Part shown: one piece after another, positions 1 through 64,000 of the stretch
Numbering within the stretch: the stretch's first letter is position 1
Layout of the letters: each line of letters begins with the position of its first letter
From: a virus
Length of the DNA stretch: 64,000 nucleotides
Direction: 5' to 3' (one strand)
IMG/VR virus record: IMGVR_UViG_3300001242_000018
Location: 62,001 to 126,000 of that record
Program-made: the position numbers and the translations under genes
The notes under the pieces: generated by a model
Seen by the model: the letters and a program-made list of their open reading frames with translations, nothing else
What the model was told of the DNA's origin: nothing
Database searches by the model: none

Positions 1-20
1 ATTACGGGGGTGAATAATAA

Positions 21-3000
21 GTGAACTACTTCGTAGCTCATATATATGCCGAAATTACACCCGGGAGTATTTACATTACCGTAGAGCTACCTGCGCAGGT
101 AGATAATACGGTAACAGAATTATCTAAGATTAAGCTTAGTAATTTAACCGTAGGTGAACTTTTAAAACCGGCTATAGATGAATTTGCCACTAAGCATAAA
201 CTAAATGCTGAAAACATTAATGTTAATCAATATTACATCCATTTGACCGATAGTATGGTACCTGTCGCGGTCTGTTTTTCTGATGGACAAATAGCAACAG
301 CTAAAAGTAACGAGTATATTTATGGATACTACACTCCTATTGTCGCACCGCCTCTCGCGCCGGCAAACTTTACCGGAGTGCTGCTACCGGATTATAGCGG
401 TGTTAGGTGGACATGGTCTGATATATTAAACGAGCAAAAGTATTGTATCCTAGATGAGAATAATACGATATTAAAGGAACTTCCCAAGAATAGTAGCGAG
501 TGGATAGAACCGGTGACTTGTAATGGACGGACGATTAAAAGAAAAGTTGCCGGGTATAATTCTGCCGGTATGGGAATTGCCAGTACTTTTGCTGATATAA
601 CATTACCTTCTATATCAGATAGCTCTCCTTACGGTTTAAAGGGACGTTGTCTTAGTTTATCGGGTATTCTGTGGAGTTGGAATTACACGGGCCCTAAAGG
701 TCACTACAACTTATATGATGGTATAACCGACGAATTGTTAAAATCATTTGATAGCGATAATTGTAGTTGTACAGAGATAGAACTCGTGCCAGGTATTTAT
801 AGCAGAAGGTTAAGAGTGGTTACGGATGAGCAGACAAGTGAATTTACTAATGAGGCAGTCGTAGTTATTCCTGATACTGTACATGAATTAAAGCCAAGTA
901 AGCCAAGTCTTAACGGGTCTGCATCCGGGCCTAACTCCATTGTTTATCAATGGATTGATAATGGTAATGTAGATGAATTTTATATTTGTGATGAAGATGG
1001 CACAATACTTCATAATATACCTGGCGGCGTTGGGTATTTCAGCGAAGAGAATCTTGATACCGATATTACTTATAGAAGACGTCTCCAGGCTTATAACGAG
1101 TTCGGAGTAAGTGAACTATCGGATATCGTATTTATCCAATTAGTATCTATGACATTTAAACCAATTGTTGAGTGTCCAATTGAACATAATGCTCACTATA
1201 TACCACAAGGACGTATTAAAGCTTTCAAAAGTGGTGTAGGTGATGGTCTTGATCTATTTGTAAAGGGAATTCTTACAAAGGCTAATAGTGCCCCTATTAT
1301 TGATACGATGGAGCAATATCTCTCTGACGAAGCTCAGTTACCTGTATCCGCTATGGCAAGTAGTACTGATTGGTATGTAACAGATTCGTGGGTTAAGCAA
1401 TATGTTGATAATCTTGGTCACAACTGTATCTCTAGTTATACAGCATTTGAAATTGTATTAGATGTAGAAAGAAAAGTATTAAAAGGGTTTAATTATTACC
1501 CTGTTAAAATACTACCTTATCAGTTTTACACACAAGGTAATTATTATAATTACGACCCCGGTCAGCTCAAACTAATACTAAAGGCAATACCGGAAGCACG
1601 AGCTGTCATAGATGTTTGTGGTCAAGTTACTGATAAAATATCTGCTAATATTAAAGTAACTTCCGACGTTTTCTATCAGAGTTGTGATTCAAGTGATATT
1701 GATTATACTGTCAATATTAACTTTGATAGTATAGGTGTCCAAAGAATTGTCGATGATGTATTAGCAAGTGGGATAAATTGGGAAATGATAGTAGATGATT
1801 TCGCTCTTGTCTCATATACCTTAAAGGTAGATACGGGTAATAAAAGTTACGAGATTACCGACAGAGAAGGGATTATGTATTTATGGCTGCCTACTATTAC
1901 AGGTACGCCACAAATAGCTCATGTTCAAATTGGTAATGACTTATATATTAATTTAACACTTGGTGAAATTCTGTCGCGTTATATCGATCATGGCGGTACC
2001 ATAGTACCAAGTAATATCTTGTCTATATTAAATAGCGCCAAGATTACTATTTATGATGATAACTTTACCGTTACCTGGACGGGACTAACCGATATCACAA
2101 CAGATATTAGCTCCCGGCTTGAAACTCTATTTGATACTACACCTATAGCTACACAACTCGGCTCCTATATATTTGATAACCCTGTACGTCTTAGTATATC
2201 TAACGATCAGGATAATAAGTTACTTGTTTACTCATTATCTAAGCTGCTAAAGAATATTAATACTGGACAGCGACTTGAAATAATAGAAGAGTATAGCGAC
2301 GGTAGTTCTCGTAATATAAACCATCTTGTCGAGTTTACCAGTAGTCATCCTAACATAGCTATCGTCACTAGTGATGGTGTTGTATACGGTATGAGTCCGG
2401 GAGAGACTAATATAGCAGTTGGCAAGCCGGGCCAGGGTACGCTTTTATGGGTTCATGTAACTATTAATGAATATGGTACTGTAACGATTTCTACAGCTGC
2501 AGAATCTATAATAGAACCGGTATCTATAGATATAATAAAAGAACCCATATTCAGTAGCAAAGCTAATGAAATCTTACCATTAAGTGAACTAGAAGAAGGG
2601 GATCAATTCATATTCTCAGGTAGAGTATGGATACTTCTCGAAGAGGTTACTACATATGATAGGGTTATATTAAAAACTCCATTAGCCCCTATGGCATTTG
2701 ATAATGATGTAAATGACAAATATTATAATCCAGATGATTCTGATAATATAGCTTACTATCTTAACCATACTTTCTATAATACGTTTACAGTAGAGGAAAA
2801 AGGTTTACTTATTAATCCTACATTTTGTTCTAAAGTAGAACTACCTAGTGCTGCTAGTTATAAAGAACTTTTTGATAATGTTTATAAGAACATACCTTCA
2901 CTTTGGAGTTGGAGTTACGGTATAGGTGGAAGATATGCTTATTATCCAGGTAGTCCAGGCGAGAATATATATACTAATGTTACTTCACCGTGTCATGTTG

Positions 3001-6000
3001 TTCCGCAAATTTACTTGAACAAGACTATGCTTGTAGAGAAAGTAGATACCAGTATCGTTTTGGTAGATAGTATAACTCTTAATATAAGTAGTTTATATTT
3101 AGAAATAGGTAGATACTCTAGTCCTGGATATGAAATGTTACCTACTAATCCTACAGATAGGAGTGTTACATGGAGTAGTTCTAATACTAGTATAGCTACT
3201 GTAGATAGTATTACCGGAAGAATAAAAGCTGTAGGTGTAGGTACTTGTAATATTACTATTACGGCCAATGATGCCTCACATGCAAGTGATAGCATGAGTG
3301 TTACTGTAATACAAGGGCCGCCCGGATACGTACGTATAACCGATTTTAGAGCAGGAGATGAATTTATATTCTCTGGTAGATCATGGATATTCGTTAATCA
3401 TCCCGATTCTACTAGTTGTGAGGCTATGTTAAAAACTCCGTTACCTCCTATGGCATTTGATAAAAGTCCAGGTGACGAGGTGGAGTATATTCCAACCGAT
3501 CCTGACAATGTAGCTTACTATCTCAATAATAATTTCTATAATACATTTACTACTGATGAACAAAATCTAATCTTAATTGCTGATGATTACGATGCTGATT
3601 ATAAGATAACAATTCCAGACGACGGTAGCGATTTAATGAATCTTGTTTTTAAAGACATACCTTCGTTATGGATAATGAGCGGTAGAACTACAACACAGGG
3701 TATTTTCTGTCCTAGCACTTCTTATGGTGAGGAGTATTATGTCAATGTTGATGAACTACATCATGTAGTTCCAGTTATAAAACTACCAAATACCTTATTT
3801 GTTGAACCAGTAATTGTTCCACCGGTTCTTCCAAGAAATATAGTTTTAAACGTTTATGAACTTTCTTTAAGAATTAACGAGGTATTTACATTAGAATACG
3901 ATGTATATCCAATTTATACTACGGATAAAAGCATTACTTGGTATAATGCAAATCCCGATATCGTTAATATTGATCAAAATAGAGTAATAACAGCTATACA
4001 TGCTGGGAGTGGTTATATTAGTCTTACATGTAATGCTGATACGAACGTAAACACCGGTATTTACGTTACGGTATTACCACCCGATCCGGTTGCGATTCCT
4101 ATAACCAACATGTATTTAAATCAAGAGATGCAATCTTTAAGAATTGATCAGACACATACGTTAATGCATACTATATTACCCGTTGACGCTACTAACAAGA
4201 TTCTCGCATGGAGTAGTGATAATACAAATGTCGCTACTGTAGATAGTAACGGAGTAGTACGAGGTGTAAGTATAGGTACCTGTATCATTACGGCAAGAAC
4301 TAGTGACGGATCTTATTTAAATGATACTTGTATTATTACCGTAACGACAGCAGTTATAAGTTTTAGTCTTAATTTATCTTCATATACATTCGGTGTTTAC
4401 CCTGCCAACTTGGGTATTGATACGATGAATGTATATTATTCCATAACTCCGAGTGATGCTACAAATAAGAATATTATATGGAGTTCTAGTGACGAATCGA
4501 TAGCTACGGTAGCTCCTTGTGAAACGAATTATAGTCGTGTTACGGCAAGGAATTATGGTCAATGTATTATTACAGGTACAACAGAAGATGGAGGACTTAC
4601 TGATTCAATAGTTGTAACAATTGTAGACCCTACAATACATGTTACAAATGTATGGATTAATCCGGAATACGTAGATACGGTATCGAATCAATCCTATATT
4701 ACGTTAAGCTTAGGAATACTTCCTTTTAATGCTGCTGATAGAAGTGTTACATGGTCGACTAGTAACTCTAATGTAGCAGTTCCGGATCCTAACGTATCAG
4801 GACGAATTAATATTATAGGCCCTGGTGAATGTACTATTACTGTAAGAACTAATGATGGTGGACTTACTGATTCGTCAATCATAACGGTTACTCCTGCTAT
4901 TTATGTAACCGGTATAACTCTTACACCAGATCGTATCGATACCAATATTGGTCAATCATCTGTTATGTTAACGGCGACCGTATCGCCCTCTAATGCTACA
5001 AACAAAAGCATTACATGGTCGACTAGTAATTCTAACGTAGTAGTTCCGGATTCTGCCGTTTCGGGAAAAGTTAATATTACGGGCCCAGGTGAATGCCTGG
5101 TTACTGTAAGAACCGATGATGGAGGATTTACTGATAGCTCTCTTATTAATGTTGATAGTAGGATTCCTGTCACCTGGATTAGTGTAGCACCGGGTATTGC
5201 TACCTTATCTAGATTTGAAACACAAGCATTAACTGCAACAATATATCCTACTAATGCTACAAATAAGAATGTCAGATGGTCTAGTGATAATCCAATCGTA
5301 GCCACTGTTGATGATAATGGAATAGTAACTGGAGCTTGGTATGGTTATTGTACTATAATAGCGACAACCGAAGATGGTGAATATACTGATACTTGCGTTG
5401 TTAGTATACCGTATATTGGTATAACGAATATCGAAACTGAATACGAAGCTATATATTGTAACATAACAGAATCTGTTAATTTATTCAACTATGTCAATAT
5501 TTATCCTGCAAACGCTACAGAACAAATAGTTTGGCATTGTGATATACCTGGTATTATCTCTATTGACGAATACGGTAATATTACTTGTATTAGCGGAGGT
5601 AGCGTTAGAATTACCGGAACTTGTACAAATGGTACTCAAGTATCATTCGAGTTTACAGTAGATACTACTCTTGTGCCGACACTTGTTAGAGTTATTGCTG
5701 TACCAGCAAGCATTACTTTACCAGCCGGCGTCGGAGTAACGATACCATCGTATATGAAGCTCAATGTCAAAGGCGTTACCTTAAATTGGACTCGGAAAGA
5801 CGTACTAAGTTTCGGTCTCTTCGGTGATAATGTCCTTGGTTGGTGGTCTGGAGATATAATCGAGGTACCAGAGCATCATGTTAAAACTTATGTATCTACT
5901 ATTTCAGATGTGTATGATTGGCGAGGGCCTGCTGTGGGCCCGTTATTCGGAAGTGAAATTAATGGGCCACTTAATGTATTTGGCATTACTGTTAAAGAGA

Positions 6001-9000
6001 TCATTGCAAATGAATTTCCAGATATCGATCAAAACACTGTTACTAATATCAAGGTAGATGGTCATGGTATAAATAACGATATGGTAGTTGTTTTTATGGA
6101 TGAAGATTACGTATGGGCTTATACCACAGGACAAAAAGATAGTTGTCACGTACCATATAGATTTGCATGGAGCGTTGATATGATCGGTAGTGATGGTATT
6201 ACTACGTATAACGTAAACGTAGGCCCATTCTATTCCGAGATTACGAAGTGTAATCAGCTGCACAAGATTACAGGACATTCATTACGTAGACATATAAATG
6301 AAAAGGCTCTTGCGGCATTAAAGGCAAGTTACCCTAATTTTAATATCTCACCATTAGAGTTAGTAGATGTTACCCTTACACCAAGAATGCCGGTTGACGT
6401 ATTCTGGAAATTAGATGAAACTGAACGGGTTACTGTATGGACAACTCACGAAACGTTTGTCAGTAATTATCAACATACTTACCCAGTAATCCTGGATAAG
6501 GATATTATTATTACACCGGATAGTACAAGTGACAATCCATTGAATGTAAGTATTAATACCTTAACTGAATTGTTTATAGACTGGTATAATAATTCTCCTA
6601 TATATTATCCCTTTGCGAAACCGCTCAGCTACACTATCGCAATAGGAAGTACAGAGTGGGGAAGAAGGAAATTAAAGTTCGATACTATTCAGCCAGTTCC
6701 AGATCCTGAAGGTATCTGGGATCCTAATAATTCTAGTCCACTTGAGATATGGTACGATGGTATCGGCACATATACCGGACAAGCTACCGGTGTAGAATGT
6801 AAAGCTAAACGAGATGAAGACGGTATTGTGCATGTCTTTACCAGTAATGGTATAAGTCTTGTGAATAGTACAGGAGAGGTATATAGCGGAGAAGAGGTAG
6901 TTAAATGGAGTGCTCATATACAAGATAGTAATGGATTAGGTTTATTATCCTGGGCGGCCGATAATCAGGTTGACTTAAGTACATTATTTACCGGTGTTAT
7001 AGCATCTATATGGTTTAGAAACTTACCAGGTGCCGTTACTAATGAGATTAATTTAGCTTCTAGTGAACCTATAGAAGTAGAGTACGTAGTTAAAGACCAG
7101 GTTACTATACCATGGAGTTTAGATGTAAATGTTGAGTATAGCGTCGCGGTTGCGTCTTCTTATGGGGGGATCGCGTTTACTAGTATAAGTAACCCGAATG
7201 TACCGTTAAGCAGTGCTTACCGACGGGTACTACCTACTGAAAGTATAATCGCCCATGTAGAGGAAGTCTCAAGAATTGAAACAGGAATATTGAAATCAGA
7301 TGTTAAAGTTGCAAGGATAAATGGATTAGAACCATTTAATCAAAACGGAAGTGGTTGGGTACCATTTGAAGGTGTATGTAATGCACCAGAACCATTGAAT
7401 AATTGGTTTAATGTAAAATACGGTGTTATGTTTCCTGACATCGTATTACCAGATATCAATCTTGAATTCTTCTGGAATAATTATAATAACTACAACACGG
7501 TACCTGTAAATGGAGAATCTTTTACTATTAAATATTACCATATCGAGTTAAAACCAGATGGCTATGAAAAATCATGGGTAGAACAAATCTTAAAGAGAAC
7601 TAAAGAGAATATGTATTGTTGCGGTTGTGCGGCCGGTTTTGACAGTTATGGAATTGGCGGAGGTAGTATAGGCGGTTCTATTGGGGGTAGTTATCCAGGA
7701 GGTGCTATAGGCGGCGGTACCGGTAGCTATCCAGGAGGGATAGGTTATCCAGGAGGTTACCCTGGTAATTATCCCGGGGCTTATCCTGGAGGTTACCCTG
7801 GCGGCGGAAGTTATTCTGGCGGTTACTATACGACACCGGTAGCGCCCGGTTCTATATACGCACCCGTTAAACCATGGATATCGCCGGGCGGACAGAACCT
7901 ACCAGGAGGTACCGATATATCGTGGGAAAACGGATTGATTAGAATTCGTATTCCCAGTTACCCTGGCGAAGACTTTGATATTAATTTAAATACGGACGAC
8001 CCGAATATCGAATTCGAGATAGATCATATTGATGAATCAGAACCCGGCTGGCGTACTTACTACCTTAACTTGAAAACAATAATACCTGAATTAGGTAGAT
8101 GGAATCCGTTAATTAAGTCGGGTTACTATTATCTTGGTAGTGATGAATATTATCTATTTGTAGATACAAGACCCGAGGCTAAACCTATTGTTATTAAAGA
8201 GTTTGATACTGAGAGTATCAAACTGGAAATTATATTTGAAACAGATGCAGAGCAAAATGCTGACAGTCAAGTTATAGGACACGTAGTAGAGAACTTTGCT
8301 GCAGGAGTTACGACTGGCGGAGTTATTATAAATAACGAGAATAAATCCCTAACCTTGAATCAATCTAATACCGGGTGGCAAGCAGGTATCTTCACGTCCG
8401 ATTGGATATCGGTAAGTAGTGGTATTCAAGAATGGAAATACTTCGAAGCTAAAGGTTATATTCCACAAGGTAGCCTTAACACAGAAGTTAGGTTTAAGGT
8501 TAATGGTGAAATTAGTAATTGGTATTTAATCGCTAATGGTACAAAACCATTGGTACCAATGGGTACAGAAATTCAATATAGGCTCATTATGCAGCAAGGT
8601 ACTATCCAGGTACCAAACAATACAGAGTTTGCCTGGGACGGAAATATGCTTTCAGATATAGAGTGCCATAATGTTGTAATTAACGATGAGGGTTATATCA
8701 CTGCACAAGATTTACTATCAGATATGGTACTAATATCTAACCCAATATCGTCTGAGAGCTTATCAAAGTTTATTCATAAGTGGGATATACTATGGATCGA
8801 TGGATGGGTGCCCGAAGGCTCTATACTCGAATTAAATACCTCAACAAGTTCGAGTATTATGGGCCCATGGAATGAATGGGTACTGGTAGACGATGTAACA
8901 GGGTTTATCAAATCCACTCAAGAACCATATATTAAGTGGAAGGTTGTAGCCAGGAAAGGAGATGGAAGACAAGCTCCTGTTATTGAACGGATAGTACTAG

Positions 9001-10469
9001 GTGCTGTAGCTACTATGGAAGATATCTTCCCACCCTATATCGGTAGTGTACGGATCGAGTTATCCAGACCTCAAGGTATTTATCCGACAGATGTTAAGAT
9101 TAATAAATCAGCTGCTTTAAAAACAGATGGTTTGTTCTATGATATAACAGAGGGTAAAACCTTAAAGCAAATGGTGGATGAGTATATCTATCTAAATGAA
9201 GCTGAGTACGAAAATGTCCGTAGATACAGAGTCTTTGGCCCAGTCGGAGTCGAATTTAGATATGATAGCAATGGTACAACATCTGTACACGCTGCTATCA
9301 AAGAAGTTAGGAAGATTGATGTAACGATAACTGATAACTTTGTTTTAGATACGGCTAACGAAATCGAGGTATATCCTGTACCTAGACAAGGGGCTCCTAT
9401 TGTAGTCTACGATAATAGAGAAGAACCGTTACGCCAAGTGTTCTTTACCGATAGTGACGGTAAGCCTACCCTTATAAATACTGAAATTATAATCGGTGAT
9501 GGTACTAATAGGGTCGATCTAGCTCACATGGGTATAGATCCTAATAGTCTAGATATTGCCATAGATTGGACTGGCTTTGATAAGTGGGAGTCGGTCGATA
9601 TCGAAGATGTAATATTATACGACAGTATAATATGGCTGGCGTACAAGGTAAGTGAAAATACAAAAATCCGGGTTCGGTATTGTTTAACGGGTAGTTTCTA
9701 TGTCGATTATAACTACAAACCCGAAAACGACCTGATTAAGATAAAAGTTTACGATCCCGTGTTAGGTCTAGACCGTAAAATCAAGGTATATTACGAGACT
9801 AATAACTGGTCATCGTACTATAAGGCCGAAGAAGTAAACTTAAATCCTATTATGAGCATAGAAGAAGGTAGATTCTTATTTATCAGCGATAGGATACCGG
9901 TACCTACTACGATAGATATACATGTTTCGCCAGATACTCTCCTGGGTAATGGTATAGACCAGGCAAGTATATTTGCCATAGTTCGTGACGAGTTTGGAAA
10001 TCCAATACCTCACGAACCCGTATCATTTACAAGTACCGATGGTGTTGTTACACCGGCTAATACAGAAACAAACTTTAACGGAGTAGCAATTGCTAAGTAC
10101 ATCGTACCATCAAAGGTTATAACCCAAGCTAAGCAAATAGTAATAAAGGCTCATGCTACAGGAGTAGAAACTTCTAAAGTCGTAAAGCTTTCTCCGGAAG
10201 CTATCACTGGTAAGTTGATAATTACTGGGCCATCTATTTTAAGTAGTGGAGTTGCTACACTAACCATTACAGGAACTGATGGTAATTATCAACCGTTAAA
10301 TGGCGATATTAAAGTTGTCATAGGTAATAAGATACACATATATCAGTTAGTTAGTGGTAAGGTAGGTGTAGAGATACCTTACGAAACTATACCGAATAAG
10401 AATAAGAAGTTACTAATAAAAGCAATTAAAGATAATCTTATTACATCCTTTGTGATGTACGTAGTTTAA
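21..10469 (+). CDS. Giant multi-Ig-domain virion protein (3482 aa)
   Basis: Very long secreted-type or virion surface protein, probably a tail, whisker or fibre component. Start is GTG, with a G-rich ribosome site nine bases upstream. Seen in order: Ig/fibronectin-like modules to about residue 380; a Big_2-like repeat near 751-835; two copies of a DUF6273-like module at about 854-1007 and 1104-1260, both with the 'FSGR.W' start and 'LKTPL.PMAFD' core; one Big_2 repeat between them; then about seven tandem Big_2 repeats at 1272-1880, with the 'ATNK.ITWSS.N..VATVD' pattern. A Gly/Tyr/Pro-rich hinge (about 2537-2613, repeated YPGG) follows, and a Big_1 (invasin-like) domain lies near 3300-3393. 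No signal peptide or membrane anchor is visible, which favours a virion rather than cell-wall location. Function beyond structure or adhesion is inference. Confidence 0.8.
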   Translation: MNYFVAHIYAEITPGSIYITVELPAQVDNTVTELSKIKLSNLTVGELLKPAIDEFATKHKLNAENINVNQYYIHLTDSMVPVAVCFSDGQIATAKSNEYIYGYYTPIVAPPLAPANFTGVLLPDYSGVRWTWSDILNEQKYCILDENNTILKELPKNSSEWIEPVTCNGRTIKRKVAGYNSAGMGIASTFADITLPSISDSSPYGLKGRCLSLSGILWSWNYTGPKGHYNLYDGITDELLKSFDSDNCSCTEIELVPGIYSRRLRVVTDEQTSEFTNEAVVVIPDTVHELKPSKPSLNGSASGPNSIVYQWIDNGNVDEFYICDEDGTILHNIPGGVGYFSEENLDTDITYRRRLQAYNEFGVSELSDIVFIQLVSMTFKPIVECPIEHNAHYIPQGRIKAFKSGVGDGLDLFVKGILTKANSAPIIDTMEQYLSDEAQLPVSAMASSTDWYVTDSWVKQYVDNLGHNCISSYTAFEIVLDVERKVLKGFNYYPVKILPYQFYTQGNYYNYDPGQLKLILKAIPEARAVIDVCGQVTDKISANIKVTSDVFYQSCDSSDIDYTVNINFDSIGVQRIVDDVLASGINWEMIVDDFALVSYTLKVDTGNKSYEITDREGIMYLWLPTITGTPQIAHVQIGNDLYINLTLGEILSRYIDHGGTIVPSNILSILNSAKITIYDDNFTVTWTGLTDITTDISSRLETLFDTTPIATQLGSYIFDNPVRLSISNDQDNKLLVYSLSKLLKNINTGQRLEIIEEYSDGSSRNINHLVEFTSSHPNIAIVTSDGVVYGMSPGETNIAVGKPGQGTLLWVHVTINEYGTVTISTAAESIIEPVSIDIIKEPIFSSKANEILPLSELEEGDQFIFSGRVWILLEEVTTYDRVILKTPLAPMAFDNDVNDKYYNPDDSDNIAYYLNHTFYNTFTVEEKGLLINPTFCSKVELPSAASYKELFDNVYKNIPSLWSWSYGIGGRYAYYPGSPGENIYTNVTSPCHVVPQIYLNKTMLVEKVDTSIVLVDSITLNISSLYLEIGRYSSPGYEMLPTNPTDRSVTWSSSNTSIATVDSITGRIKAVGVGTCNITITANDASHASDSMSVTVIQGPPGYVRITDFRAGDEFIFSGRSWIFVNHPDSTSCEAMLKTPLPPMAFDKSPGDEVEYIPTDPDNVAYYLNNNFYNTFTTDEQNLILIADDYDADYKITIPDDGSDLMNLVFKDIPSLWIMSGRTTTQGIFCPSTSYGEEYYVNVDELHHVVPVIKLPNTLFVEPVIVPPVLPRNIVLNVYELSLRINEVFTLEYDVYPIYTTDKSITWYNANPDIVNIDQNRVITAIHAGSGYISLTCNADTNVNTGIYVTVLPPDPVAIPITNMYLNQEMQSLRIDQTHTLMHTILPVDATNKILAWSSDNTNVATVDSNGVVRGVSIGTCIITARTSDGSYLNDTCIITVTTAVISFSLNLSSYTFGVYPANLGIDTMNVYYSITPSDATNKNIIWSSSDESIATVAPCETNYSRVTARNYGQCIITGTTEDGGLTDSIVVTIVDPTIHVTNVWINPEYVDTVSNQSYITLSLGILPFNAADRSVTWSTSNSNVAVPDPNVSGRINIIGPGECTITVRTNDGGLTDSSIITVTPAIYVTGITLTPDRIDTNIGQSSVMLTATVSPSNATNKSITWSTSNSNVVVPDSAVSGKVNITGPGECLVTVRTDDGGFTDSSLINVDSRIPVTWISVAPGIATLSRFETQALTATIYPTNATNKNVRWSSDNPIVATVDDNGIVTGAWYGYCTIIATTEDGEYTDTCVVSIPYIGITNIETEYEAIYCNITESVNLFNYVNIYPANATEQIVWHCDIPGIISIDEYGNITCISGGSVRITGTCTNGTQVSFEFTVDTTLVPTLVRVIAVPASITLPAGVGVTIPSYMKLNVKGVTLNWTRKDVLSFGLFGDNVLGWWSGDIIEVPEHHVKTYVSTISDVYDWRGPAVGPLFGSEINGPLNVFGITVKEIIANEFPDIDQNTVTNIKVDGHGINNDMVVVFMDEDYVWAYTTGQKDSCHVPYRFAWSVDMIGSDGITTYNVNVGPFYSEITKCNQLHKITGHSLRRHINEKALAALKASYPNFNISPLELVDVTLTPRMPVDVFWKLDETERVTVWTTHETFVSNYQHTYPVILDKDIIITPDSTSDNPLNVSINTLTELFIDWYNNSPIYYPFAKPLSYTIAIGSTEWGRRKLKFDTIQPVPDPEGIWDPNNSSPLEIWYDGIGTYTGQATGVECKAKRDEDGIVHVFTSNGISLVNSTGEVYSGEEVVKWSAHIQDSNGLGLLSWAADNQVDLSTLFTGVIASIWFRNLPGAVTNEINLASSEPIEVEYVVKDQVTIPWSLDVNVEYSVAVASSYGGIAFTSISNPNVPLSSAYRRVLPTESIIAHVEEVSRIETGILKSDVKVARINGLEPFNQNGSGWVPFEGVCNAPEPLNNWFNVKYGVMFPDIVLPDINLEFFWNNYNNYNTVPVNGESFTIKYYHIELKPDGYEKSWVEQILKRTKENMYCCGCAAGFDSYGIGGGSIGGSIGGSYPGGAIGGGTGSYPGGIGYPGGYPGNYPGAYPGGYPGGGSYSGGYYTTPVAPGSIYAPVKPWISPGGQNLPGGTDISWENGLIRIRIPSYPGEDFDINLNTDDPNIEFEIDHIDESEPGWRTYYLNLKTIIPELGRWNPLIKSGYYYLGSDEYYLFVDTRPEAKPIVIKEFDTESIKLEIIFETDAEQNADSQVIGHVVENFAAGVTTGGVIINNENKSLTLNQSNTGWQAGIFTSDWISVSSGIQEWKYFEAKGYIPQGSLNTEVRFKVNGEISNWYLIANGTKPLVPMGTEIQYRLIMQQGTIQVPNNTEFAWDGNMLSDIECHNVVINDEGYITAQDLLSDMVLISNPISSESLSKFIHKWDILWIDGWVPEGSILELNTSTSSSIMGPWNEWVLVDDVTGFIKSTQEPYIKWKVVARKGDGRQAPVIERIVLGAVATMEDIFPPYIGSVRIELSRPQGIYPTDVKINKSAALKTDGLFYDITEGKTLKQMVDEYIYLNEAEYENVRRYRVFGPVGVEFRYDSNGTTSVHAAIKEVRKIDVTITDNFVLDTANEIEVYPVPRQGAPIVVYDNREEPLRQVFFTDSDGKPTLINTEIIIGDGTNRVDLAHMGIDPNSLDIAIDWTGFDKWESVDIEDVILYDSIIWLAYKVSENTKIRVRYCLTGSFYVDYNYKPENDLIKIKVYDPVLGLDRKIKVYYETNNWSSYYKAEEVNLNPIMSIEEGRFLFISDRIPVPTTIDIHVSPDTLLGNGIDQASIFAIVRDEFGNPIPHEPVSFTSTDGVVTPANTETNFNGVAIAKYIVPSKVITQAKQIVIKAHATGVETSKVVKLSPEAITGKLIITGPSILSSGVATLTITGTDGNYQPLNGDIKVVIGNKIHIYQLVSGKVGVEIPYETIPNKNKKLLIKAIKDNLITSFVMYVV
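4744..5143 (+). repeat. Recently duplicated Ig-repeat DNA
   Basis: Two roughly 135-bp segments (about 4744-4880 and 5007-5143) inside the giant gene are very similar at the DNA level. They share long identical stretches around the 'acatggtcgactagtaa' core and the 'ggccc(t/a)ggtgaatg' core. They encode neighbouring Big_2 modules, so the array seems to have grown by recent tandem duplication, while the flanking modules are similar only as protein. Confidence 0.7.
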
Positions 10470-10480
10470 GGAGGTATATA

Positions 10481-13156
10481 ATGTACTGGCAGACTAAGGA
10501 ACATGAGAAATACGTCGAAGGTACTAAAATACCACGCATTCGAGCCGGTACTTCGGTACCGGCCGGCGCGGTTAACCTCGCTTATGCTTATGCGCCACTC
10601 CCTTCTGTAAGTAAGAATATTAAGATAGTTGATATAGACGAACCTGGCACCGGGAATATTGACAATCTAAATCCTATAATCATGTGGCCAGACAAAACAA
10701 GTACGTTGTGCAATCTTGCAGGAAAGAATATTATTCCCGGGCAGGATATTCTAATCACTGATATATTTAAAGATGGGATACCTTTATTTTATAAGCATAG
10801 GCTCAAGTATTATATATACAGTCAAAAGCCACCTGATAATGCAGGATTCTACACGGGTAGTTCTATTCAGTTAATTAATAAATACGATTTTCCACTTAGT
10901 ACTAAGTGGCTTGTAAAGATTCTACCGGTATCTAATAAACGTAACCTTTACTATGCAGATGTATATCTTGAGACAGAAGAAAAGGTATATGTTAGGTACG
11001 ATGCTATTGATCTTCGAATTGATAATACCAAAGCAACTTATACCGGGTATAAAGAATTATGTAAGCAAACTCGTATATTCGAGCAAATGAGTATTGACGA
11101 AGTTATGAGCGCATCTCCCTGGGATAGAGTTTATTGCAGGACAAATGGCGACGAGTTTAATACCAGTAGAGTATATGTACCAAACGAAATAATCAAAGAA
11201 GTACGAAAACCTCAACAGTTTCATTATAGTATCCGTCTTGAGGTTCAGGTAAACGCAGAGACAAAGGTGTTCTTTACACCTTCTTATTACGCAGAAGTGT
11301 TAAATAAGAAGTCGTTATTACCCGGAGAACTGACTGAATATAATCGCAACGATAAGATAATTACCAGTAGAGCTGCAAAAGATTTGATAAATCCGTACGT
11401 ACCGAGCGCGTATAGAGATCTTGAAAGTGCTATTTATACTTATACTGCTATATGTGATAATCCAGAAGTAAGGGTTAAGACAAGACCGGATGGATTAGGG
11501 CCCTTATACGCAACTACTACTCAGGATACCGGTAAGGTAAATATAACTGGTGAATACAATACTTTCGTAGAAGATAAGGAGCAGGAATGTTCTTTCATTG
11601 TCGAACTTGTTTATAACGATCTGGTGTACCGACAAAGGTCATTTACTATAAATATTAAAAAGTCTCTCGGTCAAATAGAGGTGACCAATTTTAAGAATAT
11701 CTTTGGTTTCTTAAATCTTACCGAAACAGAACTAAACACATGCTCTGTAAACGTTAAATACCTGGCTAACCCGGATAAGACAATACCTATGGTAGATATG
11801 TTTGTAGCAGACTCGGGTGGTAGATTGATATTTGGAGACAATGGTAATATTCATTTCTCGTATCAAACTATCAATAACAATATCATTCTATACGCAGTAT
11901 CGAGAGCTAATTATCATTATTACGCATCCACATATGCTGTTAAGTCTATTGATTGTCAGCGTATTAAACTATTACCACCGCTAGAAGAAGGGCCTTTTGA
12001 GAGTTGGTACGTTCGTATCCAACGAGGTATGTTTAAAAGGACTATCTTTGATATAGATGAGAACCGGAATACTTACGTTTACTTCTTGCCGGAATATGAG
12101 CGACAACCTTATTCAGGGTTTGGTAAACCTTACGCCAAAGTAGACCATGAAAGACCCATCATAGAAAATAAGTACACTATCAAAGTAAAAAAGATTCCAA
12201 TACTTATTAATGAGCTCGCTCCTGTAGTGATAAAGATTAATGATAAGTCTGTTGGTATTATCGATATAGACCCGGAACGTGGTATTATCGAATTAGAGAG
12301 TATTATTATGGAGACAGATCAGGTTGAAGCCTTCTATTACTATAAGGAAACTTGTCTTACTTATAAGGGTTTTACCGATGAACACAATAATTATTGGTTC
12401 CTGGATTTGAATCCGGGTGTTGGTCATACCTGTAGTATTGTAGGGGTTGATAATAAATACAAAACCATAGAAACTTTCAAATTACTTAACAAGACTATAT
12501 ATATTTATCTTAATCCGGCCGGCCGGCTCGATGAAAATGATCAGTTAATTCCGGGAAGCTACAATCCAAATAGTTTGTTGCATAGTTTCGAACCACTTAA
12601 TGTACCTACAGCGACTCTTATAGGCATGATTAGTATAAGACCTCACCTTACTAGTAAAGGATTATCTATCGTAGATACTAGAACAAGAGGAGGCGGTATC
12701 AAACCTGAACTTATAGATAAGGCTCTTGAGATAGAACCTGCGTCTGAGTATTACTGGGATATTGGTCGACTAGATGGACAACCTTATATGGAATCAGGTA
12801 TAGGGGTAATTAGAGTGCCCAAACAGGTACTTAAGAAATATGGTGGAAAGTTATCAGAAGAGAATGTTGAAACCGTTGTTCATAAGTATATAGCCTGGGG
12901 AACATTACCGATTATCGAATATGTCGATCGTCAAGAGATCATTTTAGAGAAACCCACACATCCGAATATTATATTAAGTGATGAGTTAACCGGAGTCGTT
13001 AAACCATTACATGTTACGGTTAATGATAACGAAAGAATAATTATATCTTCAATAGTAATAGAGAAACCCAGTCACTTAAATATAGACAATATTAACGTTA
13101 GTAAAACGGTAACGCTACCCGGACACCCGAATATAGAAATCGTAAACAACTTCTAA
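10481..13156 (+). CDS. Large phage structural protein (891 aa), unrecognised
   Basis: No family recognised. AAGGAGG lies just upstream of the ATG, and the gene starts 11 bases after the giant gene ends, so both are probably in one late operon. The sequence is beta-rich with no membrane segment. The C-terminus has three copies of a short P-(T/S/G)-H-(P/L)-N-I motif, at about residues 825-890, linked to acidic or beta stretches. Its position between two Ig-rich fibre genes suggests a tail or baseplate role; this is inferred from context only. Confidence 0.7.
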   Translation: MYWQTKEHEKYVEGTKIPRIRAGTSVPAGAVNLAYAYAPLPSVSKNIKIVDIDEPGTGNIDNLNPIIMWPDKTSTLCNLAGKNIIPGQDILITDIFKDGIPLFYKHRLKYYIYSQKPPDNAGFYTGSSIQLINKYDFPLSTKWLVKILPVSNKRNLYYADVYLETEEKVYVRYDAIDLRIDNTKATYTGYKELCKQTRIFEQMSIDEVMSASPWDRVYCRTNGDEFNTSRVYVPNEIIKEVRKPQQFHYSIRLEVQVNAETKVFFTPSYYAEVLNKKSLLPGELTEYNRNDKIITSRAAKDLINPYVPSAYRDLESAIYTYTAICDNPEVRVKTRPDGLGPLYATTTQDTGKVNITGEYNTFVEDKEQECSFIVELVYNDLVYRQRSFTINIKKSLGQIEVTNFKNIFGFLNLTETELNTCSVNVKYLANPDKTIPMVDMFVADSGGRLIFGDNGNIHFSYQTINNNIILYAVSRANYHYYASTYAVKSIDCQRIKLLPPLEEGPFESWYVRIQRGMFKRTIFDIDENRNTYVYFLPEYERQPYSGFGKPYAKVDHERPIIENKYTIKVKKIPILINELAPVVIKINDKSVGIIDIDPERGIIELESIIMETDQVEAFYYYKETCLTYKGFTDEHNNYWFLDLNPGVGHTCSIVGVDNKYKTIETFKLLNKTIYIYLNPAGRLDENDQLIPGSYNPNSLLHSFEPLNVPTATLIGMISIRPHLTSKGLSIVDTRTRGGGIKPELIDKALEIEPASEYYWDIGRLDGQPYMESGIGVIRVPKQVLKKYGGKLSEENVETVVHKYIAWGTLPIIEYVDRQEIILEKPTHPNIILSDELTGVVKPLHVTVNDNERIIISSIVIEKPSHLNIDNINVSKTVTLPGHPNIEIVNNF

Positions 13157-13168
13157 GGAGGTAAAGCT

Positions 13169-15646
13169 GTGTCTGATGAATTTAAAATAGCAATCGCACC
13201 CGGTAATATTCTAGTCGAACCTGTAGGTATCAGTGTACCTGCGGGTAAGACCGAGCAGATATCTGTAATGTTAGAAATGGATGATGGTACATTAAGTGAA
13301 GCTACAGAGACTTCTGTATATAGTAGTTCAAATATTGCTATAGCGATCGTGTCCGTTACGGGCTTAGTACAGGGTCTTTCTGTTGGTTCGACCTTCATTA
13401 CAGTATCTAATAGCGGACTTACTAGGGAGGTTCCTGTAGAGGTAACCGAGGCTATCATGGATTCTATTAGCACCTCGGTACAAGAAATAGAATTACCAAA
13501 AGGACGTACCGAACTCGTTACGGTTACTGCCAATATGTCTGATGGTACGGTTGTTGATATAACCACCCTGGCTACACTTAGTATTAACGATCCTGAAATA
13601 GCTACTATATCCGGGAATAGAATTACCCTTGCAAAGGTAGGTAGCGCGACCGTAACAGTATCTTACAATTCTTTAACGGCGGTTATTACCGTAATAGTTC
13701 TCGATCCTGTAATCGACTCCATTGCAAGTGATGCTGGAGCGACTACCTTGCCTATCGGTCATCAACGACAATTAATAATAACAGCTACCAAATCAGATGG
13801 TAGTACAGAGAATCTTACTAACTTCGTTACTTATAATTCTACAGACTATGCTGTATTAAATGTATCTAACATAGGTTTGATATCTGCTGTAGGAGAAGGT
13901 ACCGCAGCTATTATCGTCAATTACGAGGATAAACAAATTACAATACCTATGGCAGTAACGCCAGCCATAATAGATGAAGTTACAGTTACAATCGACAAAT
14001 CCACTATCGTAGCTGGTACATTTGCTCAACTAGTCGTAAGATGTAAGTATTCAGATGGACGTATCTCTGATATTACACGAGAGGCTTTATATAATTCAAG
14101 TAGCGTTTCTATTACTACTATATCTAATACAGGAGTTGTAAAAGGTGTAGCAACCGGTAACGCTACGATAACTGCTACTTACAATAACGTTTCCGGAACT
14201 ATACCTATTGTAGTTACCCCTGCCATACCCGTAGAGCTTATCATTGCGCCCGATGTATCTATAATATATATTAATAAATCTGTACAATATAAAGCCTCTG
14301 TTATCTACTCCGACCAAAGTATTGTAGAGGTAACTAATACCGCTACTTGGGTCTCTTCTGTAGAAGGTATTGTTACTATCGAGGGTGGACAAATTATAGG
14401 ATTAGTTGTTGGTGCTACTAATATTACAGTTGTTTACAATGGATTATCCAAGGTAATTCATATTAACGTGGTAAAGGCCGGCTCCTTTAAATTAACAATC
14501 GATAGATGTACCGATGTCGATGTTAAAGGGTATCGAATAATGCGCCGCAGTAAGTTTAATGCATTTCCTATCAAGGTAATGGAAGTTTTGCAACCAGAGA
14601 ATATAAACCCCATTACTATCACAAATGAAAAACTTATCTATAGAGATAACAAATGGTATTCACTGCATGGTAATATTTTAAGTGATAGAGCTATTGCTGT
14701 TAAGGTAAATGACGTGGACGTAACCGATTTTGAAATAGATTTAAAGAATGGAATATTTACTATTACAGCCGGAGAAAGAGATATTGTCAAAGCTAGTTAT
14801 ACTTTCGACGGAGTGAATGCTTTAGATTGCTCCGTTTTACAACCCGGAGTTATTTATTATGGCCCGGAACCTATAGATGATTCACAACTATTACCACCTA
14901 TTAATACTACCATCGAATCTAATGGAATAACCGGTCAATTGATTGTGAAGTTTGACGAGCCACCGGACATGGGTACTGATTACTATTTCTCCTGGATAGC
15001 CTTTGATAAGAGTGGTAATGAATCAGTTCCTTCCGATGAGGTAGCTGGACGGATTATGCAACTACATCCCGAAACTCCGTATAAACTTGAGAAACTGGAT
15101 GATAATGGAGACTGGGGACTTGTAAAATACAATAACCAACGAGTCTTTACTGACGAGCCTGGTAATTTAAATCCAGAACCTGTTAGCAATCTTGATGTTG
15201 ATGTAACATCTTTAGACGGTCAAGGTCTCATTAATGTACAGCTTCGTTGGAATGCTGTCACGTTAGATAGACTTGCTCAATCTTCACAATATAGAGTAAA
15301 ACTCGTTAACTCTGCTGGGCAAGAATCTCTACCAGGCGCAGCTGTAGGCCCGGTAACCGTTCACTGCGGAGTTAGTAAAATCGTAATACGACGTAAGGTA
15401 TACGAAAATGATAATGTATTTCCATCCTTCGATAATCCTGATGCAATTACAGCAGCTGAGATTATCGAAGATAGTATCGTTTATAACGATATGGGACTCG
15501 AAGACTTAACAATATACGCCTATAGTATCTTTACAGTAGATACCTCTGGTAAGCATTCTATGCCAACGACTATCATTGCGGAAGTTGGAGATATTACACC
15601 TCCAGAGCAGGTTGTTATTGAAAACGTCAAGAGCTTACCTCTATAA
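13169..15646 (+). CDS. Big_2/fibronectin-type tail protein (825 aa)
   Basis: Structural protein made of about five bacterial Ig-like (Big_2) repeats in residues 5-430, recognisable by 'G.V.G...G.A.ITV.Y' ends. The second half carries fibronectin-III-like modules (about 430-825) with 'VDTSGKHSMPT' and 'FDKSGNESVPS' strands typical of fibre proteins. Start is GTG with TAAGGAGG nine bases upstream; 12 bases separate it from the previous gene. Probably a tail or fibre subunit that shares repeat ancestry with the giant protein upstream. Confidence 0.75.
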   Translation: MSDEFKIAIAPGNILVEPVGISVPAGKTEQISVMLEMDDGTLSEATETSVYSSSNIAIAIVSVTGLVQGLSVGSTFITVSNSGLTREVPVEVTEAIMDSISTSVQEIELPKGRTELVTVTANMSDGTVVDITTLATLSINDPEIATISGNRITLAKVGSATVTVSYNSLTAVITVIVLDPVIDSIASDAGATTLPIGHQRQLIITATKSDGSTENLTNFVTYNSTDYAVLNVSNIGLISAVGEGTAAIIVNYEDKQITIPMAVTPAIIDEVTVTIDKSTIVAGTFAQLVVRCKYSDGRISDITREALYNSSSVSITTISNTGVVKGVATGNATITATYNNVSGTIPIVVTPAIPVELIIAPDVSIIYINKSVQYKASVIYSDQSIVEVTNTATWVSSVEGIVTIEGGQIIGLVVGATNITVVYNGLSKVIHINVVKAGSFKLTIDRCTDVDVKGYRIMRRSKFNAFPIKVMEVLQPENINPITITNEKLIYRDNKWYSLHGNILSDRAIAVKVNDVDVTDFEIDLKNGIFTITAGERDIVKASYTFDGVNALDCSVLQPGVIYYGPEPIDDSQLLPPINTTIESNGITGQLIVKFDEPPDMGTDYYFSWIAFDKSGNESVPSDEVAGRIMQLHPETPYKLEKLDDNGDWGLVKYNNQRVFTDEPGNLNPEPVSNLDVDVTSLDGQGLINVQLRWNAVTLDRLAQSSQYRVKLVNSAGQESLPGAAVGPVTVHCGVSKIVIRRKVYENDNVFPSFDNPDAITAAEIIEDSIVYNDMGLEDLTIYAYSIFTVDTSGKHSMPTTIIAEVGDITPPEQVVIENVKSLPL

Positions 15647-15659
15647 GGAGTGTAAAATA

Positions 15660-17981
15660 ATGACATTAGATCCTAATCGTTTTATAAAGTTACCACCTAA
15701 GGCTGATAATATACAACAAAATATATCTGCTACCGATATCAATATCATTCAAGATATACAAGAGCAAAGTCAACGGATCTTATTTCAGATTCGTGACGAT
15801 AACTTTAAACAAGACTGCCAGATGGTTTTAGAGCACCATCCGGCAGTTAATATCTTATGGATTGACTTATTTAAAAATGATGACCGGATAGATTTATACA
15901 GTAGTTACGAAGTTATCTTTGACGAAAATGAGCGAGCTGTAATATTAAACCCGGACAGTTCAGTACTTACTGGATTTGTATATTCAAAGCCCTATATCAA
16001 TCCCTCAAAGTTACCTGTAAACGATATCATTTTACTGACTAAATATTATACGCCACAAGGAACGTTGGTTAAATTTCAAATAAGTAATAACGGTATAGAT
16101 TACTTTGATATAGATCCTTCCAGTAATCCATTAAAGCATATCTCTACCGATGGTAATACTCTGATTATAAGAGCAGAATTATCTAGATCCGCTCTTACAA
16201 ATAGTCCTCGCATAGAAAGCTGGGCTCTTCTATGGTGGGATCCTACCATAGGTATTATTGCACTACCTGATGGGAGTGTGATCGGAATGCCATTGGGTGA
16301 AGGAACTATTGAAATCGATCCAGAACAGCCGCCGGATGATAGTGATGATGGACAAGTTATAACTGTGAAAGAAACCGCCGATGCGATTAAATTAGGTCGT
16401 CCTCAAGACGGTAGTTGGTCTGACGGTGTAGCTACCTGGACGCCGGATACATTCGTAGCCAATGCTTTAGATGACCTTAATGAAGTTGTTTTATCACTTG
16501 CGCCCGAAAATGCAGAACCCATGACTAAATCTTTATTTGGTGGGCCAACAAAGTATACTGGCAAATTGCCAAAGGATTTAACCAGTGACAAATGGTATAA
16601 AGACGGGAGAGTACCTGGCCAAATAGTAAACGATGTAGTGCTTACATCTAAAGGAATTTGGACAATACCTACATTTAACTTTGCAGATACAGGGCTTATA
16701 TGTCTTTATCTCGATGATACTAAGGTTGCTGCAATAGACCTTGGAGCAAACTTTAATGAAGATAATCGAAACGGAGAGCAGGATTTAACTACGTACAATC
16801 TCACCGGTGACGGATCTCCGTTATTTGAAGGTGCTGCTACATTTACCGGTGGTGTCTTTAAAATACTATGGGTTAAGAAATATAACTTTAAGAAATGGCA
16901 AATAGCATCGGCACAAATAGAACTCGATACTAATATTGGAGATGGTATACACACAATCCAGGTTAAAAGAGAACTTGTTGTACAACAAGAAGGTGATATC
17001 TATCAGATGAGAATAGATACTGATAATACACCGATAGTAGTATCAACATTGCCGACTATTGTAGAGCATAGTATCTTGGGTAGATACCTAAGTGGTGTTA
17101 AATATTATACTATAGGTGATAAGTTTAATATCTCTTATAAAGCTGATAATGTATTTAAGAGTATTTATCATTCAAGTCAAGTAGGAACAATAGAGATGCC
17201 TGGTCTAAATACTAGGATTCAAAATCCACAAAGTATACCAGGAATTGCAGATGTATTTGAAGTTAGCGAGATTGTAGAGTTAGATAAGATAAATGTTGTT
17301 TCAGAAGACGCTTTAGTAACGGTAACTGTTCAAGATCCGTATGGTAATAAAGATATAAAGAAAACGTCATCTAACGGTATTCTGGTTACAACTTATGGAA
17401 ATAGAAGTAATGATACGCAAGAGTATTTCTGTGACGAGATTTATCGACTTCCTCTCAACTTTAACTTCGAGGTTACCAATAATGCAATTAAGAATCAATG
17501 GGATAGCACGCTTGCTTTAATAAATAGTAATGCTCAATGCTATCTAACTGGTTTGATATACCCGGTTAAGGACTTTGTTTCTAACCTACCAGAAAACGTA
17601 GTAAACTACAGTAGTTTTACAGGTAATCAACAGTATTGTCGGGCCTTTGCGGCAGCAAGTGGTAAATCTAGTGTAGTCATGACTTTGGAAGGTATAACTA
17701 ATGGACTCGGTCAGATTGGCCAAGGTGATATTAATATTGAAATCAAGTTACCGAACTTATCCGGTTGGGGAGATGCTCTCAAACCATATGATTCCTCAGC
17801 AGGTAAGAGCCAGGATGGCTGGGGTATGTTGAGCGGAAGTGTTAGCTATTCTGGCGGCAAAGCTACCTTAACAGCTACATTCGGAGGACTCTCGACTGTA
17901 GACTGTGGTGGTAGAATTTACGTTAGAGTTACCCTTAGAAATAATAGTAGGATTATCACAGCACTAAAGGCAGGGTGGTAA
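15660..17981 (+). CDS. Phage structural protein (773 aa)
   Basis: Unrecognised virion-type protein. The frame is open further upstream, to 15576, but the start was placed at the ATG at 15660 because AAGGAG sits just before it and the earlier part would overlap the previous gene in another frame. The protein (MTLDPNRFIKL...) is beta-rich, with a helical segment near residues 20-60 and an acidic Pro-rich linker near 220-235 (EQPPDDSDDG). No membrane segments. Its place in the run of tail genes suggests a baseplate or fibre component. Confidence 0.7.
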   Translation: MTLDPNRFIKLPPKADNIQQNISATDINIIQDIQEQSQRILFQIRDDNFKQDCQMVLEHHPAVNILWIDLFKNDDRIDLYSSYEVIFDENERAVILNPDSSVLTGFVYSKPYINPSKLPVNDIILLTKYYTPQGTLVKFQISNNGIDYFDIDPSSNPLKHISTDGNTLIIRAELSRSALTNSPRIESWALLWWDPTIGIIALPDGSVIGMPLGEGTIEIDPEQPPDDSDDGQVITVKETADAIKLGRPQDGSWSDGVATWTPDTFVANALDDLNEVVLSLAPENAEPMTKSLFGGPTKYTGKLPKDLTSDKWYKDGRVPGQIVNDVVLTSKGIWTIPTFNFADTGLICLYLDDTKVAAIDLGANFNEDNRNGEQDLTTYNLTGDGSPLFEGAATFTGGVFKILWVKKYNFKKWQIASAQIELDTNIGDGIHTIQVKRELVVQQEGDIYQMRIDTDNTPIVVSTLPTIVEHSILGRYLSGVKYYTIGDKFNISYKADNVFKSIYHSSQVGTIEMPGLNTRIQNPQSIPGIADVFEVSEIVELDKINVVSEDALVTVTVQDPYGNKDIKKTSSNGILVTTYGNRSNDTQEYFCDEIYRLPLNFNFEVTNNAIKNQWDSTLALINSNAQCYLTGLIYPVKDFVSNLPENVVNYSSFTGNQQYCRAFAAASGKSSVVMTLEGITNGLGQIGQGDINIEIKLPNLSGWGDALKPYDSSAGKSQDGWGMLSGSVSYSGGKATLTATFGGLSTVDCGGRIYVRVTLRNNSRIITALKAGW

Positions 17982-17982
17982 G

Positions 17983-18825
17983 ATGGCTAATTGGTTAGAT
18001 AGTTCTAAAACAGATAGACTATGGAAAGCTATATTCAGCCGGGCTCGTACGAGCCCGGATAAACAATTCTTTGAAGAGAATATACCTACCGCTTTCGACC
18101 TACATGCTGACGAAGTGTATGCTGAATCGATCCCCCGAGACGTGCCGATTGCTGATACGGATATTATTAAGAAGATGAATCTCACTCTTACCAGAGATAA
18201 AACAGTTTCGGGGAATAAAGCATGGGTAGCATTACCGGTATGGCAATCTAACTGGTCTTCAGGTACCGGAGATGTTACTGAGATAGCTGGTAACTTTATA
18301 AGTCCCAAATATGGCCCAGGTTATGTAGCGAAGATATTCAAGGGTGATGAAACAAGAATACCTGAGTTATCAGATCTATCCTGGGTATTTGATTATAAAG
18401 CCGGAGTTTTGATGTTTGAAAGCGACCCAGGTCAAAACGGTGTTACGGAAAGTACCTCTATTAAGATAGAAGTCTATCAATATACGGGCCGGATGGTTAG
18501 CGAAAGCTGGGGCCGACCGGGGCGGGTAACAGGAGATTCATACATTGTTAAAGAGAATGAGAAAGTTGTTAGATACGATTCTCCAGGAGGAACAGTTCAT
18601 TTGATTTATTTCGAGTCAAGTCCACCCGGCGCTGTAGAGGATTTAACCGGAAGGGTAAAAGCTGTGGTAATGATAGATGGAGATAAGGCCAAGGTTACTG
18701 GAATTAATTATAAGAATGTGGACACTAAGACTGAATTCTTAGGCGTCCACGAGGAAATTCTAGCCAATACCGATACTGTATTAGATGAGGTTAAAGCTAG
18801 ATTTGGAGGTGTAATAGATGCCTAG
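17983..18825 (+). CDS. Phage structural protein (280 aa)
   Basis: Unrecognised protein in the tail operon, starting one base after the upstream stop and overlapping the next gene by eight bases, so translation is probably coupled. Mid-size beta-rich protein with a short helical N-terminus (MANWLDSSKTDRLWKAIFSR). The pattern 'DLSWVFDYKAGVLMFESDP' resembles strands seen in tail-fibre or head-fibre proteins of large Firmicute phages. Role is inferred from neighbours. Confidence 0.65.
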   Translation: MANWLDSSKTDRLWKAIFSRARTSPDKQFFEENIPTAFDLHADEVYAESIPRDVPIADTDIIKKMNLTLTRDKTVSGNKAWVALPVWQSNWSSGTGDVTEIAGNFISPKYGPGYVAKIFKGDETRIPELSDLSWVFDYKAGVLMFESDPGQNGVTESTSIKIEVYQYTGRMVSESWGRPGRVTGDSYIVKENEKVVRYDSPGGTVHLIYFESSPPGAVEDLTGRVKAVVMIDGDKAKVTGINYKNVDTKTEFLGVHEEILANTDTVLDEVKARFGGVIDA

Positions 18826-20017
18826 AATTGAACAACGTCCAGATGGTACCTTTATTAAGATAATGACGCCCGTAGAGGCTGACTTATATAATAAAGTATC
18901 TAAGGAGGGTACCGATCGTATTAATGCAGATCTAGAGTTGACTGAACAACTCGGTGTACTCGGAAATGCTCACACGGGACTTGTAAGTAAGGTAAATAGT
19001 TTAGAGACAGGGTTAACTGGAGAGACGGATGCAAGACAAGTTGCCGACCAAACTCTCCATGATTTAATTAGTAGCCTAAGTGGTGTTGACGGTACGAGTA
19101 TATATAATAAAGAAGATATACGATTACTTCTTTCTCCATGGAAAGTGGAAGAGATAGATTTTCCATACACAACTCCTTCTGACGAACTGTTTGATAAAGC
19201 GGATAGTTTTGCTATCAGAGAAGGGTATTACTTTGGAGAGAATGCAGAAATTCATGTCGACAGGGGTATCGAATTTAAAGACAATGTGGTTAGGCGTTAT
19301 ACAATACTCGTCCTAATGGAACAGGCCGATATCGTTAAATTAAAGTTTAAATACGATGGAAATCTTAGTACAAGCATCAATGGAGACATGGATGAAATCG
19401 GTGAAAGTTCTTATGATGTTACTATAGAAAGGTCTTATGATTTAAGAGAAGGCTGGAATATCATTCAGATATTAATAGCTCATAAAATAGGTATAGCCGG
19501 CCTTTCTGTTGAACACGATCTGGTAGCCAAATCTAAGGAATTAGATTGTCTTGTTCGTAAAAGCGGTATTATCTCAGAAGATATGATCGGGCCTGGTGTT
19601 ATTCAACCTGGACATTTAAATCAGTCTGGGAATTATAAGGTGCGGCAATTGACGGTAACTGAAAACTTGATAGTAGGTAACGAATCAACAGGTTCTATCA
19701 AGATCGGTAATGGCATCATGATGAAGACAGAAGATGGGTTCGAGTTAGACTCCCCATTGATAGTAAAGTCTATACAAACACAATCAGGTTTAATCGGAAT
19801 TACAGATATAATGGAAGTTACCATATCTACAAACGGTCAGACAAATCTCGGTTCTCCTCTTGGTTTAATTAAACTATTAGGAGTATCAGTAGGTGATACC
19901 ACCTACTGGGGTTCTAAAAACGCTTCTGTAAATGAAGATGGAGATGTTATATGGACAGGTGTTACCATCCTGAGCCCCTTAATGGATGTCGTTATTATAT
20001 ATAATAAATTAATATAG
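18818..20017 (+). CDS. Tail fibre-like protein (399 aa)
   Basis: N-terminus begins MPRIEQRPDGTFIKIMTPVE, followed by a coiled-coil stretch (about residues 20-90), a central beta domain, and a C-terminal region with 'GPGVIQPGHLNQSG' and 'GSIKIGNGIMM' turns like those of phage fibre shafts. ATG with GGAGG upstream. Trimeric fibre architecture is inferred, not shown. A 66-base gap follows before the next gene. Confidence 0.65.
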   Translation: MPRIEQRPDGTFIKIMTPVEADLYNKVSKEGTDRINADLELTEQLGVLGNAHTGLVSKVNSLETGLTGETDARQVADQTLHDLISSLSGVDGTSIYNKEDIRLLLSPWKVEEIDFPYTTPSDELFDKADSFAIREGYYFGENAEIHVDRGIEFKDNVVRRYTILVLMEQADIVKLKFKYDGNLSTSINGDMDEIGESSYDVTIERSYDLREGWNIIQILIAHKIGIAGLSVEHDLVAKSKELDCLVRKSGIISEDMIGPGVIQPGHLNQSGNYKVRQLTVTENLIVGNESTGSIKIGNGIMMKTEDGFELDSPLIVKSIQTQSGLIGITDIMEVTISTNGQTNLGSPLGLIKLLGVSVGDTTYWGSKNASVNEDGDVIWTGVTILSPLMDVVIIYNKLI

Positions 20018-20083
20018 AGGAACTAATAAATATATGGCTTATTCTATATTGTGAATAGATAATTTGCTATAGGAGGTGAGATA

Positions 20084-22285
20084 ATGAACTTACAGCTTAC
20101 AGATATTGATTTAAAGAATATCAAGAAACAATACCTCTTGGAGCGATTAGATAACCTATACAAAACCGGTGTTATAAAGTCTGAAACAGAGTACTCTTAT
20201 CTTGTAAAGAATATTGAATCTATATCTCTTGATACACCCTCCATGATATTAAGAAAGCAAATTGATTTAACGGATGCTGAGAATATTAACCAGTCGTTCC
20301 AAGAGTTAAATATAGATCTAAATGTACTATTCAAACAGGTCGATTTATTAGACCAATCTATTAATAGACAACAAAGACTTAATCAATCGTCTGTAGAAAA
20401 CTCTATTATCGAACTGAAAATCCTAGATGAAGAACTCGATAACTCTGCTAATTTAATTAATAATAGTGGACAGACTTTCTATAAGGAATCTTTCATAGAC
20501 GGTTTTAATGTAGATCTCGATCCGGCATTAAGATTAGATAGAGATGGCTCATTATTGCCATTTGCGTACATGGACATGGAGCATGAATGCGTTAAGTTGC
20601 CTCTTATAAATGAGGTTAATTGTCTGGTAAATGTACTGGGACAATCGATCGCTTCTATTAACGTGATACGTCAGGTAGCTGCCTCGTTTAGGGAAATAGA
20701 AAACCCTAAATCTTCTCTCGATAAGGCTATTGATACAAGTCCTGATACTTATTGGTACTGTAGTATTTTAACCGACGAACCTGTTAAGGTAAATTTTGGG
20801 CCAGAGGCTTACGGTATAAAAGAAGGCGTACCGTTTATCCTAGACATTACATTAAATGCGGCTCAAAGCGTCAACCAGTTGAGTTTTAAACCATTTACAA
20901 GATTTCCAATTGATATAATTAGTGTCATGGCGTTTAGTTCTGATAATCCTAACGAGCAACCGATTAGTCTTGTTTCGCCATTTCAGGCTATTGAAGATCT
21001 GCGTAATGTATCTACCAAGGATTTACATGTATATACATTCCCGGATATCGTTGTTAAGAAATTCTGGATTATATTAAATCAAAGACACTATATAGAACGA
21101 GACATTATATTATCGAGCAGGGATAAGATTAAGGAAAGAAACTTATTAACTCCTGTTAGCATCATACCTAGTCCCGCTACGTTAAACTTTGCAAATTATG
21201 AAACTATCTGTGAAGAGATGCCGGGTATAATGGCATTCTTAAAAGCTACAAGTGAGATACAAAATGATATAGATAAGATTCTTAAAGCCGATACAGAAGA
21301 TACCAGAGTTCCTGTAGTTAAATATCAGTACGAATTCGGTATGTTTGATATCGGCGTAAAGTACAATCAGTTTGCAATGAGTGCTGTATATGTATCAAGT
21401 CCCATATCCCTGGGTGGGGTAATAAGGGAAGTAAGTATCGCTGTAAGTGAGAAAATACCTATTTATCTAAACGATCAACTTAAAAGATTTAAACTTGCTA
21501 ATATAGAGTATTACATTGGAGACCCGGATAATGAGTTCTACCCTATTGTGCCACTCAATATTGATACCATTTACAACGAACTCCTTATCATGAAGACTTA
21601 TTTAATAAGAGGACAGCAAGTGTTTGGAGCTAAGACAGTAGCAAAGTACGACCGTATTATTACCGTTAAGGGTAATGGTCTACCTCTTGGACAGAATGAG
21701 TATATGATTAACAATGATATTATCATCATCAATGATTGGAAATTTGGAACTATTTACACAGTGGATTATGTTCCTACCGAAGAGGCGAAGATAGTTAAGT
21801 TTGATTTAAATAATGAAACCATTACCCAGGTGTTTAACGGTACCGATAATGCAGGTAAGATTCATTTATCAAAGTATCATTTTATCGATAAAGAGATCCT
21901 ATATAAATTGCCAGAGGATTGGAATCCTAGCATTCTATCCGGCGAACTAATACCGGTTGTAGTTACTATTAAATTAGCAACGGGCGAGACGATTACACAA
22001 CCTCTTAATAGCGAAACCGCCGTGCGGTTAGAAAATAAGACAGATTATTTCACAGGCAATATAGAACTTGAGCAATTCGCGGGGCAGAATTATCAGTACT
22101 GTATCTATGGTAACGAAATGCAATTTAATACCGTATTAGCTAAGGACATTACCGTTACGGTCAACTATTCATATCTGATAGATACACTGCGAGTTAAGGC
22201 TATACTAAGACGGATTGTGCCTGATCAGTTTGGTGTTACACCTATTATGCAAGATTACATGTTACTTACCAAGATTATAAAATAG
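20084..22285 (+). CDS. Paralogous virion protein A (733 aa)
   Basis: First of four tandem genes that look like paralogues (with those starting at 22297, 24039 and 26215). N-terminal 120 residues are helical/coiled coil. A beta-sandwich, discoidin-like module follows, with the shared core near residues 265-345: a 'VNQLSFKPF' strand followed by the 'FWIILNQRHYIERD' strand. Good GGAGGTGA ribosome site before the ATG. No catalytic motif seen. Likely a baseplate or tail-sheath-associated family that duplicated in place. Confidence 0.7.
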   Translation: MNLQLTDIDLKNIKKQYLLERLDNLYKTGVIKSETEYSYLVKNIESISLDTPSMILRKQIDLTDAENINQSFQELNIDLNVLFKQVDLLDQSINRQQRLNQSSVENSIIELKILDEELDNSANLINNSGQTFYKESFIDGFNVDLDPALRLDRDGSLLPFAYMDMEHECVKLPLINEVNCLVNVLGQSIASINVIRQVAASFREIENPKSSLDKAIDTSPDTYWYCSILTDEPVKVNFGPEAYGIKEGVPFILDITLNAAQSVNQLSFKPFTRFPIDIISVMAFSSDNPNEQPISLVSPFQAIEDLRNVSTKDLHVYTFPDIVVKKFWIILNQRHYIERDIILSSRDKIKERNLLTPVSIIPSPATLNFANYETICEEMPGIMAFLKATSEIQNDIDKILKADTEDTRVPVVKYQYEFGMFDIGVKYNQFAMSAVYVSSPISLGGVIREVSIAVSEKIPIYLNDQLKRFKLANIEYYIGDPDNEFYPIVPLNIDTIYNELLIMKTYLIRGQQVFGAKTVAKYDRIITVKGNGLPLGQNEYMINNDIIIINDWKFGTIYTVDYVPTEEAKIVKFDLNNETITQVFNGTDNAGKIHLSKYHFIDKEILYKLPEDWNPSILSGELIPVVVTIKLATGETITQPLNSETAVRLENKTDYFTGNIELEQFAGQNYQYCIYGNEMQFNTVLAKDITVTVNYSYLIDTLRVKAILRRIVPDQFGVTPIMQDYMLLTKIIK

Positions 22286-22296
22286 GAGGAGTTTTA

Positions 22297-24036
22297 ATGT
22301 CTATACTATTGTCTACTAAGACTAAGATACTAGAAGAACGCATGAAACTTCACCTAATACCTCTCCAGCAAGAGGTTCGTAATGGAAGTATTCAAAGTCC
22401 TATAGAATTATATTACAAGTTACACGAAGCGTTGCAGAATATCTATCTAACTATGGATAAACCCTCTTTTACAATAAGAGAAGCTAAGGGCGCTCCTATC
22501 TCTTCCGATTACAATATGATGATAGAAGAGGCAATTGAAGACCTTAGTTCACTGTATAGCGAGTTAGGTAATCTTGCAAAAGCTATCATTGTAGAGTTCA
22601 AGAATATAGAGATACAACGGAGTAATATCCAAGGAAAGATTAAGACTCTCAATAATAGGGTAGCTACCCTATCCACAAGGGCTAAAGAGTATTCCAACAT
22701 GGTCGAAATATTCAAAGAAACGTTTGCTAGTACTGATAACTACGATATCTCAATAGTTAAAGATACGCCGGCAGAAATTAATATACGGGCTGGCGTTTTA
22801 ACATTAGCTACCGAAGACAGTTCTATATTAGAGGATCTCGATATTAGTGTCGTGGATTGTAATGGTTTGCCTGGTAATACACATCAAGTACGAGCCATTG
22901 ATAATAAGTACAAGTTCTATGGTGAAGACGGTCTTCATATTAATTTAGCTGATGCAATGGATGGTAACACGGATACATGGTTTGAGATTGAAAAGTTTAA
23001 TATCAGTGATAGTGTACGCCAAGATATACTTGGTCTTGGGCTTGATTATATAGAAGGAATATCATGGGTCGATAGCGGAGATCTAATTATAGAAATAATA
23101 TTAGAGCCTCGCATAGCACAACTAGTTAACTGGGTAAGTATCGTACCGTTTATTCCGGCAGATAAGGGAGCTATAGCTCCTGTTGTAGAGTACTTAATAC
23201 TAGACGATGGTAAGGGGCTTAAGTCTGTAATTACCAAAGATGAGATGCTAAATAACGATACAGTTTTTCTAATACCTCGGCAAAAGGTTAAAAGAGTACT
23301 CTTAAGATTAAGACAATCTCATGGATATTCTATATTGGCCGGTCATTGGGCTTTTATAGAGCCAGGTGAAAGAAAGGGTAATCAATTCGGTAGTGTAGAA
23401 GAATCGAGATTAAGGGTTCTAGGGCCAATGCCTAGTGTAGGAAATCTTGGTGTTAAATATAATCCGCGAACTAGGGGTGTTGACTGGCTCGTATATACAA
23501 AGGAGACCATCTTCGAAGAACAAGAGATTAAGAACAATCTATTTAGTGTATCGTCGGACGGTCTTGAGATATACCTCGAAGCTATTAAAGCTACCAGGTA
23601 TCAATTAGGTTTAAGGGAAATACTCCTAGCTAACTATAGGTTCAAGTCTACTTCAACATTTATTAGCGATATATGGCCAGCTAAGAATCCTATTAATGAA
23701 ATAGCTATCGAGGCTAATATACAAATACCACCACAGTTTGGTACCAGTGACTGGGTTAGGTTTTATATCTCTATTGACGATGCTGCTAATTGGCACCGAA
23801 TATATCCTACTAGTACTATTGGTACGAACTTAAAAAAACTCTACTTAATCAACACAAATACCCCACTTGAAGCAAGACTTGATAACGTAGGTTATATAGA
23901 TAGTTCCGAACCTATCTATAAAGTAAGGGTAAAGGTAGAACTACAAAGACCAGAAGTTGCAGAACTAGATGATGCAGACTTCTATACACCACTAGTAACT
24001 GAGTATAACTTAAAAGTTACCTCAAGGAGCGTATAA
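22297..24036 (+). CDS. Paralogous virion protein B (579 aa)
   Basis: Second of four related genes. Residues 1-145 are strongly helical with heptad-like spacing. The common beta module carries 'LVNWVSIVPF' and 'VKRVLLRLRQSHGYSI', the latter at about residues 333-348, matching the equivalent strands of its neighbours. AGGAGGAG precedes the ATG; 11 bases separate it from the upstream gene. Structural role is inferred. Confidence 0.7.
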   Translation: MSILLSTKTKILEERMKLHLIPLQQEVRNGSIQSPIELYYKLHEALQNIYLTMDKPSFTIREAKGAPISSDYNMMIEEAIEDLSSLYSELGNLAKAIIVEFKNIEIQRSNIQGKIKTLNNRVATLSTRAKEYSNMVEIFKETFASTDNYDISIVKDTPAEINIRAGVLTLATEDSSILEDLDISVVDCNGLPGNTHQVRAIDNKYKFYGEDGLHINLADAMDGNTDTWFEIEKFNISDSVRQDILGLGLDYIEGISWVDSGDLIIEIILEPRIAQLVNWVSIVPFIPADKGAIAPVVEYLILDDGKGLKSVITKDEMLNNDTVFLIPRQKVKRVLLRLRQSHGYSILAGHWAFIEPGERKGNQFGSVEESRLRVLGPMPSVGNLGVKYNPRTRGVDWLVYTKETIFEEQEIKNNLFSVSSDGLEIYLEAIKATRYQLGLREILLANYRFKSTSTFISDIWPAKNPINEIAIEANIQIPPQFGTSDWVRFYISIDDAANWHRIYPTSTIGTNLKKLYLINTNTPLEARLDNVGYIDSSEPIYKVRVKVELQRPEVAELDDADFYTPLVTEYNLKVTSRSV

Positions 24037-24038
24037 CC

Positions 24039-25982
24039 ATGAGCGTGTATAATCAGCAACAGCAAATGATCACTAAGGAAGCTTACATGACCATTTTAAA
24101 GAATGGTATTCAGCCTCTTACAACCAGAGTTCAAACTCTGGCTACTAGGATTAAAGGAAAGAAAGTATTAGGTCTACCATTCTTCGATCCTATTAAGTTA
24201 ATTCCGGATGAAGTATCTGACGCCACACAGTGGAATAAACAACTTCGGGAAATTCTATGGGATTTATCAACTCTTTTTAATGAAACAAAAGCTCAGGGCC
24301 AACAGTTAATGGCCCTTTCAATATATTATAGCCATGAAAGAGACAGACTTAATCAATTGATTAAAGAGCTAAATCTTAAGTGCGCTATATTAGAAGAGCA
24401 ATTAGACAATCCAAATATCAGAGGGTTTACAGATAGCTTCATAAGCTTTGACAATGTTGAAACCATTGGTAATGATGCTCAAGGATTACCTTCGACTAAT
24501 GCCATGGTCGATTTAAAACGTAGTAGCATTCGTTTACCGCGATTAGCAGGATTGCCTGCTAAGTTCGATATGATAGATGCTTATATCAGAGTAAGTGGGA
24601 ATGGAGTGCTTGAACAATACGGAGACATAAAGAACATTCTTTCCGATAGTATTAACGATACATGGCAGTGTGTTTTAAATATAGATGGTGAGGAAAATGC
24701 CGTACTTACCATTAATGTAGAACTTAAAGAGCCGGTCATGACTAATTGTATAGAACTAGAATACGAGAATATTGGCAACGTTAAGGTGGAAATTAATACT
24801 GTAGATCAGAGTACAAATACAATCTCCTTCGGTGATTTTCTAGCTTGGGAAATGAACTCCAAAAGTATAGACAAACTAACGATTATCCTAACTAAAGATA
24901 CGCCCGATATAGAAAAGGGATACACTTTTGCTATCAAACATTTATGTATCAAGGCTGTACAATTTCAGGACAAGGCTTATATGGTAACCAAGAAATTTCC
25001 ACTTGATAGAATAAATGAAATTCTACTTAAAGTTGATGAAATTGTACCACCTCAAACCAATATCCGGTATTATTTATCATTAGAGTATAAAAACGCTCCG
25101 TTTGACTGGTTTGAAATAAAGAAAGATACCTCTTACGTATTTGATAACGTAGATGAAGATTTTGGCCTGTTTGCCCCCGGAGATGATTATTACGGCATAA
25201 GCATCTTAGAGAACTTTGGTATTAAATATTATACCATTGGTATTATCAACCATATACCATTTGCAAATATTATAGATGTGCGAGCTGGAGAACGTATGTG
25301 GTCGGTGGAAAGTATACCATTACCTAATAATATAAACGCAGATTATATTCCAACTGTTGCGGATTGGAAATACGCTATCAAGGTAGATAAACGTGTAATA
25401 GATACCGACAGAGTTGCTCTTGCATTATCCGCAGGCAATCTATATCGTTTAACTACCTATATCTACTGTACCTCTGACTTGACACCAACTAGTGTAATGC
25501 CTAATATGACCGGTGGTAAATTCTCACTATATGTTAACTCTACCAGAATTCAACCTGTATCCGGAAAATATCCGTTAAAGTTCAACAAAGAATGGAATAA
25601 AATAGAATTCTTTATAACCGCTTATGAGACAGGAAATGAATTCAGACATAAACTAGGTCTTGAAGTTCTTTCCGATACTATCTTTGCTAACTATTGGCCC
25701 ATGCAGATGATATCCGTTCACGATTTAACCTGTAATACAAACCTTGACGATAATAATAAGTTCGCCCTTCTAAAAAAGGATGATAAATACTTCGTCTTGG
25801 TTAACTTTAACCCAATAGATAGGGACTTATATAAGCAGGGGTGTAGATTCTCCTACAGTTATAAGTACCTGGATACAGATGATGAACTACTTGGGTTTAG
25901 AATGATGTCGATACTGGAACGTACCCATTTAGCCGAAGAGGTAACGTGTCATCTGTTAGGGTATAAGCTCTTAACGAAGTAG
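24039..25982 (+). CDS. Paralogous virion protein C (647 aa)
   Basis: Third of four related genes: helical N-terminal 130 residues, then a beta module with 'VMTNCIELEYENIGNVKVEI' and 'IDKLTIILTKDTPDIE' (about residues 277-293) at the same relative positions as in the other copies. A second beta-rich half has no recognisable family. ATG follows AAGGAG, two bases after the previous stop. Confidence 0.7.
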   Translation: MSVYNQQQQMITKEAYMTILKNGIQPLTTRVQTLATRIKGKKVLGLPFFDPIKLIPDEVSDATQWNKQLREILWDLSTLFNETKAQGQQLMALSIYYSHERDRLNQLIKELNLKCAILEEQLDNPNIRGFTDSFISFDNVETIGNDAQGLPSTNAMVDLKRSSIRLPRLAGLPAKFDMIDAYIRVSGNGVLEQYGDIKNILSDSINDTWQCVLNIDGEENAVLTINVELKEPVMTNCIELEYENIGNVKVEINTVDQSTNTISFGDFLAWEMNSKSIDKLTIILTKDTPDIEKGYTFAIKHLCIKAVQFQDKAYMVTKKFPLDRINEILLKVDEIVPPQTNIRYYLSLEYKNAPFDWFEIKKDTSYVFDNVDEDFGLFAPGDDYYGISILENFGIKYYTIGIINHIPFANIIDVRAGERMWSVESIPLPNNINADYIPTVADWKYAIKVDKRVIDTDRVALALSAGNLYRLTTYIYCTSDLTPTSVMPNMTGGKFSLYVNSTRIQPVSGKYPLKFNKEWNKIEFFITAYETGNEFRHKLGLEVLSDTIFANYWPMQMISVHDLTCNTNLDDNNKFALLKKDDKYFVLVNFNPIDRDLYKQGCRFSYSYKYLDTDDELLGFRMMSILERTHLAEEVTCHLLGYKLLTK

Positions 25983-25990
25983 GTGAAGAA

Positions 25991-26209
25991 ATGAACTATC
26001 CAAGTATGGTACGAACCAGTATGCGTAAGGCCGGGCCAATAGAAAGTAAGAAGTTTAATAGCGATATTACAAGTGTCGCTATTAGTATCGACTTATTGAA
26101 AAAGAGGTTTGACTCTTTTAGTGATGAGATAAAGAAACTCTTATTACCGGTGCAGGAAGTTATGAATGAAATTGATGAAGATTCTAAAAGATGTAATATA
26201 CTGAGGTGA
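25991..26209 (+). CDS. Small helical protein (72 aa)
   Basis: Short, mostly helical protein (segment 'IDLLKKRFDSFSDEIKKLL') placed between two members of the paralogous virion family. It resembles only the coiled-coil start of those proteins and may be a remnant or a stand-alone version of that part. GTAGGTGA ribosome site before the ATG; its end runs up to the ribosome site of the next gene. Confidence 0.6.
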   Translation: MNYPSMVRTSMRKAGPIESKKFNSDITSVAISIDLLKKRFDSFSDEIKKLLLPVQEVMNEIDEDSKRCNILR

Positions 26210-26214
26210 ATGAT

Positions 26215-27405
26215 ATGAATTCTGGAGTACCCGCTACACCAAGAGAAGAGAAGCCTTTTAGAGGCGAGGCTAAAAGCGAGGATTATAACAAATTCACAAG
26301 ACGTACTTTCTTTGATATTTCAAACTTGTATAATATAGCAAATAAGTTAGAAGAAGATCTTAACTTTGCTATTGAAACAAACAGAGTTACTGACGTGTTT
26401 ATTCAGATGAAACTGGCTGAACAAGACCGTCTAATTAGGGAAATGGAGATAGAGAAAGCGAGTCTTAATAATGCTATAAAACAGTTCGTCATGGCAAAGG
26501 ATATGTTACCGGACGAAACTTCTAAAACACCAGCTTCGACAGATAGACATCACAACTTGGTGACAATCTCTTCAACCGGATCACCCGTATCTAAATTATA
26601 CCTAACCGATACTTTTACCGGAGAGATTATACTACCAAATGTTTTAAATGCTGTAGTAGATCCACCGGCAGACAATGCGATAATCAAAGACACAAATATA
26701 TTCGATTCTATAAAAGGTGGTTTCGCATTTTGGAGACGCAAGGTTACTAAAAGAGCTAGTGAATATATTCCTTCCGTATCTGCTCAGGTTATTATAGATT
26801 TACCTGAAGAGATAATTACAAATAGGAATGTTAATATGATAAATATAGCTCCGTACCCATGCGGCATGGTAGATATCGCAAACATAGAATATAACGTTGA
26901 TGGCAGCTGGAATGTTATACCCGGATTTGTGCCTATGAGTAATGCTAAGGATATGGTTTTATACTTTGCATCGATAGCTATCAAACAACTTCGTATTACT
27001 TTCAAGCAGCGTAACTTCATTATCGAAGGTGAGAACAAACAGTTTTACTTAGGCGCCAAGCGTATTGGAGTATATAGCGCGAATTACAAAACTGAAAATG
27101 GTGATCTTTTAATCCCCATAGAGCTTAAAGGAAGTGGCCGTAGGGCGATTAATACCATCACACCGCTATTTGCCAACGCCGGAGCCTTAACAGATACTAC
27201 GACTGAGAAACGTAGTGTATTTAATTATGCTATATACGAGGTTGATGATCAGGGTAATCTGATCTTTACACGTAATACACTACCTATCTACGTTAATAGT
27301 AACAATATAATCATTAAGGCTAGTCTTAATGCAGATCCGAATAATAAAGCAATCCCTGCATTAGAAGCGGTGGAGCTTGACTATAGTATTACTGGAGTGC
27401 CTTAA
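26215..27405 (+). CDS. Paralogous virion protein D (396 aa)
   Basis: Fourth and shortest member of the tandem family. Start set at the ATG at 26215, six bases after GAGGTG, rather than the GTG nine bases earlier that lies inside the ribosome site. Helical N-terminal 105 residues, then the shared beta core: 'VNMINIAPYPCGMVDIANI' followed by 'IKQLRITFKQRNFIIEGE' at about residues 256-273. The latter matches the 'FWIILNQRHYIERD' strand of the first copy. Confidence 0.7.
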   Translation: MNSGVPATPREEKPFRGEAKSEDYNKFTRRTFFDISNLYNIANKLEEDLNFAIETNRVTDVFIQMKLAEQDRLIREMEIEKASLNNAIKQFVMAKDMLPDETSKTPASTDRHHNLVTISSTGSPVSKLYLTDTFTGEIILPNVLNAVVDPPADNAIIKDTNIFDSIKGGFAFWRRKVTKRASEYIPSVSAQVIIDLPEEIITNRNVNMINIAPYPCGMVDIANIEYNVDGSWNVIPGFVPMSNAKDMVLYFASIAIKQLRITFKQRNFIIEGENKQFYLGAKRIGVYSANYKTENGDLLIPIELKGSGRRAINTITPLFANAGALTDTTTEKRSVFNYAIYEVDDQGNLIFTRNTLPIYVNSNNIIIKASLNADPNNKAIPALEAVELDYSITGVP

Positions 27406-27425
27406 GACGTTAGGGAGGGTTTTTA

Positions 27426-27986
27426 ATGAACCCAGGCACAATCGTTAATTTTTGTATTGGCCCTATCGATGTTACTATGTTGTCTTTTGCCGGTATAATA
27501 ATTATTAACACAATATCTAAAATTATCGATACGAAAACTGTAAAACCTATATTAGAAGAATCACTCAAAGCTGCATTTGCTTACCTAGTTTTTATTATGA
27601 TAGCAAATCGTATGGATGCTGCAGGTATTACCGCAGCTATGGGGTGGAAAAGTACACAATATCTTGTAGTAATAGGTTTGGCAGCAAGAGAGGCTATCGA
27701 TCTTCTTAAGAGAATAAGTACAAAATGGGGCATAGCTATACCAGGAATCTTGGATAATAGACTTTCCAAGATTGAATCAGGAGAAGTTGAACAATCTCCT
27801 GACTATATAGATCCTGTGGTATTAGATCAACGTATACAAAATCTAAAAAACAATATGGATAAAATCAAAGAACTTAGACGGTTGGAAAGGGAGCTGAATG
27901 ATCTTGGTGGCCCTATTGTACAAGATCGTAATTACAATTCACCTTCTGGCGATACGCAATACGGTTCTAACGAACCAACAATTTAG
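27426..27986 (+). CDS. Holin-like membrane protein (186 aa)
   Basis: Likely lysis holin. Three hydrophobic segments are visible at about residues 15-34, 46-62 and 75-92. They are followed by 'AREAIDLLKRISTKWGIAIP', which fits the conserved end of the Phage_holin_4_1 (toxin-secretion/phage-lysis holin) family, where an E.IS..EN....G..IP pattern is usual. An extra helical, charged C-terminal extension of about 75 residues is unusual for that family. No endolysin gene lies next to it in this window. Confidence 0.6.
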   Translation: MNPGTIVNFCIGPIDVTMLSFAGIIIINTISKIIDTKTVKPILEESLKAAFAYLVFIMIANRMDAAGITAAMGWKSTQYLVVIGLAAREAIDLLKRISTKWGIAIPGILDNRLSKIESGEVEQSPDYIDPVVLDQRIQNLKNNMDKIKELRRLERELNDLGGPIVQDRNYNSPSGDTQYGSNEPTI

Positions 27987-27997
27987 GAGGCGTTACG

Positions 27998-28690
27998 ATG
28001 TTTACACCAATTCTAATGGTAGTACCGGTGCAGTTTGTAATGGGGCTTTTAATTGGTCTATTTATGGACGATAATGATAATACGATTACCAATGAATTCT
28101 GGGTATCTACTCTTGTTTTTATCTTAATTAATCTATCAACTATAATTGCCGGTAAATCAGATGCCGTATCGATATCGACACTTATCGCTCTAGGAATCGG
28201 ATGGATAGTAATGTGGTGTGGACTCGGTGTAGGTAACATATTACGCCAGGAACTTATTAAACGCATTACTAGAACTCGTACTAATAATGAAATAAAGTTA
28301 AGTCTTACATCTTTCTTAAGAGCAGCACAGAGTTATGGATATATGGGTGGTACGGAAAGAACCGATATTATGAATCATCATTTAGCCGAATTACAAGAGG
28401 CTATCGCAGAAGTAATCATGATTTGTAAAAAAATAAATCCTAACAGTACTATCGATATGGAAAAGACGCTTTCAACATTGTCAGAATTAGCCTTTGATTA
28501 TGCTGAAGTATCAGAGCACATAGCTAATGTTAAAACAAACTCTGACAAAAGAAACGAACTCATTAATGAATGGATACAGTTTGGTGATAAACTTATTGAT
28601 TATTTATGGGATACGTTACGTACTACGGAATTTGTCATGCACAACAATCTACGGAAATTATCCACATTTTCTATCATAAGGATTATGTAA
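27998..28690 (+). CDS. Membrane protein with helical tail (230 aa)
   Basis: Three predicted membrane segments in residues 5-85 (the first beginning PILMVVPVQFVMGLLIGLF), then a long helical soluble part of about 145 residues. AGGAGG ribosome site; 11 bases after the holin-like gene. Could be a second lysis component, such as an antiholin or spanin-like accessory, or an unrelated inner-membrane protein. Family not recognised. It is the last gene before the promoter at 28718. Confidence 0.55.
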   Translation: MFTPILMVVPVQFVMGLLIGLFMDDNDNTITNEFWVSTLVFILINLSTIIAGKSDAVSISTLIALGIGWIVMWCGLGVGNILRQELIKRITRTRTNNEIKLSLTSFLRAAQSYGYMGGTERTDIMNHHLAELQEAIAEVIMICKKINPNSTIDMEKTLSTLSELAFDYAEVSEHIANVKTNSDKRNELINEWIQFGDKLIDYLWDTLRTTEFVMHNNLRKLSTFSIIRIM

Positions 28691-28717
28691 TATGTAATCC
28701 CTTTTGGCAAATACGTG

Positions 28718-28746
28718 TTGCAAAATGAAATTCAAGGTGGTATAAT
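28718..28746 (+). promoter_or_regulatory. Strong sigma-A type promoter
   Basis: TTGCAA at 28718-28723, a 17-base spacer and a perfect TATAAT at 28741-28746. It precedes the ribosome site and ATG of the gene at 28776 and should start the replication block, using the host housekeeping polymerase (early transcription). Confidence 0.85.
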
Positions 28747-28775
28747 TGCATTAAAGAGCGCAAAGGAGTGTAATT

Positions 28776-29090
28776 ATGGAAAGTACAATTGCAACAGGAT
28801 TAAGTCTTATGAGAGATGGACAAATCCGTGAAAGTATCAAAAAGACACTATTATCTAACGTTCCTGAAGTGGACGAGCTAAACTCTTTGTTCAATCATAA
28901 ATGGTGTCTTTCCATTATCGATACTGGGACAACCTTAGATGAACGGGAATACGTACTACAAGTAAGGTTATTCATTGATGGTATGGGCTTTAGGGATGGT
29001 ATTGGTACCGGAGCGAATGTATATCAAGCTAAGCTATCTGCTCTTAAAGACGCTATGTTGTTATTCGGTATTGTAGATGAAGATAATTAG
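28776..29090 (+). CDS. Small Rad52/Sak-like protein (tentative)
   Basis: First gene after the strong promoter. The C-terminal half has a strand 'YVLQVRLFIDGMGFRDG' followed by 'GIGTGANVYQAKLSALKDA' and 'LFGI'. This matches the shape of the Rad52/Sak single-strand annealing core, which has a G.G.G turn followed by a helix of the A...DALK.AL..FG type. At 104 residues it is much shorter than normal annealing proteins, so it may be a minimal version or a different small nucleic-acid-binding fold such as a dsRBD-like protein. Its place at the head of a replication operon fits either. Confidence 0.4.
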   Translation: MESTIATGLSLMRDGQIRESIKKTLLSNVPEVDELNSLFNHKWCLSIIDTGTTLDEREYVLQVRLFIDGMGFRDGIGTGANVYQAKLSALKDAMLLFGIVDEDN

Positions 29091-29816
29091 ATGAAACTTT
29101 CAATATACGACCTTGTGTATAAATACTTTACAGATCTTTATCCCTTAAATAAGCCTATAACGGATAAAGATAAAGTCAATATATACAATATATTCTGGAG
29201 CTTATTGAAAGATGGATGGACTGCTGATGAAATGATATCTCATATATCACAAGCGGCCGCCAAAACGCCAGGAGTTGAACCCGAGCAGGGAAACCTCCTG
29301 GCCTTCTTTTATAAACTTAAACGCAACAAACAAAACATACTCTATCCTGGTACGGTTTATACTCACTCTCAGCTTCGCGTATTTGCGGCAGCTCCCGTAA
29401 TCGATGTAGATATTAACACTGGTGAGATTAAGTACGAACAACAGGATTATTACATGGAACCAAGAGCTAGTTATACTATAGAAGAGCTTATTTCTTACTA
29501 CAATTGGGTTGTAAAGCCGATACGGAATAATCAAATATCAAGATATATGTCTGTATTTAATATACTTGTTAAAGGTTATGGTATAGATCATGTATTATAT
29601 ATGATCGACACTATAGTTAACAAGATGATAGCTGGTGAAATTCTAGAGCCCAATACTCCATTGGTTATTCAGGACTATTCCAGAGAAGCCATGGAATTAA
29701 TGCAGACAAGACTTACTGAATTGACAGAGAATGGAGGCCTTAGTGTTGTCTATAAGCCAAGAATTCCTCTGGATAGAAGGGGGAGTAGCACTACCACGAA
29801 ACCGGTTTCATCGTAA
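29091..29816 (+). CDS. Replication-operon protein (241 aa), unrecognised
   Basis: Directly follows the previous stop (no gap) and overlaps the primase gene downstream by about 70 bases in another frame. Mostly helical, no obvious catalytic motif, low-complexity Ser/Thr/Arg C-terminus. Tight coupling to the primase suggests an accessory role in initiation or priming; this is an inference from position. Confidence 0.6.
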   Translation: MKLSIYDLVYKYFTDLYPLNKPITDKDKVNIYNIFWSLLKDGWTADEMISHISQAAAKTPGVEPEQGNLLAFFYKLKRNKQNILYPGTVYTHSQLRVFAAAPVIDVDINTGEIKYEQQDYYMEPRASYTIEELISYYNWVVKPIRNNQISRYMSVFNILVKGYGIDHVLYMIDTIVNKMIAGEILEPNTPLVIQDYSREAMELMQTRLTELTENGGLSVVYKPRIPLDRRGSSTTTKPVSS

Positions 29817-30801
29817 TATAATACTCACGATAGACAAGATTGAAGAATTTAGGCAAATGCACGGAAATGTCGGAATCTATACCACCGCCTATAGGTATAA
29901 GCAAGGAGACCAGAAAGGTGAGTTATGGGCAGACTTCTTCTACAACGATTTTGACAATAAAGATCTTATCAATCCCGATCCATACATAGCTGAAGCAGGT
30001 TGGAGAAAAGTAGTAGAGGATGTACGGCATGCCGTATCCGTTTATGATGTATTCTATGGAATCATGACGGAACAGATACGCTTTTATTTCTCCGGTAAGA
30101 AGGGTATAAGTTTATTAATTCATGCCGAATGTATAGGGTATAAGCCTCATGAGTATCTAAATGAAATCTTTAAACAGATGGTCATGGAAGTTAAGACATA
30201 TTGTCCTAACGATACGCTTGATACTAGAATATACGATAGGGTGAGATTATGGCGATTAATAAACAGCAGACACGAGGACAGCGGGTTTTACAAAGTACCA
30301 TTAACTTACCAAGAAGTCGTATCAAAAAGTCTTATAGAGGTAAAAGAATTAGCCAGTACGATGAGAAAGATAGAAATAAAGAATCCAGCTCCGGTAGCTA
30401 AAGCTATCAAGAAGGTTAGTCAGTTGATTAAGGATTTTAAACCTAACCGAATAGATGACGCACCGGGCCGTCGACTGAAATTCGTTCCTCCTTGTGTAGA
30501 TAATATACTAAACTTCCAGATAGCAGAAGGTCGGCGGAATAATAGCGCTGCTGCCCTGGCTAACTTCTTTAAACAGTTTGGTAAACCTTATGACGAGACT
30601 TGTGATTTAATGAACGATTGGAATAACAAATGCTGTGTGCCAAGTCTACCAGCCTCTGAGCTTCTAAGCACGGTTCGGTCGGCGTATACGACAAATAAAA
30701 CTTGGGGTTGTGGGTCTATGATCGCTCTATCAGAATGCGAACCTACAAAATGTAAGTTTGCATCACGTCGAAAGAAAGGACAGGTAAATAAGCATGGATA
30801 G
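29746..30801 (+). CDS. Archaeo-eukaryotic-type (AEP/PrimPol) primase
   Basis: DNA primase of the AEP superfamily, expected to make primers at the phage fork. The frame is open from an ATG at 29731, but GGAGG at 29733-29737 sets TTG at 29746 (or GTG at 29743) as the better start. Residues are numbered from 29731. The acidic metal motif is 'FYNDFDNKD' (Asp73, Asp75). The second motif is 'SGKKGISLLIHAE' (121-133), corresponding to sxGxH in the family. The third is 'RLINSRHEDSGFYKVPL' (175-191), matching the conserved R...S.H..tG..kiPl. The C-terminal 90 residues hold Cys pairs (CGSM, CKFAS) like a PriCT/zinc segment. The next gene is a DnaB-like ATPase, the usual partner. Confidence 0.75.
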   Translation: MSISQEFLWIEGGVALPRNRFHRNIILTIDKIEEFRQMHGNVGIYTTAYRYKQGDQKGELWADFFYNDFDNKDLINPDPYIAEAGWRKVVEDVRHAVSVYDVFYGIMTEQIRFYFSGKKGISLLIHAECIGYKPHEYLNEIFKQMVMEVKTYCPNDTLDTRIYDRVRLWRLINSRHEDSGFYKVPLTYQEVVSKSLIEVKELASTMRKIEIKNPAPVAKAIKKVSQLIKDFKPNRIDDAPGRRLKFVPPCVDNILNFQIAEGRRNNSAAALANFFKQFGKPYDETCDLMNDWNNKCCVPSLPASELLSTVRSAYTTNKTWGCGSMIALSECEPTKCKFASRRKKGQVNKHG

Positions 30802-31906
30802 GGAACCGGAATACTGTTATCAGGAAGAGATATGTAACATCCCTGATGAAATACCAGATATAATAGAGGAAAACTCAACATGTGCAGCAGATTATAGAGA
30901 GAGACCTATATTAGGCGAATCTAATCAGACCGTTAATATGCCCGATTATGTAGCAGAACAGTTGAATTCCATAGATCAGTTTACCAAAGAGATACAATCA
31001 GATAATCACGGGTTTGATACCGGATGGAGTGGACTAAATAAAGCACTAAATAAACTACAAGCGGGCTTTCATGTAGTCGCAGGTGATAGTAATATCGGGA
31101 AGTCGTCCTGGCTATCTATGTTAGAATGGAACATATACAATAACAACCCTGACGCATATGTTCTTTCTTTTTCACTAGACGATCCTCTAAAGGACAAGCT
31201 TGCCAGAATACTGGCGGCGGCTAATAAAGTACTGATTAATGCTGTAAGTAATCCTAACGCCTATAAAGACTCTCATCCTATTTTATATACCAGAGTATTT
31301 CATGGTATTGAAATGTTGAAACAAGCCGCTTGGAGATATAGAGCCGTTGATTCTACTGCTTTTGGTACAGATATAGAAGATATTACTGACGAAATTAAGA
31401 GGATGTGTATCAAATTAAAGAGCCAGAGCACTCCTCTTAAGTTAGTAGTTATTATAGATAACTTTCATGATTTAACAACTGCCAATACTATGGTCGTAGG
31501 CAATGATAAAAACAAATATGATTACATTGCTCAAACGGTATCGGATTTGGCAAACACTCTTGGCATTCCTATAATATGTACAGCGGAGCTTCGTAAACTA
31601 AATAACTATAAGAGACCTACCAAAGAGGATATTCGGGAGACTGTTAAGATTAAGTATGAAGCTAAAAGTATCCTTGTTTGTTACAACGAAGTAGGTCTTA
31701 AGGGAGAAGCCGCAGCTTGTTATTGGGAGAGAAAGGGTGTAGTAGAGAAACAACCTGTATACGAAGTTAAGGTCGATAAGAACAAGTATAATAGTTATAA
31801 GGGCAGATTGTTCTTTGAGATGTATCCAGAGATGGCTTACTTCGAAGAAGCTAATGCAGCTAGAACGGCTATTTATACTCAGGCGGTTTATAACACAGAT
31901 CATTAG
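30794..31906 (+). CDS. DnaB/RecA-fold replicative helicase-like ATPase
   Basis: 370-residue RecA-fold ATPase, probably the replicative helicase working with the adjacent primase. Walker A is GDSNIGKSS (97-105); Walker B is 'LVVIIDNFHDL' (217-227); an 'ELRKLNNYKRPTKEDI' segment near 268-285 fits the DnaB L1/L2 region. The N-terminal 70 residues are short, so the usual DnaB N-terminal collar domain is absent or replaced. It overlaps the primase stop by eight bases, so translation is probably coupled. Confidence 0.7.
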   Translation: MDREPEYCYQEEICNIPDEIPDIIEENSTCAADYRERPILGESNQTVNMPDYVAEQLNSIDQFTKEIQSDNHGFDTGWSGLNKALNKLQAGFHVVAGDSNIGKSSWLSMLEWNIYNNNPDAYVLSFSLDDPLKDKLARILAAANKVLINAVSNPNAYKDSHPILYTRVFHGIEMLKQAAWRYRAVDSTAFGTDIEDITDEIKRMCIKLKSQSTPLKLVVIIDNFHDLTTANTMVVGNDKNKYDYIAQTVSDLANTLGIPIICTAELRKLNNYKRPTKEDIRETVKIKYEAKSILVCYNEVGLKGEAAACYWERKGVVEKQPVYEVKVDKNKYNSYKGRLFFEMYPEMAYFEEANAARTAIYTQAVYNTDH

Positions 31907-31916
31907 GAGGTTTACA

Positions 31917-32195
31917 ATGGAGGGGTTGGAAAAGAGAAAAGCCGATCTACCAATACCGGAATCCGTTAATGAGCTTGGTCTTACCGAGCTGGAACAGAAC
32001 TGTATGGATGGTCTTAATCAATGTATGGCAGCTTTCTGGGAGATGGATCGTCAACATCCTGATGAAGCTAGAGATTTTGTAAATGCCGTCCATGTAATTC
32101 AACGATTACTTGGTCAACGAATTGTTAGACGGTGTTATCCGAAAGGATGGCCTACTTACAGGTATAGAAAGGATGTCAAAGTATGTCCCAATTAA
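31917..32195 (+). CDS. Conserved small phage protein (92 aa)
   Basis: ATG at 31917 with AGGAGG six bases upstream; the frame is open further upstream but that part would run inside the helicase gene. Helical protein with a 'FWEMDRQHPDEARDFV' helix and a basic C-terminus. This type is common as a hypothetical in Bacillota phages; function unknown to me. Overlaps the next gene by 13 bases. Confidence 0.65.
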   Translation: MEGLEKRKADLPIPESVNELGLTELEQNCMDGLNQCMAAFWEMDRQHPDEARDFVNAVHVIQRLLGQRIVRRCYPKGWPTYRYRKDVKVCPN

Positions 32196-32479
32196 ACGAA
32201 TGGAGTAGTAGAAAGGATTACTACAGACAAAAGGTTGAAGAAGCGGGTTGTACTCGCTACCAACCGTGTGAAATCTGTTATAAATGTAAAGTTAAGGCCA
32301 GTCATCTGTTCATCAAGTGTGGAAATTGCCAGGTTCCTATATGTGGACATGATGAGCGAGCTCGCAACTTTATGATTAGACGAGAGAATCAACGGCACAG
32401 ATTAATGCATTTCTTACCCAGTATTAACGAGGGTAAGAAGAAAGGAGATGAACAAAATGAGAGCCAGGGAAGAATTTAA
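32183..32479 (+). CDS. Small zinc-ribbon protein (98 aa)
   Basis: Cys-rich core C-E-I-C-Y-K-C and C-G-N-C at about residues 30-54, with further His residues (GHDE) nearby, giving a likely zinc site; the rest is basic and hydrophilic. Could be a nucleic-acid-binding accessory of the replication block. Overlaps both neighbours by short stretches. Confidence 0.6.
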   Translation: MSQLNEWSSRKDYYRQKVEEAGCTRYQPCEICYKCKVKASHLFIKCGNCQVPICGHDERARNFMIRRENQRHRLMHFLPSINEGKKKGDEQNESQGRI

Positions 32480-32834
32480 GGGAAAGGTAAATATCCCTAA
32501 GATTAATGCTGGTGTAAATGAAGTGCCTGGTATAGACTATTCTCAAACTATAGATTTTGTACCACCTAAAAAGGTTCCTTCTAAGCCAGGTGAGCTTATA
32601 TGTCAAGCTTGCGGTAAGCCAATTCGAACTAACGATTTTAGTAAAGATCCTAAACGGAGAGCTTACCAGTATAAAAACTTATTACATGATGCATGTGACG
32701 AAGCGATTGGAGCTACCCTCGACCTCTCAACCGGAATGGATCCCGATCGGCACAGAAAAGCTGCACAAGAAGAGATAAAACGACGGGAAGCTAAGAGATT
32801 ACCAGACTCTAATACCTTCGGTTTATCATTCTGA
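32457..32834 (+). CDS. Zinc-finger-containing protein (125 aa)
   Basis: Start taken at the ATG at 32457 because the ribosome site AAAGGAG (32441-32447) directly abuts the earlier ATG at 32448. One C-x-x-C pair ('ICQACGKPI') near residue 50 and a later Cys/His pair (HDACDEA) suggest a zinc-binding unit. Basic C-terminus. Family not recognised. Confidence 0.6.
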   Translation: MRAREEFKGKVNIPKINAGVNEVPGIDYSQTIDFVPPKKVPSKPGELICQACGKPIRTNDFSKDPKRRAYQYKNLLHDACDEAIGATLDLSTGMDPDRHRKAAQEEIKRREAKRLPDSNTFGLSF

Positions 32835-32845
32835 TAGCGATTACC

Positions 32846-33019
32846 ATGATAATGGGTAACTGGAAAGAAAGACCCGCTACGCCGGTTCAAATGGCATTTG
32901 TTAAAGCACTATCCGGGAGAGATTGTGACGAATTAACAAAGGGTAAAGCTACATCAATCGTACGTAATAAGGTAAATAAGATCCGAAAGAAGGTAAGAAA
33001 GATTGAACAGTCTAAATAA
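32846..33019 (+). CDS. Small basic protein (57 aa)
   Basis: Short frame from ATG 32846 to TAA 33019, with no clear ribosome site; translation may depend on the gene just upstream. The C-terminal half is very basic (RNKVNKIRKKVRKIEQ) and helical, so it may bind nucleic acid. It fills an otherwise empty gap in a tightly packed operon. Confidence 0.5.
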   Translation: MIMGNWKERPATPVQMAFVKALSGRDCDELTKGKATSIVRNKVNKIRKKVRKIEQSK

Positions 33020-33290
33020 TATTCATGCGTTTCATTTAACGATGGCTAATAAGAATGCATTTATCTTTGTAAATAAAGCTGCCAACATAACCTCTATAAC
33101 CGTAACACAAATAATTGAAACATTGATACAAAAGTATAATGTTTCAGAGGTATTATATACTGTTAAGGAAATGCCAGTACGGAGTAAAAATCCCGAACAA
33201 CTTTCCTACGAGTTAAATACCAAGAATACGGTAGAAGAGGTTAGAGAGCAGATAGAAGAAATCTTTATGCGCTGCGTAACTTGTCAGTAA
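33003..33290 (+). CDS. Hypothetical protein (95 aa)
   Basis: TTG start at 33003, eight bases after AAGGT; an internal ATG at 33042 has no ribosome site. Alpha/beta composition with no recognised motif. Overlaps the preceding small gene by 17 bases. Confidence 0.5.
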   Translation: MNSLNNIHAFHLTMANKNAFIFVNKAANITSITVTQIIETLIQKYNVSEVLYTVKEMPVRSKNPEQLSYELNTKNTVEEVREQIEEIFMRCVTCQ

Positions 33291-33305
33291 AGTAGGTAGT
33301 CACAA

Positions 33306-34070
33306 TTGGTTGTAGATATTAAAGAGCTTAATACTTATATGCAATGTCCTCTAATGTGGAAGCTCAAATACAAAGACAATCTAATACCCCAAAAGAGATT
33401 CATGGTACATGAGGTATTTAATCAGGCTATACATCAGTTATTCTACTACTTATTTAATCAGGTACAGAATAACTATTACCCATCTGGCTATCATGTAAAG
33501 CAAGCTTGGGGTAGAATATGGTGTCCCGGCAGAAGTATGCAACAGATCCTTTCACACTTATACTCGAATGGTAATAAGATAACATATAATCCTCGTTTTA
33601 AGGAACGGCAAGGGCTGGATATAGGCCTTAGATTAAGGGAGCAATATAAAGAGAAGCCAGGTGTTCCCATACTGGTAGGACAAACCTACACCGTTCCATT
33701 GGGTCGCCACACCGTATCAGGATTGATAGAACTGGTTAGAATTGTCGATGAAGAAGTCGAACTTATTGATGTCAGAATGTCTAAGCGTAGAGCCGAACAA
33801 ACGCAATTAAAGCACGATGTAGAATTGACAGCGGCTTCCTTTGCCTTAAGGTACCTTCTTAAGACAAAGGAGAGCTATGTCCAATACCTGTATTTAGATA
33901 CTGGTGCTATATATAAAAGTACCAGAGGTACAGAAGATTACAAACGACTGGTTAAGATACTGGATAACTTCGAAAAAGCTATCAAACATGAATTAATTGT
34001 ACCTAACCTGGGTGGTCAGTGTCATACCTGCTCGTACCGATTACACTGTCTAAGAAAACAGTGGTTTTAG
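33306..34070 (+). CDS. Cas4/AddB-like Fe-S PD-(D/E)XK protein
   Basis: 254-residue member of the RecB/Cas4 nuclease superfamily. One Cys near the start (Cys14, 'MQCPLMWKLKY') plus three at the end (Cys239, Cys242, Cys248) give the four-cysteine iron-sulfur pattern of AddB/Cas4. The nuclease core is visible as 'VSGLIELVRI...VELIDVRMSKR'. The usual GxID and D-x-K signatures read GLIE and D-V-R here, so the catalytic Lys appears replaced by Arg. The protein may be a weak nuclease or a structural/DNA-binding derivative. Start is TTG, eight bases after a TAGGT ribosome site. Confidence 0.65.
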   Translation: MVVDIKELNTYMQCPLMWKLKYKDNLIPQKRFMVHEVFNQAIHQLFYYLFNQVQNNYYPSGYHVKQAWGRIWCPGRSMQQILSHLYSNGNKITYNPRFKERQGLDIGLRLREQYKEKPGVPILVGQTYTVPLGRHTVSGLIELVRIVDEEVELIDVRMSKRRAEQTQLKHDVELTAASFALRYLLKTKESYVQYLYLDTGAIYKSTRGTEDYKRLVKILDNFEKAIKHELIVPNLGGQCHTCSYRLHCLRKQWF

Positions 34071-34079
34071 GAGGACTAC

Positions 34080-34667
34080 ATGATTACATTTAGAAACGCC
34101 CGTACGGGCCAACCTGTATTTAAAGAATCAGATGATGGTAAACTTGAAATTCTCGATCCTGACTTAAAAGAACAATGGGATGCTCAGGAACGTATTGAAG
34201 ATTCCGTTCGAGAGTCGTCCACCGTTACTGAATCGACTAATAATATACTTAAAGTACCTGCTGGAAATATGATAGAGGCTTTAGCGAGCCATGAGAAACT
34301 TCATAAATGGCACAAAGAGGGAGCTCCTGAAGGATGGACTCAGGAGAGTATCGAACAAGAACATAGCCGGTTAACACGTACTGTATTAGCCCGAGGTTGG
34401 AAACATTATTCAAGAGAAGGAAATACATTAGATACTACACTAGCCGGCGATCTAGCTAAACGTACTTCTAAAGTAATAGAAGCTGAAGTAGTAACATTAA
34501 CCAACTCTCATGGAAAACTTCATGCTGCATATAGTAATACCAAGGCAGAAAAGTTAGAATCATTGCATACTCAAATAGTAACTAAGATGCTGGAAATGAG
34601 TATTGGTCACAATGTATCCGATGCGCTTGACGAGACACTGCCTACCAATCTTAAAGAATGGGGGTAG
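34080..34667 (+). CDS. Hypothetical phage protein (195 aa)
   Basis: AGGAGG upstream of the ATG. Acidic N-terminal third, mostly helical remainder with two His-rich helices ('HEKLHKWHKEGAPEGW'). No family recognised. Lies between two DNA-processing genes, so a recombination or replication role is possible. Confidence 0.6.
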   Translation: MITFRNARTGQPVFKESDDGKLEILDPDLKEQWDAQERIEDSVRESSTVTESTNNILKVPAGNMIEALASHEKLHKWHKEGAPEGWTQESIEQEHSRLTRTVLARGWKHYSREGNTLDTTLAGDLAKRTSKVIEAEVVTLTNSHGKLHAAYSNTKAEKLESLHTQIVTKMLEMSIGHNVSDALDETLPTNLKEWG

Positions 34668-34671
34668 ATCG

Positions 34672-35217
34672 ATGTCTATAGTTATGTTTGTAGACGGTAG
34701 TTTGACCTCTAGCGGAATCGCTATTGGCCAGTGCGAGTTCAATACACATCTTCCAAATATCATGTATATCGAAAGAGTGACAACTAATAGTAAACATCCT
34801 CTAGAAAAGAGATTAAGTCATATCTTTAACCGTGTTGACACTTTAATCAAGGAGTTCCAGGTAGAGTATATGATAATGGAAGAGAAATTTCTCGGCAAGA
34901 GTACTAGTGTAAAGAACGCACTCTCTATGGGTAAGGCTGACGGAGTTATACAGCTCGCAGCCGGACTTAATAACATCAGGGTCGGTACATTTGAAAACGG
35001 ACAAATCAAATTTACAATTACAGGATTTAAACATGCGGAGAAAGAAGAAGTAATGTTGAAGGTCGTTGATATATTTAAGAACCAACCAGTTGTATTAAAA
35101 CATATTATACCGGAGTATATCGGAAAGAAACGGGCTCCTAAGCAAGATGATATGGCAGATGCAGTGGCGGGTTTATATACCTACAATATAATACCTACAT
35201 CAATCAAAGAGGCCTAA
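34672..35217 (+). CDS. ruvC: RuvC-like Holliday junction resolvase
   Basis: Cleaves four-way junctions left by recombination or replication before packaging. The start is the ATG at 34672 (181 residues), because the upstream part of the open frame lies inside the previous gene. RNase-H-fold acidic residues are visible: Asp8 in 'VDGSLTSSG', Glu70/71 in 'MIMEEKFLG', and Asp159/160/163 in 'KQDDMADAVAGLY'. Length and motif order fit RuvC. Neighbours (Cas4-like protein upstream, endonuclease downstream) agree with a DNA-processing block. Confidence 0.8.
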   Translation: MSIVMFVDGSLTSSGIAIGQCEFNTHLPNIMYIERVTTNSKHPLEKRLSHIFNRVDTLIKEFQVEYMIMEEKFLGKSTSVKNALSMGKADGVIQLAAGLNNIRVGTFENGQIKFTITGFKHAEKEEVMLKVVDIFKNQPVVLKHIIPEYIGKKRAPKQDDMADAVAGLYTYNIIPTSIKEA

Positions 35218-35222
35218 TCTAA

Positions 35223-35999
35223 TTGCTTGAATACAAAGAGTTAGATGATCTGGTCAGGCGATATCGAGACGGAGATAATGATGCGGCTAATGAAATCGTT
35301 AGACATTTTGAAGGTTTTATCATGAAGTTTATAAACCTCATCAAATATGGCCGGCTCGATATATCTGACACATCTCTTCGTTCATATGTAGGTTTATATA
35401 TCAAAAAACCTTACGTACTGAAACGATTACACGGCTATTACAAGTACAAGGATGTTGTTGAAGAGATCCTTAAACGTGCATCCTGGATACAAAACATATT
35501 CAAGAATAATGAAAAAGAAGAAGTGTACAATGAACTTGTTTGTATCTTACTCGAAATGGCCAATAGGTATAAGTTACGGGACGATGGGGTTTACTGCTTT
35601 CATACCTATGTGCAGAAATCATTTCACTATTACGTACATAGGCACCTGCAAAAGTTAATTACAGATCCTTCAGCTTTCGCTAACGAACTAACGAACTTTA
35701 ATTATACAGATGAAGAACTTGATAACCAGGACTTCATCGATAACTTAATATACAAGCAGGGTCGATGTAAACAAACTGAACTCACAAGTGAAATAGATGA
35801 AAACTGGATTTGCGGATTTACATGTGAAGAAGCTTATTTAAAGTTTAATCCCCTGGATAGACGAATCTTGCAGTTATACTACATCTACGAGATGTCAGAT
35901 CAGAAGATAGCAAATACACTGGGCCTGTGTAGAGCTACTATAAATCGGAAACGTTTAGCTGCCAAAACATATATTAAAGGACACTCCGACCATGAATAA
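35223..35999 (+). CDS. Phage sigma-70-family factor
   Basis: 258 residues, TTG start after a weak AGAGG. The C-terminus has a clear sigma region-4 helix-turn-helix, 'FNPLDRRILQLYYIYEMSDQKIANTLGLCR', at about residues 205-240. The N-terminal half has a helical region-2-like part ('DDLVRRYRDGDNDAANEIV') separated from the rest by about 100 extra residues. Likely redirects host RNA polymerase to middle or late phage promoters. Overlaps the next gene by eight bases. Confidence 0.7.
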   Translation: MLEYKELDDLVRRYRDGDNDAANEIVRHFEGFIMKFINLIKYGRLDISDTSLRSYVGLYIKKPYVLKRLHGYYKYKDVVEEILKRASWIQNIFKNNEKEEVYNELVCILLEMANRYKLRDDGVYCFHTYVQKSFHYYVHRHLQKLITDPSAFANELTNFNYTDEELDNQDFIDNLIYKQGRCKQTELTSEIDENWICGFTCEEAYLKFNPLDRRILQLYYIYEMSDQKIANTLGLCRATINRKRLAAKTYIKGHSDHE

Positions 36000-36420
36000 A
36001 GGTAAACCGAAAGTAAAACCCAGAAACAGCAAGGGCCCTTACAACTCTAAACGCGAGTGGAAAGTAATGATGCTGTTTAATAAGATATTGCCAAATTTAA
36101 TAGCCATAGATAACGGGTTTTATTCATGGCTTAAAAGCCCCCATGGTAGTCCTATGCAATTAGATAGGTACTATCCTGAGTTAAAGTTGGCTATCGAAGT
36201 TGATGGTCGGCAACATGTTCAATATTCAACGTACTTTCATTCTTCAATCGACGCATTTGAACATCAGAAACGATGTGACAAGATCAAGAATAAAGTTTGT
36301 AATGAACGTGGTATTAAGCTAATCAGAATACGTTACGATATGCCCCTTAACTTAGAGTCCTTATTAAGGAGACTAAGGAGAGTGGGTATTACTGTACCGT
36401 CGCCGTTGAAAGGGGAATAG
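35992..36420 (+). CDS. Vsr/DUF559-like endonuclease
   Basis: 142 residues with a PD-(D/E)XK/Vsr-like core: Asp58 in 'LDRYYPELKLAIEVDGRQH', then Glu69, Asp71 and His75, with a closing 'RCDKIKN...GIKLIRIRYD' helix-strand. This core is shared by Vsr repair nucleases, DUF559 proteins and the phage homing enzyme family of I-Bth0305I. It could be a free-standing homing endonuclease or a repair nuclease. Basic N-terminal 20 residues. Overlaps the sigma gene by eight bases. Confidence 0.6.
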   Translation: MNKGKPKVKPRNSKGPYNSKREWKVMMLFNKILPNLIAIDNGFYSWLKSPHGSPMQLDRYYPELKLAIEVDGRQHVQYSTYFHSSIDAFEHQKRCDKIKNKVCNERGIKLIRIRYDMPLNLESLLRRLRRVGITVPSPLKGE

Positions 36421-36422
36421 TC

Positions 36423-36779
36423 ATGCTTGCCAGAAATAATAAAGGTACAATTGTTCAACCAGAACAAGAAACCATTATTAGCAAATGGATAGCTGACGGC
36501 GTACGTTACCTAATAGGCTTTAATGCGACAGGTAGCTGGTCTGCTGAATTTAGAATGTATGTTAGAAACCTAACACCTCAATGGTGGGATGCTAACTTTC
36601 CAAATCAAACATTCGATGATAGCAATCCATGGTACGCTCAGCAAGTTCATCCTAATATGAGAAATGCTTATATTGCAGACAGGGGTATACTATTACCTGC
36701 AAATGCGGAGGTAACCCTTTGCGTATTTCATGAAGCGCCAGGAGAACAAATATATAAAGGTACAATTCTTGGTGGTTAA
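36423..36779 (+). CDS. Probable virion protein (118 aa)
   Basis: Trp/Asn-rich, beta-type small protein ('WSAEFRMYVRNLTPQWWD'), no family recognised. Sits two bases after the endonuclease and just before the TIG-repeat fibre gene, so it more likely belongs to the fibre group than to replication. Confidence 0.55.
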   Translation: MLARNNKGTIVQPEQETIISKWIADGVRYLIGFNATGSWSAEFRMYVRNLTPQWWDANFPNQTFDDSNPWYAQQVHPNMRNAYIADRGILLPANAEVTLCVFHEAPGEQIYKGTILGG

Positions 36780-36785
36780 ATTATA

Positions 36786-38288
36786 ATGCCTAATATATCA
36801 TATGTCTCTCCACAAACATTAACCAGTGGTGATATAGCTACGATTACCGGTACGGGTTTTGGCGCATCCGGAATGGTATACATCAATGGCTATGAGACTT
36901 CTTACGATTCATGGGCAGATAATAAGATAATACTTACTATACCTTCACGGTTTATAGACCAATCGATGTCCTTTATAGTTAAGACAGAAGTTGGCTACAG
37001 TAACTCGGTCGTTGTTAATATAGCGGCAGTCGGTAATAATCCAATTATAAACAGGATCGATCCAATTGAACCGGACGAAGATAGCTATATAGCTATCTAT
37101 GGGCAAGGTTTTGGTAACGATACTGGAGCCGTTTACATCGGAGGTAGACCAGCTCAATTAGTTACTTGGATGGATACTCGTATAGAGTGTCTATTACCTA
37201 ACAGTATCTCAGAATATGCCGAAGTTATTGTTCAACAATTTACATTAAAGAGTTCTGCCTATCTACTCTGGATTAAGATGTATCCTGTGATTAACGGAAT
37301 TCTAAATCCAGTTGCGGGACAGGAAATGACTATTAACGGTGTAAACTTTAGAGCACAGATGGGTAAGATTTATGTAAACGATATAGAACTTACACCTACT
37401 TATTGGTCAGACAGTAGTATAAGAATAAATCTACCATCGGTAGCAAGAGGACAAGCTACTGTTAAAGTTACTACACTGAGCGGAGTAACTTCTGAGTACT
37501 ATAATTTCCAGATTCATTCTAGTCCTGAGATTATAAGTCACGAGCCGGTCAAGGTTTTACAAGGTAGAGAGTTTACTCTCATTGGAAATGGCTTCTTAGA
37601 CCATGGTAATGTCACCATCAATGGAGTACCATTGATGGTCTTGGAATGGATACCTCCAGACAGGGTTAGAGTAGTTCCGCCAGCCAACTTTACCGGTACT
37701 CAACAGGTTATTGTCGAATGTGATGGATTAGTAAGTCTTCCACACAGCTTAGTAATATCCCCGAACCCTGAAATAAGATCTACCAGTCCGATAAAACCTA
37801 TTCAAAGACAGGTAACGACTGTCTTTGGTGTTAACTTTGGCGAATCTGGGACAATCTTTATTAATAATACTCCTGTAGCTACAGAGTACTGGTCTGATAC
37901 GGAGATATCATTATTCATTCCCTCGACGGTAATTGGTACTATTAAATTCAAGGTACTTACTAGTGGAGAGTTTAGTAATGAATTTATAGCAGATGTAATA
38001 ACCGTAGAAGAAGAAGCGCCTACCTATCATATCTGGAACGAGCCATTAGGAATTATCACGTACCATATGATGATAGAAGAGGATGAGCAATTTCAGGTTA
38101 CTATAGGCGTTCCGTATAAGGTAGGTACAAATGAACTCGCGGTCTATGTAAACGGCAGCCGGCAAAGCCCAATAACCGAGGCAACACCCTGGGGAGCTTA
38201 CGCTGAGACCAATCCTACTACAATCGAATTTGACGAACCACTTATCAAAGGCGATATATTAATACTGGAGATAAGGAGATTTAGCTAA
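36786..38288 (+). CDS. IPT/TIG-repeat fibre protein (500 aa)
   Basis: Five IPT/TIG Ig-like repeats in a row, at about residues 2-79, 86-164, 166-243, 247-325 and 328-406. Each starts with 'I..(I)SP....G....I.G.GF' and a short 'V.ING' strand. The last 85 residues differ and carry 'GTNELAVYVNGSRQS', common at the ends of phage tail-fibre or baseplate proteins. Likely an elongated adhesin on the virion. The stop overlaps the next start (TAATG). Confidence 0.8.
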   Translation: MPNISYVSPQTLTSGDIATITGTGFGASGMVYINGYETSYDSWADNKIILTIPSRFIDQSMSFIVKTEVGYSNSVVVNIAAVGNNPIINRIDPIEPDEDSYIAIYGQGFGNDTGAVYIGGRPAQLVTWMDTRIECLLPNSISEYAEVIVQQFTLKSSAYLLWIKMYPVINGILNPVAGQEMTINGVNFRAQMGKIYVNDIELTPTYWSDSSIRINLPSVARGQATVKVTTLSGVTSEYYNFQIHSSPEIISHEPVKVLQGREFTLIGNGFLDHGNVTINGVPLMVLEWIPPDRVRVVPPANFTGTQQVIVECDGLVSLPHSLVISPNPEIRSTSPIKPIQRQVTTVFGVNFGESGTIFINNTPVATEYWSDTEISLFIPSTVIGTIKFKVLTSGEFSNEFIADVITVEEEAPTYHIWNEPLGIITYHMMIEEDEQFQVTIGVPYKVGTNELAVYVNGSRQSPITEATPWGAYAETNPTTIEFDEPLIKGDILILEIRRFS

Positions 38289-38563
38289 TGTATACGGCTG
38301 CATCTTCTTATGTAGCCTTGAATAGCCAGGGTGCTGAAATAACATGGAAGCCTAGTAGAGCAACTGACTTAGCCGGATATAACATACTGGTATCTAATCG
38401 GCAGGAAGGCCCGTACACAAACTTAAATAAGAATCTTATTACAAGTACTAAGTTTACAACTCCAGAGCTACGCTATGGCTGTTATTACTTTATTGTTACA
38501 GCAGTCGATAAGAGAGGCAATACCAGTATTACATCAGAACCTACAAAGCTTGACATTAAATAA
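38288..38563 (+). CDS. Single fibronectin-III domain protein (91 aa)
   Basis: One FN3 module ('ITWKPSRATDLAGYNILVS' and 'YYFIVTAVDKRGNTSITSEP'). Start overlaps the TIG-gene stop, so the two are translationally coupled and probably work together in the same fibre. The operon ends immediately after with a strong hairpin. Confidence 0.75.
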   Translation: MYTAASSYVALNSQGAEITWKPSRATDLAGYNILVSNRQEGPYTNLNKNLITSTKFTTPELRYGCYYFIVTAVDKRGNTSITSEPTKLDIK

Positions 38564-38589
38564 GCGGGCAATCCGCTTATTTAATGTCA
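38551..38589. terminator. 17-bp perfect hairpin, probable terminator
   Basis: Perfect inverted repeat 38551-38567 / 38573-38589 with a five-base loop, overlapping the end of the fibronectin gene. It lacks a long T-run, so it may act in both directions or protect the mRNA end. Confidence 0.75.
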
Positions 38590-38610
38590 TATATTACATA
38601 TTATTAAACC

Positions 38611-38640
38611 TACACAAAATGTCGTATAATGTCGTATAAT
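38611..38640 (+). promoter_or_regulatory. Tandem -10 boxes, possible promoter
   Basis: A 10-base unit (gtcgtataat) is repeated exactly in tandem, giving TATAAT at 38625-38630 and 38635-38640. TACACA lies 18 bases before the second box as a weak -35. Possible promoter for the DUF457-like gene or the following block. Confidence 0.45.
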
Positions 38641-38705
38641 ATTTATAGAAAATAGGTATAAACCATGTCACATAGTACATACTATTAGACAAGGGGGGAG
38701 AGGTG

Positions 38706-39021
38706 ATGCTAGACGAGTGGAATAACGCATTTAATTGCTGGAGTCGTGCTTGGTAAATTATCGGGATTAGATACTGTCCTAGTTGCAATCGGTAGCCTTC
38801 TCCCGGATGCTGATTGTCGTAATAGTTATGTTGGACGGTTTCTACCAATGTGGTTATTTACCAAACATCGTGGATTCCTTCATACGATTGATGTAGCTTT
38901 AATTCTAATGGTTATTTCGTTTCCACTGGGTTTAGGGTACCTATCTCACCTGGCTCTGGATAGGCATCTTAAATTCAGTAAGTTTACTCATAGGTTCATG
39001 GAATATATAAAACCCTCTTAA
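38706..39021 (+). pseudogene. DUF457/YdjM-like membrane hydrolase, frameshifted or non-AUG start
   Basis: The frame read from 38722 gives 'ITHLIAGVVLGKLSG', then 'GSLLPDADCRNSYVGRFLP' and 'TKHRGFLHT'. This is the metal-binding His/Asp pattern of the DUF457 (LexA-regulated membrane metal hydrolase) family, shortened to about 100 residues. The first His is included only if translation starts before GTG 38746. The well-placed ATG at 38706 (after a G-rich ribosome site) is in another frame and stops after 16 codons. Removing one A near 38721 would join it exactly in frame (MLDEWITHLIAG...). So this is a frameshifted gene, a +1 frameshifting gene, or one started at ATA 38722. Confidence 0.55.
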
Positions 39022-39035
39022 CTTAAGAGGGTTTT
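39009..39035 (+). terminator. Intrinsic terminator
   Basis: AAAACCCTCTT (39009-39019) pairs with AAGAGGGTTTT (39025-39035), five-base loop, followed by a T-rich tail (cttttcttt). Ends the DUF457-like transcript. Confidence 0.85.
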
Positions 39036-39233
39036 CTTTTCTTTATAGGCACTATTTACTTGGTATATAAAATAAACTAGATAAATAAACCTATGTTAGC
39101 ATATATATTAACAAACCGGTATCGGTAGTCTAGATCTTATTATGAATAGATGTAGTGTATCTTTGTGACGCCAGTTAATCCGGTGTTGTTGTCTTATATG
39201 TGTTAACGAATACCTTATAGGAGGTTTAACTAA

Positions 39234-39452
39234 ATGGATTATATTCAATGCTTTGAAAAGAACTTAGACATGGCTATGAAGACTATGCGAAAGTTTCGTG
39301 AAGAGTGTAGCAAACCTACCAAGATAAATGCTACTAGCGGCAATAGGTTAATCATATACTTAGATGCACTACAGGCTGAGGTTGAAGAGATTAAAGAAGG
39401 TATCAAGGAGGTAAATAGAGGTGAACAAAAGGGGAGTGAAATCGTTAATTAA
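39234..39452 (+). CDS. Small helical protein (72 aa)
   Basis: ATG with ATAGGAGGT upstream. Almost wholly helical; the acidic helix 'ALQAEVEEIKEGIKEV' suggests a coiled coil. First gene of the conjugation-like block. The preceding 200 bases (39036-39233) hold no gene and no promoter I can name with confidence. Confidence 0.6.
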   Translation: MDYIQCFEKNLDMAMKTMRKFREECSKPTKINATSGNRLIIYLDALQAEVEEIKEGIKEVNRGEQKGSEIVN

Positions 39453-39555
39453 AGGTATCATCGTTATCGTTTTGACAATCATCGTTATTACTAATCTTGT
39501 AGCCTCTGTTCCTCATACTACGCAAGAACAGCGGTATCCTATAGTATATTTATAG
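39421..39555 (+). CDS. Single-pass membrane peptide (44 aa)
   Basis: GTG start after AAGGAGG; basic N-terminus (NKRGVKSLIK) then one membrane helix of Ile/Val (about residues 9-30) and a short outside tail. Overlaps the upstream gene by 32 bases. Size and topology recall small membrane subunits of secretion systems, but no family is recognised. Confidence 0.5.
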   Translation: MNKRGVKSLIKGIIVIVLTIIVITNLVASVPHTTQEQRYPIVYL

Positions 39556-39568
39556 GAGGTGTTGATTT

Positions 39569-39883
39569 ATCATTCCGCTATGGCTTATCAAGGGTGTTGT
39601 AATCTTAGGGGTCGGAGCTTTTCTTGGCTCTCACTGCTCTAGTAGTGGTCAGATTCCCGCAAGTAGCCAGGGAAATGGAGATTTACTAAAGAGAGTGCAG
39701 GTTATGCAAGAAGATTACCGTGGGAAAATTGTAAGAGGTGGTATAGGAAAAGAGATTTTCTGGGCTATCGTTAAAGATGGGAAGGTTAAAGAAGTAGAGC
39801 TGCATAATGAATGGGGCCAGATGATTAAAAACAGTGAGGAAGAAGAGTATGTAAAACAGAGTTTAAATGAAAGGAGACTGTAA
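39569..39883 (+). CDS. Membrane-anchored or lipoprotein-like protein (about 104 aa)
   Basis: The frame is open from just after a TGA at 39563 and has a hydrophobic start ('PLWLIKGVVILGVGAFLGSH') followed at once by a Cys and a Ser-rich stretch, like an anchor or lipobox. The soluble part follows. The only ribosome site (AGGAGG, 39554-39559) points to ATC 39569 or ATT 39572. The first standard start in frame, GTG 39695, has no ribosome site and would lose the membrane segment. Part of the conjugation-like block. Confidence 0.5.
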   Translation: MIPLWLIKGVVILGVGAFLGSHCSSSGQIPASSQGNGDLLKRVQVMQEDYRGKIVRGGIGKEIFWAIVKDGKVKEVELHNEWGQMIKNSEEEEYVKQSLNERRL

Positions 39884-39884
39884 T

Positions 39885-40280
39885 ATGAGAATGATAGTAT
39901 GTAATGTGAGAAAGCCTAAACCCAACGTGAAGAAAGTTGAAGAGCTTAAATCTCTCCGTAGATTCTGTGCAATGGCTTTTGTAGCTGTAGAGGCTGTAAA
40001 GTTAACAACACCGGCACCTGTCATGGCAGCGATAAGCGGTAGTACTAAAGCTGCTGCGGCGGCCGCTACCTTCGGAATTGGAGGCCCTGGATTTATCATT
40101 ATAGAGGTTCTTTTGATAGCTATTGTAGGCGGAATTACTGCTACCATAGCCTCTACCATCGGTTATGGCAACGTAGCTAGGCTTCTAGTCTTTATTGGTA
40201 CTATGGTATGCGTAGGACTTATCTGTGACTTAGCTGGAGGTGTTGTTAATAAAGTAATGGACTTTGCGGGGATGTACTAA
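39885..40280 (+). CDS. VirB2/TrbC-like pilin or small membrane protein (131 aa)
   Basis: Start set at the ATG at 39885, after AAGGAGA, rather than 39867. An Ala/Ser-rich stretch (about residues 46-66), 'TFGIGGPGFIIIEVLLIAIV' and a second hydrophobic segment around 95-120 give a two-helix membrane protein like VirB2/TrbC-type conjugative pilins. The basic N-terminus of about 35 residues could serve as leader. The stop overlaps the start of the coupling ATPase (TAATG), the strongest context evidence for a secretion-system role. Confidence 0.5.
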   Translation: MRMIVCNVRKPKPNVKKVEELKSLRRFCAMAFVAVEAVKLTTPAPVMAAISGSTKAAAAAATFGIGGPGFIIIEVLLIAIVGGITATIASTIGYGNVARLLVFIGTMVCVGLICDLAGGVVNKVMDFAGMY

Positions 40281-42892
40281 TGGGAGTAAGTTTAATCATA
40301 GGAGGAGTATTAGGAGCAACTATTACTACCAGTGCCGGCATTAAAGCTATCAGAGATTATATGGTTGGAAAACAAATGGACGACGTATTAACCACCGGAG
40401 TTACAAGGCAGGTATTGGTCGAAAGGAATTCAGAGTTAGGGGCGCAAGCCTTAAAGAATTACTGGGATTCTTTAGGCGTACTTGGTAGATGCGAGGTGCC
40501 AATGCATTTCTCTACTGAATTCCATTTCTCAGAGCATAAAGCTAAGATGATTCAATGGTACCCTCGTAGACTGGATAATACTATGCAGCGAACCTTAAAT
40601 GCCGTGCATAAAGCTGCTGAGTTAAAACCTATTAAAGATCCGTTAACTCTGGATAGATTCAAAGGGCGGTCGGTTAAAGCAATCGAACTTGAATTAGCAA
40701 AGAACTATATCTTCAATATAGAGATGATTCGTGGAGAGAAGATGCCTGGAGACCCTGTAACTAATATAATATCCGCAGGTACAAATTTAGCATCAGGTTG
40801 CGAGGTGATAGTACAGATTTTAACAAGACCGGTATCCGGTAGATATATTGAGAAAGGTAAATTCTATCTCAATAACTATGCAAAAACCCATAGCGAACCT
40901 CTTAAATTAAACAGTAACCTTAAGATGATTACAGAGGTATTCGGGCCTATACTAACACTAGGAAATGCAATTTACATACTAGGTACTAAGAATATACCAG
41001 CACCCAAGTACAGTAACATAGATATTAAAAAGATGAAAGATAAGATTAACAGCGGGATACTATTTGATACCCATATTCGCATTATAGCCATAGCTAGTAA
41101 CGATGCTGTAGCTATGAGTAACTTATCTACTATGGCCAGCGCTTTTGCCACAATAAGTGATGGTAATAGCTTTATAGTAAATAAGGTAAAACCTACGAAT
41201 AAATGGATTGATAACTTCTGTAAAAGAAAGATACCTCCTTATGTAACAGAGAACCTTTTATCAAGTAATGAACTTGCTTATTTTGTACACTTCCCGGATA
41301 AAAGAGTACCCTATGTGGAAAGACTCAAGAGTAAGAAACTACCCGTTCCAGAAGAAGTCCTGACATACAAAACATTCTGGGATGCCATTAACGATAATGC
41401 AATACCATTTGGATACTCTACATTTAGGGGTAGAACTAAATGGCTTGCCTTTAGAGATGTAAAGATGCTAAGACAACATGCTTATATTATAGGAGGTACC
41501 GGTGCTGGTAAGAGTACTATGTTAATATCCATGGCTCTTGCTGTTATTAAAAAAGCCGGACTTACATTCTTTGATGTTAAGGGTACCACTTTGGATAGAT
41601 TTATAGGGTATCTAAATAAGAGTGAAAGAGAGCGTGTCGTATACGTAGACCTCTCTAGTGATGATTTCTTTATACCAATGAATATCATGGCTGTAAGTAT
41701 GCCACCATATGATTTAGCAAACCTAATTGTGGATATATTCATTAGTGCCTTTGGAGAGAAATCCATTCAAGCTCGAAGTCAGAAGGTACTGCGACAGGCT
41801 GTGTTAGCCGTTTCCGTCAATGATAAGAATGGTACCATAATGGAAGTATACCGAATGTTTACTGATAGTAATTATCGTAGAAGAAGATTAGAAGATCTAG
41901 AGAGGTTATACCAACAGGGGAAGTACACAGAAGTTTATGAGTACTGGAAGAAGTTCGTAGGGAAGAAAAATGCTTATGATGACCCGGATGCTCAGCCGAT
42001 TATTAATAAGTTAGAGAAGATTATGCAAAGTACTAGACCTCGTATGATGCTCTCTCAAAGAAGTAACGTTTTAAATTGGGAGAGATTTATGAATGAGAAG
42101 AAGATTGTATTAATCAATCTCAATATAGGGACTAATACTCCTGAAATTCAAAGGCTCTTTGCCACTATGTTAATGACTATGATACGGCAAGATACCTTTA
42201 AAAGGTTAAAAGATGGTCGGCACGAGAATGACAGAGAGACTCATGTTACTATCCTAGACGAATTCGAGGAATTTGCTAAAGATCCTGTTGAGTTTGAAAG
42301 ACTCCTAGCTATGGCTCGTGAATGTGGTAATGGTCTTATCTTAACTCACCAGGCTAAAAGCCAGTTGCCGGATAGGATATTTGATATTATTGCTGATAAT
42401 ACATTTACACAGGTCGCTATGAATATTGGAGACGCTTCGGCCCCGGTTATCTCCAAGATGTTTCCGGGCTTTGAATCTCAGGATATGACGAGCTTTACTT
42501 GTGATATAAACGAAGGACTTGAAGGAGTTTGTAGGATGAAGAAATTATCACCCGAACCCTTCACCTTCTATACTCCTTTATATTGGAAACTGTTTAAGGA
42601 TTACGGAAAGGTTACTGAAACTATTAATAAACTCCATACAAGAGATCATGTGTCAATTATGCAGTGCTTTAGAGATATAGAAGCAAGATACAAGACTACC
42701 AAGGAGGATACGGTAACAGATGCTACCATTCAAAAGCAACCGCAAAATATCAAAGTACGAAAGGATAAACCTAGAGGATCCCTTAAGGCTATACCAGGAG
42801 CTATTAAAAAGTCGAGTACTTCAACCCCGGGATTTGAAGGTTCTGGAGGCGGTATATTACCGCAAATGTGTGATACCAAGACACCTGGGTAG
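40280..42892 (+). CDS. VirD4/TraG-type coupling ATPase
   Basis: 870-residue conjugation-type DNA-translocating ATPase. One hydrophobic N-terminal segment (residues 4-20), a middle domain of about 350 residues, Walker A GGTGAGKST at 405-413, and 'LTFFDVKGTTLDRFIGYL' just after. Walker B is 'VTILDEFEEF' (656-665), followed by the 'GLILTHQAKSQLPD' segment characteristic of type IV coupling proteins. The last 60 residues are low-complexity (Lys/Pro/Gly/Ser) and overlap the next gene. No VirB4, VirB6 or classical relaxase is present in the window, so the module is reduced or its partners lie elsewhere. Confidence 0.8.
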   Translation: MGVSLIIGGVLGATITTSAGIKAIRDYMVGKQMDDVLTTGVTRQVLVERNSELGAQALKNYWDSLGVLGRCEVPMHFSTEFHFSEHKAKMIQWYPRRLDNTMQRTLNAVHKAAELKPIKDPLTLDRFKGRSVKAIELELAKNYIFNIEMIRGEKMPGDPVTNIISAGTNLASGCEVIVQILTRPVSGRYIEKGKFYLNNYAKTHSEPLKLNSNLKMITEVFGPILTLGNAIYILGTKNIPAPKYSNIDIKKMKDKINSGILFDTHIRIIAIASNDAVAMSNLSTMASAFATISDGNSFIVNKVKPTNKWIDNFCKRKIPPYVTENLLSSNELAYFVHFPDKRVPYVERLKSKKLPVPEEVLTYKTFWDAINDNAIPFGYSTFRGRTKWLAFRDVKMLRQHAYIIGGTGAGKSTMLISMALAVIKKAGLTFFDVKGTTLDRFIGYLNKSERERVVYVDLSSDDFFIPMNIMAVSMPPYDLANLIVDIFISAFGEKSIQARSQKVLRQAVLAVSVNDKNGTIMEVYRMFTDSNYRRRRLEDLERLYQQGKYTEVYEYWKKFVGKKNAYDDPDAQPIINKLEKIMQSTRPRMMLSQRSNVLNWERFMNEKKIVLINLNIGTNTPEIQRLFATMLMTMIRQDTFKRLKDGRHENDRETHVTILDEFEEFAKDPVEFERLLAMARECGNGLILTHQAKSQLPDRIFDIIADNTFTQVAMNIGDASAPVISKMFPGFESQDMTSFTCDINEGLEGVCRMKKLSPEPFTFYTPLYWKLFKDYGKVTETINKLHTRDHVSIMQCFRDIEARYKTTKEDTVTDATIQKQPQNIKVRKDKPRGSLKAIPGAIKKSSTSTPGFEGSGGGILPQMCDTKTPG

Positions 42893-43631
42893 TGAATTCT
42901 TTGGTATAGACTCTAATGGTAACCCGAATAAGATCGCAGACATCATAGCTAGGCGGAGGCTTAAACAATATTACCGGTGGCATATAATTGACCGATTCTT
43001 TGTAGACCCTGGGTTAAATAAGGGGAGTTCTCCACAGTATGTAACACTTGATGTTATAGGGGCTATGATACTAGCAGGATGGTGGGGATGTACTATGAAA
43101 GAATTAAAGTGGAAGAAAGAAAGGAATGATGTACAAATACCTTACTTAGCCCATATTATAGAGATTAATAGCTTCAGAGAATGGCTGGTCAATAACGCTA
43201 AGGTAGCGGGCCATCTCCCTGGAGTGTGGAAGGTAGAGCATCATAATTATGTATCGTTTGAAATGGATGAACTTAATTATAGGTTAGAGCCGGATGGGTA
43301 TTGTCAGTACTGGTTTAATAAAGAAGATGGGTTCCATTTCTTTTACGAGCACGATAGAGGAACGATGTCTTTAAAGCAGTGGAAGGAGAAAATAGCCAGG
43401 TATCAATTGTATTTTGATAGCCGGCATTGGCAGAAAGACAGTGAGTTACAATTCCCGATCGTATTATGTACTACAACAACATGGAAACGTACTGAAGAGC
43501 TTTCTGCGTTATGTGCGGAAACAAATGTAGTCTGGTTCTTTACCTCTTACGAGAATGGATTTACAGACGAATGGATCGAGAGTAGTACCGAAGGAAAAAT
43601 ACAGTTATTCAATACGAAAGACGGGGCTTAA
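42720..43631 (+). CDS. Replication-relaxation family protein
   Basis: Matches the Replic_Relax family (PF13814 type). N-terminal winged-helix stretch 'LQPRDLKVLEAVYYRKCVIP' (about residues 34-53); core 'YRLEPDGYCQYWF' and 'FHFFYEHDRGTMSLKQWKEK', where the family has a PD...ElDrgt...K pattern. These proteins are usually next to TraG/VirD4 genes on conjugative plasmids of Bacillota and Actinobacteria. The start at 42720 has AAGGAGG 12 bases upstream and makes a 173-base overlap with the coupling protein, whose disordered tail is written in the other frame. Confidence 0.75.
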   Translation: MLPFKSNRKISKYERINLEDPLRLYQELLKSRVLQPRDLKVLEAVYYRKCVIPRHLGSEFFGIDSNGNPNKIADIIARRRLKQYYRWHIIDRFFVDPGLNKGSSPQYVTLDVIGAMILAGWWGCTMKELKWKKERNDVQIPYLAHIIEINSFREWLVNNAKVAGHLPGVWKVEHHNYVSFEMDELNYRLEPDGYCQYWFNKEDGFHFFYEHDRGTMSLKQWKEKIARYQLYFDSRHWQKDSELQFPIVLCTTTTWKRTEELSALCAETNVVWFFTSYENGFTDEWIESSTEGKIQLFNTKDGA

Positions 43632-43642
43632 TTGCTCCCGTC
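43620..43642 (+). terminator. Hairpin at end of conjugation-like operon
   Basis: GACGGG (43620-43625) pairs with CCCGTC (43637-43642), with inner GC pairing and a short T-run (ttt) after. Lies at the end of the plus-strand block where transcription meets the minus-strand genes. Confidence 0.6.
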
Positions 43643-43643
43643 T

Positions 43644-43754
43644 TTACTCATTAACTTTAATATTGTCCCAAAAATCATCGAACATATAGTAACCGGTTAT
43701 TAATCCAGTTACAATTGCTATTACAGTTAGTATAATCCATGTCTTAGTATTCAT
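43644..43754 (-). CDS. Single-pass membrane peptide (36 aa)
   Basis: MNTKTWIILTVIAIVTGLI is a lone membrane helix followed by a short acidic tail. Ribosome site weak. Last gene of the minus-strand group; function unknown. Confidence 0.4.
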   Translation of the reverse strand: MNTKTWIILTVIAIVTGLITGYYMFDDFWDNIKVNE

Positions 43755-43776
43755 AAGTGCTACTCATGTGTTAGTA

Positions 43777-43938
43777 TCACCGTTTCCTTTCGCTTTTTAT
43801 TCTCTGCTTAAATAGTCTTTCCCTAACGTGAGCAGCAGCTCTATCGTAATACCATTTAGGTGCTTTACGTAGTCTACCACTCTTGAAAAGAATGTAATAT
43901 CCTTCATGATTTCTAAACACATCGACTACATTATTCAT
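43777..43938 (-). CDS. Small basic protein (53 aa)
   Basis: Very basic, Arg/Lys-rich protein (e.g. RERLFKQRIKSERKR). Its ATG overlaps the stop of the membrane protein upstream by four bases, so it is probably translated by coupling. No family recognised. Confidence 0.45.
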   Translation of the reverse strand: MNNVVDVFRNHEGYYILFKSGRLRKAPKWYYDRAAAHVRERLFKQRIKSERKR

Positions 43939-44267
43939 AAATCACTATTACTATTGAAGTTATTCTTAGGATCATTCTTAAATGTATAAATCTTATACGA
44001 GAATACCTTACGCAGTATAGGAAAGAATAACCCTATAATTGCCGGTGGTATATCAAATACGATTCTAAAAATATGATATACCCTGAAGTATTTATCACAT
44101 CCAAACATCACATGCCTGTATCCCTTTATTAAGCCTCCTTCTCTTGTCTCTATCCAGAAATCGCGAGCCCTTACCCCAAAGTAAAACAGATAACATATCC
44201 ATAGAATCATTTGCCACCAGGTAAGATCGATAAATCTTGTCCATATAAATATAGCGTACTCGATCAT
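43935..44267 (-). CDS. Small membrane protein (110 aa)
   Basis: Trp/Phe/Ile-rich with two to three membrane segments (starting IEYAIFIWTRF, then 'WWQMILWICYLFYFGV', and a third near residues 70-88) and an Asn-rich soluble tail. GAGGTGAT ribosome site. Family not recognised. Confidence 0.55.
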   Translation of the reverse strand: MIEYAIFIWTRFIDLTWWQMILWICYLFYFGVRARDFWIETREGGLIKGYRHVMFGCDKYFRVYHIFRIVFDIPPAIIGLFFPILRKVFSYKIYTFKNDPKNNFNSNSDL

Positions 44268-44281
44268 AGTATCACCTCTTT

Positions 44282-45142
44282 TTAATAATTCATGATTATA
44301 TATTCAGGAACTTCAGATCGGCCGGTACCTTTAGAGTTAACATTCCTTCGTACGTGTACTGTATCGATCTTATATCCTTGAAACAATGTTTTTATATCCG
44401 TATGTGCAGAGTTACTGCACATACAAAAGACATCCTTTGCAGTCAGTCTATCGATTAGATTCTTAAGTCTGATATGCTCTGTATCAGGAAAGCCCTTGTC
44501 TGTGTACTCTGTGAATTTTGCCGTATCAGAGATAGGCTTATATGGAGGATCGAAATATATAAAGTCTCCTGCTGATATATACGGCTCTACCAATTCGAAG
44601 TCTCCATGGATAATGACTTGTCCTTTAAGAGTAGATGCTACAGACGTAATGAGTAATGAGTCGTAGATGATTGGATTCTTATAGTTACCTATAGGAGCGT
44701 TAAATTGCCCCTTTTTATTATAGCGGCTCAACCCATTAAAGCAAGTCTTATTTAAGTATATGTACCGAGCGGCCCGTTCCTCTGGCGAGGGATTCCATCC
44801 AGAGTCTCTATCGAATTCTCTTACCTTGTAATAGTTACCTTCGGTAATATGGTCGCCTGGATGCTTGTTAAATGGATATCTGGCAAGTAGGTTCCTTATC
44901 TCTTGCAATACACCACCAGGATTCGTTTTAATAGCCATGTAGCAAATAGCGGTGTCTTTATTACCATCTATCAAGATAGCATGTTTGCCATTCATAAGAC
45001 CAAGCGAATGGAGTTTAAAGTATAATGCGCCGCCACCTACAAAAGGTTCAGCGTATCTATTATACGCTGCAGGCATTCTCTGCATTAACTCATCTGTTAT
45101 ACTACCCTTTCCTCCTAAGCATTTGATAAACGGTTTACACAT
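44282..45142 (-). CDS. dam: Dam-type adenine-N6 DNA methyltransferase
   Basis: 286 residues, alpha-class D12 methylase (GATC-type family). Motif X 'PFIKCLGGKGS' (4-14); motif I 'YAEPFVGGGALYF' (30-42); catalytic motif IV 'DFIYFDPPY' (193-201). Probably marks phage DNA against host restriction or controls late events. It directly abuts the upstream gene, within a minus-strand operon. No matching restriction gene is present, so this is an orphan methylase. Confidence 0.88.
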   Translation of the reverse strand: MCKPFIKCLGGKGSITDELMQRMPAAYNRYAEPFVGGGALYFKLHSLGLMNGKHAILIDGNKDTAICYMAIKTNPGGVLQEIRNLLARYPFNKHPGDHITEGNYYKVREFDRDSGWNPSPEERAARYIYLNKTCFNGLSRYNKKGQFNAPIGNYKNPIIYDSLLITSVASTLKGQVIIHGDFELVEPYISAGDFIYFDPPYKPISDTAKFTEYTDKGFPDTEHIRLKNLIDRLTAKDVFCMCSNSAHTDIKTLFQGYKIDTVHVRRNVNSKGTGRSEVPEYIIMNY

Positions 45143-45436
45143 CTACTCTCGTCCTTTCTTTTCTATCAAGATTACATTCGGAGGTAGATACTCGACAGAT
45201 TTATAAAGGGTTCCGTCCTTTTTAAATCTCCTCCAATACCAAGAAGAAGGAGTGTAACCTTCGCAATGACAAAGAGCGCCACGACGTCCTTCGCGATCTT
45301 CTACTATATCATCAGGTTTAAAACCTGTCTTAGTCTCAAGAAGTTCTCTTTGAAATACGATGATTTCTTTATTTAATTTATTAATACATTGTTGCCTACT
45401 TCTTATGTCCTCTTCTATTTCCTTTATATCTCTCAT
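45143..45436 (-). CDS. Coiled-coil hypothetical protein (97 aa)
   Basis: Start at 45436, six bases after GAGGTG; the frame is open to 45454 but that overlaps the preceding gene. N-terminal half is a coiled coil ('IEEDIRSRQQCINKLNKEI'), followed by a small beta part with 'PSSWYWRRF'. No family recognised. Confidence 0.6.
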   Translation of the reverse strand: MRDIKEIEEDIRSRQQCINKLNKEIIVFQRELLETKTGFKPDDIVEDREGRRGALCHCEGYTPSSWYWRRFKKDGTLYKSVEYLPPNVILIEKKGRE

Positions 45437-45440
45437 GTTA

Positions 45441-45863
45441 TTACACCTCGTCACTTAGTCTAGCGGACATCTCTACTTCGGTTTCCGGATTAACATGCAT
45501 GTACTCGCAAAGATCTAAATATGCTTGTAATGCCTTTGCCCGGACGACGGTATCCGGGTGCTTGTACCCTATTATTTCAAATGCATGCATCAGATGACCG
45601 AATACGTGTACAGATAACATATCAAATGCAGGAGGATTAGCCTCTGCCATATCTATTATCCTACCAAAATAAGTACGTTTCATGAATGTCTTATCCGGTG
45701 CCGCATTTCTTAAAACGATAGAACGTATCCACCTGGTTAATGATTTAACCTCTACTGTAGCTCCTATATCCGACCCCCTTAGACTTAGTAAAAGAACTGT
45801 CTGCTCTTTTAATGTTAGAGCAAATAGCCAGTCTTGCATAACAGGGCCTGGTACCCATTTCAT
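45441..45863 (-). CDS. Hypothetical helical protein (140 aa)
   Basis: AGGAGGTGAT ribosome site. All-helical protein with an acidic C-terminus; no motif recognised. First protein gene after the terminator closing the tRNA cluster, so it probably has its own weak promoter or depends on readthrough. Confidence 0.6.
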   Translation of the reverse strand: MKWVPGPVMQDWLFALTLKEQTVLLLSLRGSDIGATVEVKSLTRWIRSIVLRNAAPDKTFMKRTYFGRIIDMAEANPPAFDMLSVHVFGHLMHAFEIIGYKHPDTVVRAKALQAYLDLCEYMHVNPETEVEMSARLSDEV

Positions 45864-45886
45864 AGTATCACCTCCTTTATAAAATA

Positions 45887-45913
45887 AAGACTATAGTAAA
45901 ATACTACAGTCTT
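45887..45913 (-). terminator. Terminator of the tRNA cluster
   Basis: On the minus strand AAGACTGTAGTA pairs with TACTATAGTCTT (12 bp including one G-T) around a TTT loop, followed by TATTTTAT. Lies just after the last tRNA. Confidence 0.75.
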
Positions 45914-45929
45914 GGATAAAAGATTATTA

Positions 45930-46006
45930 TGGTCGGGATGGAGGGATTTGAACCCCCGATTTCCTGTTCCCAAAACAGGCGCCTTACCAAGCTAGGCCAC
46001 ATCCCG
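45930..46006 (-). tRNA. tRNA-Pro (anticodon UGG)
   Basis: Complete cloverleaf: acceptor CGGGATG/CATCCCG, anticodon stem CCTGT/ACAGG with loop TTTGGGA, T-arm with GGTTCAAAT, and an encoded CCA. Last tRNA of the cluster. Confidence 0.9.
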
Positions 46007-46009
46007 ACA

Positions 46010-46146
46010 ATGACCGGGGAGATAGGAAGACCCGGTCAAAGTGTCGAAGCACTAAGTTAGTACTGTTTTGACATACTTATCGATGCCGGGTACAGCCCGA
46101 AACCCAACTACTTCAAGGTGTAGTCAATCCTGCCTTATTAATAAGG
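46010..46146 (-). ncRNA. Inter-tRNA structured element C
   Basis: About 140 bases between tRNA-Ile and tRNA-Pro with no ORF. It contains several hairpins on the minus strand: a 16-base palindrome (GCCTTATTAATAAGGC), ACTAC/GTAGT, CGGG/CCCG, GTCAAA/TTTGAC enclosing AGTG/CACT, and finally GACCGGG/CCCGGTC (46012-46018 / 46031-46037) next to the tRNA-Pro 5' end. tRNA processing would release it as a separate RNA. No known family recognised; single copy. Confidence 0.4.
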
Positions 46147-46149
46147 CTC

Positions 46150-46224
46150 TGGTGGGCCCTAAGAGATTCGAACTCCCAACCAACCGGTTATGAGCCGGAT
46201 GCTCTACCATTGAGCTAAAGGCCC
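46150..46224 (-). tRNA. tRNA-Ile2 (anticodon CAU, reads AUA after lysidine)
   Basis: Body GGGCCTTTAGCTCA... with anticodon loop CTCATAA matches bacterial tRNA-Ile2, whose C34 is changed to lysidine by host TilS, better than elongator Met. Encoded CCA. Fits a genome rich in AUA codons. Confidence 0.75.
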
Positions 46225-46408
46225 TTAAATAAGTTTCATATCAAATTCCATTGTTATAACAAATACTAATTTTCTTTTAATTGTCATCTTTAATTCCTTC
46301 CAACTGTAATAATAATTGTAAAAGTGCTTTCGTATATGAAATATTACATTCTATCGGGTTATTGATTCTTCTAAATGCTTTACCGATAGATTTTAAATTA
46401 CAAATCCT
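46225..46408 (-). other. AT-rich tRNA spacer with two doubtful ORFs
   Basis: Between tRNA-Ile2 and the small gene at 46411. One frame (46277-46408) is open for 43 codons and looks protein-like (e.g. IGKAFRRINNPIECNISY) but has no ATG, GTG or TTG start. A 20-codon ATG frame (46225-46287) has GGAAGG upstream and ends exactly at the tRNA. Either could be a remnant; I see no RNA fold here. Confidence 0.3.
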
Positions 46409-46410
46409 AT

Positions 46411-46560
46411 CTAAACATCTTTAGGAACGAAATTTACATTTCCTATAGCCTCTTCGAGCATATCTTTTTCAATGCCAGACATAACAAATACATATACACC
46501 ATCTAATTCACTACTATTATTAGAACAATTATAATGACTTTTTGCGAATATATTATTCAC
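46411..46560 (-). CDS. Small protein in tRNA cluster (46-49 aa)
   Basis: Small frame ending '...SGIEKDMLEEAIGNVNFVPK' and a few more residues. GTG 46560 is fused to the AAGGAG ribosome site; the properly spaced codon (eight bases on) is ATA at 46551. No family recognised. Confidence 0.4.
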   Translation of the reverse strand: MNNIFAKSHYNCSNNSSELDGVYVFVMSGIEKDMLEEAIGNVNFVPKDV

Positions 46561-46598
46561 TCCTTAAAGTTCATTAAATCATCACCTAAATTAATTTT

Positions 46599-46679
46599 TG
46601 GTCGGGATGGAGAGATTCGAACCCTAAATCACTGGTACGGGCTTAAACCGTATGTCTCTACCAATTGGGCTACACCCGG
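46599..46679 (-). tRNA. Unusual class-I tRNA with anticodon UAA (copy a)
   Basis: Anticodon stem TACGG/CCGTA, loop TTTAAGC, so anticodon UAA (UUA codon). It lacks the long variable arm normal for bacterial tRNA-Leu and has G37 rather than A37. One acceptor mismatch; encoded CCA; 3' end nearly the same as in the tRNA-Pro. Close relative at 48676-48753. Confidence 0.6.
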
Positions 46680-46710
46680 AAGATGATCGGTTACAACCTA
46701 TTACTCATCT

Positions 46711-47013
46711 TTAGATCTCCATCCAGTTACTAAACTCAGAATCTTGCTCTAAACCTTTAGAAATAAGTAATTTTACAAGAGTGGGTATGTCTCTATCAAT
46801 CATAGATTCAAAAGAAGAATCCGCTAAACTTACTAAAGAAAGTTCATCTAATATGGGATTAAGTATATCCCACTCTTCTTTGGTATAACTATCAGTAAGA
46901 TAATGATAATTATTCCAACATTCTTTAGTATTGATCGTAACTACAATTAAATCTGGTTCATCTGGAAACGTACATACATGAAATATAAATTTATTTGTAT
47001 CTATAAATATCAC
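46711..47013 (-). CDS. Hypothetical protein in tRNA cluster (97-100 aa)
   Basis: Soluble alpha/beta protein; the frame is open upstream into the fMet tRNA, so the start must lie near 47013. GTG 47013 overlaps the AAAGGAG ribosome site; the codon with normal spacing (eight bases) is ATA 47004. Contents such as 'YTKEEWDILNPILDELS' give no family. Inserted between two tRNA genes like the neighbouring small ORFs. Confidence 0.5.
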   Translation of the reverse strand: MIFIDTNKFIFHVCTFPDEPDLIVVTINTKECWNNYHYLTDSYTKEEWDILNPILDELSLVSLADSSFESMIDRDIPTLVKLLISKGLEQDSEFSNWMEI

Positions 47014-47025
47014 TCCTTTAATGTT

Positions 47026-47101
47026 TGGTTGCGAGTGCCGGACTCGAACCGGCAACCTCCAGTTTATGAAACTGACGAGCTTCCAATTGCTCCAACCTGC
47101 G
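47026..47101 (-). tRNA. Initiator-type tRNA-fMet (CAU)
   Basis: Has the bacterial initiator marks: C1-A72 mismatch, A11-U24 pair in the D-stem (GAGC/GCTC), loop TTCATAA and an end reading CGCAACCA. The three G-C pairs normally at the base of the initiator anticodon stem are missing: the stem reads TCAGT/ACTGG instead of TCGGG/CCCGA. Confidence 0.8.
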
Positions 47102-47105
47102 ATAA

Positions 47106-47233
47106 TGCTGCAATTTAGTGGACTACGTGTACCTTAATCCGTGATAGATCCTTTACCCATATTAGCAGATATATTACATCAGCTTATGGAGTTATATCAC
47201 TGGTTAAAGTCGCGCCGTTTGCAGCTGCCACTA
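47106..47233 (-). ncRNA. Inter-tRNA structured element A, copy 1
   Basis: Lies between the Pro-like tRNA and the fMet tRNA. Shares a 27-base identical block (47106-47132) and a 20-base block with one change (47212-47231) with copy 2 at 48757-48870. On the minus strand TAGTGG and GCTGCAA at one end can pair with CCACTA and TTGCAGC at the other in A-B-A'-B' order, i.e. a pseudoknot. The unique middle forms its own long stem (CTTTAA/TTAAGG, GTGATA/TATCAC). See findings. Confidence 0.55.
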
Positions 47234-47248
47234 CAGGGCGTGAAGCCC
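47234..47248 (-). other. Small hairpin before Pro-like tRNA
   Basis: AGGGC / GCCCT stem with a five-base loop between element A copy 1 and the 3' end of the UAG-anticodon tRNA; perhaps a processing signal. Confidence 0.35.
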
Positions 47249-47250
47249 TC

Positions 47251-47327
47251 TGGTCTGGGTGGAGAGATTTGAACTCCCAGTTACCTGCTCCTAAAGTAGG
47301 CGCCTTACCAAACTAAGCTACATCCCG
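47251..47327 (-). tRNA. Pro-derived class-I tRNA with anticodon UAG
   Basis: The body closely matches the phage tRNA-Pro (45930), but the loop reads TTTAGGA, so the anticodon is UAG (CUA leucine codon). Two acceptor mismatches (G2-A71, A5-C68) and one in the anticodon stem; encoded CCA. Either a tRNA-Pro gone astray or a recruited leucine tRNA without the class-II arm. Confidence 0.6.
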
Positions 47328-47391
47328 AGGAGGCCCAAGGGTCGCAACTCCTTGAGCACATGATAAAGTGGTTGGGATCAGCAGTTATCCC

Positions 47392-47476
47392 TGGCGGAGG
47401 GTACAGGAGTCGAACCCGCTAGGCTTTTACACCTCGACTGTTTTCAAGACAGCTTACCACCGTTGGCCTACCCTCC
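47392..47476 (-). tRNA. tRNA-Ser (anticodon UGA)
   Basis: Class-II tRNA: acceptor GGAGGGT/ACCCTCC, discriminator G, CCA encoded, anticodon loop CTTGAAA and long variable arm. Confidence 0.9.
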
Positions 47477-47616
47477 GTAATGCAATGGCTTTTATTCGCT
47501 TAGTTAATTGTTCCGGTATGCTAAAGCCATTAAAATATCAACCGTCTACAATTTAATACTGGCGGAGACAGAGGGAGAATCGACTTATAAATTGCGACTC
47601 TCCATGATTCCATAAA
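47477..47616 (-). other. Spacer with tRNA-like 3' remnant
   Basis: About 140 bases, no gene. Holds an inverted repeat AATGGCTTT/AAAGCCATT, a GGAGA/TCTCC hairpin and, on the minus strand, a tRNA-3'-end-like sequence (TGTCTCCGCCA) with no matching 5' half. Probably debris of a lost tRNA. Confidence 0.4.
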
Positions 47617-47632
47617 TGGCGGAAGGTATAGG
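47617..47632 (-). repeat. Orphan 3' end of tRNA-Ser(GCU), with CCA
   Basis: GCGGAAGGTATAGG (47619-47632) is an exact copy of the 3' end of the tRNA-Ser(GCU) gene at 48081-48094 and continues into an encoded CCA that the intact gene lacks. The HNH gene lies exactly between the two copies, like an insertion into the tRNA 3' end. Confidence 0.75.
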
Positions 47633-47635
47633 CCC

Positions 47636-48070
47636 TTATAATACATGTTTCCATATTAAACGATTCTTTATATCAGATATTACACTGTGATGTATTTCAA
47701 ATAATCTTCCTAATTCTCTAATACCATAGCCATTACTAAGTAAACATCTAATATATACAACCTGTTTTTCATTAAGTTTTGCATTAACATGATTAGAACC
47801 CTTTATACTAGGTCTATTTCTCATCTTTTCTCTAGTTGATTCGGGTAATTTCTTACCAAGCATATGTAATCTACTATGTTCTTTTCTTGTGGTCAATTCT
47901 AAATTACTAGGTTCATTATTTCCTTTACATTCATCTTTGTGATGAACAATTTCAGAACTAAGTAACTCTCTACCAAGTTTTGCTTCCATAACTAATCTAT
48001 GTTCGTTATTGGTGGTATTTTTGTTTATTCTAATCTTTTTATATTTATTAGAAATAATAATCACCACCAA
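47636..48070 (-). CDS. HNH homing endonuclease with C-terminal DNA-binding part
   Basis: 144 residues. HNH core: 'NNEHRLVMEAKLGRELLSSE', then 'IVHHKDECKGNNEPSNLEL' and 'TTRKEHSRLH', the HNH_3 pattern with His-His and Asn. C-terminal 'LNEKQVVYIRCLLSNGYGIR' and 'ISDIKNRLIWKHV' resemble the helix-turn-helix targeting domain of such enzymes. Sits inside the tRNA cluster, flanked by the duplicated tRNA 3' end. Start is unclear: TTG 48070 overlaps the only ribosome site (GGTGGTGAT), whose normal spacing points at ATT 48055. Confidence 0.8.
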   Translation of the reverse strand: MVVIIISNKYKKIRINKNTTNNEHRLVMEAKLGRELLSSEIVHHKDECKGNNEPSNLELTTRKEHSRLHMLGKKLPESTREKMRNRPSIKGSNHVNAKLNEKQVVYIRCLLSNGYGIRELGRLFEIHHSVISDIKNRLIWKHVL

Positions 48071-48081
48071 TTAGTTTAGAG

Positions 48082-48166
48082 CGGAAGGTATAGGATTTGA
48101 ACCTATGCAGGTGTTACCCTGGCCTTTGATTAGCAATCAAGCACATTACCGCTCTGTCAACCTTCC
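48082..48166 (-). tRNA. tRNA-Ser (anticodon GCU)
   Basis: Class-II tRNA with acceptor GGAAGGT/ACCTTCC, loop TTGCTAA and long variable arm. No CCA is encoded here (GCTC follows); the CCA-bearing copy of the 3' end lies beyond the HNH gene. Confidence 0.85.
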
Positions 48167-48167
48167 A

Positions 48168-48245
48168 GTCATTCAGTGTGCCAGTCTTAAGTGGGTTCCA
48201 TTGGGCACACTGAATATTGTATGTGAGCTCTAGAGATATGCCAAC
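48168..48245 (-). ncRNA. Inter-tRNA structured element B, copy 1
   Basis: Fills the gap between tRNA-Tyr and tRNA-Ser(GCU). On the minus strand: a GTTGGCA start, a GCTCACA block, then a 12-bp stem (48171-48182 / 48204-48215) whose 3' side abuts the tRNA-Ser 5' end. Copy 2 at 48950-49026 keeps the same blocks, with a compensating pair change in the stem. Confidence 0.5.
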
Positions 48246-48256
48246 TCTAATACTTA

Positions 48257-48342
48257 TGGTGGAAGAGGTAGGATTTGAACCTACGAAGTTGTTACACGGC
48301 AGATTTACAGTCTGCTCCCATTAACCACTCGGGCACTCTTCC
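48257..48342 (-). tRNA. tRNA-Tyr (anticodon GUA)
   Basis: Class-II tRNA: acceptor GGAAGAG/CTCTTCC, anticodon stem GCAGA/TCTGC with loop CTGTAAA, long variable arm, encoded CCA. Confidence 0.92.
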
Positions 48343-48345
48343 ATG

Positions 48346-48426
48346 ATAACGGTTTCAGGGGAGGGATTCGAACCCACGACCTTCAGGGTATGAACCTGAC
48401 AAGCTACCTCTACTCAGCGTCGTTAT
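48346..48426 (-). tRNA. tRNA-Met elongator-like (CAU), degenerate ends
   Basis: Anticodon arm TCAGG/CCTGA with loop TTCATAC and a T-arm GTGGGTTCGAATCCC look sound, but the usual 7-bp acceptor cannot be formed and no CCA follows. Instead ATAACG/CGTTAT (48346-48351 / 48421-48426) closes the molecule with extra unpaired bases. May be a decaying gene or may need trimming and end repair. Confidence 0.5.
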
Positions 48427-48503
48427 GGAAGGGGAAGTAGGATTCGAACCTACGAATGTACGGATCAAAACCGTATGCCTTAGACCAACTTAGCTACACC
48501 CCT
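48426..48503 (-). tRNA. tRNA-Gln (anticodon UUG)
   Basis: Anticodon stem TACGG/CCGTA with loop TTTTGAT, T-arm GTAGG/CCTAC, acceptor AGGGGTG/TTCCCCT with one mismatch, encoded CCA. Confidence 0.85.
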
Positions 48504-48654
48504 ACATATTTATAAAGTGTATTACAATATCTAAGAAACTTAAGTCTTTAAATTCCCAAAATAATAATTCATTACATTCTATGCATGGAATTAATTCATA
48601 AAATTCTATATCGCAATTTCCATACAAACAAGTTGAACATGATTTCTTAGACAT
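48502..48654 (-). CDS. Cys-rich mini-protein (50 aa)
   Basis: ATG 48654 with AAGGTGATGAT upstream. Cys at C-S-T-C, Y-G-N-C and C-I-E-C suggest a zinc knuckle. Stop overlaps the tRNA-Gln 5' end by two bases. One of four protein genes sitting between tRNAs. Confidence 0.55.
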   Translation of the reverse strand: MSKKSCSTCLYGNCDIEFYELIPCIECNELLFWEFKDLSFLDIVIHFINM

Positions 48655-48675
48655 TATATCATCACCTTATATTAT

Positions 48676-48753
48676 TGGTATCGGTGGAGGGACTTGAACC
48701 CATCACTGGTACGGGCTTAAACCGTATGTCTCTGCCAATTGGACTACACCGAC
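48676..48753 (-). tRNA. Unusual class-I tRNA with anticodon UAA (copy b)
   Basis: Anticodon arm identical to copy a (TACGG, TTTAAGC, CCGTA), acceptor GTCGGTG/CACCGAT, encoded CCA, no long variable arm, weak D- and T-stems. Expected to read UUA if charged. Confidence 0.6.
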
Positions 48754-48756
48754 ATG

Positions 48757-48870
48757 TGCTGCAATTTAGTGGACTACGTGTACTTCTTGAGGATAGATTC
48801 TCTAGTCCACTTTAATAAATAAACTAGAGAATCTATCCGAACAAGAAGCAGCGCCGCTTGCAGCTGCCAC
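48757..48870 (-). ncRNA. Inter-tRNA structured element A, copy 2
   Basis: Occupies the whole gap between tRNA-Asn and the UAA tRNA (copy b), three bases from each. Ends match copy 1 (27-base identical block at 48757-48783; second block at 48851-48870). The middle is a near-perfect 22-bp hairpin: CTTCTTG (48783-48789) with CAAGAAG, and a 15-bp stem 48791-48805 / 48824-48838. Middle sequence is unrelated to copy 1, yet both form a stem at the same place. Confidence 0.6.
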
Positions 48871-48872
48871 AT

Positions 48873-48947
48873 TGGCAGGGAAAGCTGGATTCGAACCAGC
48901 AACATACGGATTAACAGTCCGCCGTTCTACCATTGAACTATATCCCT
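48873..48947 (-). tRNA. tRNA-Asn (anticodon GUU)
   Basis: Anticodon stem GCGGA/TCCGT with loop CTGTTAA, D-stem GTTC/GAAC, T-arm GCTGG/CCAGC, discriminator G, encoded CCA. Confidence 0.9.
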
Positions 48948-48949
48948 GT

Positions 48950-49026
48950 GTCATCCAGTGTGCCAGTCTTGGATTGCACCCTCCGGCACACTGGACATTG
49001 TTTGTGAGCACTGGACATCTGCCAAC
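48950..49026 (-). ncRNA. Inter-tRNA structured element B, copy 2
   Basis: Immediately upstream (minus strand) of tRNA-Asn. Same order of blocks as copy 1: GTTGGCA, GCTCACA, then TCCAGTGTGCC/GGCACACTGGA stem (48954-48964 / 48985-48995). Loop differs from copy 1. Confidence 0.5.
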
Positions 49027-49042
49027 ATCCATTATTAAAAGC

Positions 49043-49204
49043 TAATAGGTAGATGAGAGATTGCAGTCTCTCATGATTTAGTAATCCCCTGCAGTAGAAT
49101 TACACAGTGTTGACTTCTGGAATTGAGATATACCACACCTTATACGCCATGTATAATATATCCCAGTGTATACCTTAGCCTTCGGTATAGCCCACTACCT
49201 ATTA
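49043..49204 (-). ncRNA. Multibranched structured RNA candidate (element D)
   Basis: About 160 bases at the head of the tRNA cluster with no ORF. Outer stem TAATAGGTAG (49043-49052) with CTACCTATTA (49195-49204), 10 bp. Inside, on the minus strand, come four branches: TATACC/GGTATA; CTGG/CCAG enclosing GATATA/TATATC and TTATAC/GTATAA; GTAAT/ATTAC; and ATGAGAGA/TCTCTCAT. All are nested, like a compact four-branch RNA. Not a tRNA, tmRNA or RNase P that I can recognise. Confidence 0.55.
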
Positions 49205-49220
49205 ACATCTTCGACATTCC

Positions 49221-49466
49221 TTAACTATAACGAGCTATTGAAGCATTGGCCCAGAATACAGCCTCTTCAATCTTCTTTATAGCTTCGCGTTTATCCATGC
49301 TGTCAGGACATAATTCATTGATAAGTTCTGCGAAAGCCTTACCCATACCGCGAATCTCCTCATACTTCTGAGGCTGCTCTTCCGTAGGAGGATGATAGCT
49401 AAATCTTTTCTCGATTTCAACGTCAGGGATGCTCTTTAAGTCCTGAACTTTATTTGTATCATTCAT
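49221..49466 (-). CDS. Acb2/Tad1-domain protein (cyclic-nucleotide sponge-like)
   Basis: 81 residues from the ATG at 49466, after AGGAAGTGAT. Carries the characteristic 'RFSYHPPTEEQPQKYEEIRG' start and the 'IEEAVFWANASIAR' end of the short helical-hairpin family now called Acb2/Tad1. Studied members bind CBASS cyclic oligonucleotides or Thoeris cADPR-type signals, and so block host abortive-infection defences. Whether this copy binds a ligand is not shown. First protein gene upstream of the tRNA cluster. Confidence 0.65.
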   Translation of the reverse strand: MNDTNKVQDLKSIPDVEIEKRFSYHPPTEEQPQKYEEIRGMGKAFAELINELCPDSMDKREAIKKIEEAVFWANASIARYS

Positions 49467-49471
49467 ACTAA

Positions 49472-49777
49472 TCACTTCCTGCGTCGTTTATTATACCATT
49501 TTACAGGATTGTTAGATGTAAACTTTTCATAGCTAGGTTTCTCAAGAGGCATAGGTGCGAGTCTAGCATGCATCATAAGACCGATAGGATTGATATGCTC
49601 TTTTACTGTTAAAATACCGCCATCTATAATGTAATCTACGCTATTTTTAAGCTCTTTACCGTTTTCATCTACTATGCACAACCCGCTATAACCTGAGCAT
49701 TGGTTATTGCTAAAAGAATTCCTTACTCGGGTCTTAAATTCGATTATATCTTCTTTAAGAAGATTGGCAAAACTCAT
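49472..49777 (-). CDS. Hypothetical protein (101 aa)
   Basis: Start at ATG 49777, after GGTGATACG; the frame is open to 49825 but that part overlaps the previous gene. Small alpha/beta protein with a very basic end (KWYNKRRRK). Family not recognised. Stop overlaps the ribosome site of the Acb2-like gene. Confidence 0.55.
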   Translation of the reverse strand: MSFANLLKEDIIEFKTRVRNSFSNNQCSGYSGLCIVDENGKELKNSVDYIIDGGILTVKEHINPIGLMMHARLAPMPLEKPSYEKFTSNNPVKWYNKRRRK

Positions 49778-49790
49778 CGTATCACCAACT

Positions 49791-50132
49791 TTACTCTGGC
49801 GGCGGAGGATCTTCTGGAGGTTCAAGGTCTGACTCTATCGGTTGAGGTAAGTCACGACATTCTTCCAATAGGTGAGAGTATATACCTTTGAGTCCCTTAC
49901 TAACAGTTCTTAGTTCCTCGCCAGCAGCCTGAAGTTTCTTTAATGCTTTATTGTGTAATAACATTGCTTGATGATCAAGTACATATATGTGGAATGTATT
50001 AATCTCTCGATAACCCCTACCTTCAGGGTCTAACATTCCGGGATACTTTACTAACGATTCGTACATTCCGAACTTGAGAATTTCAATCTCAACCATCATG
50101 TCTGTACGATTATGACGTGTCATAGCTTTCAT
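49791..50132 (-). CDS. Helical protein with acidic Pro-rich tail (113 aa)
   Basis: GAGGTGGTACC before the ATG. Long helices in residues 5-95, then 'IESDLEPPEDPPPPE', an acidic, proline-rich tail. No family recognised. Confidence 0.55.
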   Translation of the reverse strand: MKAMTRHNRTDMMVEIEILKFGMYESLVKYPGMLDPEGRGYREINTFHIYVLDHQAMLLHNKALKKLQAAGEELRTVSKGLKGIYSHLLEECRDLPQPIESDLEPPEDPPPPE

Positions 50133-50169
50133 GGTACCACCTCATGAAGAGATGATACCATGTTACATG

Positions 50170-50427
50170 CTACATGTCAATACCCATTTCACTTATATAC
50201 TTCAAGTTCATCACGGTAGTAAGGATAGGGTAATAAAGACAAGTACCGCAATTTGCTATTATAGCATTAGTATATTGAGGTACTATTCTACCTTTACTAT
50301 CTTTTAATATCTTCTTGGGATTTAACTTCCAACTCTTACAACACCTATCCAAACCCATTACACGTACTTCATACTCGTTCGAGTCTAGCACGGTGTCCTG
50401 ATTAGAGCATGTATTATTTTCACACAT
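50170..50427 (-). CDS. Cys-rich small protein (85 aa)
   Basis: Seven Cys residues, with pairs at MCENNTC, RCC and NCGTC; may bind metal or be redox active. Overlaps the end of nrdD by eight bases, so it is co-expressed with it. It is not the NrdG activase: no CxxxCxxC radical-SAM motif. Confidence 0.5.
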   Translation of the reverse strand: MCENNTCSNQDTVLDSNEYEVRVMGLDRCCKSWKLNPKKILKDSKGRIVPQYTNAIIANCGTCLYYPILTTVMNLKYISEMGIDM

Positions 50428-53400
50428 GAGGTATGCGATCTGTCTCTTCCGCTACTTTTGCGTCATTGAAGCGCTCAAGTGTTGAAATGTACCCTGTTAT
50501 TCTGCGAATCCTATCTATCTTATCTCTTTCTCCACATACAGGACAGGGTTCTCCATGTGGTATTATATTATTATGAGTACCACAGGACTTGCACAAATCT
50601 ACTGGATAATTAACAGCAGCGTAACCCATATCGCAAGCGGCCATGTGTAATACTATATTCTCAATAGCATCGATATTGTGTTGCGGCATACTTTCGAATT
50701 CAATGTAACTCATGTGGCCACCATTGCAATATTTATGGAATGGCCCCTCTATTGCTATTTTATCATAATAGCTAATAGGATAATCAACCGGTACATGATA
50801 ACTGTTTGTATAGTATTTCTTATCAGTCGCTCCGGGAATTGTCCCAAACTCTTCACGGTCAAGTTTGGTAAACCTACCCGATAAACCTTCTGCCGGAGTA
50901 GCAATAACAGAGAAGTTAAGGTCGTATTTCTCGCATGCTTCATCGGCTATCTTGCGAATATAAGATATAATTTTATGACCCAGGGCCAGTGCATTTGTAC
51001 TTTCAGCATGATACTTACCTACAAGTACTTTCAAACATTCAGCTAAACCAATAAAGCCTAGTGTAAGTGTACCATGCCTAGCAGCTAGATAGATACTATC
51101 TTCTGGATTTAATTTGTCAGCATCCCTGTATAAGTCTTGACCAATTAGGAAAGGAAAGTCTTTAGCCTTTAATGTACATATATATTCAAAACGATGCATG
51201 AGCTGCCGTACTATAAGGTTTAATACTTCATTATGCAATTCAAAGAAGTAACTTAACCTGGCATCTGTATCATCAGGATGCTTTAACATAGCCTTTATAG
51301 CTAGTCTGGGTAAATTCTCTGTGGTAAACCCTACGTTTCCTCTCTCAATTGTAGTAGATTCTCCATGACGGTCGGCTACTACACGGGTACGACAACCCAT
51401 ATAAGAGATATCTCCGTCTTTATTAAAACTACTGTCGCAGAATACCCAACTAGGATTGAGCCGTTTAGCTGAAACTTCCTGTGCCAAACGAAATAGGTGA
51501 TAGTACGGATCCGACTTATGCATATTAACGCCGCTCTTAATCTTAAAGCAAACGTTAGGAAATATCGGTTGCTCGCCATTCCCTAAACCGGCTTTAAAAG
51601 CTCTTAAGAACCATTCACAGATCTTAGCAGCATCGGGACTTTGCACATTACCTATGTTGATAGAAGAGAAAGGGATCTGCCCCCCTCCCCTGCTGTTATG
51701 AACGAAGATACACTCGGCTGTCAAGAATGTTTCATTATCTTCTACAGATAAATCGTAGACGTATTCATCACCACTGTTAGACTCAAGACATTGATTAATA
51801 GAAACGGGGAATACGTTAGTAGCGGCCCCGAGTCGTTTGTCTGTCATAGCATATATATCTATTTCATGGGGCTTAATCTTCTTATACTGGATTAGCTTAT
51901 TGTTTTCTTTGATTAGAGATTTCAGAAATTCGTAGTCGTAATGCTTTTGTTCATACATAACCTTACAACCAAACTCTAATCCTAATCTATTCTCCGCAAT
52001 TCCACTAATAGATATCTCATAATTGAGTGATGTACCGTAATTCGAACTGGTAGTTCTCTCGGCTATATGAGGAAGCTCACGCAACCTTAAAAGCATGAGA
52101 TTTAACTCATTGCGTAATCTCTTACTTACAGTGGTAGCTATAATATAGTTCTCTTTAATACTACCGTCACATTTGAAGTACCCATTAAGGAATGATATAA
52201 GTACTTCATCTTCTGCAAACAAGATCTCTACAGGAATATGTTTAGTATAAGCGTCATAGCCGAACTTGTCTTTAAACATATCGGCCCATACCTTACCTAC
52301 ATTAAACCGTATATCCTTCGGTTTACCGATAGGTGTAGGATAACGATTATAAGTAATATTCTCTCCATAACATTGCTGCATAAGAGAGATTAACTCATCT
52401 TCTTTATTAGTAGAACATACTGTAAAGCAGAGTTGAGATCCTCCTACTACACTACCTTCAGCCACATAATAACCAGCTATCTTGGCAAACTCCATAGTTA
52501 CTACAATATGATCATCTAAGTAGTTTTGAACTTTTCGTGAATGATAATGATCTAAACCGATATCGCCTCTAACCGGTGGGAGATCGATACCTCTTGGAGA
52601 TAAAACATGATTCAATGTTTCTGGGAACCTGCCAGTTACATTACCGTAGTCATCCATACACATAGTAACATGATTATCGGTAGTAGTATTTTTCCTACCT
52701 TCATTGTCAATAAGAGTAATAAGTCTACGGTTATTATCTTTCTTACTGACACTTGTAATATACTTCATCTCTGCCTTACCAGTCACATGGTTAAGACTGA
52801 TAGTTTGATACCGATTGGGTTCAAAGATTTCAGCCAATTTGCCAATAGCTATCTGTAAGAGTTCTTCTTCGACAGTATCGTATATCCAAATCTCCTGACT
52901 ATACGGCAAGCAATGCATCGTGTTAAGGTTATAGATTAAAGCCTCCATAGCTTGGAATCCTTTATGATCGAGTATTCTTTCTACCTGAGTATCAATGGCT
53001 TCCGGATCTAATTCGTTAAAGTTCTTACCTGTAAGTTCTACGCCATACCGTAAATCACGACGTATCTTCTCCCGTTGTTGCTCCATTATTCCGGTCGCGA
53101 CGAACTGATTATCGAAATCCGGATAACTTTGACCGCCGTACATCTCATTCTGATTTGCCTGGATAATTATGCTCGCATGCATAGCAGCGGTCTTTAAGCT
53201 ACGGGCTGGACGGATAAAGCCATGGCCGGTATTAAATCCATGAGCAGCTAGTTTCTCATAAGGTATTTGACAGCAATTGAGTCCTTTGCCATACCAAGCT
53301 TTATCATGGATATGGATGTCTCCATTATCATGTGCCTCACTAAACTCTCGAGGTATTACTCTCTTACCGTAAAAATACCCAGATGCGGCTTCGGATATCT

Positions 53401-53806
53401 GAAGTACCTTACCAGCCATAGTGGGCCCTACATTAGCATTATCCTTTGTAGCTTCTCGGTCGATATCCCGGATTACATCCATTAGATCATCCTTACCTTC
53501 GCGTAGGGCAGCTCGTCGTTCTCTATATACGGCATATCTTCTAGATACTTTCCAGTATCCTGCGACGCAAAGAGTCTGCTCAACAACGTCCTGGATGGTT
53601 TCTATATCAATGATCTTTTCATCCGGCAATTGTTCAATTACCTTACTTATTAATAACGTAAGACATTGATCTTCATAAGGTATCTCACTGGCAATAAAAG
53701 CTTTCTGTATTGCCATACGAATTTTCTCAGGATACCATTCTGCTAGTGTTTCACCATCACGTTTACGTACATAAGGTGTTGACACATTAATCGCTCTCCT
53801 TCTCAT
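50420..53806 (-). CDS. nrdD: Anaerobic (class III) ribonucleoside-triphosphate reductase with intein
   Basis: Makes dNTPs from NTPs by a glycyl-radical mechanism in anaerobic cells. N-terminal ATP-cone (about residues 10-100), then the barrel, with an intein at 299-704. Joining the flanks restores the expected '...LNTMH' + 'SRGGGQIPFSSINIGN'. The C-terminus has two Cys pairs for zinc ('CKSCG', 'CPVCG') and the glycyl-radical motif RITGY with Gly1105. Spliced length would be 722, normal for NrdD. The NrdG activase is not visible in this window; the host or another part of the phage must supply it. Confidence 0.93.
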   Translation of the reverse strand: MRRRAINVSTPYVRKRDGETLAEWYPEKIRMAIQKAFIASEIPYEDQCLTLLISKVIEQLPDEKIIDIETIQDVVEQTLCVAGYWKVSRRYAVYRERRAALREGKDDLMDVIRDIDREATKDNANVGPTMAGKVLQISEAASGYFYGKRVIPREFSEAHDNGDIHIHDKAWYGKGLNCCQIPYEKLAAHGFNTGHGFIRPARSLKTAAMHASIIIQANQNEMYGGQSYPDFDNQFVATGIMEQQREKIRRDLRYGVELTGKNFNELDPEAIDTQVERILDHKGFQAMEALIYNLNTMHCLPYSQEIWIYDTVEEELLQIAIGKLAEIFEPNRYQTISLNHVTGKAEMKYITSVSKKDNNRRLITLIDNEGRKNTTTDNHVTMCMDDYGNVTGRFPETLNHVLSPRGIDLPPVRGDIGLDHYHSRKVQNYLDDHIVVTMEFAKIAGYYVAEGSVVGGSQLCFTVCSTNKEDELISLMQQCYGENITYNRYPTPIGKPKDIRFNVGKVWADMFKDKFGYDAYTKHIPVEILFAEDEVLISFLNGYFKCDGSIKENYIIATTVSKRLRNELNLMLLRLRELPHIAERTTSSNYGTSLNYEISISGIAENRLGLEFGCKVMYEQKHYDYEFLKSLIKENNKLIQYKKIKPHEIDIYAMTDKRLGAATNVFPVSINQCLESNSGDEYVYDLSVEDNETFLTAECIFVHNSRGGGQIPFSSINIGNVQSPDAAKICEWFLRAFKAGLGNGEQPIFPNVCFKIKSGVNMHKSDPYYHLFRLAQEVSAKRLNPSWVFCDSSFNKDGDISYMGCRTRVVADRHGESTTIERGNVGFTTENLPRLAIKAMLKHPDDTDARLSYFFELHNEVLNLIVRQLMHRFEYICTLKAKDFPFLIGQDLYRDADKLNPEDSIYLAARHGTLTLGFIGLAECLKVLVGKYHAESTNALALGHKIISYIRKIADEACEKYDLNFSVIATPAEGLSGRFTKLDREEFGTIPGATDKKYYTNSYHVPVDYPISYYDKIAIEGPFHKYCNGGHMSYIEFESMPQHNIDAIENIVLHMAACDMGYAAVNYPVDLCKSCGTHNNIIPHGEPCPVCGERDKIDRIRRITGYISTLERFNDAKVAEETDRIPHV
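51695..52912 (-). mobile_element. Intein with LAGLIDADG homing endonuclease in NrdD
   Basis: 406 residues: Cys299 first (CLPYSQEIWIYD), block-B-like T-x-x-H ('TTDNHVTM'), end 'FVHN' followed by Ser705. The middle holds two LAGLIDADG-type helices, 'KIAGYYVAEGS' (442-452) and 'LISFLNGYFKCDGSI' (536-550), so it should be an active or recently active homing element. Confidence 0.9.
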
Positions 53807-54404
53807 GTTGCATACTGACAGTATCGCGAAGGATTTGCAGTTCTCGCATTGTTATCTTTAACTGCTCCCTGGAGTTAAACAGTTCATTCTTTAGATACTT
53901 AATCATCTGAACCATCTCTGCAATGGTATCGAATTTAGAGAATGAGTACAAATCATCTGTATCTTTAAGTTTGAAGTTAACTACCGGGAACTTGCCCCTA
54001 CCCTTACACTCTGCAATAGCCTTATCAAGCCATCCTTTTTCTATTGTTATAGATAACTTTCCTCCACCTGTAATTATAGGTTTTCTTTCTTTAGTCTCAT
54101 TAAATATCACATCATCCAGAAAATCTCCTGGACGATGTGTTTGATTTCCGGAACCGGGGTTAATCTTAGCCTCCATCTCTACGGCGCTAGGCATAGCATT
54201 TACAGTTAATGTACCTTGAGTTTCGGCATTACGCCAGGATGGATTATTCCTGGCGATTTGTGAGTTATTAAAGTGTCCGGCTTTCTTACGACGTTGGTTA
54301 CGTACCTTATCTTCAGGTAATCTTAAAAGATCTTTATTCATGCACCTGTAGCACGAATTCTTAGCCCCGCTTAAACAACGTCCATAGAATTCGCATTCAG
54401 ACAT
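53787..54404 (-). CDS. PD-(D/E)XK nuclease (resolvase-like)
   Basis: 205 residues. Four N-terminal Cys (C4, C10, C18, C21) look like a zinc site. The nuclease core 'INPGSGNQTHRPGDFLDDVI' with Asp94 and the E-T-K (103-105), then 'LSITIEKGWLDKAIAECKGR' and 'GKFPVVNFKL', fits the phage Holliday-junction-resolvase-like PD-(D/E)XK family. Ends in a coiled coil. Overlaps the start of nrdD by 20 bases. Confidence 0.6.
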   Translation of the reverse strand: MSECEFYGRCLSGAKNSCYRCMNKDLLRLPEDKVRNQRRKKAGHFNNSQIARNNPSWRNAETQGTLTVNAMPSAVEMEAKINPGSGNQTHRPGDFLDDVIFNETKERKPIITGGGKLSITIEKGWLDKAIAECKGRGKFPVVNFKLKDTDDLYSFSKFDTIAEMVQMIKYLKNELFNSREQLKITMRELQILRDTVSMQHEKESD

Positions 54405-54405
54405 A

Positions 54406-54996
54406 TTAATACGGTTGCCTAGGTTCCGGCAAAACTATATTAGGAATTTCAATACGATCAAGAGGAGGTTGTGGATAGTTATTGTTATCTATTATATTAG
54501 CAGCACCACGACCAGGTCTATTCATTAATAACTCTGCATCCATCTTTAAACATGCGACGTCTGTAATGAGTCTGTCAGCTTTCTCTTTTAAGATATCGAC
54601 TACGGCCTCGATAAATACATGTCGCTCTTCTGCTATATTCATGGCAATATAAATATCGATATTATAACCCGGCAAATGAGTCCTCTTGATATAGTCGATA
54701 CACCAGGCGTCTCTTTCCTTTTCATTAGATGGTTTTAACTCTTTCGGAATAGCAGGATCGGACACCATTTGTTTGAGGTTAAGACCTACCATTTTCTCAT
54801 AGTTCTTAATATCGCGTTTAACCCTATCGTAGGTGCGCTTGGTCTTAGCTAAATCGATTCTAGCCTCTGCATATAAGGGATCGATTTCTGCCTGGATGGC
54901 TATAATCTGCTGCGGTGTCACGTCAGGCGGAATAACAATTGCGGTAACCCTCGCTTGATACGATTTTTCTTTAGCTTTCCATTCATCTTGCGTCAT
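54406..54996 (-). CDS. Coiled-coil protein of replication/recombination type (196 aa)
   Basis: Long helices with 'KRTYDRVKRDIKNYEKMVGL' and 'YIKRTHLPGYNIDIYIAMNI', acidic/Pro-rich end. Similar helical proteins occur beside nucleases and annealing proteins in Bacillota phages, where a mediator (UvsY-like) job is sometimes guessed. I do not recognise the family with confidence. Confidence 0.5.
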   Translation of the reverse strand: MTQDEWKAKEKSYQARVTAIVIPPDVTPQQIIAIQAEIDPLYAEARIDLAKTKRTYDRVKRDIKNYEKMVGLNLKQMVSDPAIPKELKPSNEKERDAWCIDYIKRTHLPGYNIDIYIAMNIAEERHVFIEAVVDILKEKADRLITDVACLKMDAELLMNRPGRGAANIIDNNNYPQPPLDRIEIPNIVLPEPRQPY

Positions 54997-55076
54997 TCAC
55001 TTGACCTCCTTAATTCATAATACCCTTTTATATATCCCCGTTGCTCATTGTAACATAACACTGTCACATGGGTACA

Positions 55077-55304
55077 TTATTTCAATACCTCTTTAATTCG
55101 CTGCATACCCTCTGCCATTTGGGGATTTGTTTCCTTTACAATGGCTAATTCTTTATCTATGAGTGCATGAATCTTAGTAATACTCAGGCCAATGGGGTGC
55201 TGTGCTATACAGACGCTACAAGAGCATCCCAAGCAATCTTTACTTTCGCCACGAATATCCATCTCTTCACAAAGTGCAGCATCCTTCTCTTGTTCTGGGG
55301 TCAT
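55077..55304 (-). CDS. Small Cys-rich protein (75 aa)
   Basis: Cluster of Cys ('CLGCSCSVC') in residues 24-32 with an earlier Cys12; probably binds metal. AGAAGGAAT ribosome site. Own promoter lies upstream. Confidence 0.5.
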   Translation of the reverse strand: MTPEQEKDAALCEEMDIRGESKDCLGCSCSVCIAQHPIGLSITKIHALIDKELAIVKETNPQMAEGMQRIKEVLK

Positions 55305-55335
55305 TTAGATTCCTTCTTTCGTTATAAGTTGTAGT

Positions 55336-55352
55336 ATGTCTCACCGAGACAT
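55336..55352 (-). promoter_or_regulatory. Leader hairpin upstream of 55304 gene
   Basis: ATGTCTC (55336-55342) pairs with GAGACAT (55346-55352), three-base loop, between the promoter and the ribosome site of the Cys-rich gene; may act as a 5' mRNA stabiliser or control element. Confidence 0.4.
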
Positions 55353-55376
55353 GTTTTATACTCGTGTATAAATTAA

Positions 55377-55405
55377 ATTATAGACTCAATTAGATAGTCC
55401 GTCAT
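55377..55405 (-). promoter_or_regulatory. Promoter for the 55304 gene
   Basis: Minus-strand ATGACG, 17-base spacer, perfect TATAAT. Positioned about 70 bases before the ATG. Confidence 0.6.
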
Positions 55406-55435
55406 ATCGATATAGATTTCCTTTATATAAAAGCA

Positions 55436-55459
55436 AAAGCAACCAGTTTTGGTTGCTTT
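55436..55459 (-). terminator. Intrinsic terminator of the winged-helix gene
   Basis: AAAGCAACC/GGTTGCTTT stem (55436-55444 / 55451-55459) followed on the minus strand by TTGCTTTT. Overlaps the stop codon of the regulator gene. Confidence 0.85.
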
Positions 55460-55943
55460 AAAGTATAGTTCTATAATCTTTATGAGGTCTGCTAAGTATT
55501 ATACTCTCTAGAGTATCGCTAACAGGAGTTACGCTCATAACCCTACTACGTAACTCGTTGTATCGATCAAGCTCTAACTTTAAACGTTTAATTGTATTAT
55601 GACAGTTATTTATATGATCGACGAGTCCCTGGGTTAATTCGTTGTTATCTTTTACATCATTACATAATCGACTACCTTTGGTTAGTAATGATGTATCTAT
55701 AAGCTCTCCGTTGTAGATAATTGTACTTGGTTCTGCAGCTTTACTACTTTTTTGTATCTCAATAACTCCGTCAGCTTGGAGTTTCTTGAGAGCTCTATGT
55801 AGAGTAGTGGCGGAATACTTGAGACGTTCTGCAATATCTTGTAAGCTCATTGTACACTTACGATTCCATGTATTGAGCTGTAGAAAGGTTATTATATCAT
55901 CAAGCGCTCTTTGGCTTACATAATGTGTTGGTGGTGTCGACAT
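55458..55943 (-). CDS. Winged-helix transcriptional regulator (161 aa)
   Basis: DNA-binding protein of winged-helix type: 'MSLQDIAERLKYSATTLHRA' and 'LKKLQADGVIEI' at about residues 32-65, followed by a linker and a C-terminal coiled coil (about 105-140) for dimer formation. Start is the ATG at 55943, six bases after GAGGTG. It has its own perfect promoter and terminator, so it is a single-gene unit, likely an early regulator. Confidence 0.7.
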   Translation of the reverse strand: MSTPPTHYVSQRALDDIITFLQLNTWNRKCTMSLQDIAERLKYSATTLHRALKKLQADGVIEIQKSSKAAEPSTIIYNGELIDTSLLTKGSRLCNDVKDNNELTQGLVDHINNCHNTIKRLKLELDRYNELRSRVMSVTPVSDTLESIILSRPHKDYRTIL

Positions 55944-55970
55944 ACGTTTCACCTCTATTCCATATCATAT

Positions 55971-55999
55971 ATTATAACTATTGTATTCCACATTGTCAA
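55971..55999 (-). promoter_or_regulatory. Perfect sigma-A promoter of regulator gene
   Basis: On the minus strand TTGACA (55994-55999), 17-base spacer, TATAAT (55971-55976): full match to the consensus. A TGGAATA word occurs in the spacer and again after the -10, possibly an operator. Confidence 0.92.
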
Positions 56000-56054
56000 T
56001 CAATATGAATATATAGTAGTTCATAATGTAATATAGAATAGAAATATTAGCTAA

Positions 56055-56849
56055 TTATACACGAGGTTCTGTACCGACTCCCCAACTCCATATTCTTTCC
56101 GACTTCGATTCTAATATATTACCTTGCTGTATTAATGGAGATCTCTCTACGTAAATTTCATCGTTAATATCATTACTAATATCTGTAGATATGTACTTAG
56201 CTATATCAACAGCTAGTTTCTTATCACGACACGTCCAAGTTCTTACTAGTGTAGTACCGGATAAGTGAATAACAACATACGATTTATTAATATCAAGAAT
56301 ATGATCGATAACCTTAATCATATCGTTATAGTAATTTAATAAAACTTCGTACAACTCGGACGGATTACGGGCTATAGTTTGCCAAGCTTTCCGGATATCT
56401 TTAAGAGCTACAATACTACAAGGTAAACCATCGTAACTCGTGTCGTTACTAACGATTATTGTTATTGTACTCGCATCTTCATACGAAGGTTCGATTACTG
56501 TATGCATCCTTATACCAATATAATTCTTTATAACACACTGAGTTAATGGATAAAAGAAGTTCCAAAGTTTTGATTGGATACCTAGGAGTCCCTCTTCGTC
56601 GTTATCGAATGGGCCACCGCTATAAACATCGCTATCAAGAAAAGGGTCTAAGAAGTCTTTATAATAGGCATAAAAAGCTTCTATAAGTTCGTCTGGAACA
56701 TTGCAATTTTTAGCTGTATCTTTGACCTTTTGTGAATGCTGGTCATCTTCAAGTTCGATTATTTTCCCATCACTTTTAAAGTGTTCTAATTGAGCTAATA
56801 ATAGCTCTTTACCTGTCAATTCTATTACCTCCCTTGGTAAGTATTCCAT
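56055..56849 (-). CDS. Hypothetical protein (264 aa)
   Basis: Helical N-terminal 125 residues, then an alpha/beta half with 'STITIIVSNDTSYDGLPCSI' and 'VVIHLSGTTLVRTWTCRD'. No catalytic motif recognised. AGGGAGGTAAT ribosome site. Starts 46 bases from the oppositely oriented Xre gene, so the two share a divergent control region. Confidence 0.6.
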   Translation of the reverse strand: MEYLPREVIELTGKELLLAQLEHFKSDGKIIELEDDQHSQKVKDTAKNCNVPDELIEAFYAYYKDFLDPFLDSDVYSGGPFDNDEEGLLGIQSKLWNFFYPLTQCVIKNYIGIRMHTVIEPSYEDASTITIIVSNDTSYDGLPCSIVALKDIRKAWQTIARNPSELYEVLLNYYNDMIKVIDHILDINKSYVVIHLSGTTLVRTWTCRDKKLAVDIAKYISTDISNDINDEIYVERSPLIQQGNILESKSERIWSWGVGTEPRV

Positions 56850-56867
56850 AAAGGTATTAATATGAAA

Positions 56868-56881
56868 TTGTAGAATTACAA
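56868..56881. promoter_or_regulatory. Palindrome in divergent control region
   Basis: TTGTA-GAAT-TACAA, centred between the two divergent genes and just before the Xre gene ribosome site; a good size for a HTH-dimer operator. TTGGTA with a TTAATA 17 bases on (plus strand) may be the promoter it controls. Confidence 0.45.
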
Positions 56882-56895
56882 AATGGGGTGATATT

Positions 56896-57414
56896 ATGTC
56901 AAAAGTTCATGACTTTCAGAACTGGAAAGTCTCTAAAGAAATATACGCAAGACTTGATATAATGAAAAATATAGACATGATTATGTTTAGAATGTCATAT
57001 AATCTTTCGCAAGCAAAAGCAGCTCGAATGGCTAATATACATCACATTGTCTGGATGAATATAGAGAATAAGAAAGTTATTCCAACTATAAACGAAGCTG
57101 GTAAGATTGCCTTCCTCCTTGGCAAACCTGTATTTAAGTTATTTCCCCAGACAAGACATGATACTATTCGATCGTTACCGTTACGTAGCTTTTCTAAACT
57201 TGCATTAATACGTTGTATATATGGAATCTCTCAGATTAAACTAGCTAAAAGAGCTGAAGTTCCCTTTGAGATTATTCAGAGATTAGAGCGCGAATGGAAA
57301 GTCTTTTCCGACATTCCAGAAGAAAAACGTATATTAGTACAAAAGGTTGCAGATTATTTAAACGAAGATATTATTAATATTATTGGTGAAGGTATTATAA
57401 AGGAGGGCAATTAA
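56896..57414 (+). CDS. Double-HTH (Xre/Cro type) regulator
   Basis: 172 residues with two helix-turn-helix units: 'YNLSQAKAARMANIHHIVWM' (about 36-55) and 'YGISQIKLAKRAEVPFEIIQ' (about 112-131), each in a Cro/C1-like context. The only plus-strand gene within a 20-kb minus-strand block, so probably a regulator of the divergent genes. GGGGTGAT ribosome site. Confidence 0.75.
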   Translation: MSKVHDFQNWKVSKEIYARLDIMKNIDMIMFRMSYNLSQAKAARMANIHHIVWMNIENKKVIPTINEAGKIAFLLGKPVFKLFPQTRHDTIRSLPLRSFSKLALIRCIYGISQIKLAKRAEVPFEIIQRLEREWKVFSDIPEEKRILVQKVADYLNEDIINIIGEGIIKEGN

Positions 57415-57423
57415 TTACCCTCC
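57402..57423. terminator. Hairpin between convergent genes
   Basis: GGAGGG (57402-57407) and CCCTCC (57418-57423) with an AT loop, between the ends of the Xre gene and the convergent 57431 gene; may end both. Confidence 0.55.
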
Positions 57424-57430
57424 AAGTACA

Positions 57431-57718
57431 TTAATTAAGGACTTCCAAACGTTCCTTTATTGGCGCTGTCATGTAAGCTCTAGTCCTCATACAATCAAGT
57501 ATCTTTAAAGAAGTGTACTCAGGTTTACCAGCACAGAAACCGTCGAGCTTTACTTTACACATATCACACTTTAAATCAATAGACCTTGGCTTAGCGGAGC
57601 CGAAGTTCTCCAGTAACATATCACCTAATGATCGTCTCGGTTGTTCTACCTGGGTAACTTGCTCCTTGGATTGTTCTTTACTCTTCTTTCGTTTCTTTCG
57701 AGTTTTTGATACCGGCAT
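57431..57718 (-). CDS. Small basic/Cys protein (95 aa)
   Basis: Lys/Arg/Gln-rich first 30 residues, then C-D-M-C, a later Cys (GFCAG) and 'LDCMRTRAYM'; probably a zinc-binding, nucleic-acid-associated protein. GGGAGGT ribosome site. Overlaps its upstream gene by 41 bases. Confidence 0.5.
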   Translation of the reverse strand: MPVSKTRKKRKKSKEQSKEQVTQVEQPRRSLGDMLLENFGSAKPRSIDLKCDMCKVKLDGFCAGKPEYTSLKILDCMRTRAYMTAPIKERLEVLN

Positions 57719-58130
57719 TGTGTACCTCCCGTAAACGTAGTTTGTTCTTGTAATCCTCTATCGGTACAATGATATCTATATCAAAGTCCTTACTGTTAGA
57801 GTCGGATGCGGATGAAATTATTGGTGTAGCTACAGCGGTATTACCAAATATCTTAGACACAATCTGCATAGCGTTTATAAACCACTCATCTAAATGACAT
57901 AGTGGTTTATCTTTGCCACAAATATCGTCCGGATCCCAATCATAAATCTCGTCACCATTGATATATACCATAAGGTTTATAACCTCTGAATCATAGTCTA
58001 CTATAAGATCTACATCTATTCCAGTTTGCTCTTTAATGTAGCTCTCAAGTAAACTTTTAAGTTCCGCATCAGTAAAGGTATATATAACTCCGGCAGGCGC
58101 CGGAAGAGGTAACTTGGTTGATTCATTCAT
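57678..58130 (-). CDS. Acidic hypothetical protein (150 aa)
   Basis: Strongly acidic (for instance 'YDWDPDDICGKDKPLCHLDE'), mixed alpha/beta. Family not recognised. Overlaps the DnaG stop by four bases and the next gene by 41, so it is in the DnaG operon and may be a partner in replication. Confidence 0.55.
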   Translation of the reverse strand: MNESTKLPLPAPAGVIYTFTDAELKSLLESYIKEQTGIDVDLIVDYDSEVINLMVYINGDEIYDWDPDDICGKDKPLCHLDEWFINAMQIVSKIFGNTAVATPIISSASDSNSKDFDIDIIVPIEDYKNKLRLREVHNAGIKNSKETKEE

Positions 58131-59428
58131 TTTATCATCTCCTTATGTGTATCTAAGCTGTTCAATAACCCTAATAGATTATTAGACGCTACACCAAATA
58201 TACTAGCTACCTTCTCCATATAGAGTACTAATTCTCCAGACCGTCTGATAGCCTTTAGGAGTAGTATTAGCTTATCAAGACATTCTGTACGCATCATATC
58301 AAGCATGTCGGGATTAGTCCATCCTGCAGCTAAATCTATATCTTGTTTGTATTTCTGAATAATACCCAACAGAGCTGGTATAGACTGGTTTTGTATTATA
58401 TATCTTACCTCGTCCGGTGTCTTACCGAACATAATCTCGTCTGGATCTTTTCCTGGCGTTTGAACCCAGATAACCTTAAAGCCCTTTTCCAATAGCTTCG
58501 GTAAGGACTTCTCTACTATAGCCGTACCTGCAATATCACCGTCTGGCCAGAGGTAAAGTGTATCAGTTTCTTTTCTTAAGATATTCATCTGCTCGTCTGT
58601 AAATTGACTACCCATTATACCTACGGTATTCGTTAAGGTATGGTAATGGGCTGACAATACATCCATATATCCTTCCATTACTATAGCACTTCTACATTTT
58701 CTTATGTGCTTATAAGCGTATGGGAAGTAGTATAACGTATTGCTTTTACTAAACGCTGTCGAACCACTATCGTTAATCCATTTAGGAGAGCGACCGTCTG
58801 GATGTCTATAAGCCATCCCAATTGTGCGCGGATTCTTTACCTTACTCATCTCTGGTATACCGATACAAAACCGGCCCCGGGCCACCTCCCAATAATAATT
58901 CTCTGGGACTAGACCTAATCTTGCATTTGTCTGTAGCCAATTAGCATCGATCCCTCTTTCCCTGGCTATCTGCTGAGCAAGTTCGTAGTTATTACTCCAG
59001 AGGTTTATATAGAATTCCCGGTTAGTATTGGTTACCTGATTTATCTTACCGGATAAATTCCCGTCTTCGTTTCTGGCTAAACTAAACGGAATTCCAGCCC
59101 GCTCTGCCAAGTGACGGCAAGCGTCGATATAACCTAACCCTTCCATCTCCATGATAAATGCTATCACATCAGAACCAGCATTACCATCTTCTTTATTTCC
59201 TTTACAACAGGAGTAGCAATAAAAACTCTGATTCTCATAGATAGTAAAACTAGGGTCAGATTCAAAGTGTGGCTCGTTATCGGTACCGCCATGGGGGAAT
59301 GGACAAAGACCAACCCATAAATTACCCTGTCTGATAAGCTGCATATATTCGCTGATTACGTCGACAATATCATTCTTAGCTTTGATCTCTTTCTTTAACG
59401 CTTCCGGTACTATAGCGATTCTTACCAC
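58127..59428 (-). CDS. dnaG: DnaG-type primase (CHC2 zinc finger + TOPRIM)
   Basis: 433 residues, bacterial-type primase. 'KNDIVDVISEY' N-terminus; CHC2 zinc ligands Cys42, His46, Cys71, Cys74; TOPRIM Glu in 'AIVMEGYMDV' (about 247-258) and 'WPDGDIAG' (about 292-300). The usual C-terminal DnaB-interacting domain is very short. GTG 59428 is fused to the GGGAGG ribosome site; the normally spaced codon is ATC 59415. A second, AEP-type primase is encoded at 29746. Confidence 0.88.
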   Translation of the reverse strand: MVRIAIVPEALKKEIKAKNDIVDVISEYMQLIRQGNLWVGLCPFPHGGTDNEPHFESDPSFTIYENQSFYCYSCCKGNKEDGNAGSDVIAFIMEMEGLGYIDACRHLAERAGIPFSLARNEDGNLSGKINQVTNTNREFYINLWSNNYELAQQIARERGIDANWLQTNARLGLVPENYYWEVARGRFCIGIPEMSKVKNPRTIGMAYRHPDGRSPKWINDSGSTAFSKSNTLYYFPYAYKHIRKCRSAIVMEGYMDVLSAHYHTLTNTVGIMGSQFTDEQMNILRKETDTLYLWPDGDIAGTAIVEKSLPKLLEKGFKVIWVQTPGKDPDEIMFGKTPDEVRYIIQNQSIPALLGIIQKYKQDIDLAAGWTNPDMLDMMRTECLDKLILLLKAIRRSGELVLYMEKVASIFGVASNNLLGLLNSLDTHKEMIK

Positions 59429-59738
59429 CTCCCAAGGGGATCCTATCTATCTCTATCGAACCACATGCTAAGCACCTAGTAATTACTTCGTCAGATATAG
59501 TACTATCATAAGAGTATTCAATCGGTTCATATTTACCGGTAATCTTATGACCACCATTATCTTTCATATTACAAATTTTAAGTCTTAGTTTTACTACAAC
59601 CTCGCCTTCGAATGGGCCTTTCTCCCCGGTATTACCACACCTTTTGCAACACAGAATCTCGTAACGTTTGTCTATTGGGCCTGACAAAGGCTCAGGAATT
59701 CCTGAGCCTTTAATTAATCGTAAGTTTAGTTTACTCAT
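59376..59738 (-). CDS. Zinc-ribbon protein (120 aa)
   Basis: Two Cys pairs, 'CCKRCGNTG' and 'CLACGSIE', far apart in sequence with a beta part between, as in small zinc ribbons. Overlaps the start of dnaG by about 50 bases in another frame, so the two are coupled. Confidence 0.55.
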   Translation of the reverse strand: MSKLNLRLIKGSGIPEPLSGPIDKRYEILCCKRCGNTGEKGPFEGEVVVKLRLKICNMKDNGGHKITGKYEPIEYSYDSTISDEVITRCLACGSIEIDRIPLGGGKNRYSTGSVKERDQS

Positions 59739-59741
59739 TTG

Positions 59742-60146
59742 TTATAAATTCCGGTATTTTTTGATAGCCTCGATTGAAGGTACATTCTCGGGTGAGAATA
59801 CCTTACCGGCCGGAGCACCGCAATCCTCACAAACTAAGGGTGGTTTAGCATCTTGTATCAAGCCTTTAGTATTAGACATCTTTAAGGCTGTGTGCATGTT
59901 TACATTCTGAATAATCTCTCCACCACACATACATAATCCTTCTCTTTCTAAGAAGGTAAAGGGCAATGGATCTTTGAAGCACTTCTCCCAGTTATCAGCG
60001 GTATCTTTATTATCACAGACAGGACACTCAATTTCTTCATGTCCTTTCATGGGAGGGTAGACATTCATAGGTTCTATTGTAAAGGTATCAGAACCTATCT
60101 TGATGTATAAGCCTTGCCTACAATCTTCATTTGTACATCTATACAT
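59742..60146 (-). CDS. Multi-zinc-ribbon protein (134 aa)
   Basis: Start at the ATG at 60146 with GAAGGAGGG upstream. Four Cys sets: 'CTNEDC', 'CPVCDN', 'CMCGG', 'CEDCGAP', making at least two zinc-ribbon units. Probably nucleic-acid binding; its place in the DnaG operon agrees. Confidence 0.6.
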   Translation of the reverse strand: MYRCTNEDCRQGLYIKIGSDTFTIEPMNVYPPMKGHEEIECPVCDNKDTADNWEKCFKDPLPFTFLEREGLCMCGGEIIQNVNMHTALKMSNTKGLIQDAKPPLVCEDCGAPAGKVFSPENVPSIEAIKKYRNL

Positions 60147-60423
60147 CTTTAATCCCTCCTTCGATAATGAATTTGGTAGTAACCGGAGGCAAATAGTAAT
60201 AAGCAGTTTTACCACTAGGAGACTGTACTTTAATTAAGTACCTATCGGATACTTGGTTAACGTTTTGAGCTTTAGTCCTAAAAGTATCCAGTTTATTGTC
60301 GGCTATAACCTTTTCGACAGATACTCTTTTAGGTACTATTACAAGTACAATACCCGTCTTTTTAGTAGTACTACCACCTGTCTGACTTGTCCAACTTACT
60401 ACCTTACCAATAAGATCGCTCAT
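60139..60423 (-). CDS. Small beta-rich protein (94 aa)
   Basis: Beta-type small protein ('GKVVSWTSQTGGSTTKKTGI', 'SDRYLIKVQSPSGKTAYYYL'), resembling small SH3/KOW-like folds, not assigned. GGTGAGAAT ribosome site; overlaps the next gene by eight bases. Confidence 0.55.
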   Translation of the reverse strand: MSDLIGKVVSWTSQTGGSTTKKTGIVLVIVPKRVSVEKVIADNKLDTFRTKAQNVNQVSDRYLIKVQSPSGKTAYYYLPPVTTKFIIEGGIKDV

Positions 60424-60427
60424 ATTC

Positions 60428-61162
60428 TCACCTGCCTAGTTTGTATGTTATAACCTTACCCGGATAGATCTTGCTCGGGTCTGGTATTGGAAATGGTGTA
60501 TTAACACACTGTGTAGAGTATACAATACCTTTTGGTAACTCTATAAGTGATAACCATCCGCCAATGTCAGCCCCTGTATTGATACACATCTTACCTTTAA
60601 ACATCCAAGGTCGGTGTTGTTTATCCCCTCTTAAATGTATAGCTTCGTTATGACCGAATATTACAAGTTTAGGGATACCTGTCTCCTTATATAAGAAGTT
60701 GTTCGTACCCCAAACAAATTCCTCTGTTTGTTCGTTTAATGGCTTACTTACATCAAAGCCGGCATGACAGAAGAAATAATGTTCTAGCTCGAAAGTTAAT
60801 GGCATATTAAGTAACCAATCACAATCTTCGGCAAGTTTATTAAGAGCATCTATTCCAAACTGATCAACATATGAACGTACTGTGGAACTTCCACCGTAGT
60901 TCTTAAAGTAGATGGTTTCCTCAAGAGTCCCTGTTGAATATGCATGTGCAGCTACTTCATGATTTCCTATCAGAATCTTAGCTCCCTCTTTTTCTAATTC
61001 ACGGGCAAACTGTACCGTTTTATACGAATCCGGCCCTCTGTCGATAAGATCTCCAAGAACAATTAGAAGATCGTTTCTTGGGTTGTATCCTGCCTTTTCT
61101 AATAGTAGCTTCCAAGCGTACCAATGACCATGTATATCTGCACAAGCAAATACTCTCTTCAT
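60428..61162 (-). CDS. PPP-family metallophosphatase (protein Ser/Thr phosphatase-like)
   Basis: 244 residues from the ATG at 61162 (GAGGTG upstream). Metal ligands: 'CADIHGH' (7-13), 'GDLIDRGPDS' (37-46), 'GNHE' (66-69) and later 'FFCHAGFD' and 'FGHNEA'. Same set as lambda protein phosphatase and Bacillus PrpE. May remove phosphate from host signalling proteins or from nucleotides. The stop of the sigma gene overlaps its start (TAATG). Confidence 0.85.
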   Translation of the reverse strand: MKRVFACADIHGHWYAWKLLLEKAGYNPRNDLLIVLGDLIDRGPDSYKTVQFARELEKEGAKILIGNHEVAAHAYSTGTLEETIYFKNYGGSSTVRSYVDQFGIDALNKLAEDCDWLLNMPLTFELEHYFFCHAGFDVSKPLNEQTEEFVWGTNNFLYKETGIPKLVIFGHNEAIHLRGDKQHRPWMFKGKMCINTGADIGGWLSLIELPKGIVYSTQCVNTPFPIPDPSKIYPGKVITYKLGR

Positions 61163-61731
61163 TAAACCACCTCGTAGTACCATCGTTTCATTTTGTGCTT
61201 TATTCTCTGCATAGTATTGTCTACAGAACGATAAGATCTACACAACTTCTCACCTATATCATTTATACCCATGCCCTGAATCATACATAGAGCTACCTGA
61301 TACTCTAGGTCTGATAGTAAAACCTTGAGTCGTCTATTGAATATCTTATCTTCTTCAGCTGTCAATACGACCTGTTCCGGTTCTACGCTACCTTCGTAGG
61401 TGTCTATACCTTCTACATCATACATACTAATCGCATCATTTAAGGGTTTATATTTATTGCGATTAGAATGTCTGATAGTTTCATAGATCTGTCTACGCAT
61501 AACCATTTTGCTAAACATGACGAAGTTATAGCCAGGTCGGTAATTCTCTATTGCTTTTACGAAACCGACTCTGGCTTCTTGAACTATATCTTCATTGGTG
61601 CCACCTGCTATGAAATAGGATTTTGCCACGGAACATATTAAATTGTTGTATTTAGTAAGAAGCCATTCCTGTGCATAAAGATCCTCTTTAGCAAGCACGG
61701 CTACAGATTCGATAGGAACCTGTGAATACAC
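61162..61731 (-). CDS. SigH-like sigma-70 factor
   Basis: 189 residues from GTG 61731. Region 2: 'ICSVAKSYFIAGGTNEDIVQ' and 'EARVGFVKAIENYRPGYNF', followed by 'MRRQIYETIRHSNRNKYKPL'; region 4: 'LEYQVALCMIQGMGINDIGE' and 'KLCRSYRSVDNTMQRIKHKM'. Very close in layout to Bacillota SigH, the sporulation/transition sigma. Likely drives phage-specific transcription. No ribosome site stands before the GTG; a TTG-started leader ends three bases upstream in the same frame (see next entry). Confidence 0.8.
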   Translation of the reverse strand: MYSQVPIESVAVLAKEDLYAQEWLLTKYNNLICSVAKSYFIAGGTNEDIVQEARVGFVKAIENYRPGYNFVMFSKMVMRRQIYETIRHSNRNKYKPLNDAISMYDVEGIDTYEGSVEPEQVVLTAEEDKIFNRRLKVLLSDLEYQVALCMIQGMGINDIGEKLCRSYRSVDNTMQRIKHKMKRWYYEVV

Positions 61732-61734
61732 TGA

Positions 61735-61770
61735 TTAAATAACAGTATCCTCTGTACTAATTTGTAACAA
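61735..61770 (-). CDS. 11-codon leader in frame with the sigma gene
   Basis: AAAGGAG (61780-61786), nine bases, then TTG 61770 and LLQISTEDTVI-stop (TAA at 61735-61737). The sigma GTG starts three bases later in the same frame. Suggests reinitiation or stop readthrough controlling sigma synthesis. Confidence 0.5.
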   Translation of the reverse strand: MLQISTEDTVI

Positions 61771-61784
61771 TTAACTCCACTCCT

Positions 61785-61806
61785 TTAACAGTAACTTAAC
61801 AGTAAG
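61785..61806 (-). repeat. 11-base tandem repeat upstream of sigma gene
   Basis: TTAACAGTAAC followed directly by TTAACAGTAAG; lies just before the ribosome site of the leader, possibly a regulator binding site. Confidence 0.5.
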
Positions 61807-61817
61807 TTTACGATATC

Positions 61818-61875
61818 GGTATGTAAAACGTACATTTAGCTAAGACGAATCATTGATAGGTTTCACTTACATACC
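61818..61875 (-). promoter_or_regulatory. 9-bp inverted repeat upstream of sigma gene
   Basis: GGTATGTAA (61818-61826) and TTACATACC (61867-61875) flank 40 bases with no gene. Could be an operator pair or the stem of a leader structure. Confidence 0.4.
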
Positions 61876-61884
61876 ACCTCCTCG

Positions 61885-62118
61885 TCACAGTATTTTCTCA
61901 CATCTATCCTCTGTTATGCATAATAGAGGCCCCTCTGAATCGTTACACAAATATAAAGAACGGGATAAACTACGTGTATTCTCCCATTTTCCACCAAGAT
62001 AACGGGCCGCACTCAACTCTTCCCCGACGCGAAAGCGAACAACTACTCTACCATTAGGAGGTGTCTTGAATTTACGTTGCCATGTACAATTGTTAAATAC
62101 CATTGCTAAGTTTATCAC
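61885..62118 (-). CDS. Small beta-rich protein (77 aa)
   Basis: GTG start with AAGGAAAG upstream. Basic, strand-rich ('RVVVRFRVGEELSAARYLGG') with 'LCITEDRCEKIL' at the end. Family not recognised. Confidence 0.5.
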   Translation of the reverse strand: MINLAMVFNNCTWQRKFKTPPNGRVVVRFRVGEELSAARYLGGKWENTRSLSRSLYLCNDSEGPLLCITEDRCEKIL

Positions 62119-62123
62119 AATAA

Positions 62124-62237
62124 CTACTTTCCTTTCCTATGTAATAAATTATAGAATGAAACTATTGATACACCTTTCATTAAACCAAAGACGTAAGTAA
62201 TTATGATAATCCATACATGAAAGGCATTGTTTTCCAT
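62124..62237 (-). CDS. Single-pass membrane peptide (37 aa)
   Basis: MENNAFHVWIIIITYVFGLM has one membrane helix, basic end (HRKGK). GGAGGTAGGG upstream of the ATG. Fills the gap between two larger genes. Confidence 0.5.
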   Translation of the reverse strand: MENNAFHVWIIIITYVFGLMKGVSIVSFYNLLHRKGK

Positions 62238-62245
62238 AACTATCC

Positions 62246-62530
62246 CTACCTCCTAAATATCATAGTAGTCTCATCATACAAAGGATGACCGTTATCATCA
62301 TATACTTTGTTAGTATTGGCCAATTTTCCTAAGAGAAGTTCATCTCTGATGTATTCCTTTACAGCCCAATCTCCATTCGAATGGCGTACATGAAATTGTC
62401 GGCCGTCGACCTCGATAAGTTTAAATGGAAACCATGCGTCACCCACATCGTGAACCCGACCTTTCTTACCATTGTTGAAGATTACATTAAGAGTTCCACG
62501 AATTGTCTTACCCTCTATAATAACAGCCAT
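62246..62530 (-). CDS. Hypothetical protein (94 aa)
   Basis: Small beta-rich protein ('KKGRVHDVGDAWFPFKLIEV', 'RQFHVRHSNGDWAVKEYI'). AAGGAGG ribosome site. No family recognised; in the same operon as the uracil-DNA glycosylase. Confidence 0.55.
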   Translation of the reverse strand: MAVIIEGKTIRGTLNVIFNNGKKGRVHDVGDAWFPFKLIEVDGRQFHVRHSNGDWAVKEYIRDELLLGKLANTNKVYDDNGHPLYDETTMIFRR

Positions 62531-62541
62531 GTAATTCCTCC

Positions 62542-63267
62542 TTACAACTTGGAGTACGCCAACAGTAGATCGTTATAAACATCTATATTGACTGTGGTAA
62601 AATCAGCACCGGTCTTACGGAGTACATACGCCGGATGATATATTGGCATAACATTGTACTCTATATTATTCTGCCAATAAGAGCATAAAAGGCCGCGAAT
62701 TTGTGTAATCTTAAGGTTCTTGCCAGGAAGGAGCGCATTTAAAGCTACACCACCTACAGCTACAATAATCTTAGGATTAACCATTCTGATTTCTTCTTCC
62801 AGATACCTTTTTATACATGTAGTACACTCGTCTGTAGAGGGTGTTCGGTTATTAAGTGGACGACACTTTAATACATTTGTAATATAGACCTGCTCTCGTC
62901 TTAATGGCATTTTTTCAAGCCACATGGTTAAGGCAGCTCCAGCAATACCTGTAAATGGTAAGTTAAACATATCTTCATGCTCTCCCGGGCCCTCTCCGAT
63001 AAACATGATAGGCGAACTAGGATTGCCGTATCCGTATACCATACCAGTACCATATTCTTTAGAGATGTGACAATAATCGCATCTTTGTTTAAGAGCAGCG
63101 TGTCCACTTATTAAAGAGTGTTTCATTAAGGCTCCTACCTTATGGACACCTATAGATACCGAAGCCTGACTGTAACCATTCTTAAGTAGTCTTTGACTAA
63201 AGTTATCTGTAAGATTCTTTATCAAGTCGATATTCACTACTGATTGGTCGCTTGCTGTATTGACCAT
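62542..63267 (-). CDS. udg: Uracil-DNA glycosylase, Fe-S family 4/5
   Basis: Removes uracil from DNA. 241 residues. Motif A 'GEGPGEHED' (91-99); Fe-S Cys at 63, 66, 135 and 148/151 ('CDYCHISK', 'VLKCRPLNN', 'CTTC'); active-site strand 'PIYHPAYVLRKTG' near 213. A 60-residue N-terminal extension precedes the domain. Phage-encoded enzymes of this kind may guard DNA made by an unbalanced nucleotide pool. Start overlaps the upstream radical-SAM gene by 31 bases. Confidence 0.85.
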   Translation of the reverse strand: MVNTASDQSVVNIDLIKNLTDNFSQRLLKNGYSQASVSIGVHKVGALMKHSLISGHAALKQRCDYCHISKEYGTGMVYGYGNPSSPIMFIGEGPGEHEDMFNLPFTGIAGAALTMWLEKMPLRREQVYITNVLKCRPLNNRTPSTDECTTCIKRYLEEEIRMVNPKIIVAVGGVALNALLPGKNLKITQIRGLLCSYWQNNIEYNVMPIYHPAYVLRKTGADFTTVNIDVYNDLLLAYSKL

Positions 63268-64000
63268 TCTTTTAGTCCTCCTCTTAAGTTAATGTTTCTA
63301 CACTGCTTACAGTCACTCCAGGTAGCTCGATTACCGATCTTCTTTTCAAATACTTCCGCAAATCTCTTATATCTTTCTAAATAATCTGCAAAATCACGTA
63401 CCTCATTTATATTTGCGACAACCCCGCCACCGCCATAACAACAGGGGCCAATATCGCCATTCCAATGAACTGTGAAAATTAGTTCATTTTGTTCAATATC
63501 TTGGACACCTCGTGATATAGAGCAAGTAGCATTTTCACTAAAATCGCTATTAAATACTCCGGTTTTTGCCGCACGTCCAATAGGTAAAGCGACATTATGT
63601 GGCTTAAGTAATCGATTTAGATGGCTAATACCCTCACCATGTAATTCTGAATCTATAAAAATACCGTAAGGATTATCTTCAAACCAGTATAGTACCTCTT
63701 CAAATCCGAATTTCTCAACCAGTTTCTCGTCTTCATATGGGTAATTTAAGAGTTCAGCAAGGTTTCGTAACAGAGTTTCCATATGTTTTGACCTGTACTT
63801 TTGATGCCAGATTGTATTACTAATTCGCATACTAAATAGTTCCTGATAAGTTTCCATGAGTTTAACAACAAGTTCGAGTCTATCTTTCTTTAATACAAAA
63901 GAACCATTTGTACTAATAAAGATCATGGTATTATAATCTTTTACCCTTCTACAGAGAATCTCGATTGCACGGTCTAGTACTTTGGGTACTAAGAAAGGTT
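63237..64000 (-). CDS. Radical-SAM/SPASM protein, N-terminus beyond window
   Basis: The frame stays open to the window end, so the start and the CxxxCxxC cluster are not visible. The visible part reads 'PKVLDRAIEILCRRVKDYNT' and 'MIFISTNGS', the typical second half of a radical-SAM barrel. A C-terminal Cys set follows, 'WNGDIGPCCYGGGG' and 'DCKQCRNI', as in SPASM auxiliary clusters. Substrate unknown: peptide maturation, nucleotide or tRNA modification are possible. It is not NrdG, which is much shorter and lacks SPASM. Confidence 0.65.
   Translation of the reverse strand, partial: PFLVPKVLDRAIEILCRRVKDYNTMIFISTNGSFVLKKDRLELVVKLMETYQELFSMRISNTIWHQKYRSKHMETLLRNLAELLNYPYEDEKLVEKFGFEEVLYWFEDNPYGIFIDSELHGEGISHLNRLLKPHNVALPIGRAAKTGVFNSDFSENATCSISRGVQDIEQNELIFTVHWNGDIGPCCYGGGGVVANINEVRDFADYLERYKRFAEVFEKKIGNRATWSDCKQCRNINLRGGLKEWSIQQATNQ

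Follow-up and report, generated by a model that had tools for sequence, protein, structure and literature searches.

The window analysed here is a stretch of 64,000 nucleotides from a viral record (IMGVR_UViG_3300001242_000018, positions 62,001 to 126,000). The core of the module consists of three open reading frames (ORFs) at 39,885–43,631, which encode a two-helix membrane protein, an ATPase of the FtsK/HerA superfamily and a PF13814 (Replic_Relax) protein. An ORF check found the frames described in an earlier, sequence-only reading of this DNA to be in place. All features given below lie on the + strand. The upstream border is marked by a terminator-like perfect inverted repeat (39009..39035; 12-pair stem) with a T-rich tail, CTTTTCTTTA, which was recognized by match to the consensus only. 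It is followed by a 72-residue ORF (39234..39452) with a good ribosome-binding site (Shine–Dalgarno AGGAGG), a probably soluble product and a weak match to phrog_4884 (0.0038); whether this ORF belongs to the module is uncertain. A small protein of 44 residues (39421..39555; Shine–Dalgarno AAGGAGG) has one transmembrane helix, with a hydropathy peak of 2.7 at residues 12–30. The next small ORF (39695..39883) is listed from the sequence with 62 residues. Its frame is open upstream to 39572, behind GGAGGTG; should translation begin there at a rare ATT codon, the product would have an additional hydrophobic helix at its N-terminus. The module ends at a terminator-like hairpin (43623..43638) where the gene direction switches, and the GC skew changes sign at about 44 kb. 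The module is located where gene blocks of opposite orientation meet. Virion genes lie on one side of it and replication and nucleotide-metabolism genes on the other, so that it is well inside a phage genome and not at a join to a plasmid or chromosome, the artefact against which the sequence-only reading had cautioned.

The likeliest start of the two-helix protein (39885..40280; 131 residues) is the ATG at 39885, not position 39867, with the Shine–Dalgarno-like GAAAGGAG ahead of it. From hydropathy and sequence, the protein has a basic N-terminus, a hydrophobic signal-like stretch and two C-terminal transmembrane helices. Its stop codon overlaps the start of the ATPase gene in a shared TAATG, in agreement with the translational coupling proposed earlier. 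A hydrophobic leader and two transmembrane helices beside an ATPase gene are as expected of a TrbC/VirB2 pilin, a likeness of topology only. The ORF gave no match to PF04956 (TrbC) or PF18895 (T4SS_pilin) in a profile search. Direct homology to phage TrbC-like proteins was sought and was not detectable (hhalign probability 0.9%). In many phages the gene directly 5′ of the ATPase encodes a two-helix protein, and some of these match TrbC/VirB2-pilin profiles; the equivalent proteins in L042 and L013 match PF18895 or PF04956. The TrbC/VirB2-like label therefore rests on position, as the proteins in the same place in some relatives match these profiles; of the original description, the two helices and the place beside the ATPase stand, and a profile match of the protein's own is missing.

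The ATPase (40280..42892; 870 residues) was assigned from Pfam, PHROG, Foldseek and tree results as a coupling-protein-like DNA pump of the phrog_5156 family (3.2e-53). Walker A (GGTGAGKST, residues 405–413; 41492..41518) and Walker B (TILDE, residues 657–661; 42248..42262) are both intact, with Gly410, Lys411 and Glu661 invariant in an alignment of 15 sequences. The protein passes the Pfam cut-offs for DUF87/HerA (31.8 versus 23.2 bits, 2e-7) and TrwB_AAD_bind (PF10412; 25.4 versus 20.5 bits, 8.3e-6), and is just under that for T4SS-DNA_transf (PF02534; 19.4 versus 20.1 bits); for NF045973 it scores 27.9 bits against a cut-off of 250 that is not reached. The CedB profile is matched at 5.3e-5. 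In a Foldseek search with the predicted model, the hits included the VirB4 protein TrwK (1.7e-12), HerA (7e-8) and TrwB (1.7e-6). The Walker motifs together with the HerA-type profile and fold place the protein in the FtsK/HerA superfamily. Its N-terminal region of about 390 residues has one weak helix (residues 3–21), whereas VirD4/TraG coupling proteins have two; the coupled small protein may provide the membrane helices that are lacking. The description as a full-length VirD4/TraG ATPase thus appears to be partly right: PF10412 is passed, but PF02534 is missed; Pfam indicates HerA/TrwB, and the fold as predicted most resembles VirB4 and HerA.

Two other identities were considered for the ATPase and rejected. 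VirB4 proteins lie on their own side of a branch with 100/100 support and TIGR00929 gives 11.2 versus 643 bits, despite which the fold search puts VirB4 first. A packaging terminase or FtsK, which the sequence-only reading had named as the outcome that would count against it, does not fit either, since profiles and folds point to HerA/TrwB/VirB4 and the FtsK match is below the cut-off. In the tree, the ATPase forms a group with those of plasmids and of phage G and falls outside the main phage clade. The plasmids concerned, from Bacillus, Staphylococcus and Embleya, encode a separate VirB4 next to this ATPase.

The gene for the 303-residue PF13814 protein (42720..43631; Shine–Dalgarno AAGGAGG) overlaps the ATPase gene by 173 nucleotides. 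A replication-relaxation protein was thus correctly placed after the ATPase: PF13814 is passed with 56.6 versus 25.3 bits (4.7e-15; 57.2 bits in the genome search), and phrog_9381 is matched at 6.9e-23. The CONJscan name for PF13814 is MOBC (MobC) relaxase (PMC5357655). A relaxase-family protein is therefore present, and the earlier statement that the module has no relaxase is wrong at the family level. The candidate catalytic residues Pro191-Asp192, Glu210, (Asp212) and Lys224 (43290..43391) were located in alignments. Pro191, Asp192, Glu210 and Lys224 are invariant in eight divergent phage and plasmid homologues, and Asp192, Glu210, Asp212 and Lys224 in A11, so that the P-D…E…K arrangement of a PD-(D/E)XK-type nuclease is intact. 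The N-terminus is also conserved in relatives. MOBC relaxases have a restriction-endonuclease fold, and TraX in addition has an N-terminal winged helix (PMC12857230). The predicted model (pLDDT 61) has a winged helix at the N-terminus and then a PD-(D/E)XK-like core, which is the expected order; in the structure search a MarR-type winged helix was matched only at E = 0.009, and the nuclease part had no significant Foldseek match. MOBC-type catalysis by this protein is thus suggested by its residues and predicted domain order. CloDF13 was tried as a sequence yardstick for MOBC and left out, as the mob frames in its record are broken.

As the sequence-only reading had anticipated, no VirB4 was found in the record, either with four VirB4 proteins as phmmer queries or in other searches; as controls, the ATPase and Replic_Relax queries did give matches. 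VirB6 and VirB8 were not seen in the record, which may be incomplete, and the VirB4 and mating-pore genes of a self-transmissible conjugative element are therefore missing from it. The record has no recognizable oriT, and near the module there is no oriT-like array of direct repeats, only two-copy repeats of a kind that is often due to chance. Neither a tyrosine integrase (PF00589) nor a homologue of the relatives' ParA, ParG or Xer was found in the record. The phage-plasmid suggested earlier is thus not supported here, although in relatives, among them PJN02 and BcoS-136, partition and Xer genes do adjoin the module.

A search for the module in other phages, as had been proposed, found the ATPase–PF13814 pair in SPO1 (gp27.4/27.3), phage G and FADO/PJN02-type phages. 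The 12 related phage records that were compared, two of them from the nearest isolated phages and ten of them viral contigs, all lack the module, which was therefore probably acquired. This absence and the tree position of the ATPase argue for lateral acquisition, as in the captured plasmid segment of the sequence-only reading. No high-identity sibling phages were found, and nothing was found on scanning bacterial genomes with conserved patterns. The PJN02-type PF13814 gene always has an adjoining ATPase gene (25 of 25 phage records). PF13814 is missing beside the ATPase homologue in many phages, and the relaxase is thus not always needed. On plasmids, the pair adjoins VirB4 and Tcp or PrgI genes, and PF03432 and PF02486 relaxases are absent from these plasmids. 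A pWBG749-type relaxase was rejected as an explanation for the staphylococcal plasmids: that system relies on a MOBP relaxase (PMC4652767), and the plasmid examined has no PF03432.

We interpret the module, with a probability of about one half, as a laterally acquired, conjugation-derived unit for processing and pumping DNA. To judge from the sequence, it comprises an intact FtsK/HerA-type motor of a lineage found on plasmids next to a separate VirB4, an intact nuclease of the PF13814/MOBC-relaxase family with a putative N-terminal DNA-binding domain, and a small two-helix membrane protein coupled to the motor gene. The PF13814 protein would bind and nick a site on the phage's own DNA, the small proteins would hold the hexameric ATPase at the membrane, and the ATPase would then take the nicked DNA and translocate it at or through the membrane, by analogy with MobB/MobC of CloDF13 or with TdtA and its nuclease in Thermus transjugation. 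Transfer of phage DNA between cells is a more tentative proposal and on balance doubtful; it would go via the channel of a helper, because no VirB4, VirB6 or VirB8 was seen in the record. Conjugal transfer is hard to picture for SPO1, which keeps both genes, since that phage is virulent. That phages of Bacillota use a stripped-down type IV secretion-derived machine, made of a VirB2-like two-helix protein, a VirB4/VirD4-like ATPase and an optional MOBC relaxase, to carry the genome between cells, or into the forespore, with no virion involved seems improbable as a whole.

The ATPase could instead form a HerA–nuclease complex that degrades or processes DNA within the cell (host chromosome, rival elements or replication intermediates) with no transfer. 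Its matches to PADLOC mad8 (1.2e-15), several HerA models and the TdpA and DptH profiles, the DUF4297-HerA and SIR2-HerA defence complexes among its Foldseek matches and the PD-(D/E)XK-like partner are consistent with such a complex. It is nevertheless unlikely, as small membrane proteins are conserved directly 5′ of the ATPase, some with TrbC/VirB2-pilin profiles, the plasmid pairs sit in conjugation operons and the PF13814 protein has a winged helix, as in relaxases. The FtsK/SpoIIIE/HerA superfamily membership also suggests a role in segregation or delivery of the phage genome in the host: the genome would be anchored at the membrane, partitioned as an extrachromosomal prophage or in a carrier state, or pumped into the forespore, much as SpoIIIE pumps the chromosome. 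Partition genes (usually with recombinases) adjoin the ATPase in PJN02, BcoS-136, MMB025 and D6E, and the hosts of nearly all ATPase-bearing phages are spore-forming Bacilli; but this host restriction may reflect only phylogeny or sampling, no partition or integrase genes were found in the record and SPO1 is virulent, which makes this role distinctly unlikely.

A recently captured plasmid fragment with no function would account for the absence from the 12 related records and for the location at the junction of opposed gene blocks. This is very unlikely given that catalytic residues, ribosome-binding sites, coupling and overlap are all intact, and strong purifying selection acts on the homologous pairs of SPO1-type phages (dN/dS of about 0.02 for both genes between SPO1 and Goe16). 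The probability is slight that the module is an exclusion device, in which a coupling-type ATPase and a pilin-like protein block or hijack the conjugation machinery of resident plasmids, as the sequence-only reading had suggested. The closest ATPases are those of plasmids, so that interplay with plasmid type IV secretion parts is conceivable, but a relaxase-like nuclease would be superfluous.

If the conjugation-derived module works like its plasmid source parts, then a conjugation relaxase-plus-pump is encoded by phages, the textbook phage SPO1 among them, and the boundary between transduction and conjugation is blurred. In addition, 66 plasmids at present typed as non-mobilizable bear a PF13814 protein of this family.

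Similar, almost unstudied pairs are already known in Bacillus viruses such as SPO1, to which the window module is an unusual addition. In SPO1 (gp27.4–gp27.3), Goe16, CampHawk and SP8, as in the window, an ATPase of the same family lies directly 5′ of the PF13814 protein and small transmembrane proteins, shorter in these phages, precede the pair; the proteins are 17–24% identical to those of the window, and the SPO1-like ATPases fall in the main phage clade, with that of the window outside it. According to a 2022 paper on Tyrovirus (Thrax phages), gp17–gp18 are a type IV secretion ATPase and replication-relaxation pair with an origin put to capture from a conjugative plasmid; PF13814 is not identified as MOBC in the passages concerned (PMC9703825). 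The same pair as in the window occurs in Tyrovirus and in the Bacillus phages PJN02, FADO and BcoS-136, there beside partition genes and a Xer recombinase, none of which was found in the record of the window. An M23 peptidase also adjoins the pair in BcoS-136 and was not found in the record. The plasmid types NRS6116_2, NAS_AN_109 and Embleya NBC_00896 share the ATPase–PF13814 gene order and have the nearest ATPases in the tree, but they also encode VirB4, Tcp or PrgI proteins, and two of them a peptidoglycan hydrolase; the window module has none of these. CloDF13 MobB is the coupling protein of a mobilizable plasmid, with MobC as its partner. In class 8 streptococcal IMEs a PF13814 relaxase is paired with a VirD4 coupling protein (PMC5357655). 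Like the window module, both CloDF13 and these IMEs have a coupling protein of their own and a MOBC relaxase but no mating-pair apparatus; they are proven or presumed to be mobilizable, whereas the window ATPase is not a typical VirD4. VirB4/HerA-like ATPases act with a VirB2-like two-helix protein in archaeal Ced/Ted DNA import (PMC9905601) and with a nuclease in Thermus TdtA transjugation (PMC5365140); these are cellular or ICE systems, and the sequence kinship seen with the window module goes no further than the ATPase superfamily.

The module lies between two terminator-like hairpins (39,009–39,035 on the left and 43,623–43,638 on the right), at a point where the genes change direction and GC skew changes sign, with its genes coupled and its motifs intact. 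It consists of further small ORFs, a two-helix protein (131 aa; 39,885–40,280), an ATPase (870 aa; 40,280–42,892) and a PF13814 protein (303 aa; 42,720–43,631). The end of the two-helix ORF is shared with the ATPase start (TAATG). The ATPase and PF13814 genes overlap out of frame by 173 nt (42720–42892), a stretch encoding the unconserved ATPase tail and the conserved PF13814 N-terminus. The overlap is most likely real, because the PF13814 start has a strong Shine–Dalgarno sequence and the N-terminus could be aligned with relatives.

PF13814 is assigned to the MobC (MOBC) relaxases in CONJscan, and in streptococcal mobilizable elements it is paired with a VirD4 coupling protein (PMC5357655). 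The sequence-only reading, which had stated that no relaxase was present, was therefore wrong, and from its family membership the protein is a putative relaxase. MOBC relaxases have a restriction-endonuclease fold, TraX with an N-terminal winged helix (PMC12857230). Residues P191, D192, E210 and K224 are invariant among phage and plasmid homologues. In the low-confidence model a winged-helix part, as expected, precedes a core of helix, strands, helix and strand; a structure search with the nuclease part gave no significant match.

The ATPase scores above the Pfam cut-offs for DUF87/HerA and TrwB_AAD_bind, belongs to PHROGs family 5156 (of unknown function) and is weakly similar to CedB, an ATPase of archaeal DNA import, and to VirD4 of the CD1115 type. 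It was modelled in AlphaFold2 with 21 input sequences (confidence approximately 80–90 across much of the motor domain and 61 overall). The nearest solved structure is the VirB4 protein TrwK (E = 1.7e-12, nearly full length), followed by HerA and then the coupling protein TrwB. The earlier label VirD4 is thus right in part, since TrwB_AAD_bind is above the cut-off but VirB4 and HerA structures are nearer. In a maximum-likelihood tree a 100/100 branch divides the family from true VirB4 proteins. The window ATPase groups with those of plasmids and of phage G and not with the other phages, which form a well supported clade; long branches make its precise position uncertain.

The two-helix ORF matched no profile, and homology to its counterparts in relatives could not be detected. 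Among the fetched loci, the ATPase gene of many phages is immediately preceded by genes for small transmembrane-helix proteins, which have a hydrophobic leader and two-helix hairpin in L013, L017, L020, L011, L042, L043, L044, L048 and L050. Those of several relatives match TrbC/VirB2 (9.5e-6 and 2e-5, slightly under the cut-off) and T4SS_pilin (1.9e-6, over the cut-off). Position and topology therefore make the earlier TrbC/VirB2-like guess reasonable, though sequence does not prove it.

The window covers positions 62,001–126,000 of a 137,036-base viral record; the remainder was read in pieces and ORFs were called throughout. It represents a contractile-tailed phage (tail sheath phrog_16991) with virion genes at the left, sigma factors and replication and repair genes (primases, DnaB, RuvC, RecA and UvrD). 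Moorella phage MTATph1 and Bacillus phage KLEB27-3 have virion proteins just 22–29% identical to its own. A search for end repeats found none in the record, which may be partial. Left of the module, a surface-like protein with five TIG domains precedes a 91-aa ORF similar to a fibronectin type III domain (36786–38563 for the two), and a YdjM-family membrane protein (38746–39021) comes next. Directly to its right are 11 tRNA genes (45930–48947, − strand), among them an HNH-like ORF (47636–48070); short + strand ORFs here look like tRNA antisense artefacts. The anaerobic ribonucleotide reductase NrdD (50420–53806, − strand) is split by a LAGLIDADG intein.

With an SPO1-type query, the ATPase family was found in 68 of 50,697 phage records, nearly all from phages of spore-forming Bacilli; members include SPO1 gp27.4, phage G gp156 and FADO/PJN02-type phages. 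The ATPase gene adjoins the PJN02-type PF13814 gene in all 25 phage records having the latter, and D6E-type phages carry the ATPase without PF13814. Strong purifying selection acts on both genes between SPO1 and Goe16 (dN/dS approximately 0.02, with synonymous sites close to saturation). In Bacillus, Staphylococcus and Embleya plasmids the pair adjoins VirB4 and Tcp or PrgI genes, and PF03432 and PF02486 relaxases are absent from those records. Of 68 plasmids that encode a PF13814 protein of the staphylococcal type, MOB-suite typed 66 as non-mobilizable, and it thus seems to overlook MOBC-like relaxases. In phage G a VirB4-like protein (CD1110 family, 3.3e-51) is directly upstream of the ATPase (gp155–gp156; L016 6180–10322) and a PF13814 gene lies close by; no other phage here has as full a type IV-like set. 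BcoS-136 (L014) and PJN02 (L015) carry ATPase and PF13814, and Alicyclobacillus phage MMB025 (L018) the ATPase, within plasmid-like blocks with partition proteins, an annotated M23 peptidase and a recombinase, plus a 50-aa helix protein in L014 and L015. The gene directly downstream of the MMB025 ATPase, in the place of PF13814 elsewhere, matches the NsnA defence model (1.6e-27; L018 6485–7555).

This kind of module is known but unstudied. A 2022 report on Tyrovirus phages of Bacillus describes a type IV secretion protein and a replication-relaxation protein adjoining ParM/ParG, and proposes capture from a conjugative plasmid (PMC9703825); the ATPase is already annotated as VirD4-like or type IV secretory in the records of SP8 and D6E. 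New here are the identification as MOBC, the pilin-like neighbour that recurs, the placement of the window copy on the plasmid side and the occurrence in an unrelated contractile-tailed lineage.

MTATph1, KLEB27-3 and ten related viral contigs, of which some are fragments, all lack the module, so it was probably acquired here as an accessory. The sequence-only reading was largely right in what it observed; of its interpretations (a phage-plasmid able to mobilise, a captured plasmid segment or a reused ATPase), acquisition is the part made probable. The best-supported mechanism is that a relaxase-like nuclease would nick a site on phage DNA, which a membrane-held hexameric ATPase would then pump; the nicking, its target, the membrane complex and the direction of transport are predicted. 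Rival readings would make the module a DNA-processing complex of the HerA–nuclease type, a device for segregation or forespore delivery, one for exclusion, or a fragment carried passively.

VirB4 and pore proteins were not found in the phage record, so that the module would allow at most helper-mediated mobilisation, or the pump would be used inside the cell. CloDF13 is mobilised through a helper, and by analogy the phage could be mobilised in the same fashion.
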